Of a stretch of DNA of 64,000 nt, positions 1 through 64,000 are shown in pieces. The notes beneath the pieces are model-generated. The model was not told the DNA's origin. It searched no databases and worked only from the letters and a program-made list of their open reading frames with translations. This stretch comes from Bradyrhizobium icense (GTDB taxonomy: Bacteria; Pseudomonadota; Alphaproteobacteria; Rhizobiales; Xanthobacteraceae). The stretch's first letter is position 1; the number at the start of each line of letters is the position of its first letter. The stretch covers positions 4,588,001-4,652,000 of the forward strand of contig NZ_CP016428.1 in NCBI RefSeq assembly GCF_001693385.1, in the 5' to 3' direction. The position numbers were made by a program, and so were the translations under genes.

Positions 1-6
1 TTGCCA

Positions 7-93
7 TCAGAAGGCTGTGATGTTCGCGCGGGCCACGGCTGAGTAGTTTGTGGCGAGTTTGTCATAGCGGGTTGCGACACGGCGGACGCGCTC
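7..93 (-). pseudogene. IS5-family transposase, C-terminal remnant
   Basis: Read on the minus strand, an open frame ends in RRVATRYDKLATNYSAV followed by about eight residues and a TGA stop. The R-x-ATRYDKLA pattern is the typical C-terminal end of IS5-family (DDE) transposases. Only about 29 codons lie before sequence that no longer matches, so this is either a relic or the end of an element that continues beyond the left edge. The match stops just before the promoter region of the downstream cyclase gene, so the relic supplies no visible part of that gene. Confidence 0.6.
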
Positions 94-176
94 ACATTTC
101 ACCGCACCCGTTGTGAAAATTTGGGGTAGACTGAAGCTCCTGGTGCTCTGCCGAGGAACCGGACCAGGAGGCACCC

Positions 177-3100
177 ATGAACGTTGCGGCTTGGCTGCAC
201 GGCCTGGGGCTGGGACAATACGAGCAGGCGTTCCGCGAGAACGACCTTGACGCCGCGGTCCTTGCCCACCTGACCGCCGACGATCTGATCGGGATTGGCG
301 TCACCTCGGTCGGCCACCGCCGCAAACTGCTTGCCGCGATCGCAGCGTTGCGTGATGGAACGGAATTGACGCCCCGTCCTGTCGCGAGCGCACCGGCCTC
401 GATATCTCGGGTTGCTTCGCCGCTGCCGGAGGCTGACCGGAGGCAGGTGACGGTGCTGTTCGCCGATCTCGCCGGCTACACGAAGCTCGCCGACGAACTC
501 GACGCTGAGGAAGTCCACGCCTTCCTCGGAAGCTTCTTCGACCTTGCCGACGCAAGCGTCGCCGATCACGGCGGAACTGTCGACAAGCACATCGGCGATT
601 GCGTGATGGCGGTTTTCGGGGCCCCCATGGCCTATGGGAACGACCCCGAGCGATGCGCCCGGGCAGCCCTCGACATCGGGCGTCGCCTGCCCATGCTCGC
701 AGCCGAGCTCGGCCGCCCGGTTGGCGTGCACATCGGCATTGCCAGTGGCGAGGTTGTGGCAAGCGGCACCGGCAGCGCGCGGCACCTTGAGTACACGGTC
801 ACCGGCGAGTCCGTGAACCTCGCCTCGCGCCTGAAAGATAAGGCGGCCACGGGCGAGATCCTCATTTCGGATTCGGTCTACCGTGCGCTCGCCGAGCGGG
901 TCGATTGCGCCGATGTCGGAGAGCTCGCCATCAAAGGTCTCGCAAAGCCGGTCAGAGCGTGGCGACTGCGCGCCTTTCGCGAACCGGCCCGCTCAGGCCG
1001 CCAAGCCTTTGTTGGCCGCCACCGCGAACTGCGGCAGCTCGAAGCGGCGCTTGTCCAGTGCCGGGACACGAGACACGGCCGCGCCATCTACATCCGTGGG
1101 GAGGCCGGAATCGGCAAAACCCGTCTGCTTGAGCATTTCCAGGCGAAGGCCGAAGCGGAGCGCTTCGCCTGTCACAGCGGATTAGTGCTCGACTTCGGAA
1201 TGGGCTCCGGCCAGGACGCAATCCGCTCGCTCGTCCGCAGCCTGCTCGATCTGACGGGCCAGAGCAGCCAGGACGAGATCGACGCAGCAGCGGAAAAGGC
1301 CTTTACAGATGGCCTGCTTGCTGACGAGCAGCGGGTGTACCTGAACGACCTCCTGAACATGCCGCAATCGACCGAGCTGCGTACACTCTATGATGCGATG
1401 GACAACGCTGCCCGCAACCGCGGCAAGCGGGTTACCGTCGCCGAGCTCGTCACCCGCGCGAGCCAGCGTCGTCCTCGGCTGCTGGCGATTGAGGACCTGC
1501 ACTGGGCTGACCAGACCACGCTCGACCATCTGGCAAACCTTGCCGAGACAGTCCTTGGGTGTCCGGCGCTGCTAGTCATGACCTCGCGGATCGAGCGCGA
1601 GTCGCTCCGTGAGGTTGCCGGCCATCCGATTGTGACGATCGACCTCGGCCCGCTTCAGCCGAGCGAAGCCAACGGACTCGCCGAGGCCTATTTCGACGCA
1701 CTCGGCGAGGTCGCCCAGCGTTGCATTGAACGGGCTGCCGGCAACCCGCTGTTTCTGGAGCAACTGTTGCGGCATGCCGAGGAGAGTGCCGACGGTGGCA
1801 TCCCCGGGTCGATCCGGAGTTTGGTGCAGGCACGCTTGGATCGGCTCGCGATGCCCGACAAGCGGGCGCTGCAAGCGGCCTCGGTACTCGGCCAGCGCTT
1901 TACCACCGAAGCGTTGGCAGCCCTGATCGATCAGCCCGGATGGAATTGTGCCGACCTAGAGCGGCATCTCCTGGTGCGCCCGCAGGGCAATCACTACCTC
2001 TTCGCCCACGCGCTGATCCAGGAGGGCGTCTACGACACGCTGCTCAGGAGCCGGCGTCGCGAGTTGCATCGGCGGGCAGCAGATTGGTTCAGGAGCCGTG
2101 ACCTGACGTTGTGCGCACAGCATCTGGACCGGGCCGACGACGATGGCGCTCCTCAGGCCTACCTGGAAGCGGCACGTGCGCAGGCAGCGGAGTACCGGAT
2201 CGAACGGGCCCTGCGTCTTGTCGAACGCGGGGTTACCCTGGCCAGAAAGCGCGCCGATGTGAGCGCGCTGTCCCTGCTCCGGGGTGAGATCCTGCACGAC
2301 TTCGGTTCAATCTCGGAATCGATTGCTGCTTTCGAGCAAGCCTTGGCGGTCGCTGATGTCGACATCGAGCGGTGTCGAGCCTGGCTTGGGCTCGCCGCCG
2401 GCCTGCGCATGACCGATCGTTTCGACGAGGCCTTTGCGATGCTGGACAAAGCCGCGACCGCGGCAGCTACGGACGACCTCGCGGCAGAGCGCGCTCGGGT
2501 CCACCACCTGCGTGGCAATCTCTGCTTCCCGCTCGGAAGGCTCGTCGAGTGCCTGCAGGAGCATGAGCAGGCGCTCGACTGCGCCCGAAGAGCCCACTTG
2601 CCGGTGATGGAGGCACGTGCGCTTGGTGGCTTGGGCGACGCCGAGTACGCGCGCGGCCGGATGGCCAGCGCCCATCGGCACTTCAGCCGGTGCGCGGAAC
2701 TGTCGCGCGCGTCCGGCGCCGGGCGCATCGAAGTCGCCAACCTCAGTATGGTCGCGCATACCCAGGCATACCTCAACGATTTCTCCGCCGCGCTTGCGAC
2801 GACCCAGACCGCGGTCGAGTTGGCGGCGCGAGTCGGGCATCACCGGGCGGAAATCATCGCCCACAACGCGGCGTGCAACGTGTTTCGCACAACCGGCGAG
2901 TTTGCGCGTGTGAAGCTGCATGCCCAGCGGGCGCTGACCCTCGCTCGACAACTCGGCGCCAAAAGGTTCGAGGCGGTCAGCCTCAACGATCTGGCCATGG
3001 TCGCTCGCGCAGAGAAAAGCAGGGCGGAGGCGATCGATCTGCTACATCGTGCCCTGGCAATCAGCCGTGAGACCGGGTTCAGCTTTGTGGGCCCGTGGAT

Positions 3101-3494
3101 CCTCGGCCACCTTGCGGTCACGACCGAGGATCCGATTGAGCGTCATGCGACGCTGACGGAAGGCGAGGAGATCCTCCGCAAAGGCGCGGTGGGCCACAAT
3201 CATTTGTGGTTCTTCCGGTACGCGATCGACGCATCGCTAGACTCTCGGGATTGGGATGGCGCGGAGCGCTACAGCGCGGCGCTCGAGTATTATACGCGGC
3301 CAGAACCGTTGCCCTGGGCCAATTTCTTCGTCCGCTACGGGCGCGTCGTTGCTGTACATGGTCGACGCCGCCGCGGACAGGAGACCACATTCGAGCTTGA
3401 CGACCTGTTGGCCGAGGCCGAGCGGCTCGGCATCGGTCCGGCGCTTGTGGCCCTTGCGCGGCCGCAACGGCCCCGTTGGCAGCAAGAAACGTGA
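177..3494 (+). CDS. SAM domain - class III adenylate/guanylate cyclase - ATPase - TPR protein
   Basis: A 1105-residue cytoplasmic signalling protein. Residues 1-60 (AWLHGLGLGQYEQAF) form a SAM domain. Residues about 85-260 are a class III nucleotide cyclase with metal-binding Asp97 (LFADLAGYT) and Asp141 (HIGDCVMAVFG) and the VNLASRL transition-state segment; the residue before YTVTGESVN is Glu where many adenylyl cyclases have Asp, so ATP versus GTP preference is uncertain. A Walker A loop (GEAGIGKT, Lys314) and Walker B (LLAIEDLHWADQ) follow in a STAND/AAA-like ATPase, then TPR-type helices to the C terminus. The ATG is chosen because AGGAGG lies eight bases upstream. No transmembrane segment is visible. 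Such proteins are thought to couple an unknown ligand to cyclic nucleotide output; the ligand cannot be read here. It stands alone between IS debris. Confidence 0.85.
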   Translation: MNVAAWLHGLGLGQYEQAFRENDLDAAVLAHLTADDLIGIGVTSVGHRRKLLAAIAALRDGTELTPRPVASAPASISRVASPLPEADRRQVTVLFADLAGYTKLADELDAEEVHAFLGSFFDLADASVADHGGTVDKHIGDCVMAVFGAPMAYGNDPERCARAALDIGRRLPMLAAELGRPVGVHIGIASGEVVASGTGSARHLEYTVTGESVNLASRLKDKAATGEILISDSVYRALAERVDCADVGELAIKGLAKPVRAWRLRAFREPARSGRQAFVGRHRELRQLEAALVQCRDTRHGRAIYIRGEAGIGKTRLLEHFQAKAEAERFACHSGLVLDFGMGSGQDAIRSLVRSLLDLTGQSSQDEIDAAAEKAFTDGLLADEQRVYLNDLLNMPQSTELRTLYDAMDNAARNRGKRVTVAELVTRASQRRPRLLAIEDLHWADQTTLDHLANLAETVLGCPALLVMTSRIERESLREVAGHPIVTIDLGPLQPSEANGLAEAYFDALGEVAQRCIERAAGNPLFLEQLLRHAEESADGGIPGSIRSLVQARLDRLAMPDKRALQAASVLGQRFTTEALAALIDQPGWNCADLERHLLVRPQGNHYLFAHALIQEGVYDTLLRSRRRELHRRAADWFRSRDLTLCAQHLDRADDDGAPQAYLEAARAQAAEYRIERALRLVERGVTLARKRADVSALSLLRGEILHDFGSISESIAAFEQALAVADVDIERCRAWLGLAAGLRMTDRFDEAFAMLDKAATAAATDDLAAERARVHHLRGNLCFPLGRLVECLQEHEQALDCARRAHLPVMEARALGGLGDAEYARGRMASAHRHFSRCAELSRASGAGRIEVANLSMVAHTQAYLNDFSAALATTQTAVELAARVGHHRAEIIAHNAACNVFRTTGEFARVKLHAQRALTLARQLGAKRFEAVSLNDLAMVARAEKSRAEAIDLLHRALAISRETGFSFVGPWILGHLAVTTEDPIERHATLTEGEEILRKGAVGHNHLWFFRYAIDASLDSRDWDGAERYSAALEYYTRPEPLPWANFFVRYGRVVAVHGRRRRGQETTFELDDLLAEAERLGIGPALVALARPQRPRWQQET

Positions 3495-3517
3495 CGAATG
3501 TATACGGAGTTCTCTAG

Positions 3518-3850
3518 CGGAGATCCGCTCCGCGCCAAGTCCGTCGCGTCGGCAAGAGCGACACCGCTTGGAACACGCGCGATGCGACCTGGTCGATGGT
3601 CATTGCGGGTATCGATCCCAATCCGCAAAATGCGGGCGAAATCACGCGCTGCACCAAGGGCTACTGGGAGGCCGTGCATCCCTACTCAGCTGACGGCAGC
3701 TATGTGAATTTCATGATGGACGATGGGGACGACAACAGGCTCAAGGCAACCTATGGCAATAACTACGACCGCCTCGTCGCTTTGAAAGCCAAGTACGACC
3801 CGACAAACTTCTTTTGCGTGAACCAGAACCTCAAACCGCTGCACTCATCT
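3518..3850 (+). pseudogene. FAD-linked (berberine/BBE-type) oxidoreductase, C-terminal fragment
   Basis: The frame reads DTAWNTRDATWSMVIAGIDP, then EAVHPYSADGSYVNFMM and NYDRLVALKAKYDPTNFF followed by VNQNLKP. These are the conserved blocks of the C-terminal BBE domain of FAD-linked oxidases. The 5' part, with the FAD-binding domain, is absent: a stop lies in frame at 3515 and the cyclase gene ends at 3494. At the 3' end the frame runs straight into the left inverted repeat of the IS1111-type element, so the last residues of any translation are IS-encoded. It is a relic with no start codon of its own. Confidence 0.75.
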
Positions 3851-3863
3851 GTGGACGCCCCGC
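3851..3863 (+). repeat. IS1111-type subterminal inverted repeat, left
   Basis: GTGGACGCCCCGC; exact reverse complement of 5193-5205. It lies on the side of the transposase stop codon. Confidence 0.8.
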
Positions 3864-4101
3864 GAGATGCAAGCGGTTTTTGAAGAAGATTGGCGCGTAG
3901 TCGGATGCTGCCATCTGTCCGGCCTCTGATGCAGCGATGGAGCTGCGGGCCCGTATGGGAGTTCGCGGACCGGAACCAAATCATAAATACGTGCTCCAGG
4001 CACGATGAGTACATCTGGTTCTTCCGGCCCCGTCTCGCCGACTGTTGCGCCATACCCTCCTTCGACCGACTACATCTCTGACGACCTCAGGCCCACTAGG
4101 C
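3864..4101 (-). ncRNA. Candidate seekRNA/bridge RNA region of the IS1111-type element
   Basis: This is the non-coding stretch downstream of the transposase stop, inside the inverted repeats. It holds no credible gene. In IS1111-type elements the guide RNA that selects target and donor (seekRNA, also called bridge RNA) is encoded in this position; that is published knowledge of the family, while its presence here is inferred from position only. I have not folded it or identified the guide loops, and the true RNA boundaries are unknown. Confidence 0.4.
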
Positions 4102-5136
4102 TTACGCCTTGGCGGCGACCGGAGCTCTGTAGTTTTCCTGCTTTACAAGTAGTGCCCAGACAATCCGCGCCATCTTGTTGGCGAGCGCGACGGTTACCAG
4201 CATGCGTGGTTTGCGAGCCAGCATCTGTTCGAGCCACGAACCCTTTGGTGCGCCCCGTTTGCTTGCCTGCTGCACGACGGCGCTGCTGCCGATGATGAGG
4301 AGGCGCCTGAGTGTGCGCTCACCCATTTTGGATGTCGCACCGAGCTTCTGCTTGCCGCCTGTCGATCTTTGAAGAGGCGTAAGACCCAGCCAGGCGGCAA
4401 AGTCCCGGCCCTTGGCAAAGGTCTCGGCCGGCGGTGCTAGAGCGGTGATCGCGGTAGCGGAGATTGGGCCAATGCCGGGAATGGTCATCAGCCTTCGCGA
4501 TACTTCGTCCTCGCGGGCACGTCGGGCGATCTCCTTGTCGAGATCCGCGATCTTGCCATTGAGGCCGGCGAGCAGGTCTAACATCACTCGGAACATGGTG
4601 TGGGCCGCTTCTGGAAGCGAGCTGACCATCTCTTCTTCCTCGATCAGGTCGGCAAGCATCGCCACATGCGATGGTCCCTTGGGTGCGACCCAACCATATT
4701 CAGTGAGGTGTCCCCGAATCGCGTTGATGAGCTGGGTTCGCTGCCGCACTAACAGATCACGGGTCCGAAACACCAGACCCGCCGCTTGTTGCTGCTCGCT
4801 CTTCACGGCCACGAACCGCATGCTCGGCCGCTGCGCTGCCTCGCAGATCGCCTCGGCATCGATCGCGTCGTTCTTTTGCCGCTTCACGAACGGTTTTACA
4901 TAGGCGGGCGGGATCAGCCGAACTTCATGGCCGAGTTGGGTGAGCTGACGGGCCCAGTGATGTGCTCCGCCACATGCCTCCAGCGCTACCGTGCAACTCG
5001 GCTGGGCTGCGAAGAAATCCAGCAGCTTTCCTCGGCTGATCCGCTTGCTGAATATCGCTCGACCCCGCTCATCCGCTCCGTGCGCGTGAAAAACATGCTT
5101 GGCGATATCCAGACCGATTATGATAACCTCTGACAC
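4102..5136 (-). CDS. IS110-family (IS1111-type) transposase
   Basis: About 344 residues. With the GTG start at 5136, placed seven bases after GGGAGGC, the protein opens with the family sequence SEVIIIGLDIAKHVF. The DEDD RuvC-like catalytic set is visible: Asp10, Glu53 (ALEACGG), Asp90 and Asp93 (QKNDAIDAEA). The C-terminal transposase_20 domain carries LMTIPGIGPISATAIT and the serine segment RRLLIIGSSAVVQQ. No frameshift or missing catalytic residue is seen, so the enzyme looks intact. A longer frame reaches back to 5223, but it would read across the right inverted repeat. IS110 transposases act as RNA-guided recombinases with the Asp/Glu site and a C-terminal serine. Confidence 0.9.
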   Translation of the reverse strand: MSEVIIIGLDIAKHVFHAHGADERGRAIFSKRISRGKLLDFFAAQPSCTVALEACGGAHHWARQLTQLGHEVRLIPPAYVKPFVKRQKNDAIDAEAICEAAQRPSMRFVAVKSEQQQAAGLVFRTRDLLVRQRTQLINAIRGHLTEYGWVAPKGPSHVAMLADLIEEEEMVSSLPEAAHTMFRVMLDLLAGLNGKIADLDKEIARRAREDEVSRRLMTIPGIGPISATAITALAPPAETFAKGRDFAAWLGLTPLQRSTGGKQKLGATSKMGERTLRRLLIIGSSAVVQQASKRGAPKGSWLEQMLARKPRMLVTVALANKMARIVWALLVKQENYRAPVAAKA

Positions 5137-5192
5137 GGACGCCTCCCTTAAGTGGTGCTCAACATCTCCACTTTGGCACATCGATGCCGTCG

Positions 5193-5205
5193 GCGGGGCG
5201 TCCAC
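5193..5205 (+). repeat. IS1111-type subterminal inverted repeat, right
   Basis: GCGGGGCGTCCAC; exact reverse complement of the left repeat at 3851-3863, lying upstream of the transposase start. Confidence 0.8.
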
Positions 5206-5310
5206 CCCATCATAAATGATCACGTCCGCCGCGCAGTTCGAGTATGTCCAAGGATATTGTCGGAACGTTCTTGGAGCGGGTGCAATCTGATTGAGTTTGA
5301 CGCGAGGAAC

Positions 5311-5342
5311 CGGCCACCGCTATCCGGCGGTGGCCGTCATTT
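5311..5342 (+). terminator. Rho-independent terminator-like hairpin
   Basis: A perfect 10-bp stem (CGGCCACCGC / GCGGTGGCCG) with a six-base loop is followed by TCATTTT. It lies between the IS element and aat and would end transcripts arriving from the left, keeping aat separate. Confidence 0.6.
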
Positions 5343-5385
5343 TGGCAAGTAGCATCGGCCGTCGGCATCCTACTATCATCGGCAG

Positions 5386-6060
5386 ATGACCACACGTGAG
5401 TCTGCTGCTTCCGAAATCACGCCCGAAGTGCTGCTGCGGGCCTATGCCTGCGGCATCTTCCCGATGGCCGAGAGCGCCGGCGATCCGACGCTGTTCTGGG
5501 TCGAGCCGGAAATGCGCGGTGTGATTCCACTCGACGGCTTCCGCATCGCCTCTCGGCTTGCCCGCACCGTACGTTCGGACAATTTCAGGGTTTCCGTCGA
5601 TACCGCCTTCAAGGCCGTCATCGCGGGCTGCGCGGCGCCGCAGCCGGGCCGCGACGACACCTGGATCAACAAGCGCATCCGCGATCTCTATCTCGGGCTC
5701 CACGAGCTCGGGCACTGCCACAGCGTCGAGGTCTGGCAGGACGGCGATCTCGTCGGCGGCCTCTATGGCGTGAGTTTGGGGCGGGCGTTCTTCGGCGAAA
5801 GCATGTTTCATCGCGTCCGCGACGCTTCCAAAGTGGCGCTGGTGCATCTGGTGGCGCGGCTGATCGCAGGCGGGTTCGAGCTGCTCGACACGCAATATGT
5901 CACCGAACATCTGCGCCGTTTCGGAGCGGTCGAAATTCCAAGGCGCCGCTATCGCGCACTTCTCGACAAGGCGATCGCGGGGGAGCAAGCGGATTTTATG
6001 CGGCTACCGTCCAGCATCGGCGGTGCGGAGGCGCTCGCGATCATCGCCAAACGCAATTGA
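5386..6060 (+). CDS. aat: Leucyl/phenylalanyl-tRNA--protein transferase
   Basis: A 224-residue cytoplasmic enzyme that adds Leu or Phe from aminoacyl-tRNA to the N terminus of proteins starting with Arg or Lys, marking them for ClpS/ClpAP degradation (N-degron pathway). The family blocks are clear: [15 protein letters not shown] near the N terminus, [38 protein letters not shown] and [16 protein letters not shown]. Length is normal for alphaproteobacteria. In related genomes aat commonly lies beside DUF2155 and NDUFA12 genes; here both are in the window but separated by other genes, DUF2155 by three and NDUFA12 by more. Confidence 0.95.
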
Positions 6061-6133
6061 TTTGGTCCAAACCTGGTGCGGCGCCGGGCAATCGAAAGCT
6101 ACGGGCTCGTTGTCTCGCCCACTTCCAAATGGC

Positions 6134-7171
6134 TCAAACCGGCGGTGGGTTCAATCGCGCAAAGCCTTCCTGGGTGCGATAAGGATAGTAGGGATAGCAG
6201 GGCATCACCGCGCTCGCCTTGTCCAGGCGCGCGATCTGCTCGGCGGTCAGCGACCAGCCGACCGCGCCGAGATTGTCGCGGAGCTGCGCTTCGTCGCGCG
6301 CGCCGATGATCACGGACGACACGCTCGGGCGGGTGAGCAGCCATGCGATCGCGACCTGCGGCACGGAGCGACCGGTCTCGGTCGCGACAGCATCCAGGAC
6401 ATCGACGACGCGATAGAGCCGCTCCTCGTCGACGGGTGGACCGAACTGCGCCGTCTCGCGCAGGCGGCTGCCCGCCGGCAGCGGCTGGCCACGTCGTATC
6501 CTGCCGGTGAGACGCCCCCAACCCAGCGGGCTCCAGACCAGCGCGCCGACGCCCTGATCGAGGGCGAGCGGCATGAGCTCCCACTCATAGTCTCGGCCGA
6601 CAAGCGAATAATAGACTTGGTGCGCCACATGGCGCGGCCAGCCGTGACGCTCGGCAATGGCGAGCGACTTCATCAACTGCCAGCCCGAGAAGTTGGAGGC
6701 GCCGACATAGCGCAACTTGCCGCCGCGGACGAGCCCGTCAAGCGTTGACAGCACTTCCTCGATCGGCGTGAAGGCATCGAAGGCGTGGAGTTGCAGCAAG
6801 TCAATATAGTCGGTCCCGAGCCGCCGCAGGGCAGCGTCCACCGCCGACACGAGGCGATGTCGCGATGAGCCGGCGTCGAATGGACCGTCACCCGTCGGCA
6901 AGCTCGTCTTGGTAGAGATCAGCACCCTGTCGCGGCGGCCTTTGATCGCGGCGCCGAGAATCGCTTCCGACGCGCCGTTCGAATAGACATCGGCGGTGTC
7001 GAACAGGTTGACGCCGGCCTCGAGGCAGATGTCGATTAGCCGCCTCGCCTCCTCGGCGCCGCTCTGGCCCCAGGCCGAGAACAGCGGCCCCTGTCCGCCG
7101 AACGTGCCCGTGCCGAAACTGATAACGGGGACCTTCAGGCCCGAGGCACCCAGATTGCGATATTCCATCAT
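6134..7171 (-). CDS. Aldo/keto reductase
   Basis: A 345-residue NADP-dependent oxidoreductase of the AKR superfamily with the usual TIM-barrel order. The catalytic tetrad is visible as Asp and Tyr in FDTADVYSNG, Lys in ISTKTS and His in LLQLHAFD; the cofactor-binding end shows SSVIIGARDEAQLRDNL. Start chosen at 7171 because AGGGAG lies just upstream; a longer frame would run back into the neighbouring transporter gene. It begins 22 bases after the stop of that MFS gene and is probably cotranscribed with it. Substrate is not evident from the sequence. Confidence 0.9.
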   Translation of the reverse strand: MMEYRNLGASGLKVPVISFGTGTFGGQGPLFSAWGQSGAEEARRLIDICLEAGVNLFDTADVYSNGASEAILGAAIKGRRDRVLISTKTSLPTGDGPFDAGSSRHRLVSAVDAALRRLGTDYIDLLQLHAFDAFTPIEEVLSTLDGLVRGGKLRYVGASNFSGWQLMKSLAIAERHGWPRHVAHQVYYSLVGRDYEWELMPLALDQGVGALVWSPLGWGRLTGRIRRGQPLPAGSRLRETAQFGPPVDEERLYRVVDVLDAVATETGRSVPQVAIAWLLTRPSVSSVIIGARDEAQLRDNLGAVGWSLTAEQIARLDKASAVMPCYPYYPYRTQEGFARLNPPPV

Positions 7172-7193
7172 CGTGCTCCCTTTTGATCCTTCT

Positions 7194-8375
7194 TCATTCC
7201 GCCGGGCACGGCGCAGCGGAAGGTACCGGCCGGTCCAGATGCATGCTGCATAGCGCCAGCACGAGTCCCCCCGCGGTGATCGCCGCCGCGACGAGCGGAA
7301 GCGCGGCAAGGCCCAGGCCGTGATCGATCGCAAGCCCGCCGGCCCAGGCGCCGAGCGCATTGCCGAGATTGAAGGCCGCGATGTTGAGGCTGGAGGCGAG
7401 CGTGCGCCCCTCCGCGCCGGCCGCTTCGAGCACGCGAAGCTGCAGCGGCGCAACGGTGGCGAAGGCGGCGATGCCGAGCAGGAAGATGGACGCCACGGCG
7501 AGACCTTTGATCGGCAGCACTGCCGCAAGCGCGACGAGCACGAGCGCAAGCGCCGCGAGCGTACCGATCAGGGCGCGTCCGAGACCACGGTCGGCGAGCC
7601 GCCCGCCCGCAACATTGCCGATCGACAGGCCGACACCGAACACGAGAAGGATCGGCGAGACTGCCGCTTCAGAGAAGCCGGTCAGCCGCGTCAGGATCGG
7701 CTGAACATAGGTAAAGACCACGAACAGGCCGGCAAAACCGAACACCGTCATGGCGAGGCCGAGCAGGACTTGCGGACGGCCGACCACCGCCAGTTCCTCG
7801 CGCAGCGAAGTGGCTTTCTCATCGCCACCCACGTTGCCGGGAACGAGAACGACCAGCACAGCGAAGGCGACCACCCCGATCGCGGTCACCGCCCAGAATG
7901 CGGCGCGCCACCCCAGCATCAGGCCGAACCACGCACCAAAGGGTACGCCGAGCAGTGTCGCCACCGTCAGTCCGATGAACATAGTGGCAATTGCGGAGGC
8001 ACGCTTGTCCTCAGTGACGAGGCTCGTCGCCACCACCGATCCGACGCCAAAGAATGTGCCATGAGCGAGAGAGGTGAGGATCCGCGCCGCCATCAACAGC
8101 CCGTAGTCCGGCGCCAGCGCGCAGGCGGCGTTGCCGAGGGTAAAGATCGCCATCAGAGAAAGCAGCACCGCCTTGCGCGGCATCCGCCGCGTCGCCAGCG
8201 TCAGGATCGGCGCTCCCACGAACACGCCGAGCGCATAGCCGGAGATCAGGAGACCTGCCGTTGAGACCGAGACCTGCATGTCGGCGGCGACCTGCAGCAG
8301 GAGACCCATGATGATGAACTCAGTGGTGCCGATGCCAAAGGCACCGGCGGTCAGCGCAAGGACGGCGGCAGGCAT
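7194..8375 (-). CDS. MFS transporter, DHA1/AraJ-YdhP type
   Basis: A 393-residue inner-membrane protein with about twelve hydrophobic helices. The opening FGIGTTEFIIMGLL and the loop between helices 2 and 3 (TLATRRMPRKAVL) match the AraJ/YdhP group of drug:proton antiporter-like major facilitator proteins. The ATG at 8375 is preceded by CCGGAG. It heads a two-gene unit with the aldo/keto reductase and is divergent from the LysR gene at 8479, the usual arrangement for LysR control of an efflux or detoxification operon. The transported compound is unknown. Confidence 0.88.
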   Translation of the reverse strand: MPAAVLALTAGAFGIGTTEFIIMGLLLQVAADMQVSVSTAGLLISGYALGVFVGAPILTLATRRMPRKAVLLSLMAIFTLGNAACALAPDYGLLMAARILTSLAHGTFFGVGSVVATSLVTEDKRASAIATMFIGLTVATLLGVPFGAWFGLMLGWRAAFWAVTAIGVVAFAVLVVLVPGNVGGDEKATSLREELAVVGRPQVLLGLAMTVFGFAGLFVVFTYVQPILTRLTGFSEAAVSPILLVFGVGLSIGNVAGGRLADRGLGRALIGTLAALALVLVALAAVLPIKGLAVASIFLLGIAAFATVAPLQLRVLEAAGAEGRTLASSLNIAAFNLGNALGAWAGGLAIDHGLGLAALPLVAAAITAGGLVLALCSMHLDRPVPSAAPCPAE

Positions 8376-8478
8376 GCGTTGCTCCGGATAGGGACAGGAT
8401 TGCTGCAACGCAAATAGCGGAAGGACGGTGGAAGAATTAGAGTGCCGGCAGTCCAATCATTTGTGACGTGAAATCAAC

Positions 8479-9438
8479 ATGAGCCGACTCGACACCAATC
8501 GTTCCGCCGAGATGGAGGTCTTCGTCCGCGTCGTCGACCTCGGCGGGTTCACCGCTGCGGCAAAGAGCTTTCGCCTGACCCCATCCGGCGTCAGCAAGCT
8601 GCTATCCCGCCTGGAAGCCCGGCTCGGCACGCGGCTCGTCAACCGGACGACACGCAAACTCCAACTGACTGAGGAAGGCCAAGCCTTCTACCAGCGCTCG
8701 CTGCGCATCCTCGGCGAGATCGAGGAGGCCGAGCGCGAGGCCGGCTCCGGTGCGGCGCCGCGCGGGCATCTGATGGTGAACAGCAATATCCCCTTTGGCA
8801 TGCGGCACGTAATGCCGCTGTTGCCGCGCTTCCTCGTCGAGCATCCGGAGATCACGCTCGACGTCGTCCTCACCGATACCGTCATCGACCTGATGCAGGA
8901 GCGCGCCGACGTAGCCATCCGCGTCGGGCCGCTGGGGGCTTCGCGCCTCGTCGCGCGCAAGCTCGGGACCAGCCGCATGGCGGTGGTAGCCGCGCCGACC
9001 TATCTTGCCCGTTTCGGCGAGCCGAAGACGCCGGCTGACCTCGCCAGCCATCGCGGCATCGGCTGGACTTTTCCGCGCAGCATCCGCGGCTGGCCATTTC
9101 GTCGCGGCGAGCGGATCGAGGAGGTGTTGCCGCCGCCGTCCGCGCGCGCCAGCGACGGCGAAGCGGTCCGCCGGCTCGCGCTCGGCGGCGTCGGCTGCGC
9201 ACGCCTGGCTCTATTCCACATCGGTCCCGACATCGAGGCCGGGCGTCTCGTTCCGATGCTGCAGAACTATAATCCGGGGGACCGCGAAGACATCCATGCG
9301 ATCTACGTCGGCCACGCCGGGCCGCTGCCAGCGCGCGTGCGGACCTTCATCGATTTCCTCGCAACGCACATCCGGATGGGTGACCCCACCCTAAGGCGCG
9401 CTGCCGACGGCAAGTGGAAGCTGCACGGCGGATACTAA
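8479..9438 (+). CDS. LysR-family transcriptional regulator
   Basis: 319 residues. The N-terminal winged helix-turn-helix reads EMEVFVRVVDLGGFTAAAKS then LSRLEARLGTRLVNRTTR, followed by a periplasmic-binding-like effector domain. It is transcribed away from the MFS-AKR pair, and the 103-base gap between 8375 and 8479 is the natural site for its operator, so it most likely controls those two genes and itself. The effector cannot be predicted. Confidence 0.92.
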   Translation: MSRLDTNRSAEMEVFVRVVDLGGFTAAAKSFRLTPSGVSKLLSRLEARLGTRLVNRTTRKLQLTEEGQAFYQRSLRILGEIEEAEREAGSGAAPRGHLMVNSNIPFGMRHVMPLLPRFLVEHPEITLDVVLTDTVIDLMQERADVAIRVGPLGASRLVARKLGTSRMAVVAAPTYLARFGEPKTPADLASHRGIGWTFPRSIRGWPFRRGERIEEVLPPPSARASDGEAVRRLALGGVGCARLALFHIGPDIEAGRLVPMLQNYNPGDREDIHAIYVGHAGPLPARVRTFIDFLATHIRMGDPTLRRAADGKWKLHGGY

Positions 9439-9483
9439 GTGTTTGGGACAGAAGACGCCCACACGGAAGCGCAGACGTCCTGG

Positions 9484-10461
9484 CTAATTCCCGAACAACC
9501 CGCCAAACAACCCGCCCGGCCGCTGTTGCGGCGGAGGCGGCGGCGGTGCTTGCTGCGGCTGCTGCTGGAATTGCGGCTGCGGCGGCGGTCCCGGCGGACG
9601 CGGCGCCGCCTGCTTCGGCGATGGCGGACGCTTCGCACCCGGCGGCGGCACGGCCGGCTTCGGTGGATCGGGCTGCGCACTGACGATGGTTTGGTCTGGG
9701 CCTTTGCAGTCGGTCAGCCAGATATCGTAGACCGGGTGCTCGACGCCGTGCAGGCCGGGACTGGCGGCGAACATCCAGCCGGAGAAGATCCGCTTCACCT
9801 CCCCCTGCAGCGTGATCTCGTCGACTTCGACAAAGGCGTCGGTGTTGGCCGCTTCGGTCGAGGGGCGCGTGTAGCAGGCGCTGGTCTTCACGCGCAGCGC
9901 GCCGAACTGCACGGTCTCGCCGATATCTTCGTCGAAATTGATGATGCGGCCGGTGATCTTGTCGAGGCCGGAGAAGCTCGCCTTCTTGTTGGTGATCTTG
10001 GTTGCCGGCGGTTCGGACACGACCTCGTCGCCCGGCTGCAGGGTCGCCGGCGAACTGGGCACGCCCTTCGCCGGAGGCTGGCGCTGGCCCGGCGGCACGT
10101 TGGCGACGCCTGGACCTCCGGGCTGCGGCGGCTGAACGGCGACACCCGGCTGGGTGCCCTGAGGAGTCCCTGGCGGCGGCGCCAGCGGCTGCGACTGGAA
10201 GCTTCCCGGCGGGGGCGCACCCTGGCCCGGCGGCGGACGGTTCGGCGTCGGCAGCAGGCGGCCGCGCGGCAGTTCCGGCACTTCCTCGTCGTCATCAGGG
10301 AATTGTTGCTGCTGTTGATGGCCGCGCGGAATGGCACCCGGCGGCCGCAGCGGCGGATCGGAAAAGATATTGCCGATCTGCGCCTGCGCGGGCGGCGCGA
10401 GCGAGGTCATGGTGGCGGCGATCAGGGCCGCAAGACCGGTCAGGGCAATGGTTCGAAGCAT
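9484..10461 (-). CDS. DUF2155 domain protein, secreted and proline-rich
   Basis: 325 residues. A signal peptide (residues 1-27, ending PPAQAQ) is followed by a long Pro/Gln-rich stretch and then the DUF2155 domain (TNKKASFSGLDKITGRI through VYDIWLTDCK) with its conserved cysteines, and a second Pro-rich tail. The function of DUF2155 is unknown; it is conserved in Rhizobiales beside the complex I accessory gene NDUFA12. The start at 10461 is set by the signal peptide; a longer frame would add about 60 residues with no such signal. NDUFA12 itself lies 8 kb to the right here. Confidence 0.85.
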   Translation of the reverse strand: MLRTIALTGLAALIAATMTSLAPPAQAQIGNIFSDPPLRPPGAIPRGHQQQQQFPDDDEEVPELPRGRLLPTPNRPPPGQGAPPPGSFQSQPLAPPPGTPQGTQPGVAVQPPQPGGPGVANVPPGQRQPPAKGVPSSPATLQPGDEVVSEPPATKITNKKASFSGLDKITGRIINFDEDIGETVQFGALRVKTSACYTRPSTEAANTDAFVEVDEITLQGEVKRIFSGWMFAASPGLHGVEHPVYDIWLTDCKGPDQTIVSAQPDPPKPAVPPPGAKRPPSPKQAAPRPPGPPPQPQFQQQPQQAPPPPPPQQRPGGLFGGLFGN

Positions 10462-10547
10462 CTCGCGCGGCTTTAATGGGCGAATCGGGCTCGCGACATA
10501 GTACAGACTAATCCGCCGCTCGCGTCCTTCCCGGTTAACACGGTGAA

Positions 10548-10584
10548 TACGGCGGGGAAAGGGCGGTTTGCCGCCTTCCCGCCG
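10548..10584. repeat. Imperfect GC-rich inverted repeat
   Basis: GCGGGGAAAGGGCGG pairs imperfectly with CCGCCTTCCCGCCGC across a short TTTG loop. It lies between the divergent DUF2155 and SDR genes; it may be a REP-type palindrome or a terminator, and no T-run decides between these. Confidence 0.4.
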
Positions 10585-10749
10585 CACTCCATGGCGGCGC
10601 CCGGAATGGACGAAACCGGTTCTCGAATAGTGCCCCCATGATCTAGTCATCCCCCGTTTCAGATGAAATAGTCACCTCCGTCGCGCGGCCACGCGCGAAA
10701 ACCACCAAAATCCGGGAAAACCGGAAGGAGTCAGAGGAAACCTCAAGCT

Positions 10750-11529
10750 ATGCCCGATCGAATTCGCCTCGATGGCCGGGTTGCCGTCGTGACCGGCGCG
10801 GCCGGTGTCATTGGAACCGCGACCATCCGCCTGTTGGCCGAGCGCGGCGCCCGCATCGTTGCGGTCGACCGCAGGGAAGACGACCTCAAGGCCGCCATCA
10901 GCGACCTGCCCGCCTCCGCCGAGGCGCTTGCCGTCACCGCCGACGTCACGCGGGAAGACGAGGTCGCGGAATATGTCCGCGCCAGCGTCGACAGGTTCGG
11001 GACGATCGATGCCTTCTACAACAACGCCGGCGTCGAAGGCGATATCAAGCCGATCCCGCAATATTCGCTGGAGAGTTTCCGGCGCGTGCTCGACGTCAAC
11101 GTCGTCGGCGTCTTTCTCGGCATGAAGCATGTTCTGCCGGTGATGCTGAAGCAGAACAAGGGCAGCATCATCAACACCGCCTCCATCGCCGGCCTGGTCG
11201 GCTCGCCGATGATCGCCGTCTACAGCGCCAGCAAGCACGCGGTGATCGGTCTGACCAAGAGCGCCGCATGGGAATGCACCGGCACCGGCGTGCGGGTCAA
11301 TTGCGTCTGCCCCGGCCTGATCGACAGCCGGATGCTGAGCACGATCCTACAGGGCCGCAACCCCGGCAATGAGCCGCCGCCGACCGAAAAGATCGTCGAC
11401 CGGATTCCGGCGCGGCGGCTCGGACAGGCGTCCGAAGTCGCCTCCATCGTGGCGTTCCTCGCCTCCGACGAGGCCAGCTACGTTTCCGGCTCCGCCTATA
11501 CCGTCGATGGCGGGCGCACCGCCGCCTGA
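10750..11529 (+). CDS. Short-chain dehydrogenase/reductase
   Basis: A 259-residue classical SDR. The Rossmann glycine motif is TGAAGVIG, with Val where the consensus has Gly or Ile; NNAG is present, and the catalytic Ser (NTASIAG), Tyr and Lys (YSASKHA) follow, with C-terminal SGSAYTVDGG. It should bind NAD(H) or NADP(H); Asp at the end of strand 2 (VAVDRRE) favours NAD. It is followed 30 bases later by an esterase in the same direction, so the two probably form an operon for oxidation and hydrolysis of a small alcohol or ester, substrate unknown. Confidence 0.92.
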   Translation: MPDRIRLDGRVAVVTGAAGVIGTATIRLLAERGARIVAVDRREDDLKAAISDLPASAEALAVTADVTREDEVAEYVRASVDRFGTIDAFYNNAGVEGDIKPIPQYSLESFRRVLDVNVVGVFLGMKHVLPVMLKQNKGSIINTASIAGLVGSPMIAVYSASKHAVIGLTKSAAWECTGTGVRVNCVCPGLIDSRMLSTILQGRNPGNEPPPTEKIVDRIPARRLGQASEVASIVAFLASDEASYVSGSAYTVDGGRTAA

Positions 11530-11559
11530 CGCACTCAGAAACAGAGGTCATTCCCCATC

Positions 11560-12507
11560 ATGCCCGTCACGCTCGATCCCGATGCCGCCGCCGTCTACAA
11601 GGCTTTCCAGGAGGCGGGCCGTCCCGCCTATGAGACGCTGACCGCGCCGGAAGCGCGCGAATATTATCGAAGCGCCCGCGTCGTCAGTAATCCCGAACCG
11701 CCAGCGCTCGAATCCAACCAGCCACTCGCGATCCCCGCGCCGCACGGCACGATTCCGGCGCGCATCTACACGCCGAAGACGCTGCGCAAGAACAACGGCC
11801 TTGCGCCGTGCCTGGTGTTCTTTCACGGCGGCGGCTGGGTGATCGGCGATCTCGATACCCACGAGGTGGTCTGCCAGAAGCTTGCCCATGAAGGCGAGCT
11901 GATCGTGATCTCGGTCGACTATCGACTGGCGCCGGAGCACAAATTTCCCGCCGCCGCCGACGACGCCATCACTGCGACCAGGTGGGTTGCCGCCAACGCC
12001 AGCAAGCTCGGCATCGACGCTGCTCACTTGCTGGTCGGCGGCGACAGCGCCGGCGGTAATCTCGCCGCCGTCGTGGCGCTCGCCGCGCGCGACGGCGACG
12101 GCCCGAAACTCGCCGGCCAGGTGCTGATTTATCCCGCCACCGACTTTGCGATGAGCCATCCCTCGCACAGCGAGCCCGAGACCAGCATCCTGCTGACGCA
12201 CTCCGTGACCAAATGGTTCTGCAACCATTATCTGAACGGCGCGGCCGACATCGAGCATTGGAAGGCCTCGCCCGCGCGCGCCAAAACGCTCGCCGGCTTG
12301 CCGCCGGCCTATGTGCTGACCGCAGGCGCCGATCCGCTGCGCGACGAGGGCGCCGAATATGCCGCGCGGCTCAAGGAGGCCGGCGTGCCCATGACCTACC
12401 GGCATTTCCCCGGCCAGTTCCACGGCTTCTTCACCATGGGCAAGCTGCTGCAGCAGGCCAATGTCGCCGTCAGCGAGATCGCGGCGTGGCTGAAGGCGCT
12501 GAAATAG
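11560..12507 (+). CDS. Alpha/beta hydrolase, hormone-sensitive lipase family
   Basis: 315 residues. The HSL-family oxyanion motif FFHGGGWVIGD and the nucleophile elbow GGDSAGGN are present, with the acid in GADPLRDEG and the histidine in GQFHGFFTMG completing the triad. No signal peptide is seen, so it acts in the cytoplasm on short acyl esters. It follows the SDR by 30 bases on the same strand. Confidence 0.9.
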   Translation: MPVTLDPDAAAVYKAFQEAGRPAYETLTAPEAREYYRSARVVSNPEPPALESNQPLAIPAPHGTIPARIYTPKTLRKNNGLAPCLVFFHGGGWVIGDLDTHEVVCQKLAHEGELIVISVDYRLAPEHKFPAAADDAITATRWVAANASKLGIDAAHLLVGGDSAGGNLAAVVALAARDGDGPKLAGQVLIYPATDFAMSHPSHSEPETSILLTHSVTKWFCNHYLNGAADIEHWKASPARAKTLAGLPPAYVLTAGADPLRDEGAEYAARLKEAGVPMTYRHFPGQFHGFFTMGKLLQQANVAVSEIAAWLKALK

Positions 12508-12781
12508 CGCTACAGTCCCCTCCTTGTCGCGCACGTTCGAGGCCATCGTGATTGAGCCGATATTTGTGTTTGGAATACCCGTCGACTTTATCCTGTTGCG
12601 CTGACGCTGCCCGGGGTCGCAAGGCCAACGGTGTCGTTACACCGCTGGAACCCGCCCGCATCCACATCTTGTTGACCGGCGTCATCAAGCCGCAATGTCT
12701 CCCATTTTCAGGCTAGTCTTCGCGCATAAACCGATCTGCCGCTGATTCGGCGGACGATCGCGACGCGCGGGGGTATTTGCC

Positions 12782-13681
12782 ATGGCATTTTTTAAGCGCG
12801 AACTTTTTAAGCGCGAACTCGACCCGATCGAGCGCTTCGAGAACGCGCTAAAGGAGAAATTGGCGGCCCGGCAGAAGCTGGCCGACCGCTTGAGCATTGC
12901 CGAAACGGAACTTGCGGAGAAACGCGCCGCCACCGAACGGCTGGCGGTCGCAGGAGCCGCCGCTGCCCGGCTCGATCGGGCGGAGGCCGACATGCGCGCC
13001 GTCGAAGAGCGCACCAAGACCTGGCGCGCCAATTTGGTTGAACACGACGAGCAGGTCGCATCAGCCGAACGCGCACTGGCTGACGCCAAGGCACAGCGCG
13101 ACCGCGATACGATGGCCGACCAGATCGAAGCGATGGCTGCAGCCATCGAGCGCGCTGCGCCGGGATTTGATGCAAGTGCCACGGCGCTCGTCGAAGCCGT
13201 CACCAAAGCTACGCTGTCGATCTCGGACGCAACCAGGTTTTCGAGCAACGTCGATGCCGTGCGTCGCGAGGTTCTCTCGGCGGCGGACTTGATATGTTGG
13301 GAGTTGCGGTCCGCGGCCGTGCGCACACGAGCCGGCAACGCCAATCTCGCCAGCCCCATGCTGTCAGAGTCGGAGCAACCGCTATCCGCCGAGATCGATC
13401 GGCAACTGATCTACACCCTGCATCCCCTGCAGTGGCGCGAGGACGGTGAAGTGCGCCGAGTTCCGGCCTTCGCGCTGGTCGGGCTGCCCAAGGCGTTGCT
13501 GCCGGTCGCGCTGCAGCATCAGCACGTGGATCATCTCAACGCCCGCCGTGTGCAGACGCTGATGCATCTTCATGGCAGCGCGGGACAGAGCGGCGAACCC
13601 GACCCTGATGATCCGCAGCTCGTCGACCTCGATGCCCTGCTCGCGGAAGAGCAGCCGAGCGCGAAAGCCGACGTTGCCTGA
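12782..13681 (+). CDS. Hypothetical coiled-coil protein
   Basis: 299 residues, not recognised. Residues about 15-130 are charged and heptad-like (LAARQKLADRLSIAETEL, then RAEADMRAVEERTK), predicting a long coiled coil. The C-terminal half has no repeated pattern and ends in an acidic stretch (DPDDPQLVDLDALLAEE). The first 11 residues contain an exact tandem FKREL FKREL, produced by a 15-base duplication around 12789-12820. There is no signal peptide or membrane segment. The start is preceded by GGGGG at the correct distance. It may have a structural or phage-related role, but nothing nearby supports one. Confidence 0.75.
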   Translation: MAFFKRELFKRELDPIERFENALKEKLAARQKLADRLSIAETELAEKRAATERLAVAGAAAARLDRAEADMRAVEERTKTWRANLVEHDEQVASAERALADAKAQRDRDTMADQIEAMAAAIERAAPGFDASATALVEAVTKATLSISDATRFSSNVDAVRREVLSAADLICWELRSAAVRTRAGNANLASPMLSESEQPLSAEIDRQLIYTLHPLQWREDGEVRRVPAFALVGLPKALLPVALQHQHVDHLNARRVQTLMHLHGSAGQSGEPDPDDPQLVDLDALLAEEQPSAKADVA

Positions 13682-13766
13682 GCCAGCAGACGGCCACCGA
13701 CAAGCGCTGAACCAAACCGCTCCAGCGGACGTTGTCCGGGTTGGTTCATGAAGCCGGCTTTCGAGG

Positions 13767-14609
13767 ATGCGGCTACGCGTCGTCACGCTCAACGTCTGGA
13801 ATCGGCAAGGCGATCCGAAACGAACCGGCTTGATCAACCTGGAACTGCGCCGGCTGGCTCCCGACCTCGTGTCATTCCAGGAAGTGGTCAAATCGCCGGA
13901 CCATTCGCAACTCGACGAGTTGATCCACGACACCGGCCTGCATGGAACGCATCAGGCTGACGTGCTGCGCAGCGTCCCGCCCCATGCCGATCGTTTTGGC
14001 GGAGGCGCCGTCGCGACGCGATGGCCGCATCGCGTCGAGGAAGTCCTCGATCTGCGCATGTCGGATGCGAACGATGTCCCCTGGTGCTCGCTGGCAGTAA
14101 CGGTGCCGCTACCCGGCGAAGGCGATCTCCTGTTCATCGCCGCTACGACCTCGTGGCGGCTTGCCGCGGAATCGGCCCGGGAACGGCAGGTCGTTGCGCT
14201 GACGGATCTCGACGCGCGTCACCGGCAGCCCCTTCCCACCGTCATCGCCGGCGACTTCAACGCAACGCCTGAAGCGGCCAGCATTCGCTACCTCACCGGA
14301 CTGCAGTCGCTCGGCGGACGAAGCGTCAAGTATCACGACGCCTGGGAAGTCGCAGGCGAAGGTCAGGGTTATACCTGGAGCGTCGACAATCCAAATGCAC
14401 AGTCGGAGATCGACCGGATCGTCCGTCAGCCGCGTCATCGGCGCAGGGTCGATTACGTGTTCGTGGGCTCCCGGGACGCCCACCCGAAGGCGAGCTGCGA
14501 CGTTCAGGCCGCCTCGCTCGCATTCGACCTGCCGGTCGACGGCATCTGGCCCAGCGACCATTTTGGCGTCGTGGCCGATCTGGAAATCAGCACCGCTCCC
14601 TCCGCGTGA
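13767..14609 (+). CDS. Endonuclease/exonuclease/phosphatase-family hydrolase
   Basis: 280 residues with the EEP fold in order: LRVVTLNVWN (Asn), LVSFQEV (metal-binding Glu), VIAGDFNATPEA (Asp and Asn) and SDHFGVVADL (catalytic Asp-His). The family includes DNases, sphingomyelinases and inositol phosphatases, and the sequence does not choose between them. There is no signal peptide, so it is probably cytoplasmic. A loop around residues 205-230 (NPNAQSEIDRIVRQPRHR) is an insertion before the conserved RRVDYVFVG block. Confidence 0.85.
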   Translation: MRLRVVTLNVWNRQGDPKRTGLINLELRRLAPDLVSFQEVVKSPDHSQLDELIHDTGLHGTHQADVLRSVPPHADRFGGGAVATRWPHRVEEVLDLRMSDANDVPWCSLAVTVPLPGEGDLLFIAATTSWRLAAESARERQVVALTDLDARHRQPLPTVIAGDFNATPEAASIRYLTGLQSLGGRSVKYHDAWEVAGEGQGYTWSVDNPNAQSEIDRIVRQPRHRRRVDYVFVGSRDAHPKASCDVQAASLAFDLPVDGIWPSDHFGVVADLEISTAPSA

Positions 14610-14772
14610 GGCCCTTGCAGCCTGGCACTGTTCGAAATCGGCTTCGGCAACATCGCCACTGCAGTTCCTTCGGGAATCGGGTGGCCGCGACGGCTTCGTC
14701 CTGCGATCCGATGCTCACGTACCAAGCCGTGCCGTTGAATCAAGGCAAGGCGATTGCAGTTGGAGAAAGCCA

Positions 14773-15258
14773 ATGAAATCGGAAAACAATCCGGCAAGCC
14801 GAAATCCCTTCGGCGTCATGGACGTTCCAAATCCCAGTGATGACGATGTGATGCAGTTCGCCCGCATCACGGTGCCGGAAGAATCCGCCACCGATGAGAA
14901 TGCAGCGCCATGGAGCCCTGGAGATGCGAGCTATCAGCACGGCACGATCGATGGTGAGTGGTCGAGCCGCTGGAAGGGCGCTGCCGACCCCACTATCCCG
15001 GGCGATGCTGCCGATAAATGGAAACAGGGCCAGGGCGAAGCGAGAACCGTGGGGGACCGCGTATACCTGCTATTCGACTGGAGTTCCGGCGCGCGCCGGG
15101 GACTGATCGACGCACGTCGCGAAGGCCCGCGGCGACTGGTCGGCAAGTATATCAACCTGAACAACCCGGAGATCACGGTCCCCTGGGTCGGCCTCGTCGT
15201 GAACGACCAGCGAATAGATGGCTACTTTGCGCAGGGCCGCGTGGATTTCCGGAGGTAG
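14773..15258 (+). CDS. Hypothetical protein
   Basis: 161 residues, not recognised. It is rich in Trp, Gly and Asp, with TIDGEWSSRWKGAAD, VGDRVYLLFDW and VGKYINLNNPEITVPWVG, suggesting a compact beta-rich cytoplasmic domain. The ATG at 14773 is used because GGAGAAA lies just upstream; a longer frame would overlap the preceding nuclease gene. Its stop lies 15 bases from the stop of the convergent GlxA-type gene. Confidence 0.75.
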   Translation: MKSENNPASRNPFGVMDVPNPSDDDVMQFARITVPEESATDENAAPWSPGDASYQHGTIDGEWSSRWKGAADPTIPGDAADKWKQGQGEARTVGDRVYLLFDWSSGARRGLIDARREGPRRLVGKYINLNNPEITVPWVGLVVNDQRIDGYFAQGRVDFRR

Positions 15259-15273
15259 CTGCTCTCCATCCAC

Positions 15274-16212
15274 CTACCCTGCCCGCGCCGCGCGGCGCAG
15301 CGATTGCGGGGGCTGGCCGAAAGCGCGGATGAACGCGCGGCGCATCCGCTCGGGGTCGCGGAAGCCGGTGGTTTGCGCGACGCGCTCGATCGCCTCGCTG
15401 GAGGACTGCACGCGTTGCCGCGCCACCTCGATGCGCAACCTCTCCACCGCCTTTGACGGTGTGGTGCCGGTCTCGGCCATGAAGGCGCGGGTAAAATGCC
15501 GCGAGCTCATGCCGGCCTGCTCGGCGAGGTCCTCGACAGTGAGCGGCGCATCGAGATTCTCGCGGGCCCAGGCCAATAGCGTCCCGAACCGGCCGTTCGG
15601 CGCCTTCAATTCCAGGAGCGATGAGAACTGCGACTGGCCGCCGCTGCGGCGGTGATAGAGCACGAGTTGCTTTGCGGTGTTCTGCGCGATCTCGTCGCCG
15701 TAATCCTCCGCGATCATCGCCAGCGACAGATCGATGCCGGCCGATATGCCGGCCGAGGTCCAGACGTCGCCGTCGCGCACGAAGATGCGGTCGGGCTCCA
15801 GCTTCACCTGCGGATAGGTTTTCAGAAAATGCCGCGTGCGCTGCCAATGCGTGGTGGCGCGGCGGCCATCGAGCAGGCCGGCTTCGGCGAGGATATAGGC
15901 GCCGGAGCAGACGCTGGCGATGCGGATGCCGCATCTGGCAATCGCGCGCACGAAGCCGACCGTCTTCTCGCAAGCGGCGGCCTGCCGTACACCCTCGCCG
16001 CCGGCGACGATCAGCGTCGTGATCGCCGATGCCGATTTCAATCCTCTCGCGACGATCTCGACGCCCGACGACGAGCGCACCGGCCCCGCCGTCACCGCCA
16101 GAACGCGGATCGCGGGCGCCCCCTCGGCAAAGCGCGCCGCGATCTCGAACGCCGAAATCGGCCCGGCAGCGTCGAGCAACTGGAAGTCTGGAAACACGAG
16201 AACGCCGATCAT
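15274..16212 (-). CDS. GlxA-family AraC-type regulator with DJ-1/PfpI domain
   Basis: 312 residues. The N-terminal two thirds form a DJ-1/PfpI-like domain with the nucleophile-elbow cysteine in SVCSGAYILAEAGLLDG. The C-terminal 100 residues carry an AraC double helix-turn-helix (LTVEDLAEQAGMSSRHFTRAF, then the second helix around QTTGFRDPERMRRAF). Such proteins activate catabolic genes in response to small amines or nitrogen compounds. It diverges from the DJ-1 protein gene at 16325, its likely target. The ATG at 16212 has only a weak ribosome site; a much longer frame on this strand crosses the divergent gene and is not credible. Confidence 0.88.
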   Translation of the reverse strand: MIGVLVFPDFQLLDAAGPISAFEIAARFAEGAPAIRVLAVTAGPVRSSSGVEIVARGLKSASAITTLIVAGGEGVRQAAACEKTVGFVRAIARCGIRIASVCSGAYILAEAGLLDGRRATTHWQRTRHFLKTYPQVKLEPDRIFVRDGDVWTSAGISAGIDLSLAMIAEDYGDEIAQNTAKQLVLYHRRSGGQSQFSSLLELKAPNGRFGTLLAWARENLDAPLTVEDLAEQAGMSSRHFTRAFMAETGTTPSKAVERLRIEVARQRVQSSSEAIERVAQTTGFRDPERMRRAFIRAFGQPPQSLRRAARAG

Positions 16213-16324
16213 GATGTTTACCCGCTTTTGGCCGATGTCCTGAAATGAGGGAAATATGCCATTTTGGACACGAAGCGACCATGGCAGGATGCCCTCCGTC
16301 AAGGCAAATTTTCCGGAGGTCACG

Positions 16325-17029
16325 ATGTCCGCGCCATCTCCAACGCCCACGCCGCTGCAAATCGGTCTCGTCCTGTTCCCGCGCGTCACCCAGCTCGATT
16401 TCACCGGTCCCCTGCAGGTGTTTTCCAGCCTGCCCGGCGCAAAGGTGCATTTGATCTGGAAGCGGATCGAACCGGTCGCGAGCGATTCCGTGCTGGTGCT
16501 GACGCCGACCACGACCTTTGCGGACTGCCCGCAGCTCGACGTCATCTGCGTGCCCGGCGGGTTCGGCACCGACGACATGATCGACGACGAGGAGATGCTG
16601 GCCTTCCTGCGCAAGCAAGCGCCGGGAGCGAAATACATCACCTCGGTCTGTACGGGATCGCTGGTGCTCGGCGCAGCCGGCCTGCTCAAAGGTTTTCGCG
16701 CGACTACGCATTGGACGGCGATGGATTTTCTGAAAGCGTTCGGCGCGATCCCGACCAAAACGCGCGTCTGCGTCGACCGCAACCGCGTCACCGGCGGCGG
16801 CGTCACCGCCGGCATCGATTTCGCGCTGACGCTGGTCTCGCTGCTGCACGACCAGAAGACCGCGGAAGCGATCCAGCTCCGGCTCGAATACAACCCGGCG
16901 CCGCCGTTCAATTCCGGCTCGCCCGACACCGCGCCGCCGGAAGTGCTTGCATTCATGAAGGACAGGATCGCGCAAGCGCAAATCCGCCGCGGCGAAATGA
17001 TCGACCGTGCCGCCGCGCGGCTGGGGTAA
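16325..17029 (+). CDS. DJ-1/PfpI-family protein, isonitrile hydratase-like
   Basis: 234 residues, a single DJ-1/PfpI domain. The pattern IGLVLFPRVTQLDFTGPLQVF with Asp, and SVCTGSLVLGAAGLL with the conserved Cys, resembles isonitrile hydratase (InhA) of Pseudomonas, where an Asp and this Cys are essential. The function is inferred; other family members are chaperones or amidases. GGAGGT ends just before the ATG at 16325. It is divergent from the GlxA-type regulator. Confidence 0.82.
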   Translation: MSAPSPTPTPLQIGLVLFPRVTQLDFTGPLQVFSSLPGAKVHLIWKRIEPVASDSVLVLTPTTTFADCPQLDVICVPGGFGTDDMIDDEEMLAFLRKQAPGAKYITSVCTGSLVLGAAGLLKGFRATTHWTAMDFLKAFGAIPTKTRVCVDRNRVTGGGVTAGIDFALTLVSLLHDQKTAEAIQLRLEYNPAPPFNSGSPDTAPPEVLAFMKDRIAQAQIRRGEMIDRAAARLG

Positions 17030-17035
17030 ATCTCC

Positions 17036-17153
17036 GTGTCCCGGACGCGGCGCGGCACGAAAGTGACGGGACGCAGAGCCGGGACCTACACACATATGGG
17101 TCCCGGCTCTGCGGTGCATCGTTGCACGCTGCACCGCGTCCGGGACACGTGAT
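17036..17153. repeat. Long palindromic repeat, Bradyrhizobium REP type
   Basis: Nested inverted arms: TGTCCCGGACGCGG pairs with CCGCGTCCGGGACA at the outside and CGCAGAGCCGGGACC pairs with GGTCCCGGCTCTGCG at the inside, around a short TACACACATAT loop. It could fold into a cruciform or a transcribed hairpin after the DJ-1 gene. Repeats of this sequence type are frequent in Bradyrhizobium intergenic DNA (from memory, not searched). Confidence 0.75.
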
Positions 17154-17492
17154 TGCCGCCACGAAGAAAAAGGTGCCGCCCGGTTTCCCAGACGGCCTTT
17201 CCTGTCCTACGGCAGCCACACATTAGCGGGCGATTTCAGAACCTCCGCACCGGGGGCCTATCTCCCGGCCGTGTCCTACTCGGTGACCGCTGCTCGCCGG
17301 GGCAGTCGCGAACTGGAGCCCGGCACCGACGCGATGGTTTCCCATCTCCGTAAGATGGCTACATTGAGCCGCGATAACGCGCTGAGCACAAGGGAGCCGT
17401 GACGAATGTCCCCGCTGATCCCGTTATCCACAGACCTGGAGCAAGACCAAACACATCGCGACGCAAGCCCGGATGACCGAGCACGCGCATCA
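17154..17492. other. Non-coding gap, nothing recognised
   Basis: About 340 bases between the palindrome and the stop of the membrane protein gene. Short frames exist but none has a ribosome site, codon pattern or motif that I would trust. Confidence 0.5.
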
Positions 17493-18197
17493 TCATCGTT
17501 GCGAGGCCTCCGCGCCCTGGCTGGCGCGGGCCAGTTGCCTGAAAATGACGGCGTGCACAATAAGGAACATCGGCACCAATACGGTCGGGATCAGCGACCA
17601 CGGCAGCACCTGCACCGCTTCCGAGCCTGATCCGGCATGGATCACCTGCAGCGGCGACCCATTCGCCGAGATGACGCCGAGCGTGATCGCGACAACGAGA
17701 TCGAGCATGCCGAATGCGTTCCAGGTCCAGACCAGCGCTCTGCCTTGCCCGCGTAGCGCGAGCCAGGCCACTGGCAGAGCGAGTACGCCGGTGATGATAT
17801 CGCCCCAGCCTGCCGAATATGGAAATGGTCCGCCAAGCCGGCCTTCGGCCGCGAGCAGGATAAAGAACCCTCCCGCTATGCGCCAGACGTTGAGGCCGAT
17901 CAGGAACGGCATCGGCATTCCGAGCAGCGACGCGCGCACCGGCGCAGAGATCGCGCTGGCAACGGCAGTCGCTACCAGCGGGAGCGCGATGACCGCACCG
18001 ATCATCAGCGGTCCCAGCGGACTTGCGCCGCGGAACTGGTTTGCGGCCGCGAGCGCGGCGGCGAGCCCGGTCCACAGACCGGCACCGACGGAGACGGCGA
18101 TACGCTGCGCTGTGCTGATCGGCATCGCGCCGGTAAGCGCATTGATGCTGACGATGATGGCGGCAACGAGCACGATGGTTCCGATGAAGTCGAGCAT
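17493..18197 (-). CDS. Hypothetical integral membrane protein
   Basis: 234 residues with about six or seven hydrophobic helices, starting FIGTIVLVAAIIVSINALTG and ending with PTVLVPMFLIVHAVIF. No family is recognised. It lies 69 bases downstream of the MarR gene on the same strand. A 12-base sequence 17 bases before its ATG matches the one before the MarR start, so the MarR protein probably represses both. Genes in this position often protect against the ligand sensed by the MarR protein; that is inference. Confidence 0.8.
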   Translation of the reverse strand: MLDFIGTIVLVAAIIVSINALTGAMPISTAQRIAVSVGAGLWTGLAAALAAANQFRGASPLGPLMIGAVIALPLVATAVASAISAPVRASLLGMPMPFLIGLNVWRIAGGFFILLAAEGRLGGPFPYSAGWGDIITGVLALPVAWLALRGQGRALVWTWNAFGMLDLVVAITLGVISANGSPLQVIHAGSGSEAVQVLPWSLIPTVLVPMFLIVHAVIFRQLARASQGAEASQR

Positions 18198-18213
18198 GGA
18201 TATCTCTCTTTAC

Positions 18214-18225
18214 GTGCAGTTACAC
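18214..18225. promoter_or_regulatory. Candidate MarR operator, membrane protein gene
   Basis: GTGCAGTTACAC; minus-strand reading TAGGTGTAACTGCAC. It shares the TAGGTGTA and CAC positions with the site upstream of the MarR gene at 18718 and is a near palindrome with one mismatch. Confidence 0.5.
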
Positions 18226-18266
18226 CTATCGCGATGAACGATCGCGTCGGCCAAAGCCCCTTCGTT

Positions 18267-18710
18267 TCAGCCCAAATTCCGGGCATCCAATAGTTTCAGC
18301 GCGGCTTGGCCGTCGGCGCCGAGCAACCTGCTTAAGTGCGCCTGCGCCTTCGACCAGAACGGAAAGCTGCGGCGCACCACATTCCGTCCCTGCCTGGTGA
18401 TGCTGATCATGCGCGCGCGCGGGTCGTCGCCGGCCTTGATCGAAATCCACTTTTGCTGCTCGAGCACCGCGAGATTTCGCGTCAGCGTCGTGCGCTCCAT
18501 GCCGAGAATGCCGGCCAGCCTGCCGATCGGCATTTCCCCTCGCAGCATCAACTGCGACAGGATGGTGAATTGGGTGATCCGAATTCCGGATTCCTGCATG
18601 TAAGAATCGTACAGCCGCGTGATCTTTCGCGCAGCCTGCCGCGACGCCAGACAGAAACAGCCCGCAGCGGCCATGTAGTCAGCGGCGTCGGGGTCGTTTG
18701 CCTGCTTCAT
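18267..18710 (-). CDS. MarR-family transcriptional regulator
   Basis: 147 residues. A winged helix-turn-helix is visible (GRLAGILGMERTTLTRNLAVL followed by the DDPRARMISIT wing) flanked by the dimerisation helices. CFCLASRQAARKI near the N terminus contains two cysteines that could sense oxidants. A palindromic operator candidate sits eight bases before the start codon, overlapping the likely ribosome site, so autorepression is expected. The membrane protein gene follows on the same strand with a similar site. Confidence 0.88.
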   Translation of the reverse strand: MKQANDPDAADYMAAAGCFCLASRQAARKITRLYDSYMQESGIRITQFTILSQLMLRGEMPIGRLAGILGMERTTLTRNLAVLEQQKWISIKAGDDPRARMISITRQGRNVVRRSFPFWSKAQAHLSRLLGADGQAALKLLDARNLG

Positions 18711-18717
18711 GAAATAA

Positions 18718-18729
18718 GTGTATCTACAC
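18718..18729. promoter_or_regulatory. Candidate MarR operator, autoregulatory
   Basis: GTGTATCTACAC, with perfect five-base arms around TC. Minus-strand context AATAGGTGTAGATACAC matches the site at 18214 in eleven of the central positions. Confidence 0.55.
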
Positions 18730-18784
18730 CTATTTGCATCCGCAAGCGCAACCCGAAGCTGTTCCTGCTAAAATAAACTTGAAG

Positions 18785-19195
18785 TCAGCTTCCCGGCGTC
18801 CAGGGCTGGTAGTCGCCCGTCGCCTTGGGACGGCGGCCGCTTGCCAAGGTCGAGCCGGAGGGGCGGTAGGCCGCGGGCGTGCCGGTCAGGTTCGGGACGT
18901 GCGGCTTTTCCCACTCGCGCGGCGTGTAGCTCTCTTCGGTCGGCGCGGTATCGACAACGTGATGCAGCCAGCCATGCCATGACGGCGGCACCCGGCTCGC
19001 CTCGGCAAGGCCGTTATAGATCACCCAGCGCCGCTCGAAACCCAGAGTCGGATCGATCTTGCCGCCCTTGGTGCGGTAGTAGCGGTTGCCCTGCTCGTCC
19101 TGGCCGACCAATTCGCCGAACCGCCACGTCCACAATTGCGTGCCGAAAGTCTGGCTGTTCCACCAAGTGAAAAATTTCAGCAGAAACAGCTTCAT
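18785..19195 (-). CDS. NADH:ubiquinone oxidoreductase accessory subunit NDUFA12
   Basis: 136 residues. The family sequence is unmistakable: FTWWNSQTFGTQLWTWRFGE, VGQDEQGNRYYRTKGG, RRWVIYNGLAEASRVPPSWH and ESYTPREWEKPHVPNLTGT. It is one of the accessory subunits of complex I shared between alphaproteobacteria and mitochondria, on the cytoplasmic arm at the inner membrane. In rhizobia it normally sits close to DUF2155 and aat; here it is separated from them by about 8 kb of unrelated genes. Confidence 0.93.
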   Translation of the reverse strand: MKLFLLKFFTWWNSQTFGTQLWTWRFGELVGQDEQGNRYYRTKGGKIDPTLGFERRWVIYNGLAEASRVPPSWHGWLHHVVDTAPTEESYTPREWEKPHVPNLTGTPAAYRPSGSTLASGRRPKATGDYQPWTPGS

Positions 19196-19464
19196 GAGAG
19201 CTCGGCCGGTTCGAGATGTCGTGCCGCTCTGATGCCATCGGCGGGGCAGATTGTCCAGCCAAACGCTGGACTTTCAGCCCTGCGGAAGGCCGGTTTTGGC
19301 CGCGCTCGATTGAGCCCGCGCATTATCGCGGAATCGGCACAATCCGTTCATTTCGCATACAGTTCCGACCCGACAGGCTGAGCTCGCCTGCAATCAATGC
19401 GCGGGCTCTGGAACGTCCGCCCCTTGAACGGGTTAGGGCCTATATCCCGCAAATGGAGCCTAAA

Positions 19465-20175
19465 ATGATCAGTCTAAAGGTTTTGAGTACCGCGGCAGCG
19501 ATGGCGCTCGTGTTGCCAGTGGTCGCGCCGAGCGTTAGCGCCGTTCAGGCCCAGGAAGGCAGAGGCGGTGGTATGGGCGGCGGTGCCAGGGGCGGCGGTG
19601 GCGGCGGCGCAGCTATCGGCGGTGGCGGCGGAGCTGTCGGCGGTGGCGCGGCTATCGGCGGTGGCGGTGGCTTTAGAGGCGGTGGTGGCGCCGCCGTTGC
19701 ACCAGGCGGCGGCGGCGGCTTTAGAGGTGGCGGCATGGCCGTCGCGCCCGGCGGTGGCAGCATTAGAGGTGGCGGCGTGGCCGTTGCGCCCGGCAGTCCC
19801 GGCTTCAGGGCTGGCGCCGTTGCCAGCACGGAAGGCCGTGGAACCGGCTTCCGGCCCGCACCCGGCGTCGGTGGAGGTACCGTCGCAGGTGGTCGCTGGC
19901 ACGGCGGCGGACGTCATTTTCATCACCGCCACCGTCACGGCGGCTTCTGGCCGGGCTTCGCAATCGGCGCGGGCATCGGGTCGGCCTATGGCTACTACGG
20001 CAGCCCCTACTATTACGATGACCCCTATTATTACGACGACACCGTGGTCGCCGCTGCGCCTCCCGCCGGCGATGATGCCGTGGCCTATTGCATGCGGCGA
20101 TACAAATCCTACGATCCGGCATCGGGAACGTATCTCGGCTATGACGGCCAGCGTCACCCCTGCCCGGCGCAATAG
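19465..20175 (+). CDS. BA14K-family protein, glycine-rich and exported
   Basis: 236 residues. A signal peptide (to about VSAVQAQ) is followed by a low-complexity Gly-rich region built on GGGGG, FRGGG and VAPGG repeats, a His/Arg patch (RHFHHRHRHGG), a Tyr-rich hydrophobic segment (AYGYYGSPYYYDD) and the C-terminal BA14K motif (AVAYCMRRYKSYDPASGTYL and HPCP). BA14K proteins were described as immunoreactive lectin-like proteins of Brucella; the role here is unknown. The ATG at 19465 has GGAG eight bases upstream. A strong terminator follows. Confidence 0.85.
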   Translation: MISLKVLSTAAAMALVLPVVAPSVSAVQAQEGRGGGMGGGARGGGGGGAAIGGGGGAVGGGAAIGGGGGFRGGGGAAVAPGGGGGFRGGGMAVAPGGGSIRGGGVAVAPGSPGFRAGAVASTEGRGTGFRPAPGVGGGTVAGGRWHGGGRHFHHRHRHGGFWPGFAIGAGIGSAYGYYGSPYYYDDPYYYDDTVVAAAPPAGDDAVAYCMRRYKSYDPASGTYLGYDGQRHPCPAQ

Positions 20176-20194
20176 CACGATAGCGTAAATTCGA

Positions 20195-20225
20195 AGGGCG
20201 GCACATTCCGGTGTGCCGCCCTTTT
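20195..20225. terminator. Rho-independent terminator
   Basis: AGGGCGGCACATTCCGGTGTGCCGCCC hairpin followed by TTTT. It ends the BA14K gene and sits just past the stop of the convergent EamA pseudogene. Confidence 0.8.
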
Positions 20226-20234
20226 CGTTCGGAG

Positions 20235-21139
20235 TTAGGCGCGCAGCGCCACCGCGACGCCGCCAAGCGTGATCACCAACGCCGCGACTTCGCGCAGGCC
20301 GAGCGGCTCGCCCAGCATCACCGCCGCTGCGAGCACCCCGATGACGGGAACCAGCAAGGTTCCGATCGAGGCGGTCGCCGCCGGCAACCGCTCCAGCGCG
20401 GCAAACCAGCACACGTAGCACAGGCAGAACTGGATCAGCGTCATATAGAGCAGCGACGCCCAGCCGACGGATGACAGAGCAGCCAGTTGCGGTTGCTCGA
20501 CTACAAGGCCACGATCGCGATCGGCAGGCAGCCGACCCCGATCTGCCAGGCGGCCAGCGATAGCGGCGGCATCGCCAGCGGAAAATGCTTCGTCAGTACG
20601 GTGCCAAGCCCAACGCACACCGCGCCTGCCAGCGCGCAAGCGATGCCCGGCAACTTCTCGACGCTGGCCTCGATGCCGTGGCCGCCAATCAGCACGGCGA
20701 TGCCGGCAAGCGCGACCATCAGCGCGACCGCTCGAAGCGGCGACAGCCGCTCGCCGAGGATCGGCCGCGCCAGAAGCGCCACCCAGACCGGGATCGATAT
20801 CCCGAGCACTGCGGCCTCGCTGGCGTTGAGCCACAATAGTGCCAGCCCCATGAACGCGACCCAGCCGCCGATCGTGAGCATCGAGACCAGGAGCAACCGC
20901 AGCCACATCAGACGCGGCACGCTCAATCTTTGCCGCAGCGCGAGGGCGAACAGTGCCAACGCCGCGGCGCCGACGATGCCGCACAGGCCGCGCGAGGACA
21001 GCGGCGGCCATTCGGTCAGTAAATGTTTCATGATCGGAAAGTTGAGGCCCCACCCCACTGACGTAACGGCGAGCAGGATGAGCCCGAGTGGCGACAGCCG
21101 GGCGGCAGCGGCGCGCCTCGCATGATTGATTGGCGACAT
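20235..21139 (-). pseudogene. EamA/DMT-family transporter, single-base frameshift
   Basis: A ten-helix drug/metabolite transporter in two frames. The first part (SPLGLILLAVTSVGWGLNF to CLPIAIVAL) stops at about 20501; in the next frame the protein continues as VVEQPQLAALSSVGWASLL and LGLREVAALVITLGG to a normal C terminus at 20235. One base appears lost at about 20503. The joined protein closely resembles the intact EamA gene at 29115-30011. Everything else is intact, so this is either a very recent loss of function or a sequencing error. Confidence 0.8.
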
Positions 21140-21319
21140 GACGGGATTGGATCCGGAACCGGCGGTTGAATGTTATCGTTCTGATACAGCGAAACGGGAA
21201 TTGCCCTCGGCAATTTTTATGGGCACTCTACCATGCAGACGACCTGTCGACGTTTCGACTTAATCGTCACATGGGACGCGCGACTCGCCTGGCCGCCGCC
21301 CGAGGAAGAAGGAATCATC

Positions 21320-21727
21320 GTGCCGCGCGTTCTCGTGGTCGATGACGACCCGATGGTGTGCGTTGCCATCGAGGTTTGTCTGACGCGCAAGGGTTTCGAG
21401 GTCACCGTTGCCGACGGTGGTGAAGCGGGAATGCGCGCGCTCGAAACTGCCGATTTCGATGTCATGCTGATCGATGTGTTCATGCCGCATATGCGCGGCT
21501 TCGAATCGATCCGAATGTTCCATGAGCGCAAGCCGGATGTACCTGTTATTGCGATGTCGGGCTACGCCTTTGCCAACACCGAACGCGCACCGGATTTCCT
21601 GCGGATGACGATCGAGCTCGGCGCGGCATGCTGTTTGCGCAAGCCCTTCACGCCGGACGCGTTGTTGACCTCGGTCAATCAATGCATCACCAAGCCGAAA
21701 ACTTCCGCGCAGCAGTCGAAATCGTGA
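21320..21727 (+). CDS. Single-domain response regulator
   Basis: About 135 residues, a lone receiver domain: RVLVVDDDPMVCVAIEVCL supplies the acidic pocket, Asp52 (MLIDVFMP) the phosphorylation site, and Lys in CCLRKPFTPDALL the conserved lysine. No output domain follows. The GTG start at 21320 is preceded by AAGGA; an in-frame ATG at 21233 would add 29 residues outside the domain. It ends 15 bases before the hybrid kinase gene and is probably cotranscribed with it, acting as phosphate sink or relay partner. Confidence 0.85.
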   Translation: MPRVLVVDDDPMVCVAIEVCLTRKGFEVTVADGGEAGMRALETADFDVMLIDVFMPHMRGFESIRMFHERKPDVPVIAMSGYAFANTERAPDFLRMTIELGAACCLRKPFTPDALLTSVNQCITKPKTSAQQSKS

Positions 21728-21742
21728 AGTAAACAACCGGCA

Positions 21743-23977
21743 ATGCCCACGCAGCGTATCATTCTTGGAATCGGCCTCGCTATCCTCCTCGTTATCGGCG
21801 CTGCCTCGATCGGTCTCGACCTCAAGTCGCGGTCCGATAACGCCTCGGTCGACCGCGCACTTGGCATCCTCAGTAAAATCTCGGACATGCGCCCGCTGCT
21901 GCGCCGGGCGGAAAGCGCGGCGCGCGCCTTTGCGCTGTCAGGCGAGCAGGAATTCGCCAGGGACTACCGCGAGGCCAGCGAGGCGATCCTGCCGGCGCTG
22001 GCGGCATTGATCGAGGCCGTCAAGGATAATCCCACCGAAAAGCGGCTAGTCGAGGAAACCAAGGCGCTCTTGGAGCGGCAGATTGCCGTCAATGGCGAGT
22101 TGATCAGGCTCCGGACCGCGGGAGATGACGCCGCTGTCGCCGCGCTTGTCAGCCAGGAAGATCGCGCGGCGACGGAGGCGATTGCCGGAAACCTGGCAAA
22201 GGCGGTGGCGGAAGAGCGCAGGTTGCTTTTTGCCAGACGCGCCGAATCCGAAACCAACGGGACGCTCCTGCTGGCGATCGATCTCGCCGGCGTCCTGCTG
22301 ATTCTGTTTCTCGCCACCCTTCTGACGGTCTCAACCCGCCGCTCGCGCCGGGAACTGCAGGATTCGCTGAGCGCCACCAAGGCCAGCAACGAGGCACTGG
22401 AGGCAGCGGTCGCCGAGCGCACCGAGCATCTGGTTGCCGCGCACGAGGAACTCAGGCTTTCCGCCGCGGTCTTGCGCAGCACCTTTCACAGCATGGCGGA
22501 GGCGGTGCTCGTCATCGACACCAGCGGCGAGGTGTTGCTCTCGAACCCGGCCGCCGAGAAGATGCTGCGCTTCCGGCCGGGCATGACGGTCGAACGCTTA
22601 CGGTCGCTCAGCGCGGTTTTCCATGCCGACGGTATCACGCCGCTACCAGTCCATGACATGCCCGCCTCGCGCGCGCTGCGCGGCGAAGCGTTCGACGCCA
22701 TCGAAATCGTGCTGCGCCCGATCGGCGACAATTCGCCTGTCCATCTCGTGGTCAGCGGCCGGCCGCTGCGCGATGCCTCGGGCGCCATCAGCGGCGCGGC
22801 GCTGGTCTATCACGACATTACGGGGTCGCGCGAAACCGAGCACAAGCTGCAGCAGGCGCAAAAGCTCGACGCCATCGGCAAGCTCACCGGCGGCGTCGCG
22901 CACGACTTCAACAACATGCTGACCGTGATCACCGGCACCACCGAAACGCTGGCGGCCAACCTTGCGCACGAGCCGGCGTTGCAGAAGACCGCCGAACTGA
23001 TCGACCAGGCGGCGGAGCGCTGCAGCGAGCTGATCCAGCATCTGCTCGCTTTCGCCCGCCGCCAGCCGTTGCAGCCGCGCAATGTCGACATCAACGCGAC
23101 CGTGCTCGATATCGCAAAATTGCTGCGCCCGACGCTCGGCGAGCAGATCGAGGTCAACTCCATTCTCGACCAGGAAACGGCGATTGCCCATATCGACGCA
23201 TCGCAGCTCGCCAACTCCCTGCTCAACATGGCGATCAACGCGCGCGATGCGATGCCGAACGGCGGCAAGCTGCTTTTGGAGACGCGCAACGTCGTGCTCG
23301 ACGAGTCCTATGCGCAGGCCAACCCGGACGCAAAGCCCGGTCCCTATGTGATGCTCGCGGTCAGCGACACCGGCGCCGGCATGCCGCAGGAGGTGCTGGA
23401 CAAGGTGTTCGAGCCGTTCTTCACCACCAAGGAGGTCGGCAAGGGCTCGGGCCTTGGGCTGAGCATGGTCTACGGCTTCGTCAAACAGTCCGGCGGGCAC
23501 ATCCGGATCTACAGCGAGGTCGGCCACGGCACCACGATCAAGCTCTATCTGCCCCCCGCACGCGGCCAGGTCGAGGCCACGCCGCCGGCGGCCGCGGCGT
23601 TGCCGCATGGCAACGAGACCATCATGGTGGTGGAAGACGACGCGCTGGTGCGCAATTTCGTCACCGCGCAATTGCAGAGCCTCGGCTACCGGACGGTCGC
23701 CGCCGCCAACGGGCCGGCAGCGATGAAACTGATCGAAGGCGGTCAGGCATTCGATCTCTTGTTCACCGACGTCATCATGCCCGGCGGCATGACCGGACGC
23801 GAATTGGCGGAGAAGGTGCTGAAGCTCCGGCCCGGCATCAAGGTGTTGTATACGTCCGGCTACACCGACAACGCGATCGTGCACCAGGGCCGCCTCCATC
23901 CCGGCGTGCTGCTGCTGACCAAGCCGTACCGGCAGTCGCAGTTGGCCAACATGGTGCGGCGCGCGCTGATGGGGTAA
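21743..23977 (+). CDS. Membrane hybrid sensor histidine kinase
   Basis: 744 residues. A first membrane helix (residues 5-25), a helical periplasmic sensor of CHASE3 type to about 170, a second helix (LLAIDLAGVLLILFLATLL), a short coiled coil, a PAS domain (about 245-355, VLVIDTSGEVLLSNPAAEKM), a HisKA domain with His387 (GGVAHDFNNML), an HATPase with N box (NMAINARDAM) and G boxes (DTGAGM, GKGSGLGLSM), and a C-terminal receiver with Asp676 (LLFTDVIMPGG). It should autophosphorylate at His387 and relay to Asp676 or to the separate regulator upstream. The signal is not identifiable. Confidence 0.92.
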   Translation: MPTQRIILGIGLAILLVIGAASIGLDLKSRSDNASVDRALGILSKISDMRPLLRRAESAARAFALSGEQEFARDYREASEAILPALAALIEAVKDNPTEKRLVEETKALLERQIAVNGELIRLRTAGDDAAVAALVSQEDRAATEAIAGNLAKAVAEERRLLFARRAESETNGTLLLAIDLAGVLLILFLATLLTVSTRRSRRELQDSLSATKASNEALEAAVAERTEHLVAAHEELRLSAAVLRSTFHSMAEAVLVIDTSGEVLLSNPAAEKMLRFRPGMTVERLRSLSAVFHADGITPLPVHDMPASRALRGEAFDAIEIVLRPIGDNSPVHLVVSGRPLRDASGAISGAALVYHDITGSRETEHKLQQAQKLDAIGKLTGGVAHDFNNMLTVITGTTETLAANLAHEPALQKTAELIDQAAERCSELIQHLLAFARRQPLQPRNVDINATVLDIAKLLRPTLGEQIEVNSILDQETAIAHIDASQLANSLLNMAINARDAMPNGGKLLLETRNVVLDESYAQANPDAKPGPYVMLAVSDTGAGMPQEVLDKVFEPFFTTKEVGKGSGLGLSMVYGFVKQSGGHIRIYSEVGHGTTIKLYLPPARGQVEATPPAAAALPHGNETIMVVEDDALVRNFVTAQLQSLGYRTVAAANGPAAMKLIEGGQAFDLLFTDVIMPGGMTGRELAEKVLKLRPGIKVLYTSGYTDNAIVHQGRLHPGVLLLTKPYRQSQLANMVRRALMG

Positions 23978-24033
23978 TGAGGCGAAGCCTCTTACAGCGT
24001 CGTTTTCAATGCCGACTTGATGTATGAAAGGGT

Positions 24034-24414
24034 GTGACGTTGGACGAAGGAATTCCGGGGGAAGGGCCAAGGCTGATGGCCGACGTGATCTACAAGCGCT
24101 GCTATTTCGATTGGGGCGGACGATGCGCCTATTGCGACGTTGCACTCTCCCGGCAAAAGACGGGCGGCAACGTCAAGGCCAGCATCGACCATTTCATCCC
24201 GCTCGCAAAGGGAGGTCAGAACGGCAGGAGCAACCGCGTGCTGGCCTGCTATCCCTGCAATCTCGCCAAGGGCGACACCGACCCGCGCGAGACGAACCAA
24301 TGGCCCGACGTCGAACAGCGCCTCGCCGAGATTGCCGCCACGCCGCTCCTCAGTCACGGGAAGCTCAGACAGCTTATTCCCGAACTGGTGAAACAGCTTG
24401 GCGTTGGGGCGTGA
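24034..24414 (+). CDS. HNH endonuclease domain protein
   Basis: 126 residues with GTG start, or 112 from the ATG at 24076. It carries a complete HNH zinc motif: CAYC, then SIDHFIPLAKGG with the Asp-His pair, the Asn in SNRVLACYPCN, and a closing Lys. Such small proteins can be restriction-type nucleases or phage packaging helpers. It has no methyltransferase or phage neighbour; next to it, convergent, is a toxin-antitoxin operon, so a defence-type role is possible but unproven. Confidence 0.8.
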   Translation: MTLDEGIPGEGPRLMADVIYKRCYFDWGGRCAYCDVALSRQKTGGNVKASIDHFIPLAKGGQNGRSNRVLACYPCNLAKGDTDPRETNQWPDVEQRLAEIAATPLLSHGKLRQLIPELVKQLGVGA

Positions 24415-24566
24415 TCCGCGCCCTTGCTAGGTCATCGACGCGTGCTAGGAGCTCAGCACCGATCCTCGATCGGCCTCTTATTCGTTTCCATGCGATGATC
24501 TGATCTGTGGCAGTGCGTTTTGTCATTTTGGATCTTGTCCAATCCGTGCTGCAGGCAAAAGCCGCG

Positions 24567-24848
24567 TCAAGCGGCCGACAGCCGCACGTGAAACTTACTA
24601 CCGGTTGCTTGGGCATAGCGCAGCAGTGTCTTCGTGCTCGGTAACGTTTGACCGCTTTCAAGTCGTGCGATCGTGGATTGGCTGGTCCTCATCCGAGCAG
24701 CCAGTTCGGCTTGCGAGAGACCTGCGCGCAGGCGAGCCCTAAGCAACTCGGCGGCAATTTCGAACTCTGGAGCGAGTGCCTCGTACTCCGCCTTCACCTT
24801 CGGATTGGCCAAGAGACGAGCTTTGATCTTCTCAAACGGAATTGTCAT
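24567..24848 (-). CDS. XRE-family antitoxin, HigA-like
   Basis: 93 residues. A helix-turn-helix is plain (LSQAELAARMRTSQSTIARLE) followed by TLPSTKTLLRYAQATG. It overlaps the upstream toxin gene by four bases, so translation is coupled. In this toxin-first order the antitoxin neutralises the RelE-like partner and represses the operon. The inverted repeat before the toxin gene is the likely binding site. Confidence 0.9.
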   Translation of the reverse strand: MTIPFEKIKARLLANPKVKAEYEALAPEFEIAAELLRARLRAGLSQAELAARMRTSQSTIARLESGQTLPSTKTLLRYAQATGSKFHVRLSAA

Positions 24849-25168
24849 GTGACCTCCTTTGCTCGCTGCAGCGCGAGCTCGATCTCCGAGCGTGGAGTCT
24901 TTTGAGTCTTCTTTACAAATGCGCGAACTATGACCACCCTTCGGCCAATCGCCGTGACATAAAGCGCGCGAGCAATTCCGTCACGACCTGTCAGCCGCAA
25001 CTCCCATAGCTTCCCTTCGAGATGTTTGACGTGCGGCTCGCTCAGGCTTTCTAGCCCGGCCAAGCTGATGCGCTCTGCTAGTCGCAGAAATCGCGCCTGC
25101 ATGTCACTCGGAAGGGAAGCAATTTCCGCAGCGACCAATTCGTTGAGGATTTCTACCCGCCAGGCCAC
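24845..25168 (-). CDS. RelE/HigB-like toxin
   Basis: 107 residues of the phage-derived Gp49-like / RelE superfamily: VKHLEGKLWELRLTGRDGIA then RALYVTAIGRRVVIVRAF and KKTQKTPRSEIELAL. The basic residues expected for a ribosome-dependent mRNA interferase are present. The GTG at 25168 begins the family sequence (VAWRVEIL); a TTG at 25174 is the alternative. There is almost no room for a ribosome site because the operator palindrome begins eight bases before the start, so a leaderless or very short-leader transcript is possible. Confidence 0.88.
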   Translation of the reverse strand: MAWRVEILNELVAAEIASLPSDMQARFLRLAERISLAGLESLSEPHVKHLEGKLWELRLTGRDGIARALYVTAIGRRVVIVRAFVKKTQKTPRSEIELALQRAKEVT

Positions 25169-25175
25169 GAGCAAC

Positions 25176-25197
25176 TATATCTCATTTTTGAGATATA
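25176..25197. promoter_or_regulatory. Operator palindrome of the toxin-antitoxin operon
   Basis: TATATCTCA and TGAGATATA, perfect nine-base arms around TTTT, directly before the toxin start. Position and symmetry fit autoregulation by the XRE antitoxin. Confidence 0.65.
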
Positions 25198-25320
25198 ATC
25201 AAGACGAACGTCACGGAAGGCCTGCGATGCTTGGCGCTGCCGCAGGTACTATCGGTTCCGACGAGAAGAGCCCATTTTTAGTCGTGGCACGCCATCCTCG
25301 AACTGCCCTTCCCCACCCGC

Positions 25321-26385
25321 CTACTGCGCGCCCGATCCGCCTGCCACGATCTTTTCGTTCAGCTTCTGATCGACGATCTCGACCGTGCGGTCGATCTCGG
25401 CGCTGGGCGCGCCGAGCTGATGCGAGATCAGCTTCACGAGCAGGTCGACGCGCTCGATGAACGGCGCGCCGGCGGCGACCGCGCGGGCCGCCGACGACGG
25501 CTTGAGCAGGCTTTCTGCCGCCTTGGCGTACTTCCCGAACGGCACCTGATCGGTCGGATCCGCACCCAACCGCCGGGCGATGCCGTCGACATGGTCGTAG
25601 ATCGACTGCGACAGCTTGAGATCGCCGTGCACGGCGTCGCGGATCGACTGCGGATCGTTCGGCGTGATGCAGCGGTAGTTGCCGGTCAGCAGCATCGACC
25701 ATTTGGCGAGCGGCACGAACAGCGAGTCGAACACTTTCAGCTTCACCGGCACGTCGTGGCCGTCCAGCGTCACCGCGTCGATATCGGCTTCCAGCTCGCG
25801 AAGCAGCTTGTTGTGCTTCTCGTCGGCAAAGGCGGCGGCCTTGAAGTTGGTCGGCAGGCCGACATGCAGCACGTTTGCCGCCTCTTCCGGCGGGCGGAAG
25901 GCCTGCGGATCGGGCGAGCACAGCGTCACCAGCCCGGGCGTGAAGCGTTCCCACACCTGCGCGTTGGTATAGGCCTCCTCCAGGTCCATGTCCGCCAGCG
26001 CCGGGATGCGCTTGAGATAGGGCAGCGGCGGCATGTTCATGATCGACAGACAAGGCAGCTTTGCCTCGGCGATCTTGATCATCAAAACCCGGATCGTGTG
26101 GTTGGTGTATTGCGGCTCCTGCATCGCAAGACCGACCAGATCATAGCGGGAAAGATCGACATCGGCGGGCGTCGTCGCGTCCAGCTTGCCGGGCAGATCG
26201 CGCGAGAAGATCGCGCGGTGCACCGCCTCGTCGCGCAGCTTGATGCGAACTTCGGTGCCGTCGCGGTTGATGAGCTCTGCCGTCTTCTTCCGGCACACCA
26301 GGGTCACGTTGTGACCGGCCATCAAAAGCTTCGTCGCCAGCAGGGAGCCATACGAGGCCCCCAGGATCAGAATATTTCGCGCCAT
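25321..26385 (-). CDS. Ketopantoate reductase-like NAD(P)-binding protein
   Basis: 354 residues. It opens with a Rossmann motif (NILILGASYGSLLATKLLMAGHNVTLV) as in 2-dehydropantoate 2-reductase, and the central part (FVPLAKWSMLLTGNYRCI) resembles the family's C-terminal helical domain, but it is about 50 residues longer than PanE and lacks the standard PanE NK/NALS block. It is therefore better called a PanE-like dehydrogenase of unknown substrate. The start at 26385 fits the Rossmann N terminus. A palindrome sits 19 bases upstream. A separate, more typical PanE is at 51787. Confidence 0.75.
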   Translation of the reverse strand: MARNILILGASYGSLLATKLLMAGHNVTLVCRKKTAELINRDGTEVRIKLRDEAVHRAIFSRDLPGKLDATTPADVDLSRYDLVGLAMQEPQYTNHTIRVLMIKIAEAKLPCLSIMNMPPLPYLKRIPALADMDLEEAYTNAQVWERFTPGLVTLCSPDPQAFRPPEEAANVLHVGLPTNFKAAAFADEKHNKLLRELEADIDAVTLDGHDVPVKLKVFDSLFVPLAKWSMLLTGNYRCITPNDPQSIRDAVHGDLKLSQSIYDHVDGIARRLGADPTDQVPFGKYAKAAESLLKPSSAARAVAAGAPFIERVDLLVKLISHQLGAPSAEIDRTVEIVDQKLNEKIVAGGSGAQ

Positions 26386-26403
26386 ACTCTCTCTTTCGCC
26401 GAT

Positions 26404-26422
26404 TATACCAGACACAGGTATA
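26404..26422. promoter_or_regulatory. Candidate operator upstream of the PanE-like gene
   Basis: TATACC and GGTATA, perfect six-base arms around seven bases, 19 bases before the start codon. No regulator gene is adjacent. Confidence 0.4.
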
Positions 26423-26836
26423 CCAGAAGCATCCCCTCCCGATGCCTACTGCAAATGATGGGGTATTACAATCGCATAACGGTTCTCGATTTCATCCTTC
26501 TGCGGCACCGCTCGTTTCAGCGCACCGGTCGGCACTCAAGCGCCGTGGTCATGATGTACGGCGCTTGTGGCGAACGCCCGGCGCTTGGGGCCGCCACCGG
26601 TAAATAGTTGGCGGAGGCCCGAGTTTGCCGCCAGCCGTGGCCGTTCTCATCTTACAATCTTATTCATACTCAACCGCTGGCTTGCACCGTTAGCTTGCAA
26701 AGTCTCGGGCCAACGCTGCTTTGCCGAGCGCATGCCTGCAAATGATTAGAAATTTCCTATCCTCGTTGAGGCGTCCTTAAGTCGGCTTGCATGAACCTCT
26801 TTCGGGAAAAACATGCAATTGCGCGCAGGAGAGGTC
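26423..26836. other. Non-coding gap before the pseudopilin operon
   Basis: About 410 bases, visibly less GC-rich toward the right end. It must hold the promoter of the TadG operon; I see no confident -35/-10 pair, terminator or gene. Confidence 0.4.
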
Positions 26837-28153
26837 ATGAGCCTGGGAAATATCTGCAGCCGCGTTGGCCGAATTCCACATCAATCGTCGCAGGATCAAG
26901 TTGGTCGGCGCCCGACCCGCATCCATGTATTTCGTCACTTCATTCGTGATGAATCGGGCAGCTATGTGATTCTCTCTGCGATACTGATGCCCGTTCTGGT
27001 TGGTGCCGCCAGTCTTGGCACTGAGGTCGGATGGTGGCTCTACAAGCACAAGAACATGCAGAGCGCGGCAGATTCTGGCGCGGTGAGCGCAGCGACCGCC
27101 GGCAGCAACATGATGGCTGAAGCCAATGCGGTCACCGCAACCTATGGCTACGCAAATGCAGTGAACAACGTAACGATAACCGTCAACCAGCCACCGAAGA
27201 CGGGCAACTTTACTTCGAACGCGCAGGCCGTCGAAGTCATCGTCAGCCAGCCGCAGCAACGCCTTTTGTCCTCGCTGTTCGGATCCGACCCCGTGCTCAT
27301 CACGGCGCGCGCGGTGGCGCTGCCAAATGCCGGAACGGGCTGCGTGCTAGCCCTTAACTCGACTGCCAGCCCCGCTGTGAACGTGAGCGGCAGCAACAAA
27401 CTCAATTTGGTCAACTGCAATCTCTACAGCAACTCAAGCGGCAGTCCATCGCTGAACGTCAGCGGCAGCGGCACAGTAACTGCCAATCTGGTCGGGGTAG
27501 TCGGCGACATCTCGGGCGCGAGCAACATCACGGCAACCAACGGCATCCGCACTCATGCGAAGCCGATCGCTGATCCCTATGCGGACGTATTTCCTCCCTC
27601 CAAGCCGAGTTGCACCAGCGCCAAGATCACCGTGAACGCCAACAACAAGACCAACTCACTCAGCCCGGGTTGTTATAGCGGCGATATCACCGTTAATGCA
27701 GGAGCGACGCTAAACCTGGACCCTGGAATTTACTACCTGGACGGAGCGAACCTGAGCGTAGCGGGCAATGCCACGATCACGGGTACCGGCGTGACCCTGG
27801 TCTTTACAGGTTCGGGCAGCAGCTGGGGCACAGCTTCGATCGGCAGCAATGCGGTCATTGATCTGACGGCGCCAACGTCAGGAACGACGCAAGGCATTGT
27901 CATGTATGGCGACCGCAAAATGCCGGCGGGTACGGCATTCAATTTGACGGGCGGCGGCACGCAGAATTTCGGTGGCGCCATTTACCTGCCAAGAGCGAAC
28001 CTAAGCTTCAGCGGCGGAAATGGCACGACCACATCGTGCACAAAGATCATCGCAGATACGATCACCTTCAGCGGCACGTCAAATGTTCAGGTCAATTGCT
28101 CCGCGCTTGGCACTGCGGCCATCGGCACACTGACCGCGCAACTGGTTCAATGA
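26837..28153 (+). CDS. TadG-like pilus-assembly protein
   Basis: About 438 residues. The N terminus FIRDESGSYVILSAILMPVL with ASLGTEVGWWLYKHKNMQSAADSGA is the TadG/Flp-type signature, one membrane helix preceded by a Gly-Ser processing-like site. The rest (residues about 170-430) is a low-complexity Ser/Asn/Gly-rich beta region (VNVSGSNKLNLVNCNLYSN, then TVNAGATLNLDPGIYYLDG) like a repetitive beta-helix, and is not the von Willebrand domain of some TadG proteins. The ATG at 26837 follows GGAGAGG. It is the first of three genes, followed at 12 bases and then by a four-base overlap. Confidence 0.82.
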   Translation: MSLGNICSRVGRIPHQSSQDQVGRRPTRIHVFRHFIRDESGSYVILSAILMPVLVGAASLGTEVGWWLYKHKNMQSAADSGAVSAATAGSNMMAEANAVTATYGYANAVNNVTITVNQPPKTGNFTSNAQAVEVIVSQPQQRLLSSLFGSDPVLITARAVALPNAGTGCVLALNSTASPAVNVSGSNKLNLVNCNLYSNSSGSPSLNVSGSGTVTANLVGVVGDISGASNITATNGIRTHAKPIADPYADVFPPSKPSCTSAKITVNANNKTNSLSPGCYSGDITVNAGATLNLDPGIYYLDGANLSVAGNATITGTGVTLVFTGSGSSWGTASIGSNAVIDLTAPTSGTTQGIVMYGDRKMPAGTAFNLTGGGTQNFGGAIYLPRANLSFSGGNGTTTSCTKIIADTITFSGTSNVQVNCSALGTAAIGTLTAQLVQ

Positions 28154-28164
28154 GGTTGCCTCAC

Positions 28165-28668
28165 ATGAGCACTCGAAACTTGTCATGCCATGCCCAATTC
28201 CGATCATTTGGCACATTTCATCGCCTTTTTCGGAACGTCCTGCGCGATACAGGCGGCGTCGCGGCGATCGAATTCGCAATCATGATCCCGCTATTCGCCC
28301 TGATGGTGGTCTCCGTGACCGATATCGGTCTCGCCGTCTACCGCAAGATGCAAGTCGAGAATGCCGCCCAGGCTGGGGCTCAGTACGCCATTGTGCGCGG
28401 CTTTAACAAGTCCGCCATCTCCAGCGCCGTGATCGCCGCCACGAATTCCTCCGCGGTCTCTGCATCACCCGAGCCGGTTCAGTATTGCGGCTGCCCGACG
28501 AGCACAGGCGTTAGCACCGTGAGCTGCGGTACAGTCTGCCCGGGCGGCGCAGTGGCCGGAACATATGCCAAAGTTTCGGCGCAGGCGACGTACTATACGC
28601 TCATCAATTATCAGCTCGTCGCCAACAGCTATAGTTTCAACGCAGAGTCCACGGCGAGGCTGCAGTGA
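28165..28668 (+). CDS. TadE-like pseudopilin
   Basis: About 167 residues. FRNVLRDTGGVAAIEFAIMI is a TadE/TadF prepilin-type signal with Gly before the cleavage point and Glu at position +5; the hydrophobic helix is followed by KMQVENAAQAGAQYAIVRG and a Cys-containing periplasmic domain. The ATG at 28165 has GAGG at the right distance; an ATG at 28150 overlapping the previous stop would add five residues. It would be processed by the TadV/CpaA peptidase, which is not in the window. Confidence 0.85.
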   Translation: MSTRNLSCHAQFRSFGTFHRLFRNVLRDTGGVAAIEFAIMIPLFALMVVSVTDIGLAVYRKMQVENAAQAGAQYAIVRGFNKSAISSAVIAATNSSAVSASPEPVQYCGCPTSTGVSTVSCGTVCPGGAVAGTYAKVSAQATYYTLINYQLVANSYSFNAESTARLQ

Positions 28669-29042
28669 AGCTCACAACGATATGGCGCGACAATCGCGGA
28701 GCTTCAGCGCTCGAATTCGCTTTGACCGCTCCGGTTTTCTTCCTGTTCATATTTGGGGTCATCGAGCTTGGGCTGCTATTGTGGACCCAGATCGGCCTGC
28801 AACATGGGGCCGAAATGGCGGCGCGCTGTGCAACCGTCGATTCCACGCTTTGTAGCAATCCAGGCGCTATTACCAGCTACGCTACCCAGCAGACATTCGG
28901 CCTCACTCTTCCTTCGCAGACGTTCACCTACTCCACGCCGGCTTGTGGCAATCAGGTAAGTGCAAGCTATGCGTTTCAGTTTCCGGCAATTCTCAAGCTC
29001 TCTCCCTTAACGCTGACCGCGCAAGCATGCTTTCCTAGCTAG
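28665..29042 (+). CDS. TadE-like pseudopilin
   Basis: 125 residues, GTG start overlapping the previous stop by four bases (GTGA), so translation is coupled. The signature IWRDNRGASALEFALTAPVF again has Gly before the processing point and Glu at +5, followed by IELGLLLWTQIGLQHGAEMA. There are four cysteines in the periplasmic part. Together with the two preceding genes it forms a minimal Tad minor-pilin set. Confidence 0.85.
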   Translation: MKLTTIWRDNRGASALEFALTAPVFFLFIFGVIELGLLLWTQIGLQHGAEMAARCATVDSTLCSNPGAITSYATQQTFGLTLPSQTFTYSTPACGNQVSASYAFQFPAILKLSPLTLTAQACFPS

Positions 29043-29114
29043 GCTATCGTTCGCGTTGCCGCTGTTGGCAATACACCGTTACGCCCAACTTGGCTGAAGC
29101 AAGGGCAATTGCCT

Positions 29115-30011
29115 CTAAGACCGCGTCGCCAGCACGACGCCGGCCAGCGTGAACACCAGCGCTGCGATCTGGATCGGCCCAAGCGGCTCGCCGAGCGCGA
29201 TGGCCGAGGCGACGACGCCGATCACCGGCACCGCCATGGTGCCGATCGCCGCGACCGAGGCCGGCAGGCGGGCGAGCGCGGCGAACCAGCTCACATAGGC
29301 GATGCAGAACTGGATCACGGTGGAATAGATCAGGAGCCACCAGCCGAGCTGTGTGACATCATCGATATGCGTGGTCTCGACGGCGAGCCCGATGATGACG
29401 ATCGGAAAACAGCCGAGCCCGATCTGCCAGGCTGCGGCCGGGATCGGCGGCAGCGGCACCGGCAGCTTTTTCGCCAGCACCGTGCCGAGCGCAAAGCCGA
29501 ACGCGCCGCCCAGCGCCATCACTATGCCCGGCAGTTTTTCTGTGGTGGCTGAGATGCCGCTGCCCCCCATGATGGCGGCGAGGCCGGCGAACGCCATCAC
29601 CAGCGCCACCGTGCGCAACACCGTCGGCCGCTCGCCGAGCACCGGCCAGGCAAGCAGCGAGGCCCAGACCGGCATGGTGTAGGCGATCAGCGCCGCCTCG
29701 CTCGCCGGCAGCCACAGCAGCGCCAGCCCCATCAGCACCATCCACCCGGTGACGTTGAGCAGCGCGGAGAGCATCAGCCGCGGCCACAGATGCCGCTCGA
29801 CCTTCAGGCTTTGCGAGCGCGCCAGCGCCAGCACCGCCAGGAGCGCCGCGCCGATCACCCCGGTCGAGCCGCGCAAGGTGAGCGGCGGCAGCTCGCTCAA
29901 CAGGTACTTGGTGACGGGCCAGTTGAAGCCCCAGCCCACCGAGGTGATGGCGAGGAACATCAGGCCAGCGGGCGCGATCCGCGCCGGCGCGGTGGGTTTT
30001 GATTCTGTCAT
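29115..30011 (-). CDS. EamA/DMT-family transporter
   Basis: 298 residues, ten hydrophobic helices in two EamA repeats (APAGLMFLAITSVGWGFNW, then the second repeat from about GIVMALGGAFGFALGTVLAK). It is an intact close paralogue of the frameshifted gene at 20235-21139. Members export amino acids or metabolites; the substrate is not evident. Start at 30011 precedes the first helix. A longer frame reaches back to 30233 but has no ribosome site or family similarity. Confidence 0.88.
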   Translation of the reverse strand: MTESKPTAPARIAPAGLMFLAITSVGWGFNWPVTKYLLSELPPLTLRGSTGVIGAALLAVLALARSQSLKVERHLWPRLMLSALLNVTGWMVLMGLALLWLPASEAALIAYTMPVWASLLAWPVLGERPTVLRTVALVMAFAGLAAIMGGSGISATTEKLPGIVMALGGAFGFALGTVLAKKLPVPLPPIPAAAWQIGLGCFPIVIIGLAVETTHIDDVTQLGWWLLIYSTVIQFCIAYVSWFAALARLPASVAAIGTMAVPVIGVVASAIALGEPLGPIQIAALVFTLAGVVLATRS

Positions 30012-30786
30012 GGGGCCCGGCAAAGGGTGGAATCGGCCCTCACCATGCCGTGTATCTGCCCCTCCCGCCACGGGCGCGCGGGCATGCCAGCCCTCCCCGC
30101 TCCGTAGCCTTACGTGAGTCTTTCGAACGCAATCCCGGGAGCTGAAAAAATACCTGCCCTGTGAACAGCGGGACGAAGCCGGTTTCCACACCGCCGGAAC
30201 AAATTTTTTGGTTGGGAATCCCTGAGGACTCACTGATACTTGGCACCATCACAGGCGCGGGAACACCCCCTGTTATCCCTCACTTTCCACCATATTTAGT
30301 ATTTGATTCAGGAACTCGTACTACTCCTTGACGGGCGCAACGGGTTTGGCCTAGCCTTATTGCTGGACGGCGCGAGTTAAGTTCTGGGTCCCGCCGATCG
30401 CTCCCAAATGGGTTCCGAACGAGCACTCCGTCAGCCGGTTGAGGCACGGATCGAGGGCTTGTCTGCCCAAAATTCGGAGGCGATCCGGGCCTTAAAAAAC
30501 GAGCCGAATGGCTCAGGCGACGAGTTGCGGCGTTGAGTTGGAGCACGATCCGGAAAACGTGGGTACCGGTGATGCTCAAACCGAAGGGATGGGGTTGGCC
30601 TCGCCGAAACGGCGCGACGAACCCTTGGGGTGGCGAAGACAGAAACAGGGCCGGGTTCACCGGTAGAGCTTGCGGATTTTACGAACCGAAGTCGGCTTTC
30701 GACTCCGGTGCGCGAGGTTCGCTCAATGAAACAATCCGGCAACCGCAGGAAATGCGGACCGGGCAAGAAGACGGGGCACGACAATT
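30012..30786. other. Long intergenic region upstream of nrdJ
   Basis: 775 bases. The sequence CCACCATATTTAGTATTT at 30288-30305 loosely resembles the AT-rich palindromic NrdR box that controls ribonucleotide reductase genes. At 30540-30580 a GAGCACGATCCGGAAAA stretch looks like a decayed half of a common Bradyrhizobium dispersed repeat. A hairpin GAGCCGAATGGCTC lies at about 30500. I looked for a cobalamin riboswitch, because NrdJ needs B12, and did not see its conserved box. A short frame covering 30533-30853 has no supporting features. Confidence 0.4.
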
Positions 30787-33700
30787 ATGCGAATCGAGCG
30801 GCGCAACACCACTTCCGGCCAGTCACCCTATGCAGGGATTGATTTCAGGCTGACGACATCGGAGATCCGCAACCCCGACGGTTCGGTCGTGTTCCGGCTT
30901 GAGAATGTCGAGGTGCCCCAGTTCTGGTCGCAGGTCGCCTCCGACGTGCTGGCGCAGAAGTATTTCCGGAAAGCCGGCGTTGCCGCGCGCCTGAAGAAGG
31001 TCGAGGAAGAGACCGTGCCGTCGTGGCTGTGGCGCTCGGTGCCCGACACCGAGGCGCTCGCCCTGCTCCCCGAAAGCGAGCGCTATGTCGGCGAGACCAG
31101 CGCAAAGCAGGTGTTCGATCGCCTCGCCGGCTGCTGGACCTATTGGGGCTGGAAGGGCGGCTATTTCTCCAGCGATGAAGACGCGCAGGCGTTCTACGAC
31201 GAGCTGCGCTACCAGCTCGCCAAACAGATGGTCGCGCCGAACTCGCCGCAATGGTTCAACACCGGCCTGCACTGGGCCTACGGCATCGATGGTCCCGGCC
31301 AGGGCCACTATTACGTCGACTGGAAGACCGGCAAGCTGACGAAATCGAAGTCGGCCTACGAGCATCCGCAGCCGCACGCCTGCTTCATCCAGGGCATCGA
31401 GGACGACCTCGTCAACGAGGGCGGCATCATGGACCTCTGGGTGCGTGAGGCGCGCCTGTTCAAATACGGCTCCGGCACCGGCTCCAACTTCTCGCGCCTG
31501 CGCGGCGAAGGCGAAAGGCTTTCTGGCGGTGGCCGCTCCTCCGGCTTGATGTCGTTCCTGAAGATCGGCGACCGCGCGGCGGGAGCCATCAAGAGCGGCG
31601 GCACCACGCGCCGCGCCGCCAAGATGGTCGTGGTCGACGTCGATCACCCCGACATCGAGACCTATATCGACTGGAAGGTGAAGGAGGAGCAGAAGGTTGC
31701 GGCTCTGGTCACCGGCTCCAAGATCAACCAGAAGCACCTCAAGGCTGTGCTGAAGGCGTGCGTGAACTGCGAGGGCTCCGGCGACGACTGCTTTGATCCC
31801 GAAAAGAACCCAGCGCTCCGCCGCGAGATCAAGCTGGCGCGCCGCGCGCTGGTGCCTGACAACTACATCAAGCGGGTGATCCAGTTTGCGAAGCAAGGCT
31901 ACAAGGACATCGATTTCCCGATCTACGACACCGATTGGGATTCGGAAGCCTACCTCACGGTATCCGGCCAGAACTCCAACAACTCGGTCTCGCTGAAGGA
32001 CGACTTCCTCCGCGCCGTGGAAACCGATGGCGACTGGAATCTGATCGGCCGCACCAACAAGAAGATCACCAAGACCCTGAAGGCCCGCGAACTCTGGGAA
32101 AAGATCGGCCACGCCGCCTGGGCTTCGGCCGATCCCGGCCTGCACTTCAACACCACCATGAACGACTGGCACACCTGCAAGGCGTCCGGCGAGATCCGCG
32201 CGTCGAACCCGTGCTCGGAATACATGTTCCTGGACGACACGGCGTGCAACCTCGCTTCCGCGAACCTGCTGACGTTCTATTCGACCACGACCAAGCGCTT
32301 CGACGTCGAGGCCTACGAGCACCTTTGCCGGCTCTGGACCATCGTGCTCGAAATCTCCGTGATGATGGCGCAATTCCCGTCGAAGGCGATCGCCGAACTC
32401 TCCTACGAGTTCCGCACGCTGGGCCTGGGCTTTGCCAATATCGGCGGCCTCCTGATGACCATGGGTCTGCCCTATGACTCCAAGGAAGGCCGTTCGCTGT
32501 GCGGCGCGCTGACCGCTGTGATGACCGGCATCGCCTACAAGACCTCGGCCGAGATGGCGGCCGAGCTTGGCACCTTCCCCGGCTACAAGAAGAACGCCCA
32601 GCACATGCTGCGCGTGATCCGCAACCACCGCCGCGCCGCCCACGGCCACGCAACAGGCTATGAGTCGCTCAGCGTCAACCCGGTGCCGCTCGACCACGCC
32701 TCCTGCCCGCAAGCCGATGTGATCGCGCACGCGACCAAGGCCTGGGACGACGCCCTCGCCCTCGGCGAAGCCAACGGCTTCCGCAACGCGCAGACCACCG
32801 TCGTGGCGCCGACCGGCACCATCGGCCTCGTGATGGATTGCGACACCACCGGCATCGAGCCTGATTTCGCGCTGGTGAAGTTCAAGAAGCTTGCCGGCGG
32901 CGGCTACTGGAAGATCATCAACCAGGCCGTCCCCGAGGCGCTGCGCGCGCTCGGCTACAGCGAAGCGCATATTGCAGAGATCGAGGCCTACGCCGTCGGC
33001 CACGGCTCGCTCTCCAATGCGCCCGGCATCAACGCCACCACCCTCAAGGCAAAGGGCTTCACCGACGAAGCGCTGGCGAAAGTGGAAAAGGCGCTGCCGA
33101 CTGCCTTCGACATCAAGTTCGCCTTCAACAAGTGGACGTTTGGCGAAGACTTCCTGCGCGACACGCTCAACCTCGCGCCGGAAGCGATCGCGACCCCCGG
33201 CTTCGACCTGCTGGCCGCACTCGGCTTCACCAAGCGCGAGATCGAGGCCGCGAATGTGCACATCTGCGGCGCGATGACGGTCGAGGGAGCTCCCCACCTC
33301 AAGGCAGAACATTACGCGGTGTTCGACTGCGCCAACCCCTGCGGCAAGATCGGCAAGCGCTACCTCTCGGTCGAGAGCCACATCCGCATGATGGCGGCCT
33401 CGCAGCCGTTCATCTCGGGCGCGATCTCCAAGACCATCAACATGCCGAACGACGCCACCGTCGAGGATTGCAAGGCGGCGTATCTCTTGTCCTGGAAGCT
33501 CGCACTGAAGGCCAACGCGCTCTACCGCGACGGCTCAAAACTCTCCCAGCCCTTGAACTCGCAGCTCATCGCCGACGATGACGACGAGGACGATGCAGTG
33601 GAGGCGCTCTACGAGAAGCCGATGGCCGCGCGCACCGCGCAGGTCTCGGAAAAGATCGTCGAGAAGCTGGTCGAGCGCATCGTCGTGATGCGCGAGCGCG

Positions 33701-34533
33701 AGAAGATGCCTGACCGACGCAAGGGCTACACCCAGAAGGCGGTCGTCGGCGGCCACAAGGTCTATCTCCGTACCGGCGAGTATGACGACGGCCGTCTCGG
33801 CGAGATCTTCATCGACATGCACAAGGAAGGCGCGGCGCTCCGCTCCTTCATCAACAACTTTGCGATCGCCGTCTCGCTCGGCCTGCAATACGGCGTGCCG
33901 CTGGAGGAATATGTCGACGCCTTCACCTTCACCCGCTTCGAGCCGGCAGGCCCCGTGCAGGGCAACGACTCGATCAAGTACGCGACCTCGATCCTCGACT
34001 ATGTGTTCCGCGAACTCGCGGTCAGCTACATGTCGCGCTTCGACCTCGCCCATGTCGATCCGACCGAGTCGAATTTCGACGCGCTCGGCAAGGGCGTCGA
34101 GGAAGGCAAGGAGCCGTCCGACCAGGGCCAGCAGGCCACCAAATATCTGTCCAAGGGCCTGACCCGCTCGCGCACGGATAATCTCGTCGTGATGCGCGGC
34201 GGCGATACGGACGCCCGCGGCTCCCACAACGTCACCGCAATCGGCGGCCACGGCCCCAGTGCCCGCGCCTCCGACGCCCACGAAGGCGCGGTGGCCTTAA
34301 GGCAGGAATCCCAGCACGACCTGTCGCCGACGGAAAAGCTGGGAGCCCTGCAATGGAGCAAGTCCGGCAGCGCCGCCGTGGCGGTAGCTCCAAGCAAGGC
34401 CGAACGCCGGGCGGAAGCCAAGGCCAAGGGCTACGAAGGCGAGATGTGCTCGGAGTGCGGCAACTTCACTCTGGTGCGGAATGGGACGTGTATGAAGTGC
34501 GATACGTGTGGCAGCACGACGGGGTGTAGTTGA
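30787..34533 (+). CDS. nrdJ: Adenosylcobalamin-dependent (class II) ribonucleotide reductase
   Basis: 1248 residues. It reduces ribonucleotides to deoxyribonucleotides using adenosylcobalamin as radical source, independent of oxygen. The catalytic-site block [20 protein letters not shown] is present with its Cys, along with [33 protein letters not shown] and [20 protein letters not shown]. The C-terminal tail ends with a Cys-rich zinc or redox motif ([18 protein letters not shown], then CDTCG). Length is normal for the long alphaproteobacterial form. A long open frame on the opposite strand is only a codon-bias shadow. No NrdR gene is in the window. Confidence 0.97.
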
Positions 34534-34587
34534 TAGTCGGCTGCTGCTGCCATTGAAGATGACCCTCGTCCCTGTGACTTTGATCAT

Positions 34588-34619
34588 GGGGTCGAGGGTT
34601 CGAGCCCCCGCGCTCACCA
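34588..34619 (+). other. tRNA 3'-end-like fragment, possible attachment scar
   Basis: GGGTTCGAGCCCCCGCGCTC followed by ACCA resembles a T-arm, acceptor strand and CCA end. The T-stem does not pair fully and no anticodon or D arm lies upstream, so it is not a functional tRNA. Integrases often leave such 3' ends, and the next gene has different base composition. Confidence 0.4.
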
Positions 34620-34867
34620 AAACTCCCTTAATTATAGTGTTTCCTGAGTTAGCCGAAATGCCGTAAGCGATGCTTAACAACCGCGGCGAGCCGTTAGTAA
34701 GTGCGCTTAGTAAGCTCCCTTCGTAAAACGCCACCGCAACTCGGCAGTGTCCCCATAATGTCCTTTTGAGAGCCTGTGAAATAGCCGGTCCTAAGGCGCA
34801 GATTCGTTTGACCGATTTGCCGCTCCTTCGGTATTCCAAGAACGACCACAGCAGGGGCATCAACCGC

Positions 34868-35884
34868 ATGGCCGAACCCAACGGCGACAACCCCCAACAA
34901 AAGAAAACGCAGCAGCCTAAGGTCGGTGACCGATTTTGGTTTTGGCTTGAGGGAGAACCATCCGCATTCGAAGTCATGTTAGCCGACGCACTCGCCGCCT
35001 TTCCAAAATCGGAAGGTGCTGACAATGGTGTCTTTCAGGTAAGAACTTACTCGTGGCGCGGCACAGTAGATTTCACGCACGATTTTCTAGAAACCCATCT
35101 TCCTCGCAAGATCGAACTCCCCTTTGACCGTATAATTACGTTCTTGAGGGTCGATGACACATTGAATTTCTCAATTCCGGTTCCTACGCTGTCTTTTTCT
35201 GACATTGCAACGGCTGGCTCAATCCACATTAGCCCACACAAATACAGCTTCACCCATCAAACGCTATTGATATTGGCGTGTCGTCAGACCGATCACGATC
35301 GCGAGCCACCGGCTCTTGCTGAGACGTTTGACGCTCTCGGCCTCGTCTCGATCCTGTCAGGTCATATTTTGCAGGGTCGCTCTCTTTTTTCTTCCTATTT
35401 CTGCACAAATCGCAAGAAATTCATCAGCGGAACGTTGGGCGTTGTTAGCCAGTCATCTGTAGACTGGACACCTTTAAAGTTAGCGGCTGCTGATCCAGAG
35501 GTATTTGATGCGCGGGATGATAGGACTCATGCCGCACTTTGGTTTGCTGGCGCAGCATTCTCCTCACACGACGACGCTGCCAAAGTTGTTTCTTACGTCA
35601 CTGCTTTCGAAATTCTCATGGGAAAGAACCTGCAAAATTACGTTAGGCAGCTCTATCGGAGAGACTCTGAGTTACAAAAACTTGCATTGGAAAAAATACA
35701 AGCCTTGGAAAAACTGCGAGGTGACCTAGTGCATGCAGGTCGCCGCATCGCACTTTCGCCTGAACTGGAAAGATACGCGCAGGCATTTATCCTTGATGCG
35801 ATCCGCCGCAACAAAAACTTGGCGTCAATGGCGTTTGCAGTGCAAAGCGTGGGTCACTCGATCCGCCAAGGTGTAAGCCCCTAA
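34868..35884 (+). CDS. Hypothetical protein with C-terminal HEPN-like RNase motif
   Basis: 338 residues. No N-terminal family is recognised (VGDRFWFWLEGEPSAFEVML). Near the C terminus LEKLRGDLVHAGRRIALSP gives Arg284 and His289, the R-x4-H signature of HEPN (Apea-type) RNases, followed by the usual long helix. HEPN proteins with such motifs cleave RNA in toxin-antitoxin and phage-defence systems. The gene is distinctly less GC-rich and uses many A/T-ending codons unlike its neighbours, so it was probably acquired. The ATG at 34868 is one choice; a TTG at 34766 would add 34 residues. No partner gene is adjacent. Confidence 0.65.
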   Translation: MAEPNGDNPQQKKTQQPKVGDRFWFWLEGEPSAFEVMLADALAAFPKSEGADNGVFQVRTYSWRGTVDFTHDFLETHLPRKIELPFDRIITFLRVDDTLNFSIPVPTLSFSDIATAGSIHISPHKYSFTHQTLLILACRQTDHDREPPALAETFDALGLVSILSGHILQGRSLFSSYFCTNRKKFISGTLGVVSQSSVDWTPLKLAAADPEVFDARDDRTHAALWFAGAAFSSHDDAAKVVSYVTAFEILMGKNLQNYVRQLYRRDSELQKLALEKIQALEKLRGDLVHAGRRIALSPELERYAQAFILDAIRRNKNLASMAFAVQSVGHSIRQGVSP

Positions 35885-35928
35885 GTCAATTCATTATCAG
35901 TTCGCTCTGCCACTCGATCAGCAAACGT

Positions 35929-35996
35929 ATCCCGGATGAACGCAGCTATATCCGGGACAACTCTACCCCCCGGATATCGCTTCGCTCATCCGGGCC
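35929..35996. repeat. REP-type palindrome pair (ATCCGGG family)
   Basis: TCCCGGATGAACGC, GATATCCGGGG-like and CGCTCATCCGGG arms fold with each other. Similar CCCGGAT/ATCCGGG palindromes are common in Bradyrhizobium intergenic DNA. Confidence 0.5.
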
Positions 35997-36023
35997 ACGT
36001 TCGCTATAACTCACTTCATCCAC

Positions 36024-36115
36024 TTACTTCGCCAGCCCGAGCGACTTCAGCCGCTTGCCGTTGTCCTCGTTGTCGGCCTTCATGAACTCCGCGAACTTCG
36101 CCGAATCAAGATAGA
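36024..36115 (-). pseudogene. Tripartite tricarboxylate transporter substrate-binding (Bug/TctC) protein, C-terminal scrap
   Basis: Minus-strand reading YLDSAKFAEFMKADNEDNGK then RLKSLGLAK and a TAA stop is the typical end of a periplasmic Bug-family receptor. The match stops at the left end of palindromic element copy a (36116), which apparently cut the gene. Confidence 0.6.
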
Positions 36116-36194
36116 ATTACGGTGACAGTGCACTTAACCTGGCGTGATGCTGACCGAGGCGCAACGCGTCAATTGATTGCACTGTCACCGTAAT
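36116..36194. repeat. Palindromic element, copy a (long-core type)
   Basis: Perfect 17-base ends ATTACGGTGACAGTGCA and TGCACTGTCACCGTAAT surround a core containing GATGCTGACCGAGGCGC. The core matches copy f at 41860, so a and f form one subtype. Confidence 0.85.
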
Positions 36195-36243
36195 GCTGCG
36201 TAATGCCTTATAGATAGTCTTACGTGTGCTCTGCGCGTGTTCG

Positions 36244-36633
36244 TCAGGGCGCCCGCACCTTGATGCCGCCGAGGGCGTTGGCGGCTTTGGCGAAATCCTG
36301 GTCAAAGCTCATGACGGCCTCACAGCCTTCCGCCTTGGCCAGATGCAGGCCATCCGCAAAGTCCACGCCTTGCCGCATCCAGCCCAGCGCCTTCGCCGCG
36401 GCGGTAGCATCTTCCAGACTCACGCGCGGAAGCCCTGCGAAATCGGAGAGCGCCTTGGAGCACTGGGCAGCGGAAAACCCATAGACGCTCCGCAGCACCC
36501 ACTCGGTCTCCAGCAGGACTGTGGTGCAGACGAAGACGTCATTGTTGTCGATCAGCTTGCGCGCCCGGGCAGCCTGTCCGGAATCGTCGCCCACCAGATA
36601 GCGGACGATGAGATTAGTATCTATTGCGAGCAT
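36244..36633 (-). CDS. vapC: PIN-domain toxin, VapC family
   Basis: 129 residues. The acidic PIN residues are visible: Asp5 (LAIDTNLIVRYL), Glu in LLETEWVL, and Asp in VDFADGLHL and FDQDF. VapC toxins are Mg-dependent RNases, often cutting tRNA. The ATG at 36633 lies inside the antitoxin gene's 3' end (20-base overlap), the usual coupled arrangement. The pair is bracketed by copies a and b of the palindromic element. Confidence 0.9.
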   Translation of the reverse strand: MLAIDTNLIVRYLVGDDSGQAARARKLIDNNDVFVCTTVLLETEWVLRSVYGFSAAQCSKALSDFAGLPRVSLEDATAAAKALGWMRQGVDFADGLHLAKAEGCEAVMSFDQDFAKAANALGGIKVRAP

Positions 36634-36895
36634 GCCGCCGCTTCGCCTCGGCGGCGATCCCCCTCTCCATATCCGCGATCGACTTTGCCGGCCCCTTATG
36701 GGGCAGCGAGCCAAATACGTCTTTCGGCCGGGTGGGCGCAAAGATGGGCTTCGCCTTCAGCAATACGCCCTCGGGGGTATTCTCCACCATCAGTTCCGTT
36801 CCCGCAGGCCAATGCCGCTGCTCCCGGATCGCCTTGGGCAATATCACTTGGCCCTTGGTCGAGACGATGGTGGTCAGCTTCTGTTTGGCGGACAT
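36614..36895 (-). CDS. AbrB/MazE-type antitoxin of VapC
   Basis: 93 residues. The swapped-hairpin AbrB domain is at the N terminus (TTIVSTKGQVILPKAIREQR then GTELMVENTPEGVLLK); the C-terminal tail (DMERGIAAEAKRRHARNRY) would wrap the toxin. It is the first gene of the operon and presumably represses it with VapC. Confidence 0.9.
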   Translation of the reverse strand: MSAKQKLTTIVSTKGQVILPKAIREQRHWPAGTELMVENTPEGVLLKAKPIFAPTRPKDVFGSLPHKGPAKSIADMERGIAAEAKRRHARNRY

Positions 36896-37000
36896 AGCGA
36901 GCTCATCCGGTAAGACAAAAGTAAGATAGTGGGGCTTGGGCCGGATGGCAAGAGCCCATCTGTTGGGACCTCAAGGTGCACTGACGCCGCCAGCTCCGCA

Positions 37001-37063
37001 ATTGCGGTGACAGTGCTTAATCTGCCGAAGGCGAAGTGCTGTTTAGTGCACTGTCCCCGTAAT
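37001..37063. repeat. Palindromic element, copy b (short-core type)
   Basis: ATTGCGGTGACAGTGCTTAA to TTTAGTGCACTGTCCCCGTAAT with inner TCTGCCGAAGGCGAAG. It has a few point changes and one lost CA relative to copy d. Confidence 0.8.
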
Positions 37064-37073
37064 CCAAATGAAC

Positions 37074-37098
37074 GAGGCCGCCAACTGAGGCGGCCTCA
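37074..37098. terminator. Terminator-like hairpin
   Basis: GAGGCCGCC and GGCGGCCTC around AACTGA, followed by AATTTCTT on the plus strand. It lies about 50 bases past the stop of the small secreted protein gene (minus strand) and could act for either direction. Confidence 0.5.
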
Positions 37099-37150
37099 AT
37101 TTCTTGGCCCATCCAGCGCGCGGTTGCGCGCGCTGGAGCAGCTTGTCCCC

Positions 37151-37369
37151 CTACTTCTTCTTCATGCCGGAGTCGCGTTGATTTTTCTCATATAGCGCGC
37201 GGTCAGCGGCACTAACCGGGGCCCCCAACATGGGCGGTGCTGCGCCAACCGTGGTCGTGGCGGCGGCGGCGGCAGCAGGTGCCTTCGGCTTCGTCGTTTT
37301 CTTGGCTGCCAAAGCGCCAGAAGTGGAGACAGCGAAGATCGCCACACCGACCAGAATTATTTTCTTCAT
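37151..37369 (-). CDS. Small exported Ala/Lys-rich protein
   Basis: 72 residues. A signal peptide (KKIILVGVAIFAVSTSGALA) is followed by a short mature part (KKTTKPKAPAAAAAATTTVG, then VSAADRALYEKNQRDSGMKKK). Mature size is about 50 residues and basic. The start is set by the signal peptide and GGGAGAACTGAGC upstream. No family is recognised. Confidence 0.7.
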   Translation of the reverse strand: MKKIILVGVAIFAVSTSGALAAKKTTKPKAPAAAAAATTTVGAAPPMLGAPVSAADRALYEKNQRDSGMKKK

Positions 37370-37550
37370 GCTCAGTTCTCCCTTTACTTGGAAAAAGGAC
37401 GCGCCGGCAGTCCAGCATAAAGCTCGCATCACGGCAAGCTGGAGTGCTACGCTCCAGGCATGACACGTTCCCATTGCGAAAGGCCCGCCAGCGTGAACCG
37501 GCGAGCCTTCTAACGGCGTCACCATCGCGGATACGCGCCGACAATGCCGA

Positions 37551-37609
37551 TCTGACAGTGCGTTCAATTCACCGATGGTGAAGCGAGTTTAGTGCACTGT
37601 CATCGTAAT
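37551..37609. repeat. Palindromic element, copy c (decayed left end)
   Basis: TGACAGTGCGTTCAATTCACC on the left is degenerate; the right end TTTAGTGCACTGTCATCGTAAT is intact apart from one base. The inner ACCGATGGTGAAGC corresponds to the short-core type. Confidence 0.75.
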
Positions 37610-37897
37610 GCCGCAATGCATCCACGCTTTCCCTGGGGTTTATCAGTCCCATCACCCACGAACAGACGACGGCGGGTAACCCCCACACAAGTGCCACATA
37701 GAACCACTGCTGCCGGAAGATCTTCGCATTCTCTGCCGCCGAGGGGCCCTCGTGCATGAGGCCGTAGTACAGCACGAAGGCGATTCCGAAGCCCGCCAGG
37801 CCACAGGCGAGTGAACGCCACCATCTGTCTGACGGTCGGCGGTCCACCCACGCGGTAAAGAGCATGGGAAGAATCGAGAACGCGTAACAGACCACAT
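37569..37897 (-). pseudogene. 5'-truncated copy of the membrane protein gene at 40717
   Basis: VCYAFSILPMLFTAWVDRRP through GLAGFGIAFVLYYGLMHEGP to VVCSWVMGLINPRESVDALR is nearly identical to the second half of the protein at 40717-41142. The first 45 or so residues are missing because palindromic element copy d (37896) begins exactly where the similarity ends. At the 3' side the frame runs into copy c. No start codon of its own. Confidence 0.8.
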
Positions 37898-37960
37898 TAC
37901 GGTGACAGTGCACTTAATCTGCCGATGGCGAAGTGCAATTTAGTGCACTGTCACCGTAAT
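37896..37960. repeat. Palindromic element, copy d (best short-core copy)
   Basis: ATTACGGTGACAGTGCAC and GTGCACTGTCACCGTAAT are perfect 18-base ends; the inner part TCTGCCGATGGCGAAGTGC can form a second small hairpin. Confidence 0.85.
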
Positions 37961-37965
37961 AGGTC

Positions 37966-37991
37966 GGCGGGTTACGCTTCGCTAACCCGCC
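37966..37991. repeat. REP palindrome, GGCGGGTTA type
   Basis: GGCGGGTTACGCTTCGCTAA followed by CCCGCC; nine-base arms. A second, slightly shorter copy is at 44173-44197. Confidence 0.7.
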
Positions 37992-38009
37992 CTACTCTCT
38001 GCCACCCCA

Positions 38010-38369
38010 TCACCCGCAATTCCATACCGGCCCGATCGGCGTCCGCGTCCAGCACGGGCCGAAGCTGCCGCCATTGTAGCGGCCGCCGTAGAAGCCGGGC
38101 CGGCCGAAATAGTGCAGATTGCCATCCCACCCGTAATATTTTGGGACCGGGTCGATGTACCAGGGACGCCGGTTCTGGCGCGCCAGGCGCCGCAGCGCGT
38201 CCTTCTGCTTGTAGAGCGGAAGGCTGTTGTTCAGCGGCTGCTGGTAACCCGGCAGGAAGCCGTAGCCGTGCCAGCGCGGCGCCGCCCGCTTCTGAAGCGG
38301 CGCGGCCGAAGCAGCGACCGACGACAGCGACAGGACGATGGCGGTGAACAGACAGAAAAGCCTCAACAT
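38010..38369 (-). CDS. Small exported Tyr/Trp/Gly-rich protein
   Basis: 119 residues. A signal peptide (LRLFCLFTAIVLSLSSVAAS) is followed by a mature part rich in Trp, Tyr, Gly and Pro (WHGYGFLPGYQQPLNNSL, RRPWYIDPVPKYYGWDG, FYGGRYNGGSFGPCWT). Two cysteines near the C terminus may form a disulphide. The start is taken at the Met directly before the hydrophobic segment. No domain is recognised. Confidence 0.75.
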   Translation of the reverse strand: MLRLFCLFTAIVLSLSSVAASAAPLQKRAAPRWHGYGFLPGYQQPLNNSLPLYKQKDALRRLARQNRRPWYIDPVPKYYGWDGNLHYFGRPGFYGGRYNGGSFGPCWTRTPIGPVWNCG

Positions 38370-38503
38370 CCGCGCACCATAGACAGCCAGCCGCCGGTTC
38401 GCCATTCAAATCTGGCGGCAAGCACGCAGCATAAAAGTCTGTTCGAGCGCTGATTGCGGCCACCTGCGAATCGGTCGATTCTCGGATCGACATGGGGTGA
38501 TTC

Positions 38504-40573
38504 GTGCTCGCTGAAACCAACGATCGATATCTTGAAGGCCTCAATGCGGAGCAGCGCAGGGCCGTCGAGCACGGCATCGGCCCGGATGGAACGGTCGGCG
38601 CGCCGCTTCTTGTCATTGCTGGCGCGGGGTCCGGAAAGACCAACACTCTCGCTCATCGTGTGGCCCATCTCATCATCAAGGGCGCCGACCCGCGCCGCAT
38701 GCTGCTGATGACGTTCTCGCGCCGTGCCGCCTCCGAGATGACGCAGCGTGTCGAACGCATCGCGCGCCGCGTGCTCGGCGACAAGGCCGGCATCATGACG
38801 GAGGCGCTGACCTGGGCCGGAACGTTTCATGGCATGGGGGCGCGGCTGCTGCGCGAATATGCCGAGAGCATCGGCTTCGATCCGGCCTTCACTATCCACG
38901 ATCGCGAGGATTCGGCCGACCTGCTCAACCTGGTGCGCCACGAGCTCGGATTTTCAAAGACGGAGTCCCGCTTTCCCACCAAAGGCACCTGCCTTGCGAT
39001 CTATTCCCGTTGCGTGAACGCGCAGGCGCCGATCGAGACGGTGCTCGGACAGCACTATCCATGGTGTTCGGGATGGGCGGACGAGCTCAAGCAACTGTTC
39101 GCCTGTTACGTCGAGGCCAAGCAGAAGCAGAATGTGCTCGACTATGACGACCTGCTGCTGTGGTGGTCGCAGATGGTATCGGAGCCCACCATCGCACAGG
39201 AGATCGGCGGCCGGTTCGATCATGTCATGGTCGACGAGTATCAGGACACCAACAAGCTGCAGGCGGCGATCCTGCTGGCGCTCAAGCCGGATGGGCGTGG
39301 CCTCACCGTGGTGGGAGACGATGCCCAATCGATCTATTCGTTTCGCGCCGCCACCGTCAGGAACATTCTGGATTTTCCTGACCATTTCAGCCCGCGGGCT
39401 GAGATCGTCACGCTCGACCGTAACTATCGCTCGACCCAGCCGGTCCTGGCCGCAGCAAATGGCGTGATCGGGCTTGCCCGGGAACGCTTCACCAAGAACC
39501 TCTGGACCGAGCGCCATTCGGCCCGGCTGCCGCGTCTCGTCACCGTGCGCGACGAGGCCGACCAGGCGCGCTACATCGTCGAGCAGGTGCTGGCGAACCG
39601 CGAGGAAGGATCGCGGCTCAGGGAGCAGGCCGTTCTGTTCCGGACGTCGTCGCACAGCGGCCCGCTGGAGGTCGAGCTGACGCGGCGCAATATTCCCTTC
39701 GTCAAGTTCGGCGGCCTGAAGTTTCTGGACGCCGCCCACGTCAAGGACGTTCTGGCGCTGCTCAAGTTTGTCGAGAACCCGCGTGACCGCGTCGCCGGAT
39801 TCCGCGTGCTGCATCTGTTGCCCGGCATCGGCCCGGCGTCCGCGCAGCGCATTCTCGATCAAGTCACTGTCATGGCCGATCCGATCTCTGCGCTCGCGGC
39901 GCTTCCTACCCCGCCCCGCGCCGGCCAGGACTGGACCGCCTTCGTCGAAACGCTTGCTAATCTCCGCTATTCGGAATGGCCTGTCGACATCGAACGCATC
40001 AGGCACTGGTACACCCCGCATCTGGAGCGCATCCACGAGGATGCCGAGGTGCGGCTCGCCGATCTGCTACAGCTCGAGCAGATCGCATCTAGCTATCCCT
40101 CCCGCGAGCGCTTCCTGACCGAACTCACGCTCGATCCGCCTGATGCGACCAGCGATCGCTCGGGGCCACCGCTGCGCGACGAAGACTATCTGATCCTGTC
40201 CACCATCCATTCTGCAAAGGGGCAGGAATGGAAATCGGTATACGCCCTCAACGTCGTCGACGGCTGCATGCCGTCCGATCTCGGCGCCGGCACGACGGCT
40301 GAACTCGAAGAAGAGCGACGCCTGCTCTACGTTGCGATGACGCGCGCCAAGGACGATCTGCACCTGATCGTGCCGCAGCGCTTCTTCGTGCATGGCCAGC
40401 AGGCCCGCGGCGACCGCCATGTCTATGCGTCGCGGACGCGGTTCATACCCGACCATCTGGTGAAGCTGTTCGATCGGCAGATATGGCCGGCGGCGGCCCC
40501 GGCGGCACGCGCGACGCCAAGTCAAGCCGTGCAGATGGATATTCGTGAGCGCATGCGCGGCATGTGGCGTTAG
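38504..40573 (+). CDS. UvrD/Rep-family ATP-dependent DNA helicase
   Basis: 689 residues, superfamily 1A. Helicase motifs in order: I (IAGAGSGKTNTLAHR), Ia (MTFSRRAASEM), II (VMVDEYQDTNKLQ), III (GDDAQSIYSFRAA), IV (LDRNYRSTQPVL), V (STIHSAKGQEWKSVY) and VI (RLLYVAMTRAKDDL). It should unwind DNA 3' to 5' in repair or replication restart. The GTG start at 38504 gives a normal N terminus (LAETNDRYLEGLNAEQRRAV). It is not the largest UvrD type, and may be a secondary helicase. It stands between palindromic element copies d and e. Confidence 0.93.
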   Translation: MLAETNDRYLEGLNAEQRRAVEHGIGPDGTVGAPLLVIAGAGSGKTNTLAHRVAHLIIKGADPRRMLLMTFSRRAASEMTQRVERIARRVLGDKAGIMTEALTWAGTFHGMGARLLREYAESIGFDPAFTIHDREDSADLLNLVRHELGFSKTESRFPTKGTCLAIYSRCVNAQAPIETVLGQHYPWCSGWADELKQLFACYVEAKQKQNVLDYDDLLLWWSQMVSEPTIAQEIGGRFDHVMVDEYQDTNKLQAAILLALKPDGRGLTVVGDDAQSIYSFRAATVRNILDFPDHFSPRAEIVTLDRNYRSTQPVLAAANGVIGLARERFTKNLWTERHSARLPRLVTVRDEADQARYIVEQVLANREEGSRLREQAVLFRTSSHSGPLEVELTRRNIPFVKFGGLKFLDAAHVKDVLALLKFVENPRDRVAGFRVLHLLPGIGPASAQRILDQVTVMADPISALAALPTPPRAGQDWTAFVETLANLRYSEWPVDIERIRHWYTPHLERIHEDAEVRLADLLQLEQIASSYPSRERFLTELTLDPPDATSDRSGPPLRDEDYLILSTIHSAKGQEWKSVYALNVVDGCMPSDLGAGTTAELEEERRLLYVAMTRAKDDLHLIVPQRFFVHGQQARGDRHVYASRTRFIPDHLVKLFDRQIWPAAAPAARATPSQAVQMDIRERMRGMWR

Positions 40574-40603
40574 CGGCCTACTTCCGTCGCCAAGCGCGCC
40601 GGC

Positions 40604-40702
40604 GTGCTGTGTTGTGTCTTGTTTATGGGATTAAGCGCTCAAGCGCTCGTGCAGACATCGGCCGCGGACAATCCGGGCCTGACCGCCGCGCAGCTTTCGA
40701 GA
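40604..40702 (+). pseudogene. Possible 5' scrap of an exported protein
   Basis: From GTG 40604 the frame reads like a signal peptide (LCCVLFMGLSAQALVQTS) plus AADNPGLTAAQLSR, and then runs into palindromic element copy e, which supplies a TGA stop. No ribosome site is seen; it may be a gene cut by the element or a chance frame. Confidence 0.35.
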
Positions 40703-40727
40703 TTACGGTGACACTGTCACCGTAATA
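40703..40727. repeat. Palindromic element, copy e (core lost)
   Basis: ATTACGGTGACA and TGTCACCGTAAT joined by a single base. The two ends are kept and the whole core and inner end sequence are gone. Confidence 0.8.
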
Positions 40728-41142
40728 CATCTACGCTCTCCTTACCGTTCGTCAGTCCCATTACCCACGAGCAGACAACGGCGGGTAACCCCCACACAAG
40801 TCCCACGTAGAACCAGTCCCGCTGGAAGATCTTCGCATTCTCTGCCGCCGAGGGGCCCTCGTGCATGAGGCCGTAGTACAGGACGAAAGCGATTCCGAAG
40901 CCCGCCAAGCCACAGGCGAGTGAACGCCACCATCTGTCTGACAGTCGACCGTCCACCCACGCCGTAAAGAGCATGGGAAGAATCGAGAACGCGTAGCAGA
41001 CCATCAACGACGGCAGCCAATACCGCCCATCCTCGAAAATCGGCCCGTCCGTCCGGGCGGCGAGAAACGCGATGCAGTAGAGCCAGGCAAGAAACGGCCC
41101 GAGGGCGGCAAAGAACTGAAGCCTTGTCGTTTCGGTCGCCAT
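40717..41142 (-). CDS. Hypothetical four-helix membrane protein
   Basis: About 141 residues from the ATG at 41142, which has AAGGAAA upstream. Four hydrophobic segments: FFAALGPFLAWLYCIAFLAA, WLPSLMVCYAFSILPMLF, SLACGLAGFGIAFVLYYGLM and FYVGLVWGLPAVVCSWVMG. No family is recognised. The last codons (VDVLR) and the TGA stop lie inside palindromic element copy e, so the natural C terminus may have been different. A truncated near-identical copy is at 37569-37897. Confidence 0.7.
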   Translation of the reverse strand: MATETTRLQFFAALGPFLAWLYCIAFLAARTDGPIFEDGRYWLPSLMVCYAFSILPMLFTAWVDGRLSDRWWRSLACGLAGFGIAFVLYYGLMHEGPSAAENAKIFQRDWFYVGLVWGLPAVVCSWVMGLTNGKESVDVLR

Positions 41143-41246
41143 GGCAGCGATTTCCTTATCGGAGTTGCCGGGATGCTTTCTCACCAACCCGATAAACCTT
41201 TGTCGCTGCGGGGCCTCCTCTCGTTCAGGCTCAAGGGTTACCCGCC

Positions 41247-41859
41247 TCACCGCTGCCTTTGCGCCAGATAGAATCCGAACAGCACCGTGACCAGCCCGCC
41301 GCCTGCAGCGCGGTCGGGGGCTCGCCGAGCAGGAGCCAGCCGGCGAGGATCGTCAGCGCCGGCACGGTGGCGGGAAACACCGCGGCGCGGGCGACGCCGA
41401 TGGTCTGGATCGAGAATGCGAACAGATAGAGCGCGGCGGGGCCGGCCAGGATGCCCTGTGCTAGCGCCTGCAGCGCGTTTTCAGCCCAGCCCAGCGCCGC
41501 CACGCGGGCGAACCCTCCGAGGGCCGCATAGAGCGGCAGCAGCGCGAGCGAAAGCACGCTGATGATGGTGGCGGCCGAGAACGCGGAGACGCGCCAATGG
41601 CGCAGCAGCGTGCCGAACACGGCGAACATCAATCCGGTCATCACGAACAGCAAATCGCCCAGCACGCCATCGGCGCCGATATGGCCGATCGACTCGGCGC
41701 CGATCACCGCAAGCCCGCCGACGATGACGAGCGCCCCCGCTACGCGCGAGGGCGGCAGCACCCGCTCGCGCAGGAACAGCGCTGCGAGCAGCAGGCCGCC
41801 CAGCGTCGCGCTGGACGGCTGGATGACGCTGCCATGGCCGAGCGGCATGAATAGGAAGG
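41247..41859 (-). pseudogene. Truncated, frameshifted copy of the EamA transporter at 43102
   Basis: The protein from PLGHGSVIQPSSATLGGLLL to GEPPTALQAAG is almost identical to residues about 105-290 of the gene at 43102-44022. The first third is missing, cut at 41860 where palindromic element copy f begins. After ALQAAG one base is lost (CCAGCCCG against CCAGTCCCG), which replaces the normal end GFYLAQRQR with an unrelated tail. One extra codon (RERVLPP against RERVPP) is also present. Confidence 0.85.
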
Positions 41860-41917
41860 ATTACGGTGACAGTGCACTTAACTTGCCGGGATGCTAACCG
41901 AGGCGCGATCCATTGAG
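41860..41917. repeat. Palindromic element, copy f (left half, long-core type)
   Basis: ATTACGGTGACAGTGCACTT followed by a GATGCTAACCGAGGCGC core as in copy a. The right end is missing; the match is lost soon after CATTGAGTG. Confidence 0.75.
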
Positions 41918-41979
41918 TGGGCGCATGGGCAGGTCACGGTCGATCGCGCAAGGGCCATCGAATCTGGTATAAACGCCGG

Positions 41980-42138
41980 ATGCATCCCGATGCAGCCAGC
42001 CCCCTGCTGCCGCTCGTCACCCTGGCCGCGGGCGTGTTTCTGCTGATGGCGCCCCGTATCGTCAGCGTCGCAGTGGCGGTCTATCTGATTGTCACCGGCC
42101 TTCTCGGCCTGAACGGGATCTACCACTTCTTCAGATAG
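41980..42138 (+). CDS. DUF3096-like small membrane protein
   Basis: 52 residues: PLLPLVTLAAGVFLLMAPRI then VAVAVYLIVTGLLGLNGIYHFF, two hydrophobic helices with a tight turn. It matches the DUF3096 type of tiny membrane proteins, function unknown. The start at 41980 gives the usual N terminus; a longer frame begins inside element copy f. Confidence 0.7.
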   Translation: MHPDAASPLLPLVTLAAGVFLLMAPRIVSVAVAVYLIVTGLLGLNGIYHFFR

Positions 42139-42184
42139 GTGCGGGAGCGCGGCACCGCTGCCCCGCGCCTCGCCCTGCTGTCTT

Positions 42185-42853
42185 TTAGCCTTGTGGGGCT
42201 GGCATGGTAGGCGGGGGACTCAGGACTGCGCCTCCAACCGAAACGGGTCCTACAAAGTTCGGCTGCCGAGCCATCTTCTTGCGCACGACGCGGGATAGCC
42301 GGTTGCGTGCGTGCCGTGCTGGAATGGAGGACGTCACTTCCGGGCTTAGCGCATTTTTCAGCGAGTCGACCTTCGCGATCAGCGTGGAAATCTGCGCGGA
42401 CATCTTCTTCACGTCTTCATGTTCATTCGTGATCTGAGCGGATATTTTCTTCACGACGACCTGCTCATCCGCGACGCTCTGCCGTAGAGAAGCAAGCGCA
42501 ATTGCATCCTGCTGAAGAAGCGCGGTGTTCTGCTGCAACAGCGAGCTGTTCTCCTGCAGAGCGGCAACGTGCTGCTGCTGCGCCGATTGGACATCCTTCG
42601 ATGAGGGGCCAGCCAGATCCGCCATCAGATCGGAAATTTTCTGGTGCGGAACGAGATCGGCCAGCATGCTGACAGTCGGCAGGGCAAAATCGGAAGGCGT
42701 CATGGTATAGACGGCCGCGGCACTGTTTATTCCAATAGCGAACACCGACAGCGCCAGGATCGATTTCCGGCTCGATTGCTTTGTCGATGGCTTGCTCGGC
42801 GCCGTGGATTCGGGTTGTTCGCTTTCGCTCTGCTTTTCCGGTGTACTGGTCAC
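42185..42853 (-). CDS. Membrane-anchored coiled-coil protein
   Basis: 222 residues. An N-terminal hydrophilic tail is followed by one hydrophobic helix (ILALSVFAIGINSAAAVY), then a Gln/Leu-rich coiled coil (ENSSLLQQNTALLQQDAIAL, continuing to IAKVDSLKNAL) and a basic, Pro-rich end. The GTG at 42853 is chosen because GAGG lies ten bases upstream; a TTG 15 bases earlier is poorer. No family is recognised. A terminator-like hairpin stands 31 bases upstream of the start. Confidence 0.72.
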   Translation of the reverse strand: MTSTPEKQSESEQPESTAPSKPSTKQSSRKSILALSVFAIGINSAAAVYTMTPSDFALPTVSMLADLVPHQKISDLMADLAGPSSKDVQSAQQQHVAALQENSSLLQQNTALLQQDAIALASLRQSVADEQVVVKKISAQITNEHEDVKKMSAQISTLIAKVDSLKNALSPEVTSSIPARHARNRLSRVVRKKMARQPNFVGPVSVGGAVLSPPPTMPAPQG

Positions 42854-42883
42854 GTGCAATAACCTCAAATGAGTAAACGAAAA

Positions 42884-42916
42884 GAGCCGTCGCCGGATCG
42901 TCTCTCGCGACGGCTC
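42884..42916 (-). terminator. Terminator-like hairpin before the coiled-coil gene
   Basis: GAGCCGTCGC and GCGACGGCTC, perfect ten-base arms; on the minus strand it is followed by TTTTCGTTT. It could end transcripts from the EamA gene at 43102, or attenuate the coiled-coil gene. Confidence 0.65.
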
Positions 42917-43023
42917 CTTTACGCGGCACCCAACTAGAACTAGCTGAGACTTTAGGCTGATCAGATTAATTCGGCGTTAGCGCCTCAGCAGCGTAGCCCG
43001 CATGAGCGCAGCGAGATGCGGGA

Positions 43024-43088
43024 ATTACGCTGACGGTGCACTTAATCTGCCGAAGGCGAAGGGCCGTTTAGTGCACCGTCATCGTAAT
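43024..43088. repeat. Palindromic element, copy g (short-core type)
   Basis: ATTACGCTGACGGTGCACTT to AGTGCACCGTCATCGTAAT; inner TCTGCCGAAGGCGAAGG. It has paired changes on the two sides (GACGGTGCAC against GTGCACCGTC), which keep the stem. A GC-rich REP palindrome (CCCGCATGAGCGCAGCGAG then ATGCGGG) directly precedes it. Confidence 0.85.
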
Positions 43089-43101
43089 CGCATCACACAC
43101 C

Positions 43102-44022
43102 TCACCGCTGCCTTTGCGCCAGATAGAATCCGAACAGCACCGTGACCAGTCCCGCCGCCTGCAGCGCGGTCGGGGGCTCGCCGAGCAGGAGCCAGCCGGC
43201 GAGGATCGTCAGCGCCGGCACGGTGGCGGGAAACACCGCGGCGCGGGCGACGCCGATGGTCTGGATCGAGAATGCGAACAGGTACAGCGCGGCGGGGCCG
43301 GCCAGGATGCCCTGTGCCAACGCCTGCAGCGCGTTTTCAGCCCAGCCCAGCGCCGCCACGCGGGCGAACCCTCCGAGGGCCGCATAGAGCGGCAGCAGCG
43401 CCAGCGACAGCACGCTGATGACGGTGGCGGCCGAGAACGCGGAGACGCGCCAATGGCGCAGCAGCGTGCCGAACACGGCGAACATCAATCCGGTCATCAC
43501 GAACAGCAAATCGCCCAGCACGCCATCGGCGCCGATATGGCCGATCGACTCGGCGCCGATCACCGCAAGCCCGCCGACAATGACGAGCGCCCCCGCGACG
43601 CGCGAGGGCGGCACCCGCTCGCGCAGGAACAGCGCGGCCAGCAGCAGGCCGCCGAGCGTCGCGCTGGACGGCTGGATGACACTGCCATGGCCGAGCGGCA
43701 CGAACAGAAAACCAGTATAGCTGATGAGCGACATCACAGGCCCGCCCAGCACCATCAGCACCAATGCGCGGCCCCATCCGATGCCGCCGAGATCGGCGAT
43801 GCCTGCGCGAAGCACGAGCGGCAGGAACGCGAGCCCCGACCACACGAAGCGGTGCATCAGCAGGTCCGGCGGCGTGAAGCCGCTCCTGAGCCCGTGCCGG
43901 GTCGCGACAAAGCCGAGCGCCCAGAACAGCGCCGCACCGGCGCCGCACGCGACCCCAAGCAGGGCCGGCTTCGCGTCAGGTTTTTGGGCTGGAGCATCGC
44001 CGCCGCTGGTCGGCTGGTTCAT
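43102..44022 (-). CDS. EamA/DMT-family transporter
   Basis: 306 residues, ten hydrophobic helices in two EamA repeats, from LLGVACGAGAALFWALGFVA to GLVTVLFGFYLAQRQR. It is a different subgroup from the EamA genes at 20235 and 29115. It is the full-length parent of the fragment at 41247-41859. Start at 44022 gives a short hydrophilic N terminus before helix 1. The substrate is unknown. Confidence 0.88.
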   Translation of the reverse strand: MNQPTSGGDAPAQKPDAKPALLGVACGAGAALFWALGFVATRHGLRSGFTPPDLLMHRFVWSGLAFLPLVLRAGIADLGGIGWGRALVLMVLGGPVMSLISYTGFLFVPLGHGSVIQPSSATLGGLLLAALFLRERVPPSRVAGALVIVGGLAVIGAESIGHIGADGVLGDLLFVMTGLMFAVFGTLLRHWRVSAFSAATVISVLSLALLPLYAALGGFARVAALGWAENALQALAQGILAGPAALYLFAFSIQTIGVARAAVFPATVPALTILAGWLLLGEPPTALQAAGLVTVLFGFYLAQRQR

Positions 44023-44121
44023 GGCCGACGCTTACGTCAGCAGACACCCCTGTTCAACCCACGCCCATGCAGGGCTGACGGGCGCGCCGCCGCAGGCCGC
44101 CTGCTCGCCTGGCAAGCGCAG

Positions 44122-44197
44122 GGCGGACTAGTCTAGCCGAAGGCGTAATCCGCCATTCCAAGTAACCAGGTCGGCGGGTACGCTTCGCTAACCCGCC
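44122..44197. repeat. Two REP palindromes
   Basis: GGCGGACTAGTCTAGCCGAA to GTAATCCGCC at 44122-44153, and GGCGGGTACGCTTCGCTAAC then CCGCC at 44173-44197. The second is the same type as 37966-37991. Confidence 0.6.
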
Positions 44198-44231
44198 TTA
44201 CTTGCCAGGCGACACCTTGGAGATTGGAAAC

Positions 44232-44669
44232 ATGGCGCTCAAGCGGATGGACAACGTAGGAATCGTCGTCGAAGACCTCGGAGGGACGATTGATTTCTTT
44301 CGCGAGCTCGGCCTTGAGCTCGAAGGGCGGGCCACGATCGAAGGAGAATGGGCCGGACGTATCACTGGGCTGGGCGATCAGCGCGTCGAGATTGCCATGA
44401 TGCGCACGCCGGATGGCCACAGCCGGCTCGAGCTCTCCCGCTTCCTCACGCCGCCTGTCGTCGCAGATCACCGCAACGCCCCGGTCAACGCCCTGGGCTA
44501 CCTCCGCGTCATGTTCGCCGTGGACGACATCGACGAGACGCTTGAAAGGCTCCGCAATCGCGGCGCGCAGCTCGTCGGCGAAGTAGTCCAGTATAAAGAC
44601 GCGTATCGGCTCTGCTACATCCGCGGGCCTGAAGGGCTTCTCATCGGACTCGCCCAAGAACTCGGCTGA
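44232..44669 (+). CDS. VOC-superfamily (glyoxalase/dioxygenase-fold) protein
   Basis: 145 residues. Two beta-alpha-beta-beta-beta modules: KRMDNVGIVVEDLGGTIDFF with RVEIAMMRTPDGHSRLELS, and YLRVMFAVDDIDETLERLR with IRGPEGLLIGLAQEL. Metal-binding positions are only partly conserved, so catalytic activity is uncertain. The ATG at 44232 is chosen over an upstream in-frame start because of the family N terminus. Confidence 0.85.
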   Translation: MALKRMDNVGIVVEDLGGTIDFFRELGLELEGRATIEGEWAGRITGLGDQRVEIAMMRTPDGHSRLELSRFLTPPVVADHRNAPVNALGYLRVMFAVDDIDETLERLRNRGAQLVGEVVQYKDAYRLCYIRGPEGLLIGLAQELG

Positions 44670-44873
44670 GTGCAATACGGCTACAATGACGGAGGGTGAC
44701 CAATGTCAGCGAGCGCGTCTCGCAGGGTTGTTTGGCTAGCACATTACGCGTAGAGCGAGAACACGTCGCAGTTTGCAAGCAAGCGTAGGACGGAAAGCCG
44801 CAATCCGGGCTGCGCTCGCTACTTTGCATGGGGTTGTTTTCGCGATTTTGTGTTTGGCATCGGAAGGATCGAC

Positions 44874-45047
44874 ATGAACGGAAATCGATATTACGGGGTT
44901 CGCGTCGAGGGCGCGAAATACGGCGTGGGTTTCGGCTCGGCGCTCGCCATCGCGATCTCCTATACCAACAACCATTCGATCCTCTGGGCGATCATTCACG
45001 GCATCCTGGGCTGGCTCTACGTGATCTATTTCGCGCTGTTCAAGTGA
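44874..45047 (+). CDS. Small hypothetical membrane protein
   Basis: 57 residues. [20 protein letters not shown] then [20 protein letters not shown] and [12 protein letters not shown]: two hydrophobic segments. GGAAGG lies eight bases before the ATG. This short two-helix type is common in Bradyrhizobium but has no assigned function. Confidence 0.7.
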
Positions 45048-45184
45048 TCCGGCTTACGCCGTTCCTCCTGCCCTGCACTATTGCGCCTACGGGCTCCTTT
45101 TGCCTCGGGACCGGGGATTTTCCCTTGCTTTACCCGGACATGAACCTACGGTGCGCCTCGCCTGGACATGGCCAAAGGACGATA

Positions 45185-45535
45185 ATGGACGATGCGATGA
45201 ACTGCCCGAAATGCAATTCCGAACATGCCTATCAGGATGGCAGCCTGTGGGTCTGCCCGGAATGCGCCCATGAGTGGAGCGCCGAGGCCGGCGCCGCCGC
45301 AGAGGCCTCGCCTGAGGCGGGCGTGCGTGATGCCCACGGCAACGCGCTCTCGGACGGCGACAGCGTCATCGTCCTCAAGGACCTCAAGGTGAAGGGATCG
45401 TCGTCGGTCGTCAAAGGCGGCACCAAGGTCAGGAACATCCGCCTGACCGAGGGCGCAGACGGCCACAACATCGCCTGCAAGATCGACGGCATCGGCGCGA
45501 TGAACCTGAAATCGGAATTCGTGAAGAAGGCGTAA
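45185..45535 (+). CDS. phnA: PhnA-family zinc-ribbon protein (YjdM)
   Basis: 116 residues. An N-terminal zinc ribbon ([14 protein letters not shown] with VCPECAHEW) is followed by the conserved PhnA domain ([19 protein letters not shown] and [20 protein letters not shown]). Despite the name it is not a phosphonate enzyme in most species. It has its own promoter region and no obvious partner. Confidence 0.92.
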
Positions 45536-45576
45536 GCATGCGGGCTACTCGCTTACGCCGGGGGTGAAGAACGCGA

Positions 45577-45837
45577 CTACCATCCGCGATTCATGTGGCG
45601 CACCTCGCCGGTTCGCGAATCGACATAGACTTCCATCCAGCGGCCCGCGCGGTCGCGGCCTTTGATCTCCCACTGATCGCCCTGGAACTGGGTGTAGGAC
45701 ACCGTCATGACGCCGAGACCGGTCGCGACGCCGAGCGCGTTCTCCATCGAGATCTGGTCACCGGAATCGAAGGCGACGGCAGGTGTCGCTGCGCCAAGCG
45801 CCAAGGCCGTGACGATTGGAAGGATGACATTTCGCAT
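45577..45837 (-). CDS. PepSY-domain exported protein
   Basis: 86 residues. A signal peptide (RNVILPIVTALALGAATPAVA) is followed by a single PepSY-like domain (ENALGVATGLGVMTVSYTQF, then IKGRDRAGRWMEVYVDSRTG). PepSY proteins are periplasmic inhibitors or accessory modules. GGAGTG lies just before the ATG. Repeat copy A lies about 150 bases upstream of its start. Confidence 0.8.
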   Translation of the reverse strand: MRNVILPIVTALALGAATPAVAFDSGDQISMENALGVATGLGVMTVSYTQFQGDQWEIKGRDRAGRWMEVYVDSRTGEVRHMNRGW

Positions 45838-45985
45838 GGAGCACTCCTGTCGAACGCGTTGAGCTGTTACGCCAGTTAGAACGAGCGGCAGGGGCAATGT
45901 GTTCCGACGCTGGATATCGCGAAACAGCACGAAACTTCGGCAGTTGGGGCGATTTGGTGGCGGTTCCCCACACAATCACGCCGCA

Positions 45986-46072
45986 GCCTTGTTCTCCATC
46001 CGAGTCCATTTTGTTCGCAAGGAACGAATCGTATCAGCGCAAATCGGCGCGGATCAATTCCTAACAAATGGT
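45986..46072. repeat. ~90-bp dispersed repeat, copy A
   Basis: TTGTTCTCCATCCGAGTCC then ATTTTGTTCGCAAGGAACGA and CGGCGCGGATCAATTCCTAA. It aligns along its length with copies B (48149) and C (48946), with more changes than those two have between them. It lies between the PepSY gene and the terminator of the SH3 gene. Confidence 0.8.
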
Positions 46073-46165
46073 TCGCGGTTCGCGGGGCGGAGTATCGCAA
46101 GCGCAATCCGCCATTCGCGCGCCACGAAGCGGCCCGTCAAGCCGCCAGCAGTTGTCGAGGAAAAA

Positions 46166-46190
46166 AAGCCCGGCTCAAGGCCGGGCTTTT
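46166..46190. terminator. Rho-independent terminator, strong on both strands
   Basis: GCCCGGC and GCCGGGC arms around five bases, with a run of seven A on one side and TTTT on the other. It ends the SH3 gene, whose stop is at 46194. Confidence 0.85.
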
Positions 46191-46193
46191 CGT

Positions 46194-47216
46194 TCATTGG
46201 CGCCTGTCCGGACCTTGGCCTCCGCCACCGCCCGGTCCACCGCCACCGCGCGGTGCGATGTGCGGCGCGCCGCCGCCTTGCGGCATCGCGGGCGCTGCTG
46301 CGCGTGGAGCGCCCGGGGCCGGCATCTGCGCGCGTACGTTCGGCGGGCCACCGCCGCCGCGCGCTGCATCGGGCTGCGTCATGCGGGGCGTCGCACGCTC
46401 GATCCGCGGCGCAGCCGCTCGCGGTTCGTCATGGCCGCGGGCCATGACCGGCGGCGTCTGCGTACGGCCGCGGGCCGTCGGCTGCACGCGCACGGGCGCT
46501 CTCGCGTTCTCACGCGTCATCCGCGCGTCTTCGCGCGTCATGCGGTCCTGCACCGCCGCGCGTTCGCGCGCTTCGCGTGCGCCACGCGTCGTGATGTCCC
46601 TGTCCCGCGTCACGCGTTCGGTCACACCGGCGCGGCTCCGCTCTGTCACACCTGCGCGCGTCCGTTCCTCGACACGGGCACGCGATCTCTCCTCGACACC
46701 GAAACGCTCCTTTGCACGCGTCCTTGCCTCGGGGAGCGCAGCGTCGCGCGCTGCCGCCGCGCGGCCGATCCGGGCCGCCGAGCGGTCGATCGTCAACCGC
46801 GTCGCGACACGCTCATGCGATCGCCAGTAGCCGCTCCAGTGGGTGCGGCGATGATACCAGGGACGTCCCGCATAGTGGCTTGACCAGTACGAGGTCAGCA
46901 CGAACGGCACGATGGGAACGTCGATCTCATCGACATAGTCAGGCAGATAGACGTAGCGGTTGCGGTAGAGATATTGGAGATATCGCGACGACACCCAGCC
47001 ACGATCATCCGACCAGCTCACATCGCACCAGGCCTTGCCTCTGAAGCACCCGTGGATGTTGACGCGGGCGCCGCCTGGAATGCGGTCGACCGTCGGAAAG
47101 CCTTCACCGGGCCCTGCCTTCAGGCTGACCGTGGTGGTGACGATGCCCGGCGCCGCCAGTGCGGCGGCCGGCATCAGCAGCATGGCTGCTGCGAAAAACA
47201 ACCCTCTCAGTTTCAT
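46194..47216 (-). CDS. Exported SH3-domain protein with Arg-rich low-complexity tail
   Basis: 340 residues. Signal peptide (KLRGLFFAAAMLLMPAAALA), then a bacterial SH3 domain (VSLKAGPGEGFPTVDRIPGG with WCDVSWSDDRGWVSSRYLQY), a Tyr/Trp-rich linker, and a long tail of near-repeats of ARxEERTRAG/VTERSRAG and MTREDARMTREN, ending Gly/Pro-rich. The SH3 domain probably binds cell wall peptides. GAGGAGG precedes the ATG at 47216; a longer frame begins in a PaiB-derived scrap. Confidence 0.82.
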   Translation of the reverse strand: MKLRGLFFAAAMLLMPAAALAAPGIVTTTVSLKAGPGEGFPTVDRIPGGARVNIHGCFRGKAWCDVSWSDDRGWVSSRYLQYLYRNRYVYLPDYVDEIDVPIVPFVLTSYWSSHYAGRPWYHRRTHWSGYWRSHERVATRLTIDRSAARIGRAAAARDAALPEARTRAKERFGVEERSRARVEERTRAGVTERSRAGVTERVTRDRDITTRGAREARERAAVQDRMTREDARMTRENARAPVRVQPTARGRTQTPPVMARGHDEPRAAAPRIERATPRMTQPDAARGGGGPPNVRAQMPAPGAPRAAAPAMPQGGGAPHIAPRGGGGPGGGGGQGPDRRQ

Positions 47217-47329
47217 GGCGAGTTCCTCCTCATGAGTCGGAACGCCGTAGCGAAACAGGCGTTCCCAGAGGAGTGACCGCGTTAGCCCAAAGAAAGCAGG
47301 CGTCTCGCAGGCGCGAGACGCGGTGCTCG

Positions 47330-47372
47330 TGTGCTGATTGAGCTTTGACTGGCTCTCGATCTCATCGACGAC
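47330..47372. repeat. Short duplicate of a PaiB-gene segment
   Basis: The stretch around GAGCTTTGACTGGCTCTCGA and TCTCATCGACGACG repeats 48419-48462 inside the PaiB pseudogene with few changes (encoded peptide VVDEIESQSKLNQH against VVDEIEGQSKLNQH). It spans the stop codon of the glucokinase gene. Confidence 0.6.
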
Positions 47373-48069
47373 GGGGCTTGACCGCACCCTTCTTCCAAAG
47401 CCGAAATCCGCCCTCGAACGCGTTGGTGTTGGCGCCGACGCGGACCTTGCGCGGCAGCTTGTCGACCTTGTCGGCGTTTCCGCCGCCCAGCATGATGTAA
47501 TCCGGCTCCAGTGCAGCGAGCAGACGCTTCAGGACGTCATCGACCGCGCGTTGCCATTTCTTCCTGCCAACGCGCTTGAGGGCTGCGGCGCCGACGCATT
47601 GCTCGAACGTCTTGCCGTTGCGGTACGGCAGGTGAGCGAGCTCCATCGGCTCCAGAACGCCATCCACGATCATCGCGGAGCCAAGACCAGTCCCAAGGCC
47701 CAGGAACAGCATCCGGCCGCCCTGGTAGCTGCCGATCGCCTGCATCAGCGCATCGTTGACGACCTTCGTCGGGCGGCCGAAGGCCTTTTCGAAATTGAAA
47801 CCGGCCCACCCGAGACCGAGATTGTGAGGCTCCGACAAGGGCCGGTTGTTGACCACAGGTCCCGGATACCCGACTGCGACGACGTCATAGGACCAGTCCT
47901 TCGTCAGCGCCTTGACCCTCCTCACCATCACCTTCGCGGAAAGGTCGGGACCGGACGCAAACGCGCGCCTGGTTCGCTCTTTGTCGGTCATGACCTTCAC
48001 CCGCGAACCACCGATGTCGATCACGAGGACCGTATGTCGCGATGCACGCTTGCCCGTTTTCTTCGTCAT
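47362..48069 (-). CDS. ppgK: ROK-type kinase, polyphosphate glucokinase-like
   Basis: 235 residues. An ATP/polyphosphate-binding loop (VLVIDIGGSRVKVMTDK), the sugar-site segment (VAVGYPGPVVNN), NDALMQAIG and a glycine motif (FLGLGTGLGSAMIVDG) match the polyphosphate/ATP glucokinase group of the ROK/hexokinase fold. The predicted reaction is phosphorylation of glucose with polyphosphate or ATP; donor preference is not readable. Repeat copy B ends about 80 bases upstream of its start. Confidence 0.82.
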   Translation of the reverse strand: MTKKTGKRASRHTVLVIDIGGSRVKVMTDKERTRRAFASGPDLSAKVMVRRVKALTKDWSYDVVAVGYPGPVVNNRPLSEPHNLGLGWAGFNFEKAFGRPTKVVNDALMQAIGSYQGGRMLFLGLGTGLGSAMIVDGVLEPMELAHLPYRNGKTFEQCVGAAALKRVGRKKWQRAVDDVLKRLLAALEPDYIMLGGGNADKVDKLPRKVRVGANTNAFEGGFRLWKKGAVKPRRR

Positions 48070-48148
48070 GAATTCGCGTCCTGCTCGGCCGGATGATCAT
48101 AACTCCAGCCGATACTCACCTGAAGCAGAGAGACAAGCAGCACCACAG

Positions 48149-48255
48149 CTTTGTTCTGCATCCGACTCCATTTTGTTCGCAAAGAACGAATCGGAATCCT
48201 GCAAATCAGCGCGAGCCAATTCTTAACAACGCGTTTGCTTGCTTGGTGCTTGCGT
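48149..48255. repeat. ~90-bp dispersed repeat, copy B
   Basis: TTTGTTCTGCATCCGACTCC, ATTTTGTTCGCAAAGAACGA, ATCAGCGCGAGCCAATTC and TTAACAACGCGTTTGCTT. It is closest to copy C, and the match extends into GTGCTTGCG and CGGATGTCG. It contains the small palindrome GTTCGCAAAGAAC. Confidence 0.85.
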
Positions 48256-48293
48256 AGCACGGATGTCGTGCTCAACCCGTTGGCTCATCCGCG

Positions 48294-48862
48294 CTACTGC
48301 TCAACGTCATACCCCAGCTCCGGCCGCAACGCTCTCATCTTCCGCGCGAGCCTTCTGCTCCCCGTCTCCTCCGCCCGCGCCAACTGGTTCGCCACCGCCA
48401 CATGATCGTCGTCGCTCTTGTGCTGGTTGAGTTTTGACTGGCCCTCGATCTCATCGACGACGAGATCGATGACGCGGATCGAGGCCAGCATCGTCTCGCG
48501 CTTGGCGGGCTCCATCCGCGCGAGGTCCCAGGGCTGTTTCGGCAGGCGCGCCTCGGCGGCCGCGAGCAGCGCGTCGCCGTGGGCGCGGTTCTCGTCGCGC
48601 TCACGCAAGTAGCCGACGCCAGAGAGATGCACGGCCTCGTAGAGCCAGGTCGAGACGTTGTCGCGCGAGGCATACCAGTCGTTGGAGACATAGGCTGGAT
48701 CTGGACGATCACGCCATCGTCGCGGCGCTGGAGGACAAACGGCACGTGCGAGGCGCGCGGGCCGCGCACGTCGGCGGCGACGATCACGCCAAAGCCGCGC
48801 TCTGCCGCAAACGCGAGCGCGCGGCTCTCCTCGATGCGAAACTGGGGACGGAGAATATGCAT
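48294..48862 (-). pseudogene. PaiB-family FMN-binding regulator, internally deleted and frameshifted
   Basis: The N terminus (HILRPQFRIEESRALAFAAE, then ASHVPFVLQRRDDG) and, in another frame, AYVSNDWYASRDNVSTWLYE to WDLARMEPAKRETML and DEIEGQSKLNQHKSDDD match PaiB/FMN-binding negative regulators. The segment that carries the conserved GHLARANPQW block in PaiB is missing between them, and one base is lost near 48695, shifting the frame at VIVQIQ. The gene is therefore unlikely to make a functional protein. Copy C of the dispersed repeat lies just upstream. Confidence 0.75.
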
Positions 48863-48945
48863 GGCCAAGCGCTCGCTGGAAGTAGTCGGCTCAAGCGAGG
48901 CTAGCCTATTCTCACCTGGTGGTCATCGGTCCGAGCCCAGCACAC

Positions 48946-49055
48946 AGCCTTGTTCTTCATCCGACTCCATTTTGTTCGCAAAGAACGAATCGGAATCGCG
49001 AGAAATCAGCGCGGACCAGTTCTTAACAACACGTTTGCTTCGTGCTTGCGCGCGG
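48946..49055. repeat. ~90-bp dispersed repeat, copy C
   Basis: CTTGTTCTTCATCCGACTCC, ATTTTGTTCGCAAAGAACGA, ATCAGCGCGGACCAGTTC and TTAACAACACGTTTGCTT. Same orientation as copies A and B. Confidence 0.85.
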
Positions 49056-49082
49056 ATGTCGCGGAGAATGCGCTCATCACGA

Positions 49083-49111
49083 AAAAGCCCGCGACGACAT
49101 CGCGGGCTTTT
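49083..49111. terminator. Rho-independent terminator, both strands
   Basis: AAAAGCCCGCGA and TCGCGGGCTTTT, perfect twelve-base arms with a five-base loop. It ends the small exported protein gene at 49160. Confidence 0.85.
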
Positions 49112-49159
49112 GAAACTTGGGCAAGACGCTCAGTCGGCGAGCCGATCAAACGGCTGTGC

Positions 49160-49429
49160 TCAGCGAACGGCGCGACCGGTGGTTTCGATCTTGCCTTGTG
49201 CGGTCGCGATCTTGCCCCGCGGCGTCAGCACGCTGAGCTGAAAGGGCGTGGCCGACGCGGCGACCGGCGACACTTCCTGGACGTTTTCGGCACCCAGCAC
49301 CTGAACCTGCACGGCCGAAACCGGCAAGCCCGCCTTTTCATAGGCCGGCAACTCGGCCGCGACAGCGCCAGTTGCAGCCGGGATCGCGAGCAGAGCGGCG
49401 GCAGCGATGGACAGGGAAATCTTCTTCAC
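49160..49429 (-). CDS. Small exported hypothetical protein
   Basis: 89 residues. Signal peptide (KKISLSIAAAALLAIPAATG, then AVAAE) followed by ELPAYEKAGLPVSAVQVQVL and QLSVLTPRGKIATAQGK. It resembles small periplasmic proteins common in Bradyrhizobium, function unknown. A strong terminator lies 49 bases past its stop. Confidence 0.75.
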   Translation of the reverse strand: MKKISLSIAAAALLAIPAATGAVAAELPAYEKAGLPVSAVQVQVLGAENVQEVSPVAASATPFQLSVLTPRGKIATAQGKIETTGRAVR

Positions 49430-49642
49430 TTCAATTCTCCATGGGTAACTTGAAATACGGACCTAATAGTCATTTTGCTGCGCTGCAATAGTTCATTGTT
49501 GCAATGCACACATGCGATGGCAGAATGCGGAACCGGCCGTTGGTCGCATGAGGAGCCGTGAAGGTTCGCTGGGGATTCGCCGCATTGCAGCCGGGGAAAT
49601 CACCGGGCGGCTAAGCTATTGCGCGATGAAACAAAAGGCGCG
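49430..49642. other. Non-coding gap
   Basis: Holds the promoter of the small exported protein gene (minus strand) at its left end. Otherwise nothing recognised before the palindrome at 49643. Confidence 0.4.
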
Positions 49643-49703
49643 GATGGCCGGGCATAGGCGAGCGCAAGCGACGCCGTCCTTTGGACGGCTATGCCCGGCC
49701 ATC
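49643..49703. repeat. REP palindrome, GATGGCCGGGCATA type
   Basis: GATGGCCGGGCATA and TATGCCCGGCCATC, perfect fourteen-base arms around a GC-rich inner part with its own small hairpin. The sequence type is a familiar Bradyrhizobium intergenic repeat. It lies just past the gapR stop and may act as its transcript end. Confidence 0.8.
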
Positions 49704-49742
49704 ACGAAAGGCAAAGTCGTATTCAGCAATGTGCCGGCGGCA

Positions 49743-50012
49743 TCACGCCGCCTTCGCTTCCTTCTCCGCCGGCGCGGTTTCCATGGCGCGCATGTAGAGA
49801 TCGAGCAGGCTTTCGCGCTCGTCGCGCTCGTCCTGGTCCTGCTTGCGCAGCTTGATGATCTCTTTCAGGATCTTGACGTCGAACCCCTCGCCCTTGGCCT
49901 CCGAAAACACTTCCTTCTTCTGCTCGTTCAGCTCCTGCAATTCGCTGTCGATGTTCTCGACCCGCTCAACGAAAGAACGGATCCGGCCGCCGGGAATGGT
50001 GACGTCAGACAT
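49743..50012 (-). CDS. gapR: GapR-family DNA-binding protein (DUF2312)
   Basis: 89 residues. IRSFVERVENIDSELQELNE then EVFSEAKGEGFDVKILKEII and LRKQDQDERDERESLLDLYM are the conserved helices of DUF2312. The Caulobacter member GapR is a nucleoid protein that clamps overtwisted AT-rich DNA and stimulates topoisomerases. Length and sequence are typical. GGGAGTC lies before the ATG. Confidence 0.93.
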   Translation of the reverse strand: MSDVTIPGGRIRSFVERVENIDSELQELNEQKKEVFSEAKGEGFDVKILKEIIKLRKQDQDERDERESLLDLYMRAMETAPAEKEAKAA

Positions 50013-50122
50013 GGTGACTCCCTTTTGAATGAGGCCGTGAAAATGCCCGCAAACAAATAACCAATGTGTTAACCTCGGCAGGTTCCCGCCCCGGCAATTC
50101 GGGTTTCCCCAGATTTATCCGC

Positions 50123-50971
50123 ATGAACGTGATTTCGATTCAGTCGCAGGTCGCCTTCGGCCATGTCGGCAACAGCGCCGCGGTGTTTCCGATGCAGATG
50201 CACGGCATCGACGTGGTGGCGGTGCCGACCACGCTGCTTTCCAACCGGCCAGGCTATCCGACGCTGCGCGGACGTGTGCTCGAAGCAAAACTGCTCGCCG
50301 ATCTCCTGCGCGGGATCGAAGAGCGCGGCGCGGTCGATCGCGCGCAGATGATTTTATCGGGCTATCTCGGCTCCGCCGACAACGCCAACGTGGTCGCGGA
50401 TTTCGTCGCGCGCGCCAAGGCGAAGAATCCCACGCTGCGCTATTGCTGCGATCCCGTGCTCGGAGATCGCGACCGCGGCCTGTTCGTCCAGAACGACATC
50501 CCGCCGCTGGTGCGCGATCTTCTGTGTCCGCTCGCCGATATCATCACGCCCAATCATTTCGAGTTCGAATGGCTGTGCGGTACCAAGGCAGCTTCGATCG
50601 ATCAGGTGCTGAAGGCAGCCCGCGCGTTCATGGCGCGCGGGACGGTCGTCGTCACCAGCGCCGAGCTGGCCGATACGCCGCAAGGCGAGATCGAGACGCT
50701 CGCCGTCGAGCGTGCGCAAGCCTTTCGCGTGCGCACGCCAAAGCTTGCCATCAGCCCTAACGGCACCGGCGATCTCTTTGCCGCGCTCTTGGTTGCCGCC
50801 CGCCTCCGCGGCGCCGGCACGCCGGAAGCGCTCAGCCACGCGGCGTCGGCCATCTTCGCCGTGCTGGAGCGCACTGCCGCCAGCGGCACAGAGGAAATGC
50901 GCATCGTCGAGAGCGCAGAACTGATGACGCATCCGAAGCGCAAGTTCGAATGTATCGCGATCAGCCTGTAG
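50123..50971 (+). CDS. pdxY: Pyridoxal kinase
   Basis: 282 residues, ribokinase fold. NVISIQSQVAFGHVGNSAAV is the substrate-binding N terminus; YCCDPVLGD, ITPNHFEFEWLCG and SPNGTGDLFAALLVAARL (anion hole and catalytic Asp) are the family blocks. It phosphorylates pyridoxal to pyridoxal 5'-phosphate in the salvage pathway. The ATG at 50123 begins the family sequence; an upstream in-frame start at 50066 adds unmatched residues. Confidence 0.93.
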   Translation: MNVISIQSQVAFGHVGNSAAVFPMQMHGIDVVAVPTTLLSNRPGYPTLRGRVLEAKLLADLLRGIEERGAVDRAQMILSGYLGSADNANVVADFVARAKAKNPTLRYCCDPVLGDRDRGLFVQNDIPPLVRDLLCPLADIITPNHFEFEWLCGTKAASIDQVLKAARAFMARGTVVVTSAELADTPQGEIETLAVERAQAFRVRTPKLAISPNGTGDLFAALLVAARLRGAGTPEALSHAASAIFAVLERTAASGTEEMRIVESAELMTHPKRKFECIAISL

Positions 50972-50974
50972 CCG

Positions 50975-51481
50975 CTACTGCACGACGTCGAGTTTGACCT
51001 TGGCAACACCCTTCCCCACCATTCCCAGCGCGTCGGCCGCGGAATAGGAGACGTCGACAATACGGCCCTGAACATAGGGACCGCGGTCATTGACCCGTAC
51101 CATCACCGACCGACCGCTCGCGAGGTTTGTCACGCGCAACTTGGTGCCGAAGGGCAATGTCGGATGGGCGGCGGTCATTTCGAGCGTGTTGAACTTTTCG
51201 CCGCTCGCGGTCTTCGTTCCCTCGGTGTAGAAGCTGGCAATCCCATGCGAGGCCGTCTTGACGCGGCCTGCATCCCTGCGCGACGCGGTGTGCTTTCTGA
51301 CGGCGGCGACGCGCCGCTTCATCATGGACGATGTCGTTCGATCCTGATCGAGCGACGCCTGTCGGCTGGCGCGAAGTTCGGATTTTTGGGTGACGACCGA
51401 GGACTGCGCGCAAGCCGCAAGCAACGCCGCTCCCAGCGTGACAGCAAGCGGCCGCACGAATTTCCCTGCGCGCACGGCCAT
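50975..51481 (-). CDS. RlpA-like septal ring lipoprotein
   Basis: 168 residues. A lipoprotein signal ([17 protein letters not shown], Cys at the cleavage site) is followed by a Lys/Arg/Ser-rich linker and a double-psi beta-barrel: [40 protein letters not shown] and [18 protein letters not shown]. RlpA proteins cleave or bind denuded peptidoglycan at the septum. The ATG at 51481 has GAGGCG upstream. There is no SPOR domain. Its stop lies four bases from the convergent pdxY stop. Confidence 0.88.
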
Positions 51482-51786
51482 GATTGATCGCGCCTCAAAT
51501 TGAGTCCGGCTTGCCCGGACGTCGACGCACGAAGTACTGATGCAGCCAATGGAAGACATGTTGCAATCCCCCGCTCGCGCCCCAGCCCAAGCCGAAAACC
51601 AACACGCGGCAATGGCGGGACTGAATCCGGGCGGAAGCGTGGCCGGACCCGATCAGGCACGGCTTCCTCGACGCAATTCGGGTCGGGTGTGGTGATTGGG
51701 TCACAGGAATTCGAGGTCAGTCGCGGAATTGCGGCATCGGCTCAGATCAGCTACCCGACCCACTCAGCCGAACGGGAGTGAAAACC

Positions 51787-52692
51787 ATGCAGGTCGCAGT
51801 CGTCGGTGCCGGAGCGGTCGGATGCTATTACGGCGGATTGCTGCTCAAGGCCGGCCATGATGTGACGTTCATCGGCCGGCAGCCGCATGTCGATGCCATC
51901 AACGCCCATGGCCTGCTGCTGGACACCACGAGTTTCAGGGAGCACCTGCCCGCCCGCGCCGCGACCGACACGAGGGCCCTCGCCGCGCCCGATCTGGTGC
52001 TGGTCTGCGTGAAATCGGCCGACACCGAACAGGCCGGCCGCTCGCTCGCCGGACGCCTGCGGCCGGAAACATCCCTGCTCAGCCTGCAGAACGGTGTCGA
52101 CAATGCACAGCGTCTGTCAGCCGTCGTCGGCCACGCCGTCATTCCCGTCGTCGTCTATGTCGGCAGCGAGATGGCCGGGCCCGGCCATGTCAGGCATCAC
52201 GGCGGCGGCGATCTCGCCATCGGCCCCTCGGCCGCGAGCACAGCGCTCGCCGAGATGCTTCGGGCCGCCGGCATCGGCGTCACGATCGCCGACGATATCG
52301 ACCGGACGCTGTGGAGCAAGCTGATCATCAACTGCGCCTTCAACGCACTGTCCGCGGTGGCGGGCATTTCCTACGGGCCGATGCTGCAGGTCGAGGGCAC
52401 GCGCGATGTCGTCACCAGCGCGGTGCGGGAAGCGATATCCGTCGCCCGCGCCAGCGGCGTCTCGATACCAGACGACTTCATCGACCATATCCTGAACATC
52501 CCCACCATGATGCCGAACCAGATGTCGTCCACCGCGCAGGATCTCGCCCGCGGCAAGCCCAGCGAGATCGACTTTCTCAACGGCCATGTGGTGCGCAAGG
52601 GCGCCGAGCTCGGCATCGCGACGCCGACCAATCAGGCGCTGCAGGTGATGGTGAAGCTCGCGGAGCGCGGCAAGGAAGGACGTCGGGCGTAA
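51787..52692 (+). CDS. panE: 2-dehydropantoate 2-reductase
   Basis: 301 residues. Rossmann VAVVGAGAVGCYYGGLLLKA, the VCVKSADTEQA loop, LQNGVDN, the catalytic Lys in LWSKLIINCAFNALSAVAG and the C-terminal GKPSEIDFLNGHVVRKG are all present. It reduces ketopantoate to pantoate with NADPH for coenzyme A synthesis. GGGAG precedes the ATG at 51787; GTG at 51778 is less likely. Family members with other ketoacid substrates exist, so the symbol is probable, not certain. Confidence 0.88.
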   Translation: MQVAVVGAGAVGCYYGGLLLKAGHDVTFIGRQPHVDAINAHGLLLDTTSFREHLPARAATDTRALAAPDLVLVCVKSADTEQAGRSLAGRLRPETSLLSLQNGVDNAQRLSAVVGHAVIPVVVYVGSEMAGPGHVRHHGGGDLAIGPSAASTALAEMLRAAGIGVTIADDIDRTLWSKLIINCAFNALSAVAGISYGPMLQVEGTRDVVTSAVREAISVARASGVSIPDDFIDHILNIPTMMPNQMSSTAQDLARGKPSEIDFLNGHVVRKGAELGIATPTNQALQVMVKLAERGKEGRRA

Positions 52693-52729
52693 GGCGGATT
52701 AGCGTCGGCGTAGTCCACCATTTCTTCGC

Positions 52730-53182
52730 TCAGCACGTCACGAGGTCGGTGTGGCCGAACCCTTTCGAATAGTCGAGCAAGGAAATCACCGTCGGTGCCA
52801 GGCGAAACAGCCGAACCTCGGAAGCTTTCGGCATTGGCAGGCCGATGGCCTTCTGCTCGGGATACCGCGCCATCAGGAGGCCGATGGCCTTCTCGGCCTC
52901 GGCCGCCTCGGTCACCACGCGGGCCCGCGCCGCCATGGAAAGGCCGGTGATCTCCATCACCTCTGCTGGATCGTCATCGATCGCGAGCGATACCCGATCG
53001 TCCCGCGCGATGTTCGCGGCCTTCTGGCTGTCAGGGCCGCAGAGGAAGTAGATGGCGAAACCTTCGTTGGCATAGCCGACGGTCGTCACCTGTGGCCAGC
53101 CGTCCGGCCGCAACGTCGCGATCCGCATCGTACGGTGGGAATCCAGCAGCGATTGGATTTTCTGTCTGATTGCATCGTCCAT
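52730..53182 (-). CDS. Pyridoxamine 5'-phosphate oxidase-fold protein
   Basis: 150 residues, split-barrel flavin-binding fold: HRTMRIATLRPDGWPQVTTV, IYFLCGPDSQKAANIARDDR and VSLAIDDDPAEVMEITGLSM. It is too short and lacks the motifs of true PdxH, so it belongs to the general FMN- or F420/heme-binding group. The start at 53182 is set by the family N terminus; a longer frame adds unmatched residues. Confidence 0.85.
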   Translation of the reverse strand: MDDAIRQKIQSLLDSHRTMRIATLRPDGWPQVTTVGYANEGFAIYFLCGPDSQKAANIARDDRVSLAIDDDPAEVMEITGLSMAARARVVTEAAEAEKAIGLLMARYPEQKAIGLPMPKASEVRLFRLAPTVISLLDYSKGFGHTDLVTC

Positions 53183-53301
53183 CGAGCGCCTCCGTATCCG
53201 GTTTCCGTGGAAACGATACCCGGCGGCTCGCACGATGATGTTGATGCGCGTCAACCTCGTTGGGCGATACGTCATTCGCGACGGATCGGCGGATGGCGCT
53301 C

Positions 53302-53508
53302 TCACCCACCCATCACATTCCCCCAGCCGTCGAATACATATTCCCGCCACGCCACCGAGCCGTCGGCCCGCGCACGGCTGGAGCGGCGGAAGTCGTCGGC
53401 CTCATCGCCGATCCAGGTGACGATCTGGTCGCTCGCGCGGTCGTGCAGGACGGCGGGCTCGGATGGATTGAAGTCCGTCATGGGGTGCATCGTCGGATGT
53501 TCCGTCAT
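53302..53508 (-). CDS. Small hypothetical protein
   Basis: About 68 residues, acidic and Trp-containing: FNPSEPAVLHDRASDQIVTW, then GDEADDFRRSSRARADGSVA and WREYVFDGWGNV. The pattern looks like a conserved Bradyrhizobium small protein. Start could also be one of two Met codons slightly downstream. No domain is assigned. Confidence 0.6.
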   Translation of the reverse strand: MTEHPTMHPMTDFNPSEPAVLHDRASDQIVTWIGDEADDFRRSSRARADGSVAWREYVFDGWGNVMGG

Positions 53509-53606
53509 GCCGTGCCAACGCTTTTGCAGCGGCGAAGGTTGCGCATCCCTCGCAACCTTCTTCCCCGCAAGGGCGTTGTCGCAAATCTCCCAAGGAGGCA
53601 CGCACC

Positions 53607-53831
53607 ATGCGGAACAAGGCGCCAAACTCGCAAAGCACAAAGAAGCGCTCGAACGCCCAGATGCAGGCGGCCAATTCAATGCTCAATCCAGGCGATGAAG
53701 CAGCTCCCGGAACGCCCGGCACCGGCGACGACATCTGCCCCGAATGTCACGGCAAGGGCCGCATCGGCGGCGCGCCCTGCCCGAACTGCGGCGGCAGCGG
53801 AACGATCACGCGCGCAATCGGCGGCGCGTGA
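53607..53831 (+). CDS. Small DnaJ-type zinc-finger protein
   Basis: 74 residues. The C-terminal half has two CxxCxGxG motifs (ICPECHGKGRIGG and PCPNCGGSGTI), as in the zinc-binding region of DnaJ but alone. The N-terminal half is a hydrophilic Asn/Ser/Lys stretch. It probably binds one zinc ion and a protein partner; no role is assigned. AAGGAGG precedes the ATG. Confidence 0.75.
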   Translation: MRNKAPNSQSTKKRSNAQMQAANSMLNPGDEAAPGTPGTGDDICPECHGKGRIGGAPCPNCGGSGTITRAIGGA

Positions 53832-53849
53832 TCGCGCGTATGCAAATCG

Positions 53850-53935
53850 CAGGGCGGATGAGCGCTAGCGTAATCGCCGGTCTGTTCGCGTGACAACGAA
53901 TGGCGGATTACCTTGACGCTAATCCGCCCTACCAC
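53850..53935. repeat. REP palindromes, GGCGGAT/ATCCGCC type
   Basis: GGGCGGATGAGCGCTAGCGT then AATCGCC, and GGCGGATTACCTTGACGCTA then ATCCGCC. The second pair is the cleaner hairpin. A related half palindrome is at 52691-52720. Confidence 0.55.
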
Positions 53936-53945
53936 ATCGTGCCGC

Positions 53946-54125
53946 CTACGCGGTCCGCTTTTCGAGAATCTTGCGGAAATCTGTCGCCAGGCTCGCGTAG
54001 TAGCCGGCCAGTCCCTCGTAGAAGGCCTGCTGTGCCTTGTCCGTGGCCTCCTTGGCCTTGGCTTCGCAACTGCCGGCCCTGCTCTCGTATTTCTCTACCT
54101 TGGTCTGAAGTTCGGCCACCACCAT
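53946..54125 (-). CDS. Small helical hypothetical protein
   Basis: 59 residues, almost all predicted helix or coiled coil: VVAELQTKVEKYESRAGSCE then AKAKEATDKAQQAFYEGLAG and YYASLATDFRKILEK. GGGGAG lies eight bases before the ATG at 54125, which is preferred over 54131. Confidence 0.65.
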   Translation of the reverse strand: MVVAELQTKVEKYESRAGSCEAKAKEATDKAQQAFYEGLAGYYASLATDFRKILEKRTA

Positions 54126-54245
54126 GATCATTACTCCCCGCCACCGCGCATGTTCACGATGCTATGCCGGCAAAAGTCGAAAAGATGGCCACGTCGGGGA
54201 GATTTCGCAGCGTTGCCGTGAGCAAGCGATGGCGGCGCGCACGGC

Positions 54246-54596
54246 CTATCGCGCCGGCACCGGCGCCGGCGGACGCATCGATGATCGCGACGCGGCCGCC
54301 GCCTGTGGCTTCGCCGCGACGCGCTTTCCGCTGTCGATGGATTCAAGATAGGACGACAGCGCCCAGGCGGAGCTGGAACCGCTGACATAGTGTTTTTGCA
54401 GGAACAGATAGAGCGAGAGACGAAAGCGGCCCTTGGCGAGCCCGCGCGCGCTCCGATGGCAGGACGCGCAACCTTCGGCAAACAGTTTCGACGCCGGTTT
54501 GCCCTGATCGAGATTCTGCGCGACAGCCTCCGGGCCGGAGAGCGCGACCATGGACGCGAGAATGAGCAGAGCGCAGCGCGCTTTGGTTGGCGACAT
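54246..54596 (-). CDS. Exported c-type cytochrome-like protein
   Basis: 116 residues. Signal peptide (RCALLILASMVALSGPEAVA), then one heme c motif (FAEGCASCHRSARGLAKGRF) and a following YLFLQKHYVSGSSSAWALSS helix, with no clear distal Met ligand in the expected C-terminal region. A Lys/Ala/Pro-rich tail ends the protein. It may bind a single heme in the periplasm; the electron partner is unknown. Confidence 0.7.
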   Translation of the reverse strand: MSPTKARCALLILASMVALSGPEAVAQNLDQGKPASKLFAEGCASCHRSARGLAKGRFRLSLYLFLQKHYVSGSSSAWALSSYLESIDSGKRVAAKPQAAAASRSSMRPPAPVPAR

Positions 54597-54745
54597 CAAT
54601 TCTACCCGTGCATGAAGCAAATGGACCAGCTGCCTGCGGCGGCTCGTGAAAGGCGGAAGGTGGCAGACAATTCGCAATCTGCTGTCCAGCCGTGGCGAAA
54701 AGTGGGTACGTTTTCGCCAACATTGCGCTTCATTCGGGGCCGCTC

Positions 54746-55336
54746 TCAATATGGCGGCTTCTTCCGCTCCCGCTGCGCCCGTGCCGCCTCCATCCACCAC
54801 ACGAGATCATCGGCGAAGCGCGGAAACGCGTGTTCGAGCGCCTTGCCGCCCTCGCCCATAGGCTTGCCGTCTTCGCTCAGCGTCTGCGCGATCGGCCCGA
54901 CCGCGATCGAGCTCGAAATCACCACCATGCCCATTTCCGAAAGCGTGCCGTGCCAGGCGAGTGCGGCGCGTGCGCCGGAGAAGCGGCCGGCCGAATAGCT
55001 CGCAATTGCCGCCGGCCTCCAGAACCATTCTTCGAGAAAATGGTCAGTGAGGTTTTTCAGCCCCGGCTGCATGCCCCAATTATATTCGCCGGTGACGAAT
55101 ACAAAACCGTCGGCGGTGCGGATCTTTCCCGCAAGTTCTTCGAGCGCCGCGGGCGCGCCGCCTTTCGGATATTCCTTGTACATCCGGTCCAGCATCGGCA
55201 GGCCGATCGCCTTGGCATCGATCAGTTCGACATCATCGCCGCGCGCGCGAAATCCCTCGACGACGAATTGTGTAAGACGAATGCCCATGCGGTCGGAACG
55301 ATAAGAGCCGTAAAGGACGAGAATGCGGTTGCTCAT
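54746..55336 (-). CDS. NADPH-dependent FMN reductase family protein
   Basis: 196 residues, flavodoxin-like fold: RILVLYGSYRSDRMGIRLTQ with the phosphate loop, DAKAIGLPMLDRMYKE, FVFVTGEYNWGMQPGLKNLT (the conserved P/G-E-Y-N flavin block) and a helical end. It should reduce FMN, quinones or azo compounds with NAD(P)H. Confidence 0.88.
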   Translation of the reverse strand: MSNRILVLYGSYRSDRMGIRLTQFVVEGFRARGDDVELIDAKAIGLPMLDRMYKEYPKGGAPAALEELAGKIRTADGFVFVTGEYNWGMQPGLKNLTDHFLEEWFWRPAAIASYSAGRFSGARAALAWHGTLSEMGMVVISSSIAVGPIAQTLSEDGKPMGEGGKALEHAFPRFADDLVWWMEAARAQRERKKPPY

Positions 55337-55474
55337 GAGACCTCAGCCCCTAAGAGATTGGATGATGAAGACACTGGAACCATGCGGGCCTTTCTCATGC
55401 AAGGCCAGAGCTGTCCGCGAATGCCGCCGCATCATGAATGTAGCCACCGCCTGAAGAGCAAATAGCCAACAAAG

Positions 55475-55496
55475 AAGCGGCCTTGCGGCCGCTTTT
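55475..55496. terminator. Rho-independent terminator
   Basis: AAGCGGCC and GGCCGCTT around TTGC, followed by TTTT on the plus strand. It lies past the stop of the exported gene at 55517 and between it and the FMN reductase. Confidence 0.7.
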
Positions 55497-55516
55497 TTGC
55501 TGTTGGTAGTCCGGCT

Positions 55517-55870
55517 CTACCAATAACCGGGCTCGTGATAATAGGCATATGAATCGACGAACGGCGCGCCGGCGATCGCGGCCGCCGTTCCGACTGCGCC
55601 AGCCGCCACGCCGGCAGCCAAGCCAACCGGTCCGCCGACATAGGCAGGGCGGTGATACACGGGCGGGCCGTAATAAACGCGAGGCCCGTAGTAGTAGCTG
55701 TAGTCATGGCGGCTCGGCGTGCGCACGCCGTATCCGCCGAGCAGATAGTCGGAGTTCGGGTGGGTGAACCCGATCATGCCGGGCTCCTGGGTCGCCTCCT
55801 GCGACATCGCAGGCGTCGCGAGCCCCATCGCAAGGATGGCGGCCGCGCCGAGCAGTGTCAGTTTTGTCAT
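55517..55870 (-). CDS. Exported Tyr/Gly-rich hypothetical protein
   Basis: 117 residues. Signal peptide (TKLTLLGAAAILAMGLATPA, then MSQE) followed by a Tyr/Pro/His-rich region (YSYYYGPRVYYGPPVYHRPA) and a hydrophobic Gly/Ala segment (VGLAAGVAAGAVGTAAAIAG) that may insert in the membrane. No family is recognised. Confidence 0.75.
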   Translation of the reverse strand: MTKLTLLGAAAILAMGLATPAMSQEATQEPGMIGFTHPNSDYLLGGYGVRTPSRHDYSYYYGPRVYYGPPVYHRPAYVGGPVGLAAGVAAGAVGTAAAIAGAPFVDSYAYYHEPGYW

Positions 55871-56192
55871 CGCTCATTCTCCATGTGAACATGAAGAGCG
55901 AACGGGCGAGGTAGGATGCTGTTCCGGGGACGAATTCACAGCGCCGTGATTAGGACGACGGCCCGCCTGTCGCGGGCAAAGAGAAAAGGCCGGCGGGCGT
56001 TACGCCGCCGACCTTCTCTTGCAACTGCCGGCTCGGGAGGTCCGGTTCCGCTGCGATTCCATGCCTAAAGTTTGACCACTACAGTCTTAATAAAATCTTA
56101 AGTAGCGGCAGTGAGGTGCATCACAGAGCGCCAGAACCTTGTCCGGCTAGTCTGCAACTAACAATGCAGACGCCTGCAACAGGAGGCCCGAC
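55871..56192. other. Gap with a terminator-like hairpin
   Basis: At 55982-56018 an imperfect hairpin (AAGGCCGGCGG against CCGCCGACCTT) is followed on the minus strand by TTTTCTCTTT. The rest holds the promoter regions of the flanking divergent genes; nothing else recognised. Confidence 0.45.
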
Positions 56193-56426
56193 ATGACCCA
56201 GGTCTATTTCCACTGCTCCAACTCCCGGGAAGTCCGGATCGACCGATCCGGCGAAGCCGTCAGCGACCTTGCGGAAGCGCGCGACCGCGCCGCCTGCATC
56301 GTCCGCTCGATGATCATGGGACGCGACGCCGAAGACTGGCGCGACTGGGTCGTGCATGTCAGCGACGATCTCGACGACGAGATCTTCGTTCTGCCCTTCG
56401 CCTTCGTGCTTGGCAAGCTGCACTGA
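56193..56426 (+). CDS. DUF6894-like small protein, first copy
   Basis: 77 residues: TQVYFHCSNSREVRIDRSGE then DLAEARDRAACIVRSMIMGR and DAEDWRDWVVHVSDDLDDEI. The Y-F-H start, the DLxEAR helix and the acidic end fit DUF6894. Function is unknown. A tiny gene follows nine bases later. The same two-gene pair occurs at 59191-59592. Confidence 0.8.
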   Translation: MTQVYFHCSNSREVRIDRSGEAVSDLAEARDRAACIVRSMIMGRDAEDWRDWVVHVSDDLDDEIFVLPFAFVLGKLH

Positions 56427-56435
56427 GAGGCTGCC

Positions 56436-56591
56436 ATGCTGCTTCGCCGTCTGGGTGCGATCATGACGCGTTGGCACCGCCTGATCGAGTGCGCCTGCGA
56501 TCCTTACCGTCCCGAGCGGCATTATATGCGCGGTCCCGGTCCAAAGTGGCGCGCCAGGCATCGGCCGGACGCTGCAGGTATTGTCCTCTAA
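56436..56591 (+). CDS. Small protein with PYRPE-HYMRGPGPKW motif, first copy
   Basis: 51 residues, too short for usual gene calling. It reads LLRRLGAIMTRWHRLIECAC then DPYRPERHYMRGPGPKWRAR. The second half matches the small protein at 59434 (NPYRPELHYMRGPGPKWHAK) almost residue for residue, while the first half is a diverged amphipathic helix. GAGAGG lies before the ATG. Protein-level conservation with drifting DNA is what supports it as a real gene. Its stop overlaps the stop of the convergent hydrolase by four bases. Confidence 0.75.
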   Translation: MLLRRLGAIMTRWHRLIECACDPYRPERHYMRGPGPKWRARHRPDAAGIVL

Positions 56592-57349
56592 CGCGGGACC
56601 GACCGCGCGCTTGGCCCGTTCTGCGCCAGGTCCAGAAACCTCCGTATCCCCTTCGCGCTTTCCGCGCCATGGACGAACACCATTCCAAGGTGATCGCCGG
56701 CGGTCGACAAAAATGGCAGGCCGTTGTCATCGGCGAACGTCTTTCGCCGGTCGTGCGCGGGGTCGCCCTGCCCCTCCCAGATCATCAATGGGAAACCGGC
56801 GTCCAGCACGGCCTTGCCCGCGCCGTCGAGTTGACCGAGCGCCTCGAAGCAGGCCCGAACGCCAGGCTCTGATTCCGTCGTGACCCATCGGGTCAGATGC
56901 GGTGCCGTCAGCCGCGCAAACTTCATGAAAGCGCTGAACTGCAGCGGCCCCTGGCTTGTCGGCGGCAGACCGTTCAGGACATCCCAGCCGCCTAGCACCA
57001 GCGACGACAACCGCGGCCGATAATATTTCGCGACACCGACGCCCAGCCACGCCCCCATCGAGTGTCCGACCAGATGGGCGCTGGCGCAGCCGATATCGTC
57101 GATCACGGCCACGATGCCGCCGGCCCGGTGCTCCTGACGGTAGTGGTCGCTCCCGGAAGGCTTGTCGCTCAACCCATGGCCGAGCGAGTCCACGCATGCA
57201 ACGCGGTATCCGTCGGTCAGCGCATCGACGAACCCGACCTGCTTCCACGCTCCGGCGTCCATCAGCAGGCCGTGCTGCAGCACGACCAGCGGCCCCTCGC
57301 CCTCCACCGTGTAATGAATTCTGTGTCCGCGATGAACGGCAAATGGCAT
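56588..57349 (-). CDS. Alpha/beta hydrolase
   Basis: 253 residues. PLVVLQHGLLMDAGAWKQVG (oxyanion region), VDSLGHGLSDKP, the nucleophile elbow LVGHSMGAWLG, the acid in WEGQGDPAHD and the His in AGDHLGMVF form a complete triad. The fold matches epoxide hydrolase/haloperoxidase-like enzymes. It is cytoplasmic; substrate unknown. The start at 57349 is set by the family N terminus. Confidence 0.88.
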   Translation of the reverse strand: MPFAVHRGHRIHYTVEGEGPLVVLQHGLLMDAGAWKQVGFVDALTDGYRVACVDSLGHGLSDKPSGSDHYRQEHRAGGIVAVIDDIGCASAHLVGHSMGAWLGVGVAKYYRPRLSSLVLGGWDVLNGLPPTSQGPLQFSAFMKFARLTAPHLTRWVTTESEPGVRACFEALGQLDGAGKAVLDAGFPLMIWEGQGDPAHDRRKTFADDNGLPFLSTAGDHLGMVFVHGAESAKGIRRFLDLAQNGPSARSVPR

Positions 57350-57565
57350 GCAAGTCCCCCTGGGCCCGGCCGCCTGCAGATATGATCTCGGCGCGCGGGT
57401 TCCAGCCCCGCGGTAGGAGCCGTGGCGCCCCAACCTCTCCACGCTCTCGCCTTGCTTTGGTCAAACCTCGCTGGCCGTGTGGCGGCTTGGGCAGAGGTTT
57501 TCCACGCAACGCAGCACGCTCGCCGCCCCGATCCGGGCGACATTGGACTGAGTAAGGGACCGCCA

Positions 57566-58636
57566 ATGCAATCCACGCCGACGCTGAAAGAGGCTGATCC
57601 GCACGACGTTTTTGCGATCGAAACGGTGCTGGCCGCGCACGCCCACAAGGCGCCACCGCTGGCCCACGATCCGGCCGCGCCTTCGGCCGCCCAGCAGGTC
57701 CATCCGGTAGCGCCGCAGGTCCATGTTGCGCCGCAAGTCCAAGCCGCGGCCAAGCCGCAAGTCCAAGCCGCGGCCGAGCCGCAGGTTCACGTCGCGCCCG
57801 CGATTTCGGTCAGCGCGCCAACCCCGCAGGTCGAACCGACTTTTCGCGCAACCGACATGCGCGATGTTGAGATCGACAACATCAGACCGGGCGAGGAGAT
57901 CAAACTGGATGGCCTAAGACCCGCCGGCGAGCGGCCAATGGCCAAATGGGTGAAGCGCGCGGTGATGGCGCTGTTGGCCCTCGTCGGCGCCATTGGCGCC
58001 GCCGCCTGGCAGCAATATGGCGATCAGGCCAAGGCGATGGCCGTCGAGTGGGCGCCGCCCTTCGTGCTGGCGGCATTGCCCTCGGCGGCCAAGCCCGACA
58101 TCGCCGAGCAACCGGACGCGCCGGCCGCTCCGGCCGCCGCCACCGATCAGACCGCCGCAACCGATCAGGCCACGGCCGAACCGGCAGCACCGGCTCAACC
58201 CGAACCCACTGCTACTGCCGCGGCTGCTCCCTCCGCGGAATCGACCCAGTTGCAATCGATGGCGCAGGATCTCGCCACGATGGGCCAGCAGGTCGAGGAG
58301 CTCAAAGCCACCATCGCACAGCTCAAGGCGAGCCAGGCGCAAATGGCGCGTGATCTTGCCAAGTCCGCCGAAGTGAAAGCTTCGGAAGCGCGGGCTGCCG
58401 AGGTCCGCCCTGAACAGAATTTTCGCCCGAGAGTAACAGCCGCGCCGCCGCCGCCCCGATCTGCGAATGCGCCTGGCGCGCCTGTCCGGAAGCCGAAGCC
58501 GGCTTCCTATCCGCCGGCTCAAGCCGCCTACGTCCCCCCTCCGCCGCCAGCCGCCGCCCCCGCGCCGCTGCCGCCGCAGCAAACGATGGCTGATGACGGC
58601 CAGCCGGTGGTCCGCCCGCCGATGCCGCTGCGGTAA
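57566..58636 (+). CDS. Single-pass membrane protein with Pro/Ala-rich arms
   Basis: 356 residues. The N-terminal part is Pro/Ala/Gln-rich with tandem PQVQAAA/PQVHVAP repeats (about residues 45-75). One hydrophobic helix (AVMALLALVGAIGAAAW) lies at about 132-150. The C-terminal part has an Ala/Pro linker, a short coiled coil (QDLATMGQQVEELKATIAQL) and a Pro-rich end. It looks like a cell-envelope linker protein; no family is recognised. The ATG at 57566 is preceded by AAGGGA. Confidence 0.72.
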   Translation: MQSTPTLKEADPHDVFAIETVLAAHAHKAPPLAHDPAAPSAAQQVHPVAPQVHVAPQVQAAAKPQVQAAAEPQVHVAPAISVSAPTPQVEPTFRATDMRDVEIDNIRPGEEIKLDGLRPAGERPMAKWVKRAVMALLALVGAIGAAAWQQYGDQAKAMAVEWAPPFVLAALPSAAKPDIAEQPDAPAAPAAATDQTAATDQATAEPAAPAQPEPTATAAAAPSAESTQLQSMAQDLATMGQQVEELKATIAQLKASQAQMARDLAKSAEVKASEARAAEVRPEQNFRPRVTAAPPPPRSANAPGAPVRKPKPASYPPAQAAYVPPPPPAAAPAPLPPQQTMADDGQPVVRPPMPLR

Positions 58637-58754
58637 GACCGACGAACTGACTCAATCTCCGTTCGCAGGAATAGGCTCATTCGCGCTTATTCCGAAGGAG
58701 AAGGAGCGCGTAGCGCCTCGAAGGACGACGGGATGCGTTGAAGTCTATCGACCC

Positions 58755-58940
58755 TCAGCTCTGATGCGGACCTCGCATCAGCTTCATGGCGTCTTCGATA
58801 TGACGCCACTCCCTGGCTTCATCGACGTCGCCCTTGCTCTCGCAAGCCTGCGCGTTGTGTGCGGCTTGCGCGATCGCGGTGAGACCGTGCTTCTCCATCA
58901 TCTGGCGTGCAATCGTATGGATCTGCATTTCAGACATCAT
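58755..58940 (-). CDS. Small helical hypothetical protein
   Basis: 61 residues: EMQIHTIARQMMEKHGLTAI then AQAAHNAQACESKGDVDEAR and EWRHIEDAMKLM. It is short and helical with one Cys. GGGAGAG lies before the ATG. No domain is assigned. Confidence 0.65.
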   Translation of the reverse strand: MMSEMQIHTIARQMMEKHGLTAIAQAAHNAQACESKGDVDEAREWRHIEDAMKLMRGPHQS

Positions 58941-59190
58941 GTCGCTCTCCCGGGTTGCACCAGTCCTCGCCGCAGCGTCTCGATTTGTCGCGGCTTGCTC
59001 GTGAAAACGGCCGAACCGAAAATCTCGTTCCTCCTGCCGCAGCAGATAATTTTAGGATAAGTCTACGGACCAAGCGGTTCCGTCTGAGGTCGCTGGCCCC
59101 CGTAATATCCCGTACGCAATCTCCCCGAATATCAAGCCGATCTTCCGCCTGCTATTTTTTCAGCGTGAATCGCAATGGCGGGAGTCGGAC

Positions 59191-59424
59191 ATGGCACAGG
59201 TCTATTTCCACTGCTCCAATTCCGAAGGCGCACGCATCGATCAGCGTGGCCTTGCCGTTGGAAATCTGGCCGAGGCGCGCGACCACGCCGCCCGCGTCGT
59301 GCAGTCGCTGATCACGGCGCAGGGGCCGGAGGACTGGCGCGACTGGACGCTGCACGCGAGCGACGATCTCGATGTCGAAATCTTCGCCCTGCCGTTTTCG
59401 TCCGTGCTCGGCAAGCCGCATTGA
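59191..59424 (+). CDS. DUF6894-like small protein, second copy
   Basis: 77 residues, the same length as the copy at 56193 and clearly homologous along its length: AQVYFHCSNSEGARIDQRGL, NLAEARDHAARVVQSLI and PEDWRDWTLHASDDLDVEIF. DNA identity is lower than protein similarity, so the duplication is not very recent. The small protein gene follows nine bases later, exactly as in the first copy. Confidence 0.8.
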   Translation: MAQVYFHCSNSEGARIDQRGLAVGNLAEARDHAARVVQSLITAQGPEDWRDWTLHASDDLDVEIFALPFSSVLGKPH

Positions 59425-59433
59425 GAGGTCGCC

Positions 59434-59592
59434 ATGCCGGCCATGCAACCGCTTCTCCGATATCTGAACCAGGTCGCCGCGCGATGGCTCGAGCTGATCG
59501 ACATCGCACGCAACCCCTACCGCCCCGAGTTGCACTACATGCGCGGCCCCGGCCCTAAATGGCACGCGAAGCACGCCGCGCCCAATTCGTAG
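59434..59592 (+). CDS. Small protein with PYRPE-HYMRGPGPKW motif, second copy
   Basis: 52 residues: AMQPLLRYLNQVAARWLELI then DIARNPYRPELHYMRGPGPK and WHAKHAAPNS. The C-terminal half matches the partner at 56436. GAGAGG precedes the ATG in both. The helix-plus-basic-tail shape suggests a membrane-surface or nucleic-acid-binding peptide, but no function is known. Confidence 0.75.
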   Translation: MPAMQPLLRYLNQVAARWLELIDIARNPYRPELHYMRGPGPKWHAKHAAPNS

Positions 59593-59603
59593 TCTGTTTT
59601 GTG

Positions 59604-59722
59604 GGGTGGGCAAAGCCAACGGGTCGCGCGAATGCGCGCCCGATGACAGGCTCCGCGTACCCACCGAACGCTATCCCTGCTGGTAGATGGCGGGCACGGC
59701 GCAAGAGCGCCTTTGCCCACCC
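59604..59722. repeat. Inverted repeat element, GGGTGGGCAAAG type
   Basis: GGGTGGGCAAAG and CTTTGCCCACCC, perfect twelve-base arms 95 bases apart, with GGGTCGCGCG/CGCGCCCG-like internal pairing. This is a familiar Bradyrhizobium dispersed sequence (from memory). It lies between the micro-gene and the SDR stop. Confidence 0.7.
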
Positions 59723-59730
59723 TGTAGCCC

Positions 59731-60519
59731 CTACAAATCCCCCAAGTCCGGCGGCTCGAACCAGTTCGTCAGCGACAGCCCGCCATCGACCACGATCGCG
59801 GCGCCCGTGACATAGGCCGATATCCGGTTCGACAGCACCGCCAGCGCCACCGGTGCAAGGTCTTCGGCCTGGCCGAGCCGGCCAAGCGGAATATGCCTTG
59901 CGAGCGCGGGATCGGCGACGAAGCCGCCGGCCGCGACCGCGCCCGGCACCAGCGCGTTGACGCGAATGTTGCAGCGGCCAAACGTCTTGGCCAATTCCTT
60001 CACCAGCATCGAAAGCCCCGCCTTCGCCGTCGAGTAATGCGGCAGGTTGCGCGGCGTGCCGGCATGCAGCGACGTCAGGAGCAGGAACGAGCCAGGCGCT
60101 TTGTCGGCGATCAGCTTTCGCGCCAGTTCGCGGCAGAGATGGAATCCGGCATCAAGGTTCACCGCGTGCATCTGCGCCCAAATCTCCGTGGTGACGCCAA
60201 GCACGTGGTCGCTTTCGCGCCGCGGCGGCGAGGCGCTGTGCACGAAATGCGTCACGCGCCCGACGGCAGACGCGGCTTCAGCCAGCAAAGCCTCGCGCGC
60301 AACGGGATCGGCGAGATCTCCGACCCAGGGCACCGCCAGTTCCGGCCGCGGCGAAGCCTTGGCTGCGGCCGAGACCGTGTCCCGGTTCACATCGGCAAAC
60401 ACCGTGCGGACGCCCTCGCCCACCAGCGCCTGCGCAATCGCACGGCCAATCCCGTTGCCCGCGCCGGTGACGAGCGCCGCCTCGCGCGCGGGATCGAATG
60501 GCATATCCAACAGGCTCAT
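59731..60519 (-). CDS. Short-chain dehydrogenase/reductase
   Basis: 262 residues. Glycine motif TGAGNGIGRAIAQAL, catalytic Ser in LLLTSLHAG and Tyr/Lys in YSTAKAGLSML, and C-terminal VTGAAIVVDGGLSL. The HSASPP segment replaces the usual NNAG, a variation seen in some SDRs. Asp after strand 2 (FADVNRD) suggests NAD. Substrate unknown. Confidence 0.9.
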   Translation of the reverse strand: MSLLDMPFDPAREAALVTGAGNGIGRAIAQALVGEGVRTVFADVNRDTVSAAAKASPRPELAVPWVGDLADPVAREALLAEAASAVGRVTHFVHSASPPRRESDHVLGVTTEIWAQMHAVNLDAGFHLCRELARKLIADKAPGSFLLLTSLHAGTPRNLPHYSTAKAGLSMLVKELAKTFGRCNIRVNALVPGAVAAGGFVADPALARHIPLGRLGQAEDLAPVALAVLSNRISAYVTGAAIVVDGGLSLTNWFEPPDLGDL

Positions 60520-60670
60520 GTTCGCGTCTCCCAGAAATAGGCATACCCAATTCTACAGGCCGACACATCTTGCGCTGTATCAACTCGGCGCACTACGCGC
60601 ACCGCTAGGTTGCTTCCACCTTATCGGAAACCGTCCTAAGCTCCCTTTCATAACCGGCGGCCTCACCGTC

Positions 60671-61105
60671 ATGCAAACCGGCGTTCGAAAAGTCGCCCAC
60701 GTCCTGGAACGCCTTGGACTTGCCATGGCCGGCGCCGCGAGCGGGCTGTTTGTGGCAGCTCTGGTCGGGACGAGCCACGCCGCACTCACCAATCAGGCCT
60801 TCCTGCTGCTGATGATGACCGGCGGCGCCGTCGGTTTTTACCTGGGAATCGATACGCCGCCCCGGCCCTTCACCGCATCGAACGGCCGGCCCACCGATGA
60901 GGCCTGGGTCGGCAAAGTGGACACGCCGGAACTGCTCAGCGCGATCGGGACCTTCCTCGCTGCTCTCTCGGCGTTCGCCAGCGTCGGCGTCATCGTGCTG
61001 CGCCAGGATCCGGATTTGGCATGGATATGGATGATCATGGCCGGATGGGTCGTCGGCGTCGCCATGCAGATCATCGCGGGCACAATCGCCCGCCTGCGCC
61101 GCTGA
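60671..61105 (+). CDS. Hypothetical four-helix membrane protein
   Basis: 144 residues with four hydrophobic helices: LGLAMAGAASGLFVAALVG, AFLLLMMTGGAVGFYLGI, LLSAIGTFLAALSAFASVGV and AWIWMIMAGWVVGVAMQIIA. No family is recognised. The ATG at 60671 is chosen because the frame before it reads through the divergent SDR promoter. Confidence 0.72.
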   Translation: MQTGVRKVAHVLERLGLAMAGAASGLFVAALVGTSHAALTNQAFLLLMMTGGAVGFYLGIDTPPRPFTASNGRPTDEAWVGKVDTPELLSAIGTFLAALSAFASVGVIVLRQDPDLAWIWMIMAGWVVGVAMQIIAGTIARLRR

Positions 61106-61124
61106 TCAGGCAGCCCGTTCGGCC

Positions 61125-61364
61125 TCAGTTCTCTTCCTCCAGCGTCAGCACCAAACCGGTCAGCGCCGCGCCGATGCCGAACATCAACCCGTAGGTCGTC
61201 ACCAGCATCACCGTGGTCTGAACAGGTGCGTCACTCTTGGCGACGAGATCTCTGACATGGAAGGCATCGATGAGGCCGAGCAGCAGGACCATCGATAGCC
61301 CTAGCGCTACGCCCATCAGGAAATGGGTGAGCAGCGCATTGAAGATTGACTTTTCCCGACGCAT
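61125..61364 (-). CDS. Small two-helix membrane protein
   Basis: 79 residues: FNALLTHFLMGVALGLSMVL and TTVMLVTTYGLMFGIGAALT are hydrophobic helices separated by a charged loop. GAGAGG is at the correct distance before the ATG at 61364. It is convergent with the gene at 60671; no function is known. Confidence 0.7.
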   Translation of the reverse strand: MRREKSIFNALLTHFLMGVALGLSMVLLLGLIDAFHVRDLVAKSDAPVQTTVMLVTTYGLMFGIGAALTGLVLTLEEEN

Positions 61365-61578
61365 GGAGGCTGTGCCTCTCGGCATGATGCCAAGCCAACG
61401 CACGGCCGAAGAAACTGGTTCCTGCACGGAGGACAGAATTCGTCCTGCGCTGCAGCCCGTCGGGGGCCCGGCGTTTGCAGAACGTTAAGCAAGTGGCGGT
61501 ACGTCCATCGGCATTCCCAAAAAATTCCACAATCCTTTTTAGGAAGAACACATCGTTTTCGATAAAGGAGAATTTCCC

Positions 61579-61833
61579 ATGCGATTAGGGCAAGCGATCT
61601 TCTTCGGTTCGGCAGCCGCGCTCCTCACCTTGGCAGCGCCGACGCTCGCCAGGAACTCCAGCACGAACTCCCATGCGCCGAAGACGAGCGAAGCGCAGGC
61701 TTCCGCAGCCTGCCATGCCTATCAGCAGGAAGCCGACGGCACATGGACCCAACTGCCGTGTCATGCCACGGGTTCCAAGACCACGGCCCAGCCCCGCTCC
61801 GCCGGAAAGAGTGCGACCGAAGAAACGCAGTGA
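61579..61833 (+). CDS. Small exported hypothetical protein
   Basis: 84 residues. Signal peptide (LGQAIFFGSAAALLTLAAPT) then a hydrophilic mature part with two cysteines (SAACHAYQQEADGTWTQLPC). AAGGAG precedes the ATG. Similar small periplasmic proteins with a CHxYxQxxDGxWxxLPCH pattern are common in Bradyrhizobium; role unknown. Confidence 0.75.
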   Translation: MRLGQAIFFGSAAALLTLAAPTLARNSSTNSHAPKTSEAQASAACHAYQQEADGTWTQLPCHATGSKTTAQPRSAGKSATEETQ

Positions 61834-61986
61834 GTTCGTGGCCTGGATGAGGCAACGGATCGCGAACTGATTTGCCGCGTGCTCAAGCAAAAATTCGACA
61901 CGCGGCTACGACCAATTGGCACGACGGGCAATCACTTCTGATTTTCAGAAATCGTGTTTCAAGCCCGGGAATCAAAAATATTTCGC

Positions 61987-62745
61987 TTAACACGAGGGGC
62001 AAATCATCGTGCCCAGCCAATCGTCGAAACGCGTCGGCATGATCCGGGCGCCGTTGTCCGGCACCAGCGTGCGCAACGCAAGCGGCGCGCCGAAATACGG
62101 CACGTCGGGGCCCGCGACGATGTTGCTGGCGTCGCCCTGCTTGCGGAGCCAGCGGCCGACGAAATCCGCAAGCGGCGCCGCTTCGGGGCCCGCGACCTCG
62201 CATATGCCATTGGCGGGCTCGCCAAGCGTCACATCTGCCAGCGCTTCCGCGACTTCGTCGGAAAGCAGCGGCTGCATCAACTGGCTGGAAACATGGACCG
62301 CGCCATCCCTGCGCCCGGAATCCGCGATCGCGCCGACGAACTCGAAGAACTGGGTGGCACGCAGAATCGTGTAGGCCAGGGCGGAATTTTCGATCAACCG
62401 CTCCTGCGCCAGCTTGGCGCGGAAATACCCGCTGCTCTCGAGCCGGTCGGTACCGACGATCGACAGCGCAATGCAGTGCCGCACACCGGCCTGTTTCGCC
62501 GCCGCAATCAGGTTGCGTGTTCCGGTCTCGAAGAAGTGCAGCACCGCCTTGTCCTCGAACGAGGGCGAATTCGAGACGTCGACGACAATGTCGGCGCCGA
62601 CGAGCGCCGGTTGCAGCCCCTCCCCGGTCACCGCATCAACGCCCCTGCTTGGCGATGCCTGCAGCACCTCGTGACCGCGAGAGGCGAGCAACAGAGCCAG
62701 TTTCGAACCGATGAGACCTGTACCGCCGATGATAACGATCTTCAT
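61987..62745 (-). CDS. NAD(P)-binding NmrA-like atypical SDR
   Basis: 252 residues. KIVIIGGTGLIGSKLALLLA is an NAD(P)-binding Rossmann loop of the atypical SDR type (GGTGxIG), followed by DVSNSPSFEDKAVLHFFETG and SYTILRATQFFEF-like blocks of the NmrA family. There is no catalytic Tyr-Lys pair, so it may sense NADP or act as a weak reductase. Start at 62745 begins the Rossmann strand. Confidence 0.85.
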   Translation of the reverse strand: MKIVIIGGTGLIGSKLALLLASRGHEVLQASPSRGVDAVTGEGLQPALVGADIVVDVSNSPSFEDKAVLHFFETGTRNLIAAAKQAGVRHCIALSIVGTDRLESSGYFRAKLAQERLIENSALAYTILRATQFFEFVGAIADSGRRDGAVHVSSQLMQPLLSDEVAEALADVTLGEPANGICEVAGPEAAPLADFVGRWLRKQGDASNIVAGPDVPYFGAPLALRTLVPDNGARIMPTRFDDWLGTMICPSC

Positions 62746-62900
62746 TTCCTCGCTCCTCTGTCTCCAACGCCGCAGTCCCCCCGCGCCATCACCGAGACCA
62801 ACTGGAACGGGCCAGTGTGACGCGCGCAACCGTAAATTAATTTGCACCACCTATACTGGCGGTCCGCACATCCGTACCAGCGCAAATGGCCTAAAATCCC

Positions 62901-64000
62901 ATGAAAATCGGCACCCTCCTCACCGCTGCCATCGTTTCCCTTTCCGCCGTCGGCGGCGGGCTCGCCGTCTATGTGGCGGTTTCGAAGTACCAAACCATGG
63001 ACAAGGTCTCGGTCGCACAGAGCCGGCTGGAGGTGGTGCGCGCGGTCGGCGACATCCCGCGCTACATGAATCCCGAGCGCGGCTTTGCCACCAACATCAT
63101 GTACGGACCTCCTGCCGTGGATCCGAAACTGCTCGCCGAACTCGACAAATATCGCAAGAACACCGATGGGGCGCGCGACAAGATGAACCGGGTCAAGGCA
63201 ACCCTGGAGGGCGCGATCGAAGACAGTGCTGCCGTCGGGAGCAGCATCGATGCCCTGAATACCCAGTTCGCCGCGCTGCGCGCAACCATCGACAAGGCTC
63301 TTACCGGTCCGCCGGAAGCCCGCCGCGATGCTGCCAAGAAAATCGTCTCCGACAACTCCGTCTTCAACAAGGCCGTCACGACGCTGCTCGACGAGCAGGT
63401 GCGCAAGATCGCGCTGCTCGACGGCACGGCCTACCGGCAGGCAAGCTACGCAAATATCGCCTGGACGCTACGCGACGTCGGTGGTCTCAACTCCAGCCTG
63501 CATAAGAATCTCATCGGTGCCAACCGGGTAGCCACCGAAGCCGAGAAGATGGAGATCAGCCGCTCACAGGGGCGAAACGATCAGATTCTGATGTCGCTGC
63601 AGGAACTGCGCGGCAATCCCTCTACGCCGGCCAATGTCGCCGCGGCGCTCGACAAGATGAACGCGGCCTATGTCGATCGCTTCGGCAAAGAGCTGAAGCT
63701 CGTCAAGGACGGCGCCATCAGCGGCAAGTATGAACATAATATGGAAACCTACTACGCGGAGACGCAACTCGGTCTCGCGTCCATCATTGCGGTCCGCGAC
63801 GCCTTCTACGACAACGCCGAGCAGGTGCTCGGTGAGGCCTATTCCGCCGCGCGCTTCAGCTTCCTGATTGCGCTGGCAGGCCTGATCGCGGTTGTCGCCG
63901 CCAGCGCTACGCTGATCGTGATGGTGCGCCGCCGCGTCTGCAAGCCGATCGTCGACCTCACCGCAACGATGTCGCGGCTGGCCAGCGGCGATGTATCCGG
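62901..64000 (+). CDS. Methyl-accepting chemotaxis-like receptor, N-terminal part
   Basis: The frame is open from the ATG at 62901 to the end of the window (about 366 codons, incomplete). Helix 1 (TLLTAAIVSLSAVGGGLAVY), a long helical periplasmic sensor (about residues 30-310), helix 2 (FLIALAGLIAVVAASATLIV) and the start of a HAMP domain (RRRVCKPIVDLTATMSRLAS) give the chemoreceptor or sensor-kinase layout. The signalling domain lies beyond the edge, so methyl-accepting chemotaxis protein is the best guess but a kinase is possible. Confidence 0.75.
   Translation, partial: MKIGTLLTAAIVSLSAVGGGLAVYVAVSKYQTMDKVSVAQSRLEVVRAVGDIPRYMNPERGFATNIMYGPPAVDPKLLAELDKYRKNTDGARDKMNRVKATLEGAIEDSAAVGSSIDALNTQFAALRATIDKALTGPPEARRDAAKKIVSDNSVFNKAVTTLLDEQVRKIALLDGTAYRQASYANIAWTLRDVGGLNSSLHKNLIGANRVATEAEKMEISRSQGRNDQILMSLQELRGNPSTPANVAAALDKMNAAYVDRFGKELKLVKDGAISGKYEHNMETYYAETQLGLASIIAVRDAFYDNAEQVLGEAYSAARFSFLIALAGLIAVVAASATLIVMVRRRVCKPIVDLTATMSRLASGDVS

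Follow-up and report, generated by a model that had tools for sequence, protein, structure and literature searches.

Results

The DNA analysed here, hereafter the window, is a stretch of 64,000 nt from Bradyrhizobium icense (GCF_001693385.1, NZ_CP016428.1, forward strand, 4,588,001-4,652,000). It contains a repeat family of seven elements, a to g, limited within the window to positions 36,116-43,088 and interspersed with complete and truncated genes (Table 1). In general build, an element is a pair of inverted ends, each about 17-22 nt long, with a short core between them.

Table 1. Elements a to g and neighbouring genes, in window positions.
Feature	Position	Strand	Description
Element a	36116..36194	no strand	Complete, long core; adjoins stub of a gene that continues in relatives' homologues
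Element b	37001..37063	no strand	Complete, short core
Element c	37553..37609	no strand	Good right arm, degenerate left tip; adjoins gene X fragment
Gene X fragment	37611..37894	-	Between c and d; repeat family D2
Element d	37896..37960	no strand	Complete, short core; terminates gene X fragment
Gene Y stub	40584..40694	+	Cut off at element e
Element e	40702..40726	no strand	Collapsed 25-nt palindrome, no core; adjoins gene X
Gene X, then EamA copy	40727..41857	-	EamA copy truncated at f
Element f	41860..41906	+	Left half only, long-core type; repeat family D10
Element g	43024..43088	no strand	Complete, short core
Complete EamA gene	43102..44022	-	Adjoins element g

Truncated genes terminate at elements a, d, e and f. 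Homology on the left of element a stops at 36,115 in L121, L148 and L181, that on the right of element b starts at 37,067-37,070 in L179, L185, L186 and L187, and homology to the gene Y stub stops at 40,693-40,699 in six loci (L118, L121, L180, L181, L182 and L183). The gene X fragment is 90% identical to 40,720-41,003, and gene X extends past the end point of the fragment in L118, L121 and L179. Next to gene X, the same element as c is present in L118 and L179 as well; a single old insertion, duplicated together with gene X, probably gave rise to both c and e. In L121 gene X is contiguous with a full-length EamA gene. The truncated EamA copy of the window is 98% identical to the complete gene across 300 bp, and element g is found next to EamA in L180 and L148 too.

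The 17-nt end, at up to 3 mismatches, has 12 matches in the 64 kb, all within 36,116-43,088 (chance 0.08). At up to 1 mismatch the whole genome (8.32 Mb) holds 17 ends spread over 13 places, and this single 7-kb stretch accounts for 5 of the 13; none of 20,000 random placements was as dense. Thus, the strong clustering described in an earlier note on this DNA, with no copy elsewhere in the 64 kb, was confirmed, and an even spread through the genome was rejected. The note had also stated that a to g share their ends: both ends match in a, b, d, e and g, but only the right one in c and only the left one in f. Another cluster of elements, the second in this genome, lies at 4.21 Mb. A plasmid collection searched with element d (E 1e-5) yielded zero matches, and the end sequences are absent from the consulted passages of a study of B. 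japonicum USDA 110 repeats published in 2016 (PMC5082802).

Folded as single-stranded DNA, six of the seven elements score better than each of 200 shuffled versions (z -3.9 to -9.4), but the half element f did no better than its shuffles (z +1.15). Paired changes in g had been taken to preserve its stem; position 12 is indeed compensated, whereas position 7 has changed on both sides with loss of pairing. The family-wide signal of compensation is weak: across 101 elements, matched double changes number 7 (shuffled mean 2.5, maximum 8), compared with 132 one-sided changes.

A target duplication was sought in 104 elements (lengths 2-5, offsets 0-4) and none was found. GA precedes 137 of 383 ends, against a background of 6.8%. 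A GGA flank is present at 12/39 left ends and TCC at 3/21 right ends; with no clear one-sidedness in these counts, GGA as a one-sided mark of the nicked strand was not retained. Precise empty sites in relatives had been proposed as a check on the elements; among 19 comparison loci (matches of at least 100 bp), a contiguous empty site is missing for all of a to g. The second cluster offers a near-precise one, at element h, which compared with L166 is a simple insertion.

Elsewhere in the Alphaproteobacteria, inverted copies of these ends frame a Y1/HUH gene of 210-244 codons over 735-779 bp. Of 39 oriented left ends, 21 have an inverted right end at a distance of 735-779 bp, 20 of the right ends being distinct, and the parent transposons contain 26 distinct Y1 frames. 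The transposase carries the motifs NHVH, WQ and YVSLNP of the subclass 2.1 or TIRYT type. The solved structures nearest to its fold are the REP transposase 4er8, followed by ISDra2 and IS608 TnpA. TIRYT enzymes are described as having a helix-turn-helix-like C-terminal domain; the model here shows extra helices beyond the Y1 core, and a Pfam search matched no HTH family. Genomes with a transposase match hold more ends (median 8 versus 3), a difference uncorrected for kinship and to which each intact parent adds two. In G017, ends reading TTACGGTGACAGTGCT flank an IS3-type element; they were rejected as a variant, being the product of an IS3-type insertion within one element.

The window's genome, when searched for the parent Y1 gene, gave no match, so the ends alone make the copies there non-autonomous members, and the transposase of the family seems to have been lost from this genome. 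Its single PF01797 match, at 621,629, is a RAYT of another type with other repeats in its surroundings. As the earlier note had observed, there is no RAYT gene in the window, and no Y1 gene was found there; the nearby transposase gene that it had suggested looking for lies instead between the same ends in other Alphaproteobacteria.

The TIR-associated tyrosine transposases (TIRYT; TIRtrons) were described by Di Nocera et al. (2013; PMC3733652) and correspond to subclass 2.1 of Quentin et al. (2018; PMC6006769), for which the latter, in the sections consulted, gives the motifs NHVH, W[EQ] and Y[IV]xLNP and a length near 238 aa. The consulted sections of the two papers propose rather than demonstrate movement of TIRYT elements, print a TIR consensus, GGGGWSAS, that is not common to all TIRs, and do not name Bradyrhizobium TIRs like these. 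Against these descriptions, the family analysed here is similar in having inverted repeats, rather than REPs, on both sides of a Y1 HUH gene, in the motifs and length of the parent enzyme, and in TIRs that are also present away from the gene as dimers or clusters. It differs in its ends, GGTGACAG, which are one base apart from the printed consensus; the right arm of element b, GGGGACAG, fits it. By sequence, the enzyme fits the TIRYT family, a cousin of the RAYTs, and not the GTAG-REP RAYTs. The TIRYT-type motifs thus indicate that the earlier idea of REP-type palindromes moved by a RAYT had the right direction, a RAYT-like Y1 transposase being encoded elsewhere, but the wrong subfamily.

The Y1 fold, the absent target duplication and the flank bias at the end are shared with IS200/IS605 elements (IS608, ISDra2), from which the present family differs by its inverted ends and by the lack of any tnpB seen. 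IS608 has subterminal hairpins. Helitrons and one-ended mobilisation of the ISEcp1 type produce a fixed tip with variable neighbours and gene fragments between elements. Both features recur here, but with a single tyrosine, tiny elements and gene mobilisation that is only proposed.

A homology break lies within 3 bp of a tip in six of the seven elements, where intergenic placement expects 1.0; in the 15 loci found independently of the element, 4/7 elements have a tip this close to a break against 0.67 expected (c and e are not independent in the breakpoint counts). At 15 bp the link is weaker, at 7/7 against 3.9 (P 0.014) and 6/7 against 3.3 (P 0.042), and the five syntenic-zone loci alone give 4/7 against 1.83 (P 0.08). 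The second cluster supports little: h, j and k (3/4) are at match ends against 0.73 expected, with h a simple insertion, k 15 bp off and i without an informative flank. Around two element clusters of G014 the DNA is mostly unique among the 31 genomes searched, which left too few homologues to repeat the breakpoint comparison in that genome. Among 12 loci examined, 5 hold parent fragments whose end coincides exactly with the next left tip. Three different left neighbours meet the same outer tip of the element adjoining gene X.

Gene order varies among four relatives across about 34.6-54 kb. Loci L181-L184 of this rearranged zone contain no element, which together with the variable order indicates that the zone rearranges without the element too. 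A composite transposon was considered for the difference between L149 and L172 and rejected, the gene concerned sitting elsewhere in B. jicamae, where it adjoins an element.

Discussion

We consider it likely that a to g are non-autonomous (MITE-like) TIRYT members whose movement depends on a Y1 HUH transposase supplied in trans, with rejoining of tips as an inferred part of the process. The transposase would nick single-stranded DNA at a tip next to a GGA-like flank, and the element would be inserted at the nick. Occasionally the tip might be rejoined to resected or other DNA, or a deletion might result, so that truncated or foreign genes would come to abut intact tips. Much more tentatively, TIRYT transposons and the palindromes derived from them may be gene shufflers, a bacterial counterpart of the one-ended mobilisation seen with Helitrons, in which a single cut tip is joined to resected, duplicated or foreign DNA; that neighbour genes are truncated, copied or carried along in this way is an equally tentative part of the proposal. 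Tip cutting has serious rivals in recombination between copies and in insertion into an already scrambled zone.

According to the first, to which we give an appreciable minority chance, the elements are TIRYT relatives and the mosaic arose without a transposase, by homologous or slipped recombination among element copies or other repeats. The zone is crowded with similar copies and rich in other repeats, B. jicamae and B. lablabi differ by 2.6 kb bordered by two elements, and the genome now lacks a transposase match. The arms are short, however. A crossover should swap part of the element next to gene X, yet in three contexts this element is unchanged over 59-70 nt and homology stops at its outer tip; left-anchored parent fragments are likewise bounded by the tip, with no visible homology between the joined points.

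A little less probable is that the zone is prone to rearrangement for reasons unrelated to the elements, which just inserted or survive there. The differing gene order of the four relatives and the four element-free loci fit such a hotspot, and the intergenic null at 15 bp accounts for about half of the coincidences. At 3 bp, however, the coincidence of tips and breaks exceeds intergenic placement, and contiguous homology flanks 0/7 elements.

DDE-type MITEs, or elements that act as structured RNA, would agree with the inverted ends and the strong folding of 6/7 elements, but are very improbable given the absent target duplication, the Y1 gene between the ends, the lack of any Rfam match, the slight covariation and the origin of the IS3-type element in G017. 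Least probable of all is that an ordinary RAYT gave rise to the elements as GTAG-type REPs or REPINs. Such repeats are also clustered short palindromes, presumably mobilised by a single-copy Y1 enzyme of the same wider family acting in trans, but this reading is contradicted by ends (ATTACGG...) that have no GT[AG]G foot, the failure of a lone arm (f) to form a hairpin, a parent gene of another subclass and a RAYT at 621,629 of another type amid other repeats.

Read as TIRYT members, a to g belong to a little-studied family of jumping genes with a one-tyrosine DNA-cutting enzyme, represented here by a large alphaproteobacterial family with hundreds of ends and intact parents of 735-779 bp. The intact parents, the flank bias, the near-precise empty site and the fixed tips beside variable neighbours make both mobility and tip cutting directly testable. 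If the breakpoint link is causal, gene order in this farming-relevant genus of soil bacteria would be shaped in part by a transposase among the smallest known.

Ends, folding and genomic distribution of the elements

With up to three mismatches allowed, the 17-nt end (ATTACGGTGACAGTGCA) occurs 12 times in the window (chance expectation 0.08), every one of them within 36,116-43,088, which bears out the earlier note's claim that no copies lie elsewhere in the 64 kb. Its further claim that all seven elements share both ends holds for a, b, d, e and g and fails for c and f, each with a match at one end. The note had also proposed folding each copy; the single-stranded DNA folds of every element except f were of greater stability than any of 200 shuffles (z -3.9 to -9.4 for these six).

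Elements and neighbouring features (window positions unless marked otherwise)
Feature	Position	Description
a	36116..36194	two arms and core; arms match 17-nt end
b	37001..37063	two arms and core; arms match 17-nt end
c	37553..37609	end match on right only
d	37896..37960	two arms and core; arms match 17-nt end
e	40702..40726	25-nt palindrome, core absent
f	41860..41906	end match on left only
g	43024..43088	two arms and core; arms match 17-nt end
h	genome 4,208,823-4,208,887	complete element, second cluster
PIN-domain gene	36244-36900	between a and b; 712-bp match in genome G006 at a different place
Gene X fragment	37,611-37,894	between c and d
Gene copy	37973-38386	83% identity to genome 5,141,353-5,141,761
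Longer X, then truncated EamA		between e and f
Complete EamA gene		next after g
Other palindromic repeats	35920-36005, 37963-38003, 42990-43023, 44112-44200	many copies in relatives; presumably REP-like

The window's genome, a single 8.32-Mb contig, contains 17 ends (up to one mismatch). They sit at 13 places, five of them in one 7-kb stretch, a concentration equalled by 0 of 20,000 random placements, so the strong clustering described in the window holds genome-wide. Another cluster is found at 4.208-4.212 Mb (locus L189, 3823-7312), where h and i are complete elements and j and k half ends; at j, the homology of one gene to several relatives ends. Across the genus, such ends are present in 81 of 98 genomes, among which the window's genome is tied third with a count of 16; the reversed control for this genome gave 0.

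No target duplication of 2-5 bases was found in 104 complete elements at the offsets tried. GA precedes 137 of 383 ends (36% vs a background of 6.8%). For element h, B. australiense WSM 1791 offers a near-precise empty site: its locus L166 lacks the 65 nt of h plus about five nt more. Genome G017 carries three copies of an IS3-type element with ends TGGACTGCACCCCTGAAG (L302-L304), one of which sits within a TIRYT-type element, yielding ends that read ...CAGTGCT.

The parent transposon and its enzyme

A search for the 22-nt end, with each species represented by one genome, returned at least 120 stretches. Those listed have titles that name Alphaproteobacteria, Bradyrhizobium being frequent among them, or MAGs labelled just Proteobacteria. 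In these stretches and in further loci, one gene was recurrently framed by the ends, in 26 distinct frames of 210-244 aa with HxH and YxxLNP motifs. Such a start follows 39 oriented left ends; for 21 of these an inverted right end lies at a distance of 735-779 bp (20 of the right ends being distinct), and the remaining 18 have none within 600-840 bp. The right flanks of some parents carry multiple partial tip repeats (CCGTAAT, CTGTCACCGTAAT; L143 748-830, L076 7551-7700, L171 3434-3485, L174 1882-2013).

The parent protein scores above the cut-off of Pfam Y1_Tnp and matches NCBIfam REP_Tyr_transpos below cut-off; H60, H62 and Y119 are invariant across 21 aligned sequences. Among solved structures, the REP-associated transposase 4er8 comes closest to its AlphaFold model (E 2e-7; mean pLDDT of the model 86), followed by ISDra2 and IS608 TnpA. 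At least 7,987 proteins resemble it at E <= 1e-20 among the 7,999 database proteins listed.

Di Nocera et al. (PMC3733652) gave the name TIRYT, a term rare in the literature searched, to Y1 genes with flanking inverted repeats, some of which share the motif GGGGWSAS and some of which form genomic families, frequently as dimers or clusters. Most of these TIRYTs fall into subclass 2.1 (NHVH, W[EQ], YIxLNP, median 238 aa), according to Quentin et al. (PMC6006769). Compared by motifs rather than by tree, the parent proteins match this subclass, and the family is very probably TIRYT.

The window's genome yields no match at E <= 1e-10 to P0001, the parent protein of Bradyrhizobium sp. WSM3983 (L138); 21 of the 98 genomes of the genus do yield one, fragments counted. 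The sole Y1 gene in the window's genome (the only PF01797 match, at 621,629; L029 1435-1968, genome about 621,563-622,096) is an ordinary RAYT that passes the NCBIfam cut-off and is of another type. The best reading of elements a-g is therefore that they are non-autonomous copies left stranded. The median number of ends per genome is 8 with a transposase match vs 3 without (Mann-Whitney P 2e-6, kinship ignored and two ends contributed by each intact parent).

Homology breaks at element tips

The 34-46 kb region of the window is a mosaic. Four genes that continue in relatives stop here at the left side of an element: X at d, EamA at f, Y (a stub) at e and a further gene at a. By our reading of the match table, which takes in matches from 100 bp upwards, the two flanks of an element are in contiguous order for none of a-g in the 19 comparison loci; the comparison with relatives for presence or absence of each copy, which the earlier note had proposed, showed no precise empty site among them. 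At a tolerance of 3 bp, a tip coincides with a homology break in six of seven elements vs 1.0 expected if elements were placed at random in intergenic DNA (reached by 0 of 20,000 placements), and in four of seven vs 0.67 (P 0.0025) with only the 15 loci not found via the element. The signal is weaker at 15 bp (7/7 vs 3.9, P 0.014; 6/7 vs 3.3, P 0.042), and with just the five syntenic-zone loci it is 4/7 vs 1.83 (P 0.08). Elements c and e do not count as independent.

The element beside X is the same one over 59-70 nt in c, L118 and L179 (two contigs, B. murdochi WSM 1741); homology ends at its outer tip, and the left neighbours differ in all three. A fourth neighbour stands beside the collapsed copy e. 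L121 is less clean, half an element and other repeat DNA preceding X.

Parent fragments in other genomes offer a parallel. In transposase-bearing genomes, a left-anchored fragment can stand head-to-tail before a complete copy and end exactly at the next left tip (L250-L254, five of the 12 loci inspected, a set in which several had been picked since the P0001 search had shown fragments there; also L174). Fragment and copy are 85-99.7% identical, and four of the eight junctions listed follow GG (units of at least 60 nt, L132 excluded). Such fragments would result either from nested insertion with far-side loss or from tip nicking with subsequent synthesis and rejoining. Right-anchored fragments in L255 and L256 are not in direct contact. 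Short elements in L108, L129 and L132 stand head-to-tail, tip to tip, like the parents in L250-L254. B. jicamae and B. lablabi differ by 2.6 kb in the L149/L172 pair; elements bound this difference, and the gene it contains is found nearby in B. jicamae, adjoining another element.

Origin of the mosaic

Elements inserted into a zone that was rearranging anyway could account for part or all of the mosaic: gene order at 34600-54000 is not that of four relatives within the genus, all five sharing what precedes about 34.6 kb, and loci L181-L184 in this zone are free of elements. Both points count against a causal role of the elements. Recombination between element copies could likewise produce part or all of it. 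Tip cutting is a possible account of the mosaic that we lean slightly against.

Beyond the observed ends, parent gene, lack of target duplication and homology breaks, we infer a route in which the Y1 enzyme would nick a single strand at the element tip, the element would insert next to GGA-like flanks, and the tip may occasionally be rejoined to other DNA. Taken as a whole, these inferred steps included, the seven are probably non-autonomous TIRYT elements shaped by tip nicking, insertion and occasional rejoining.
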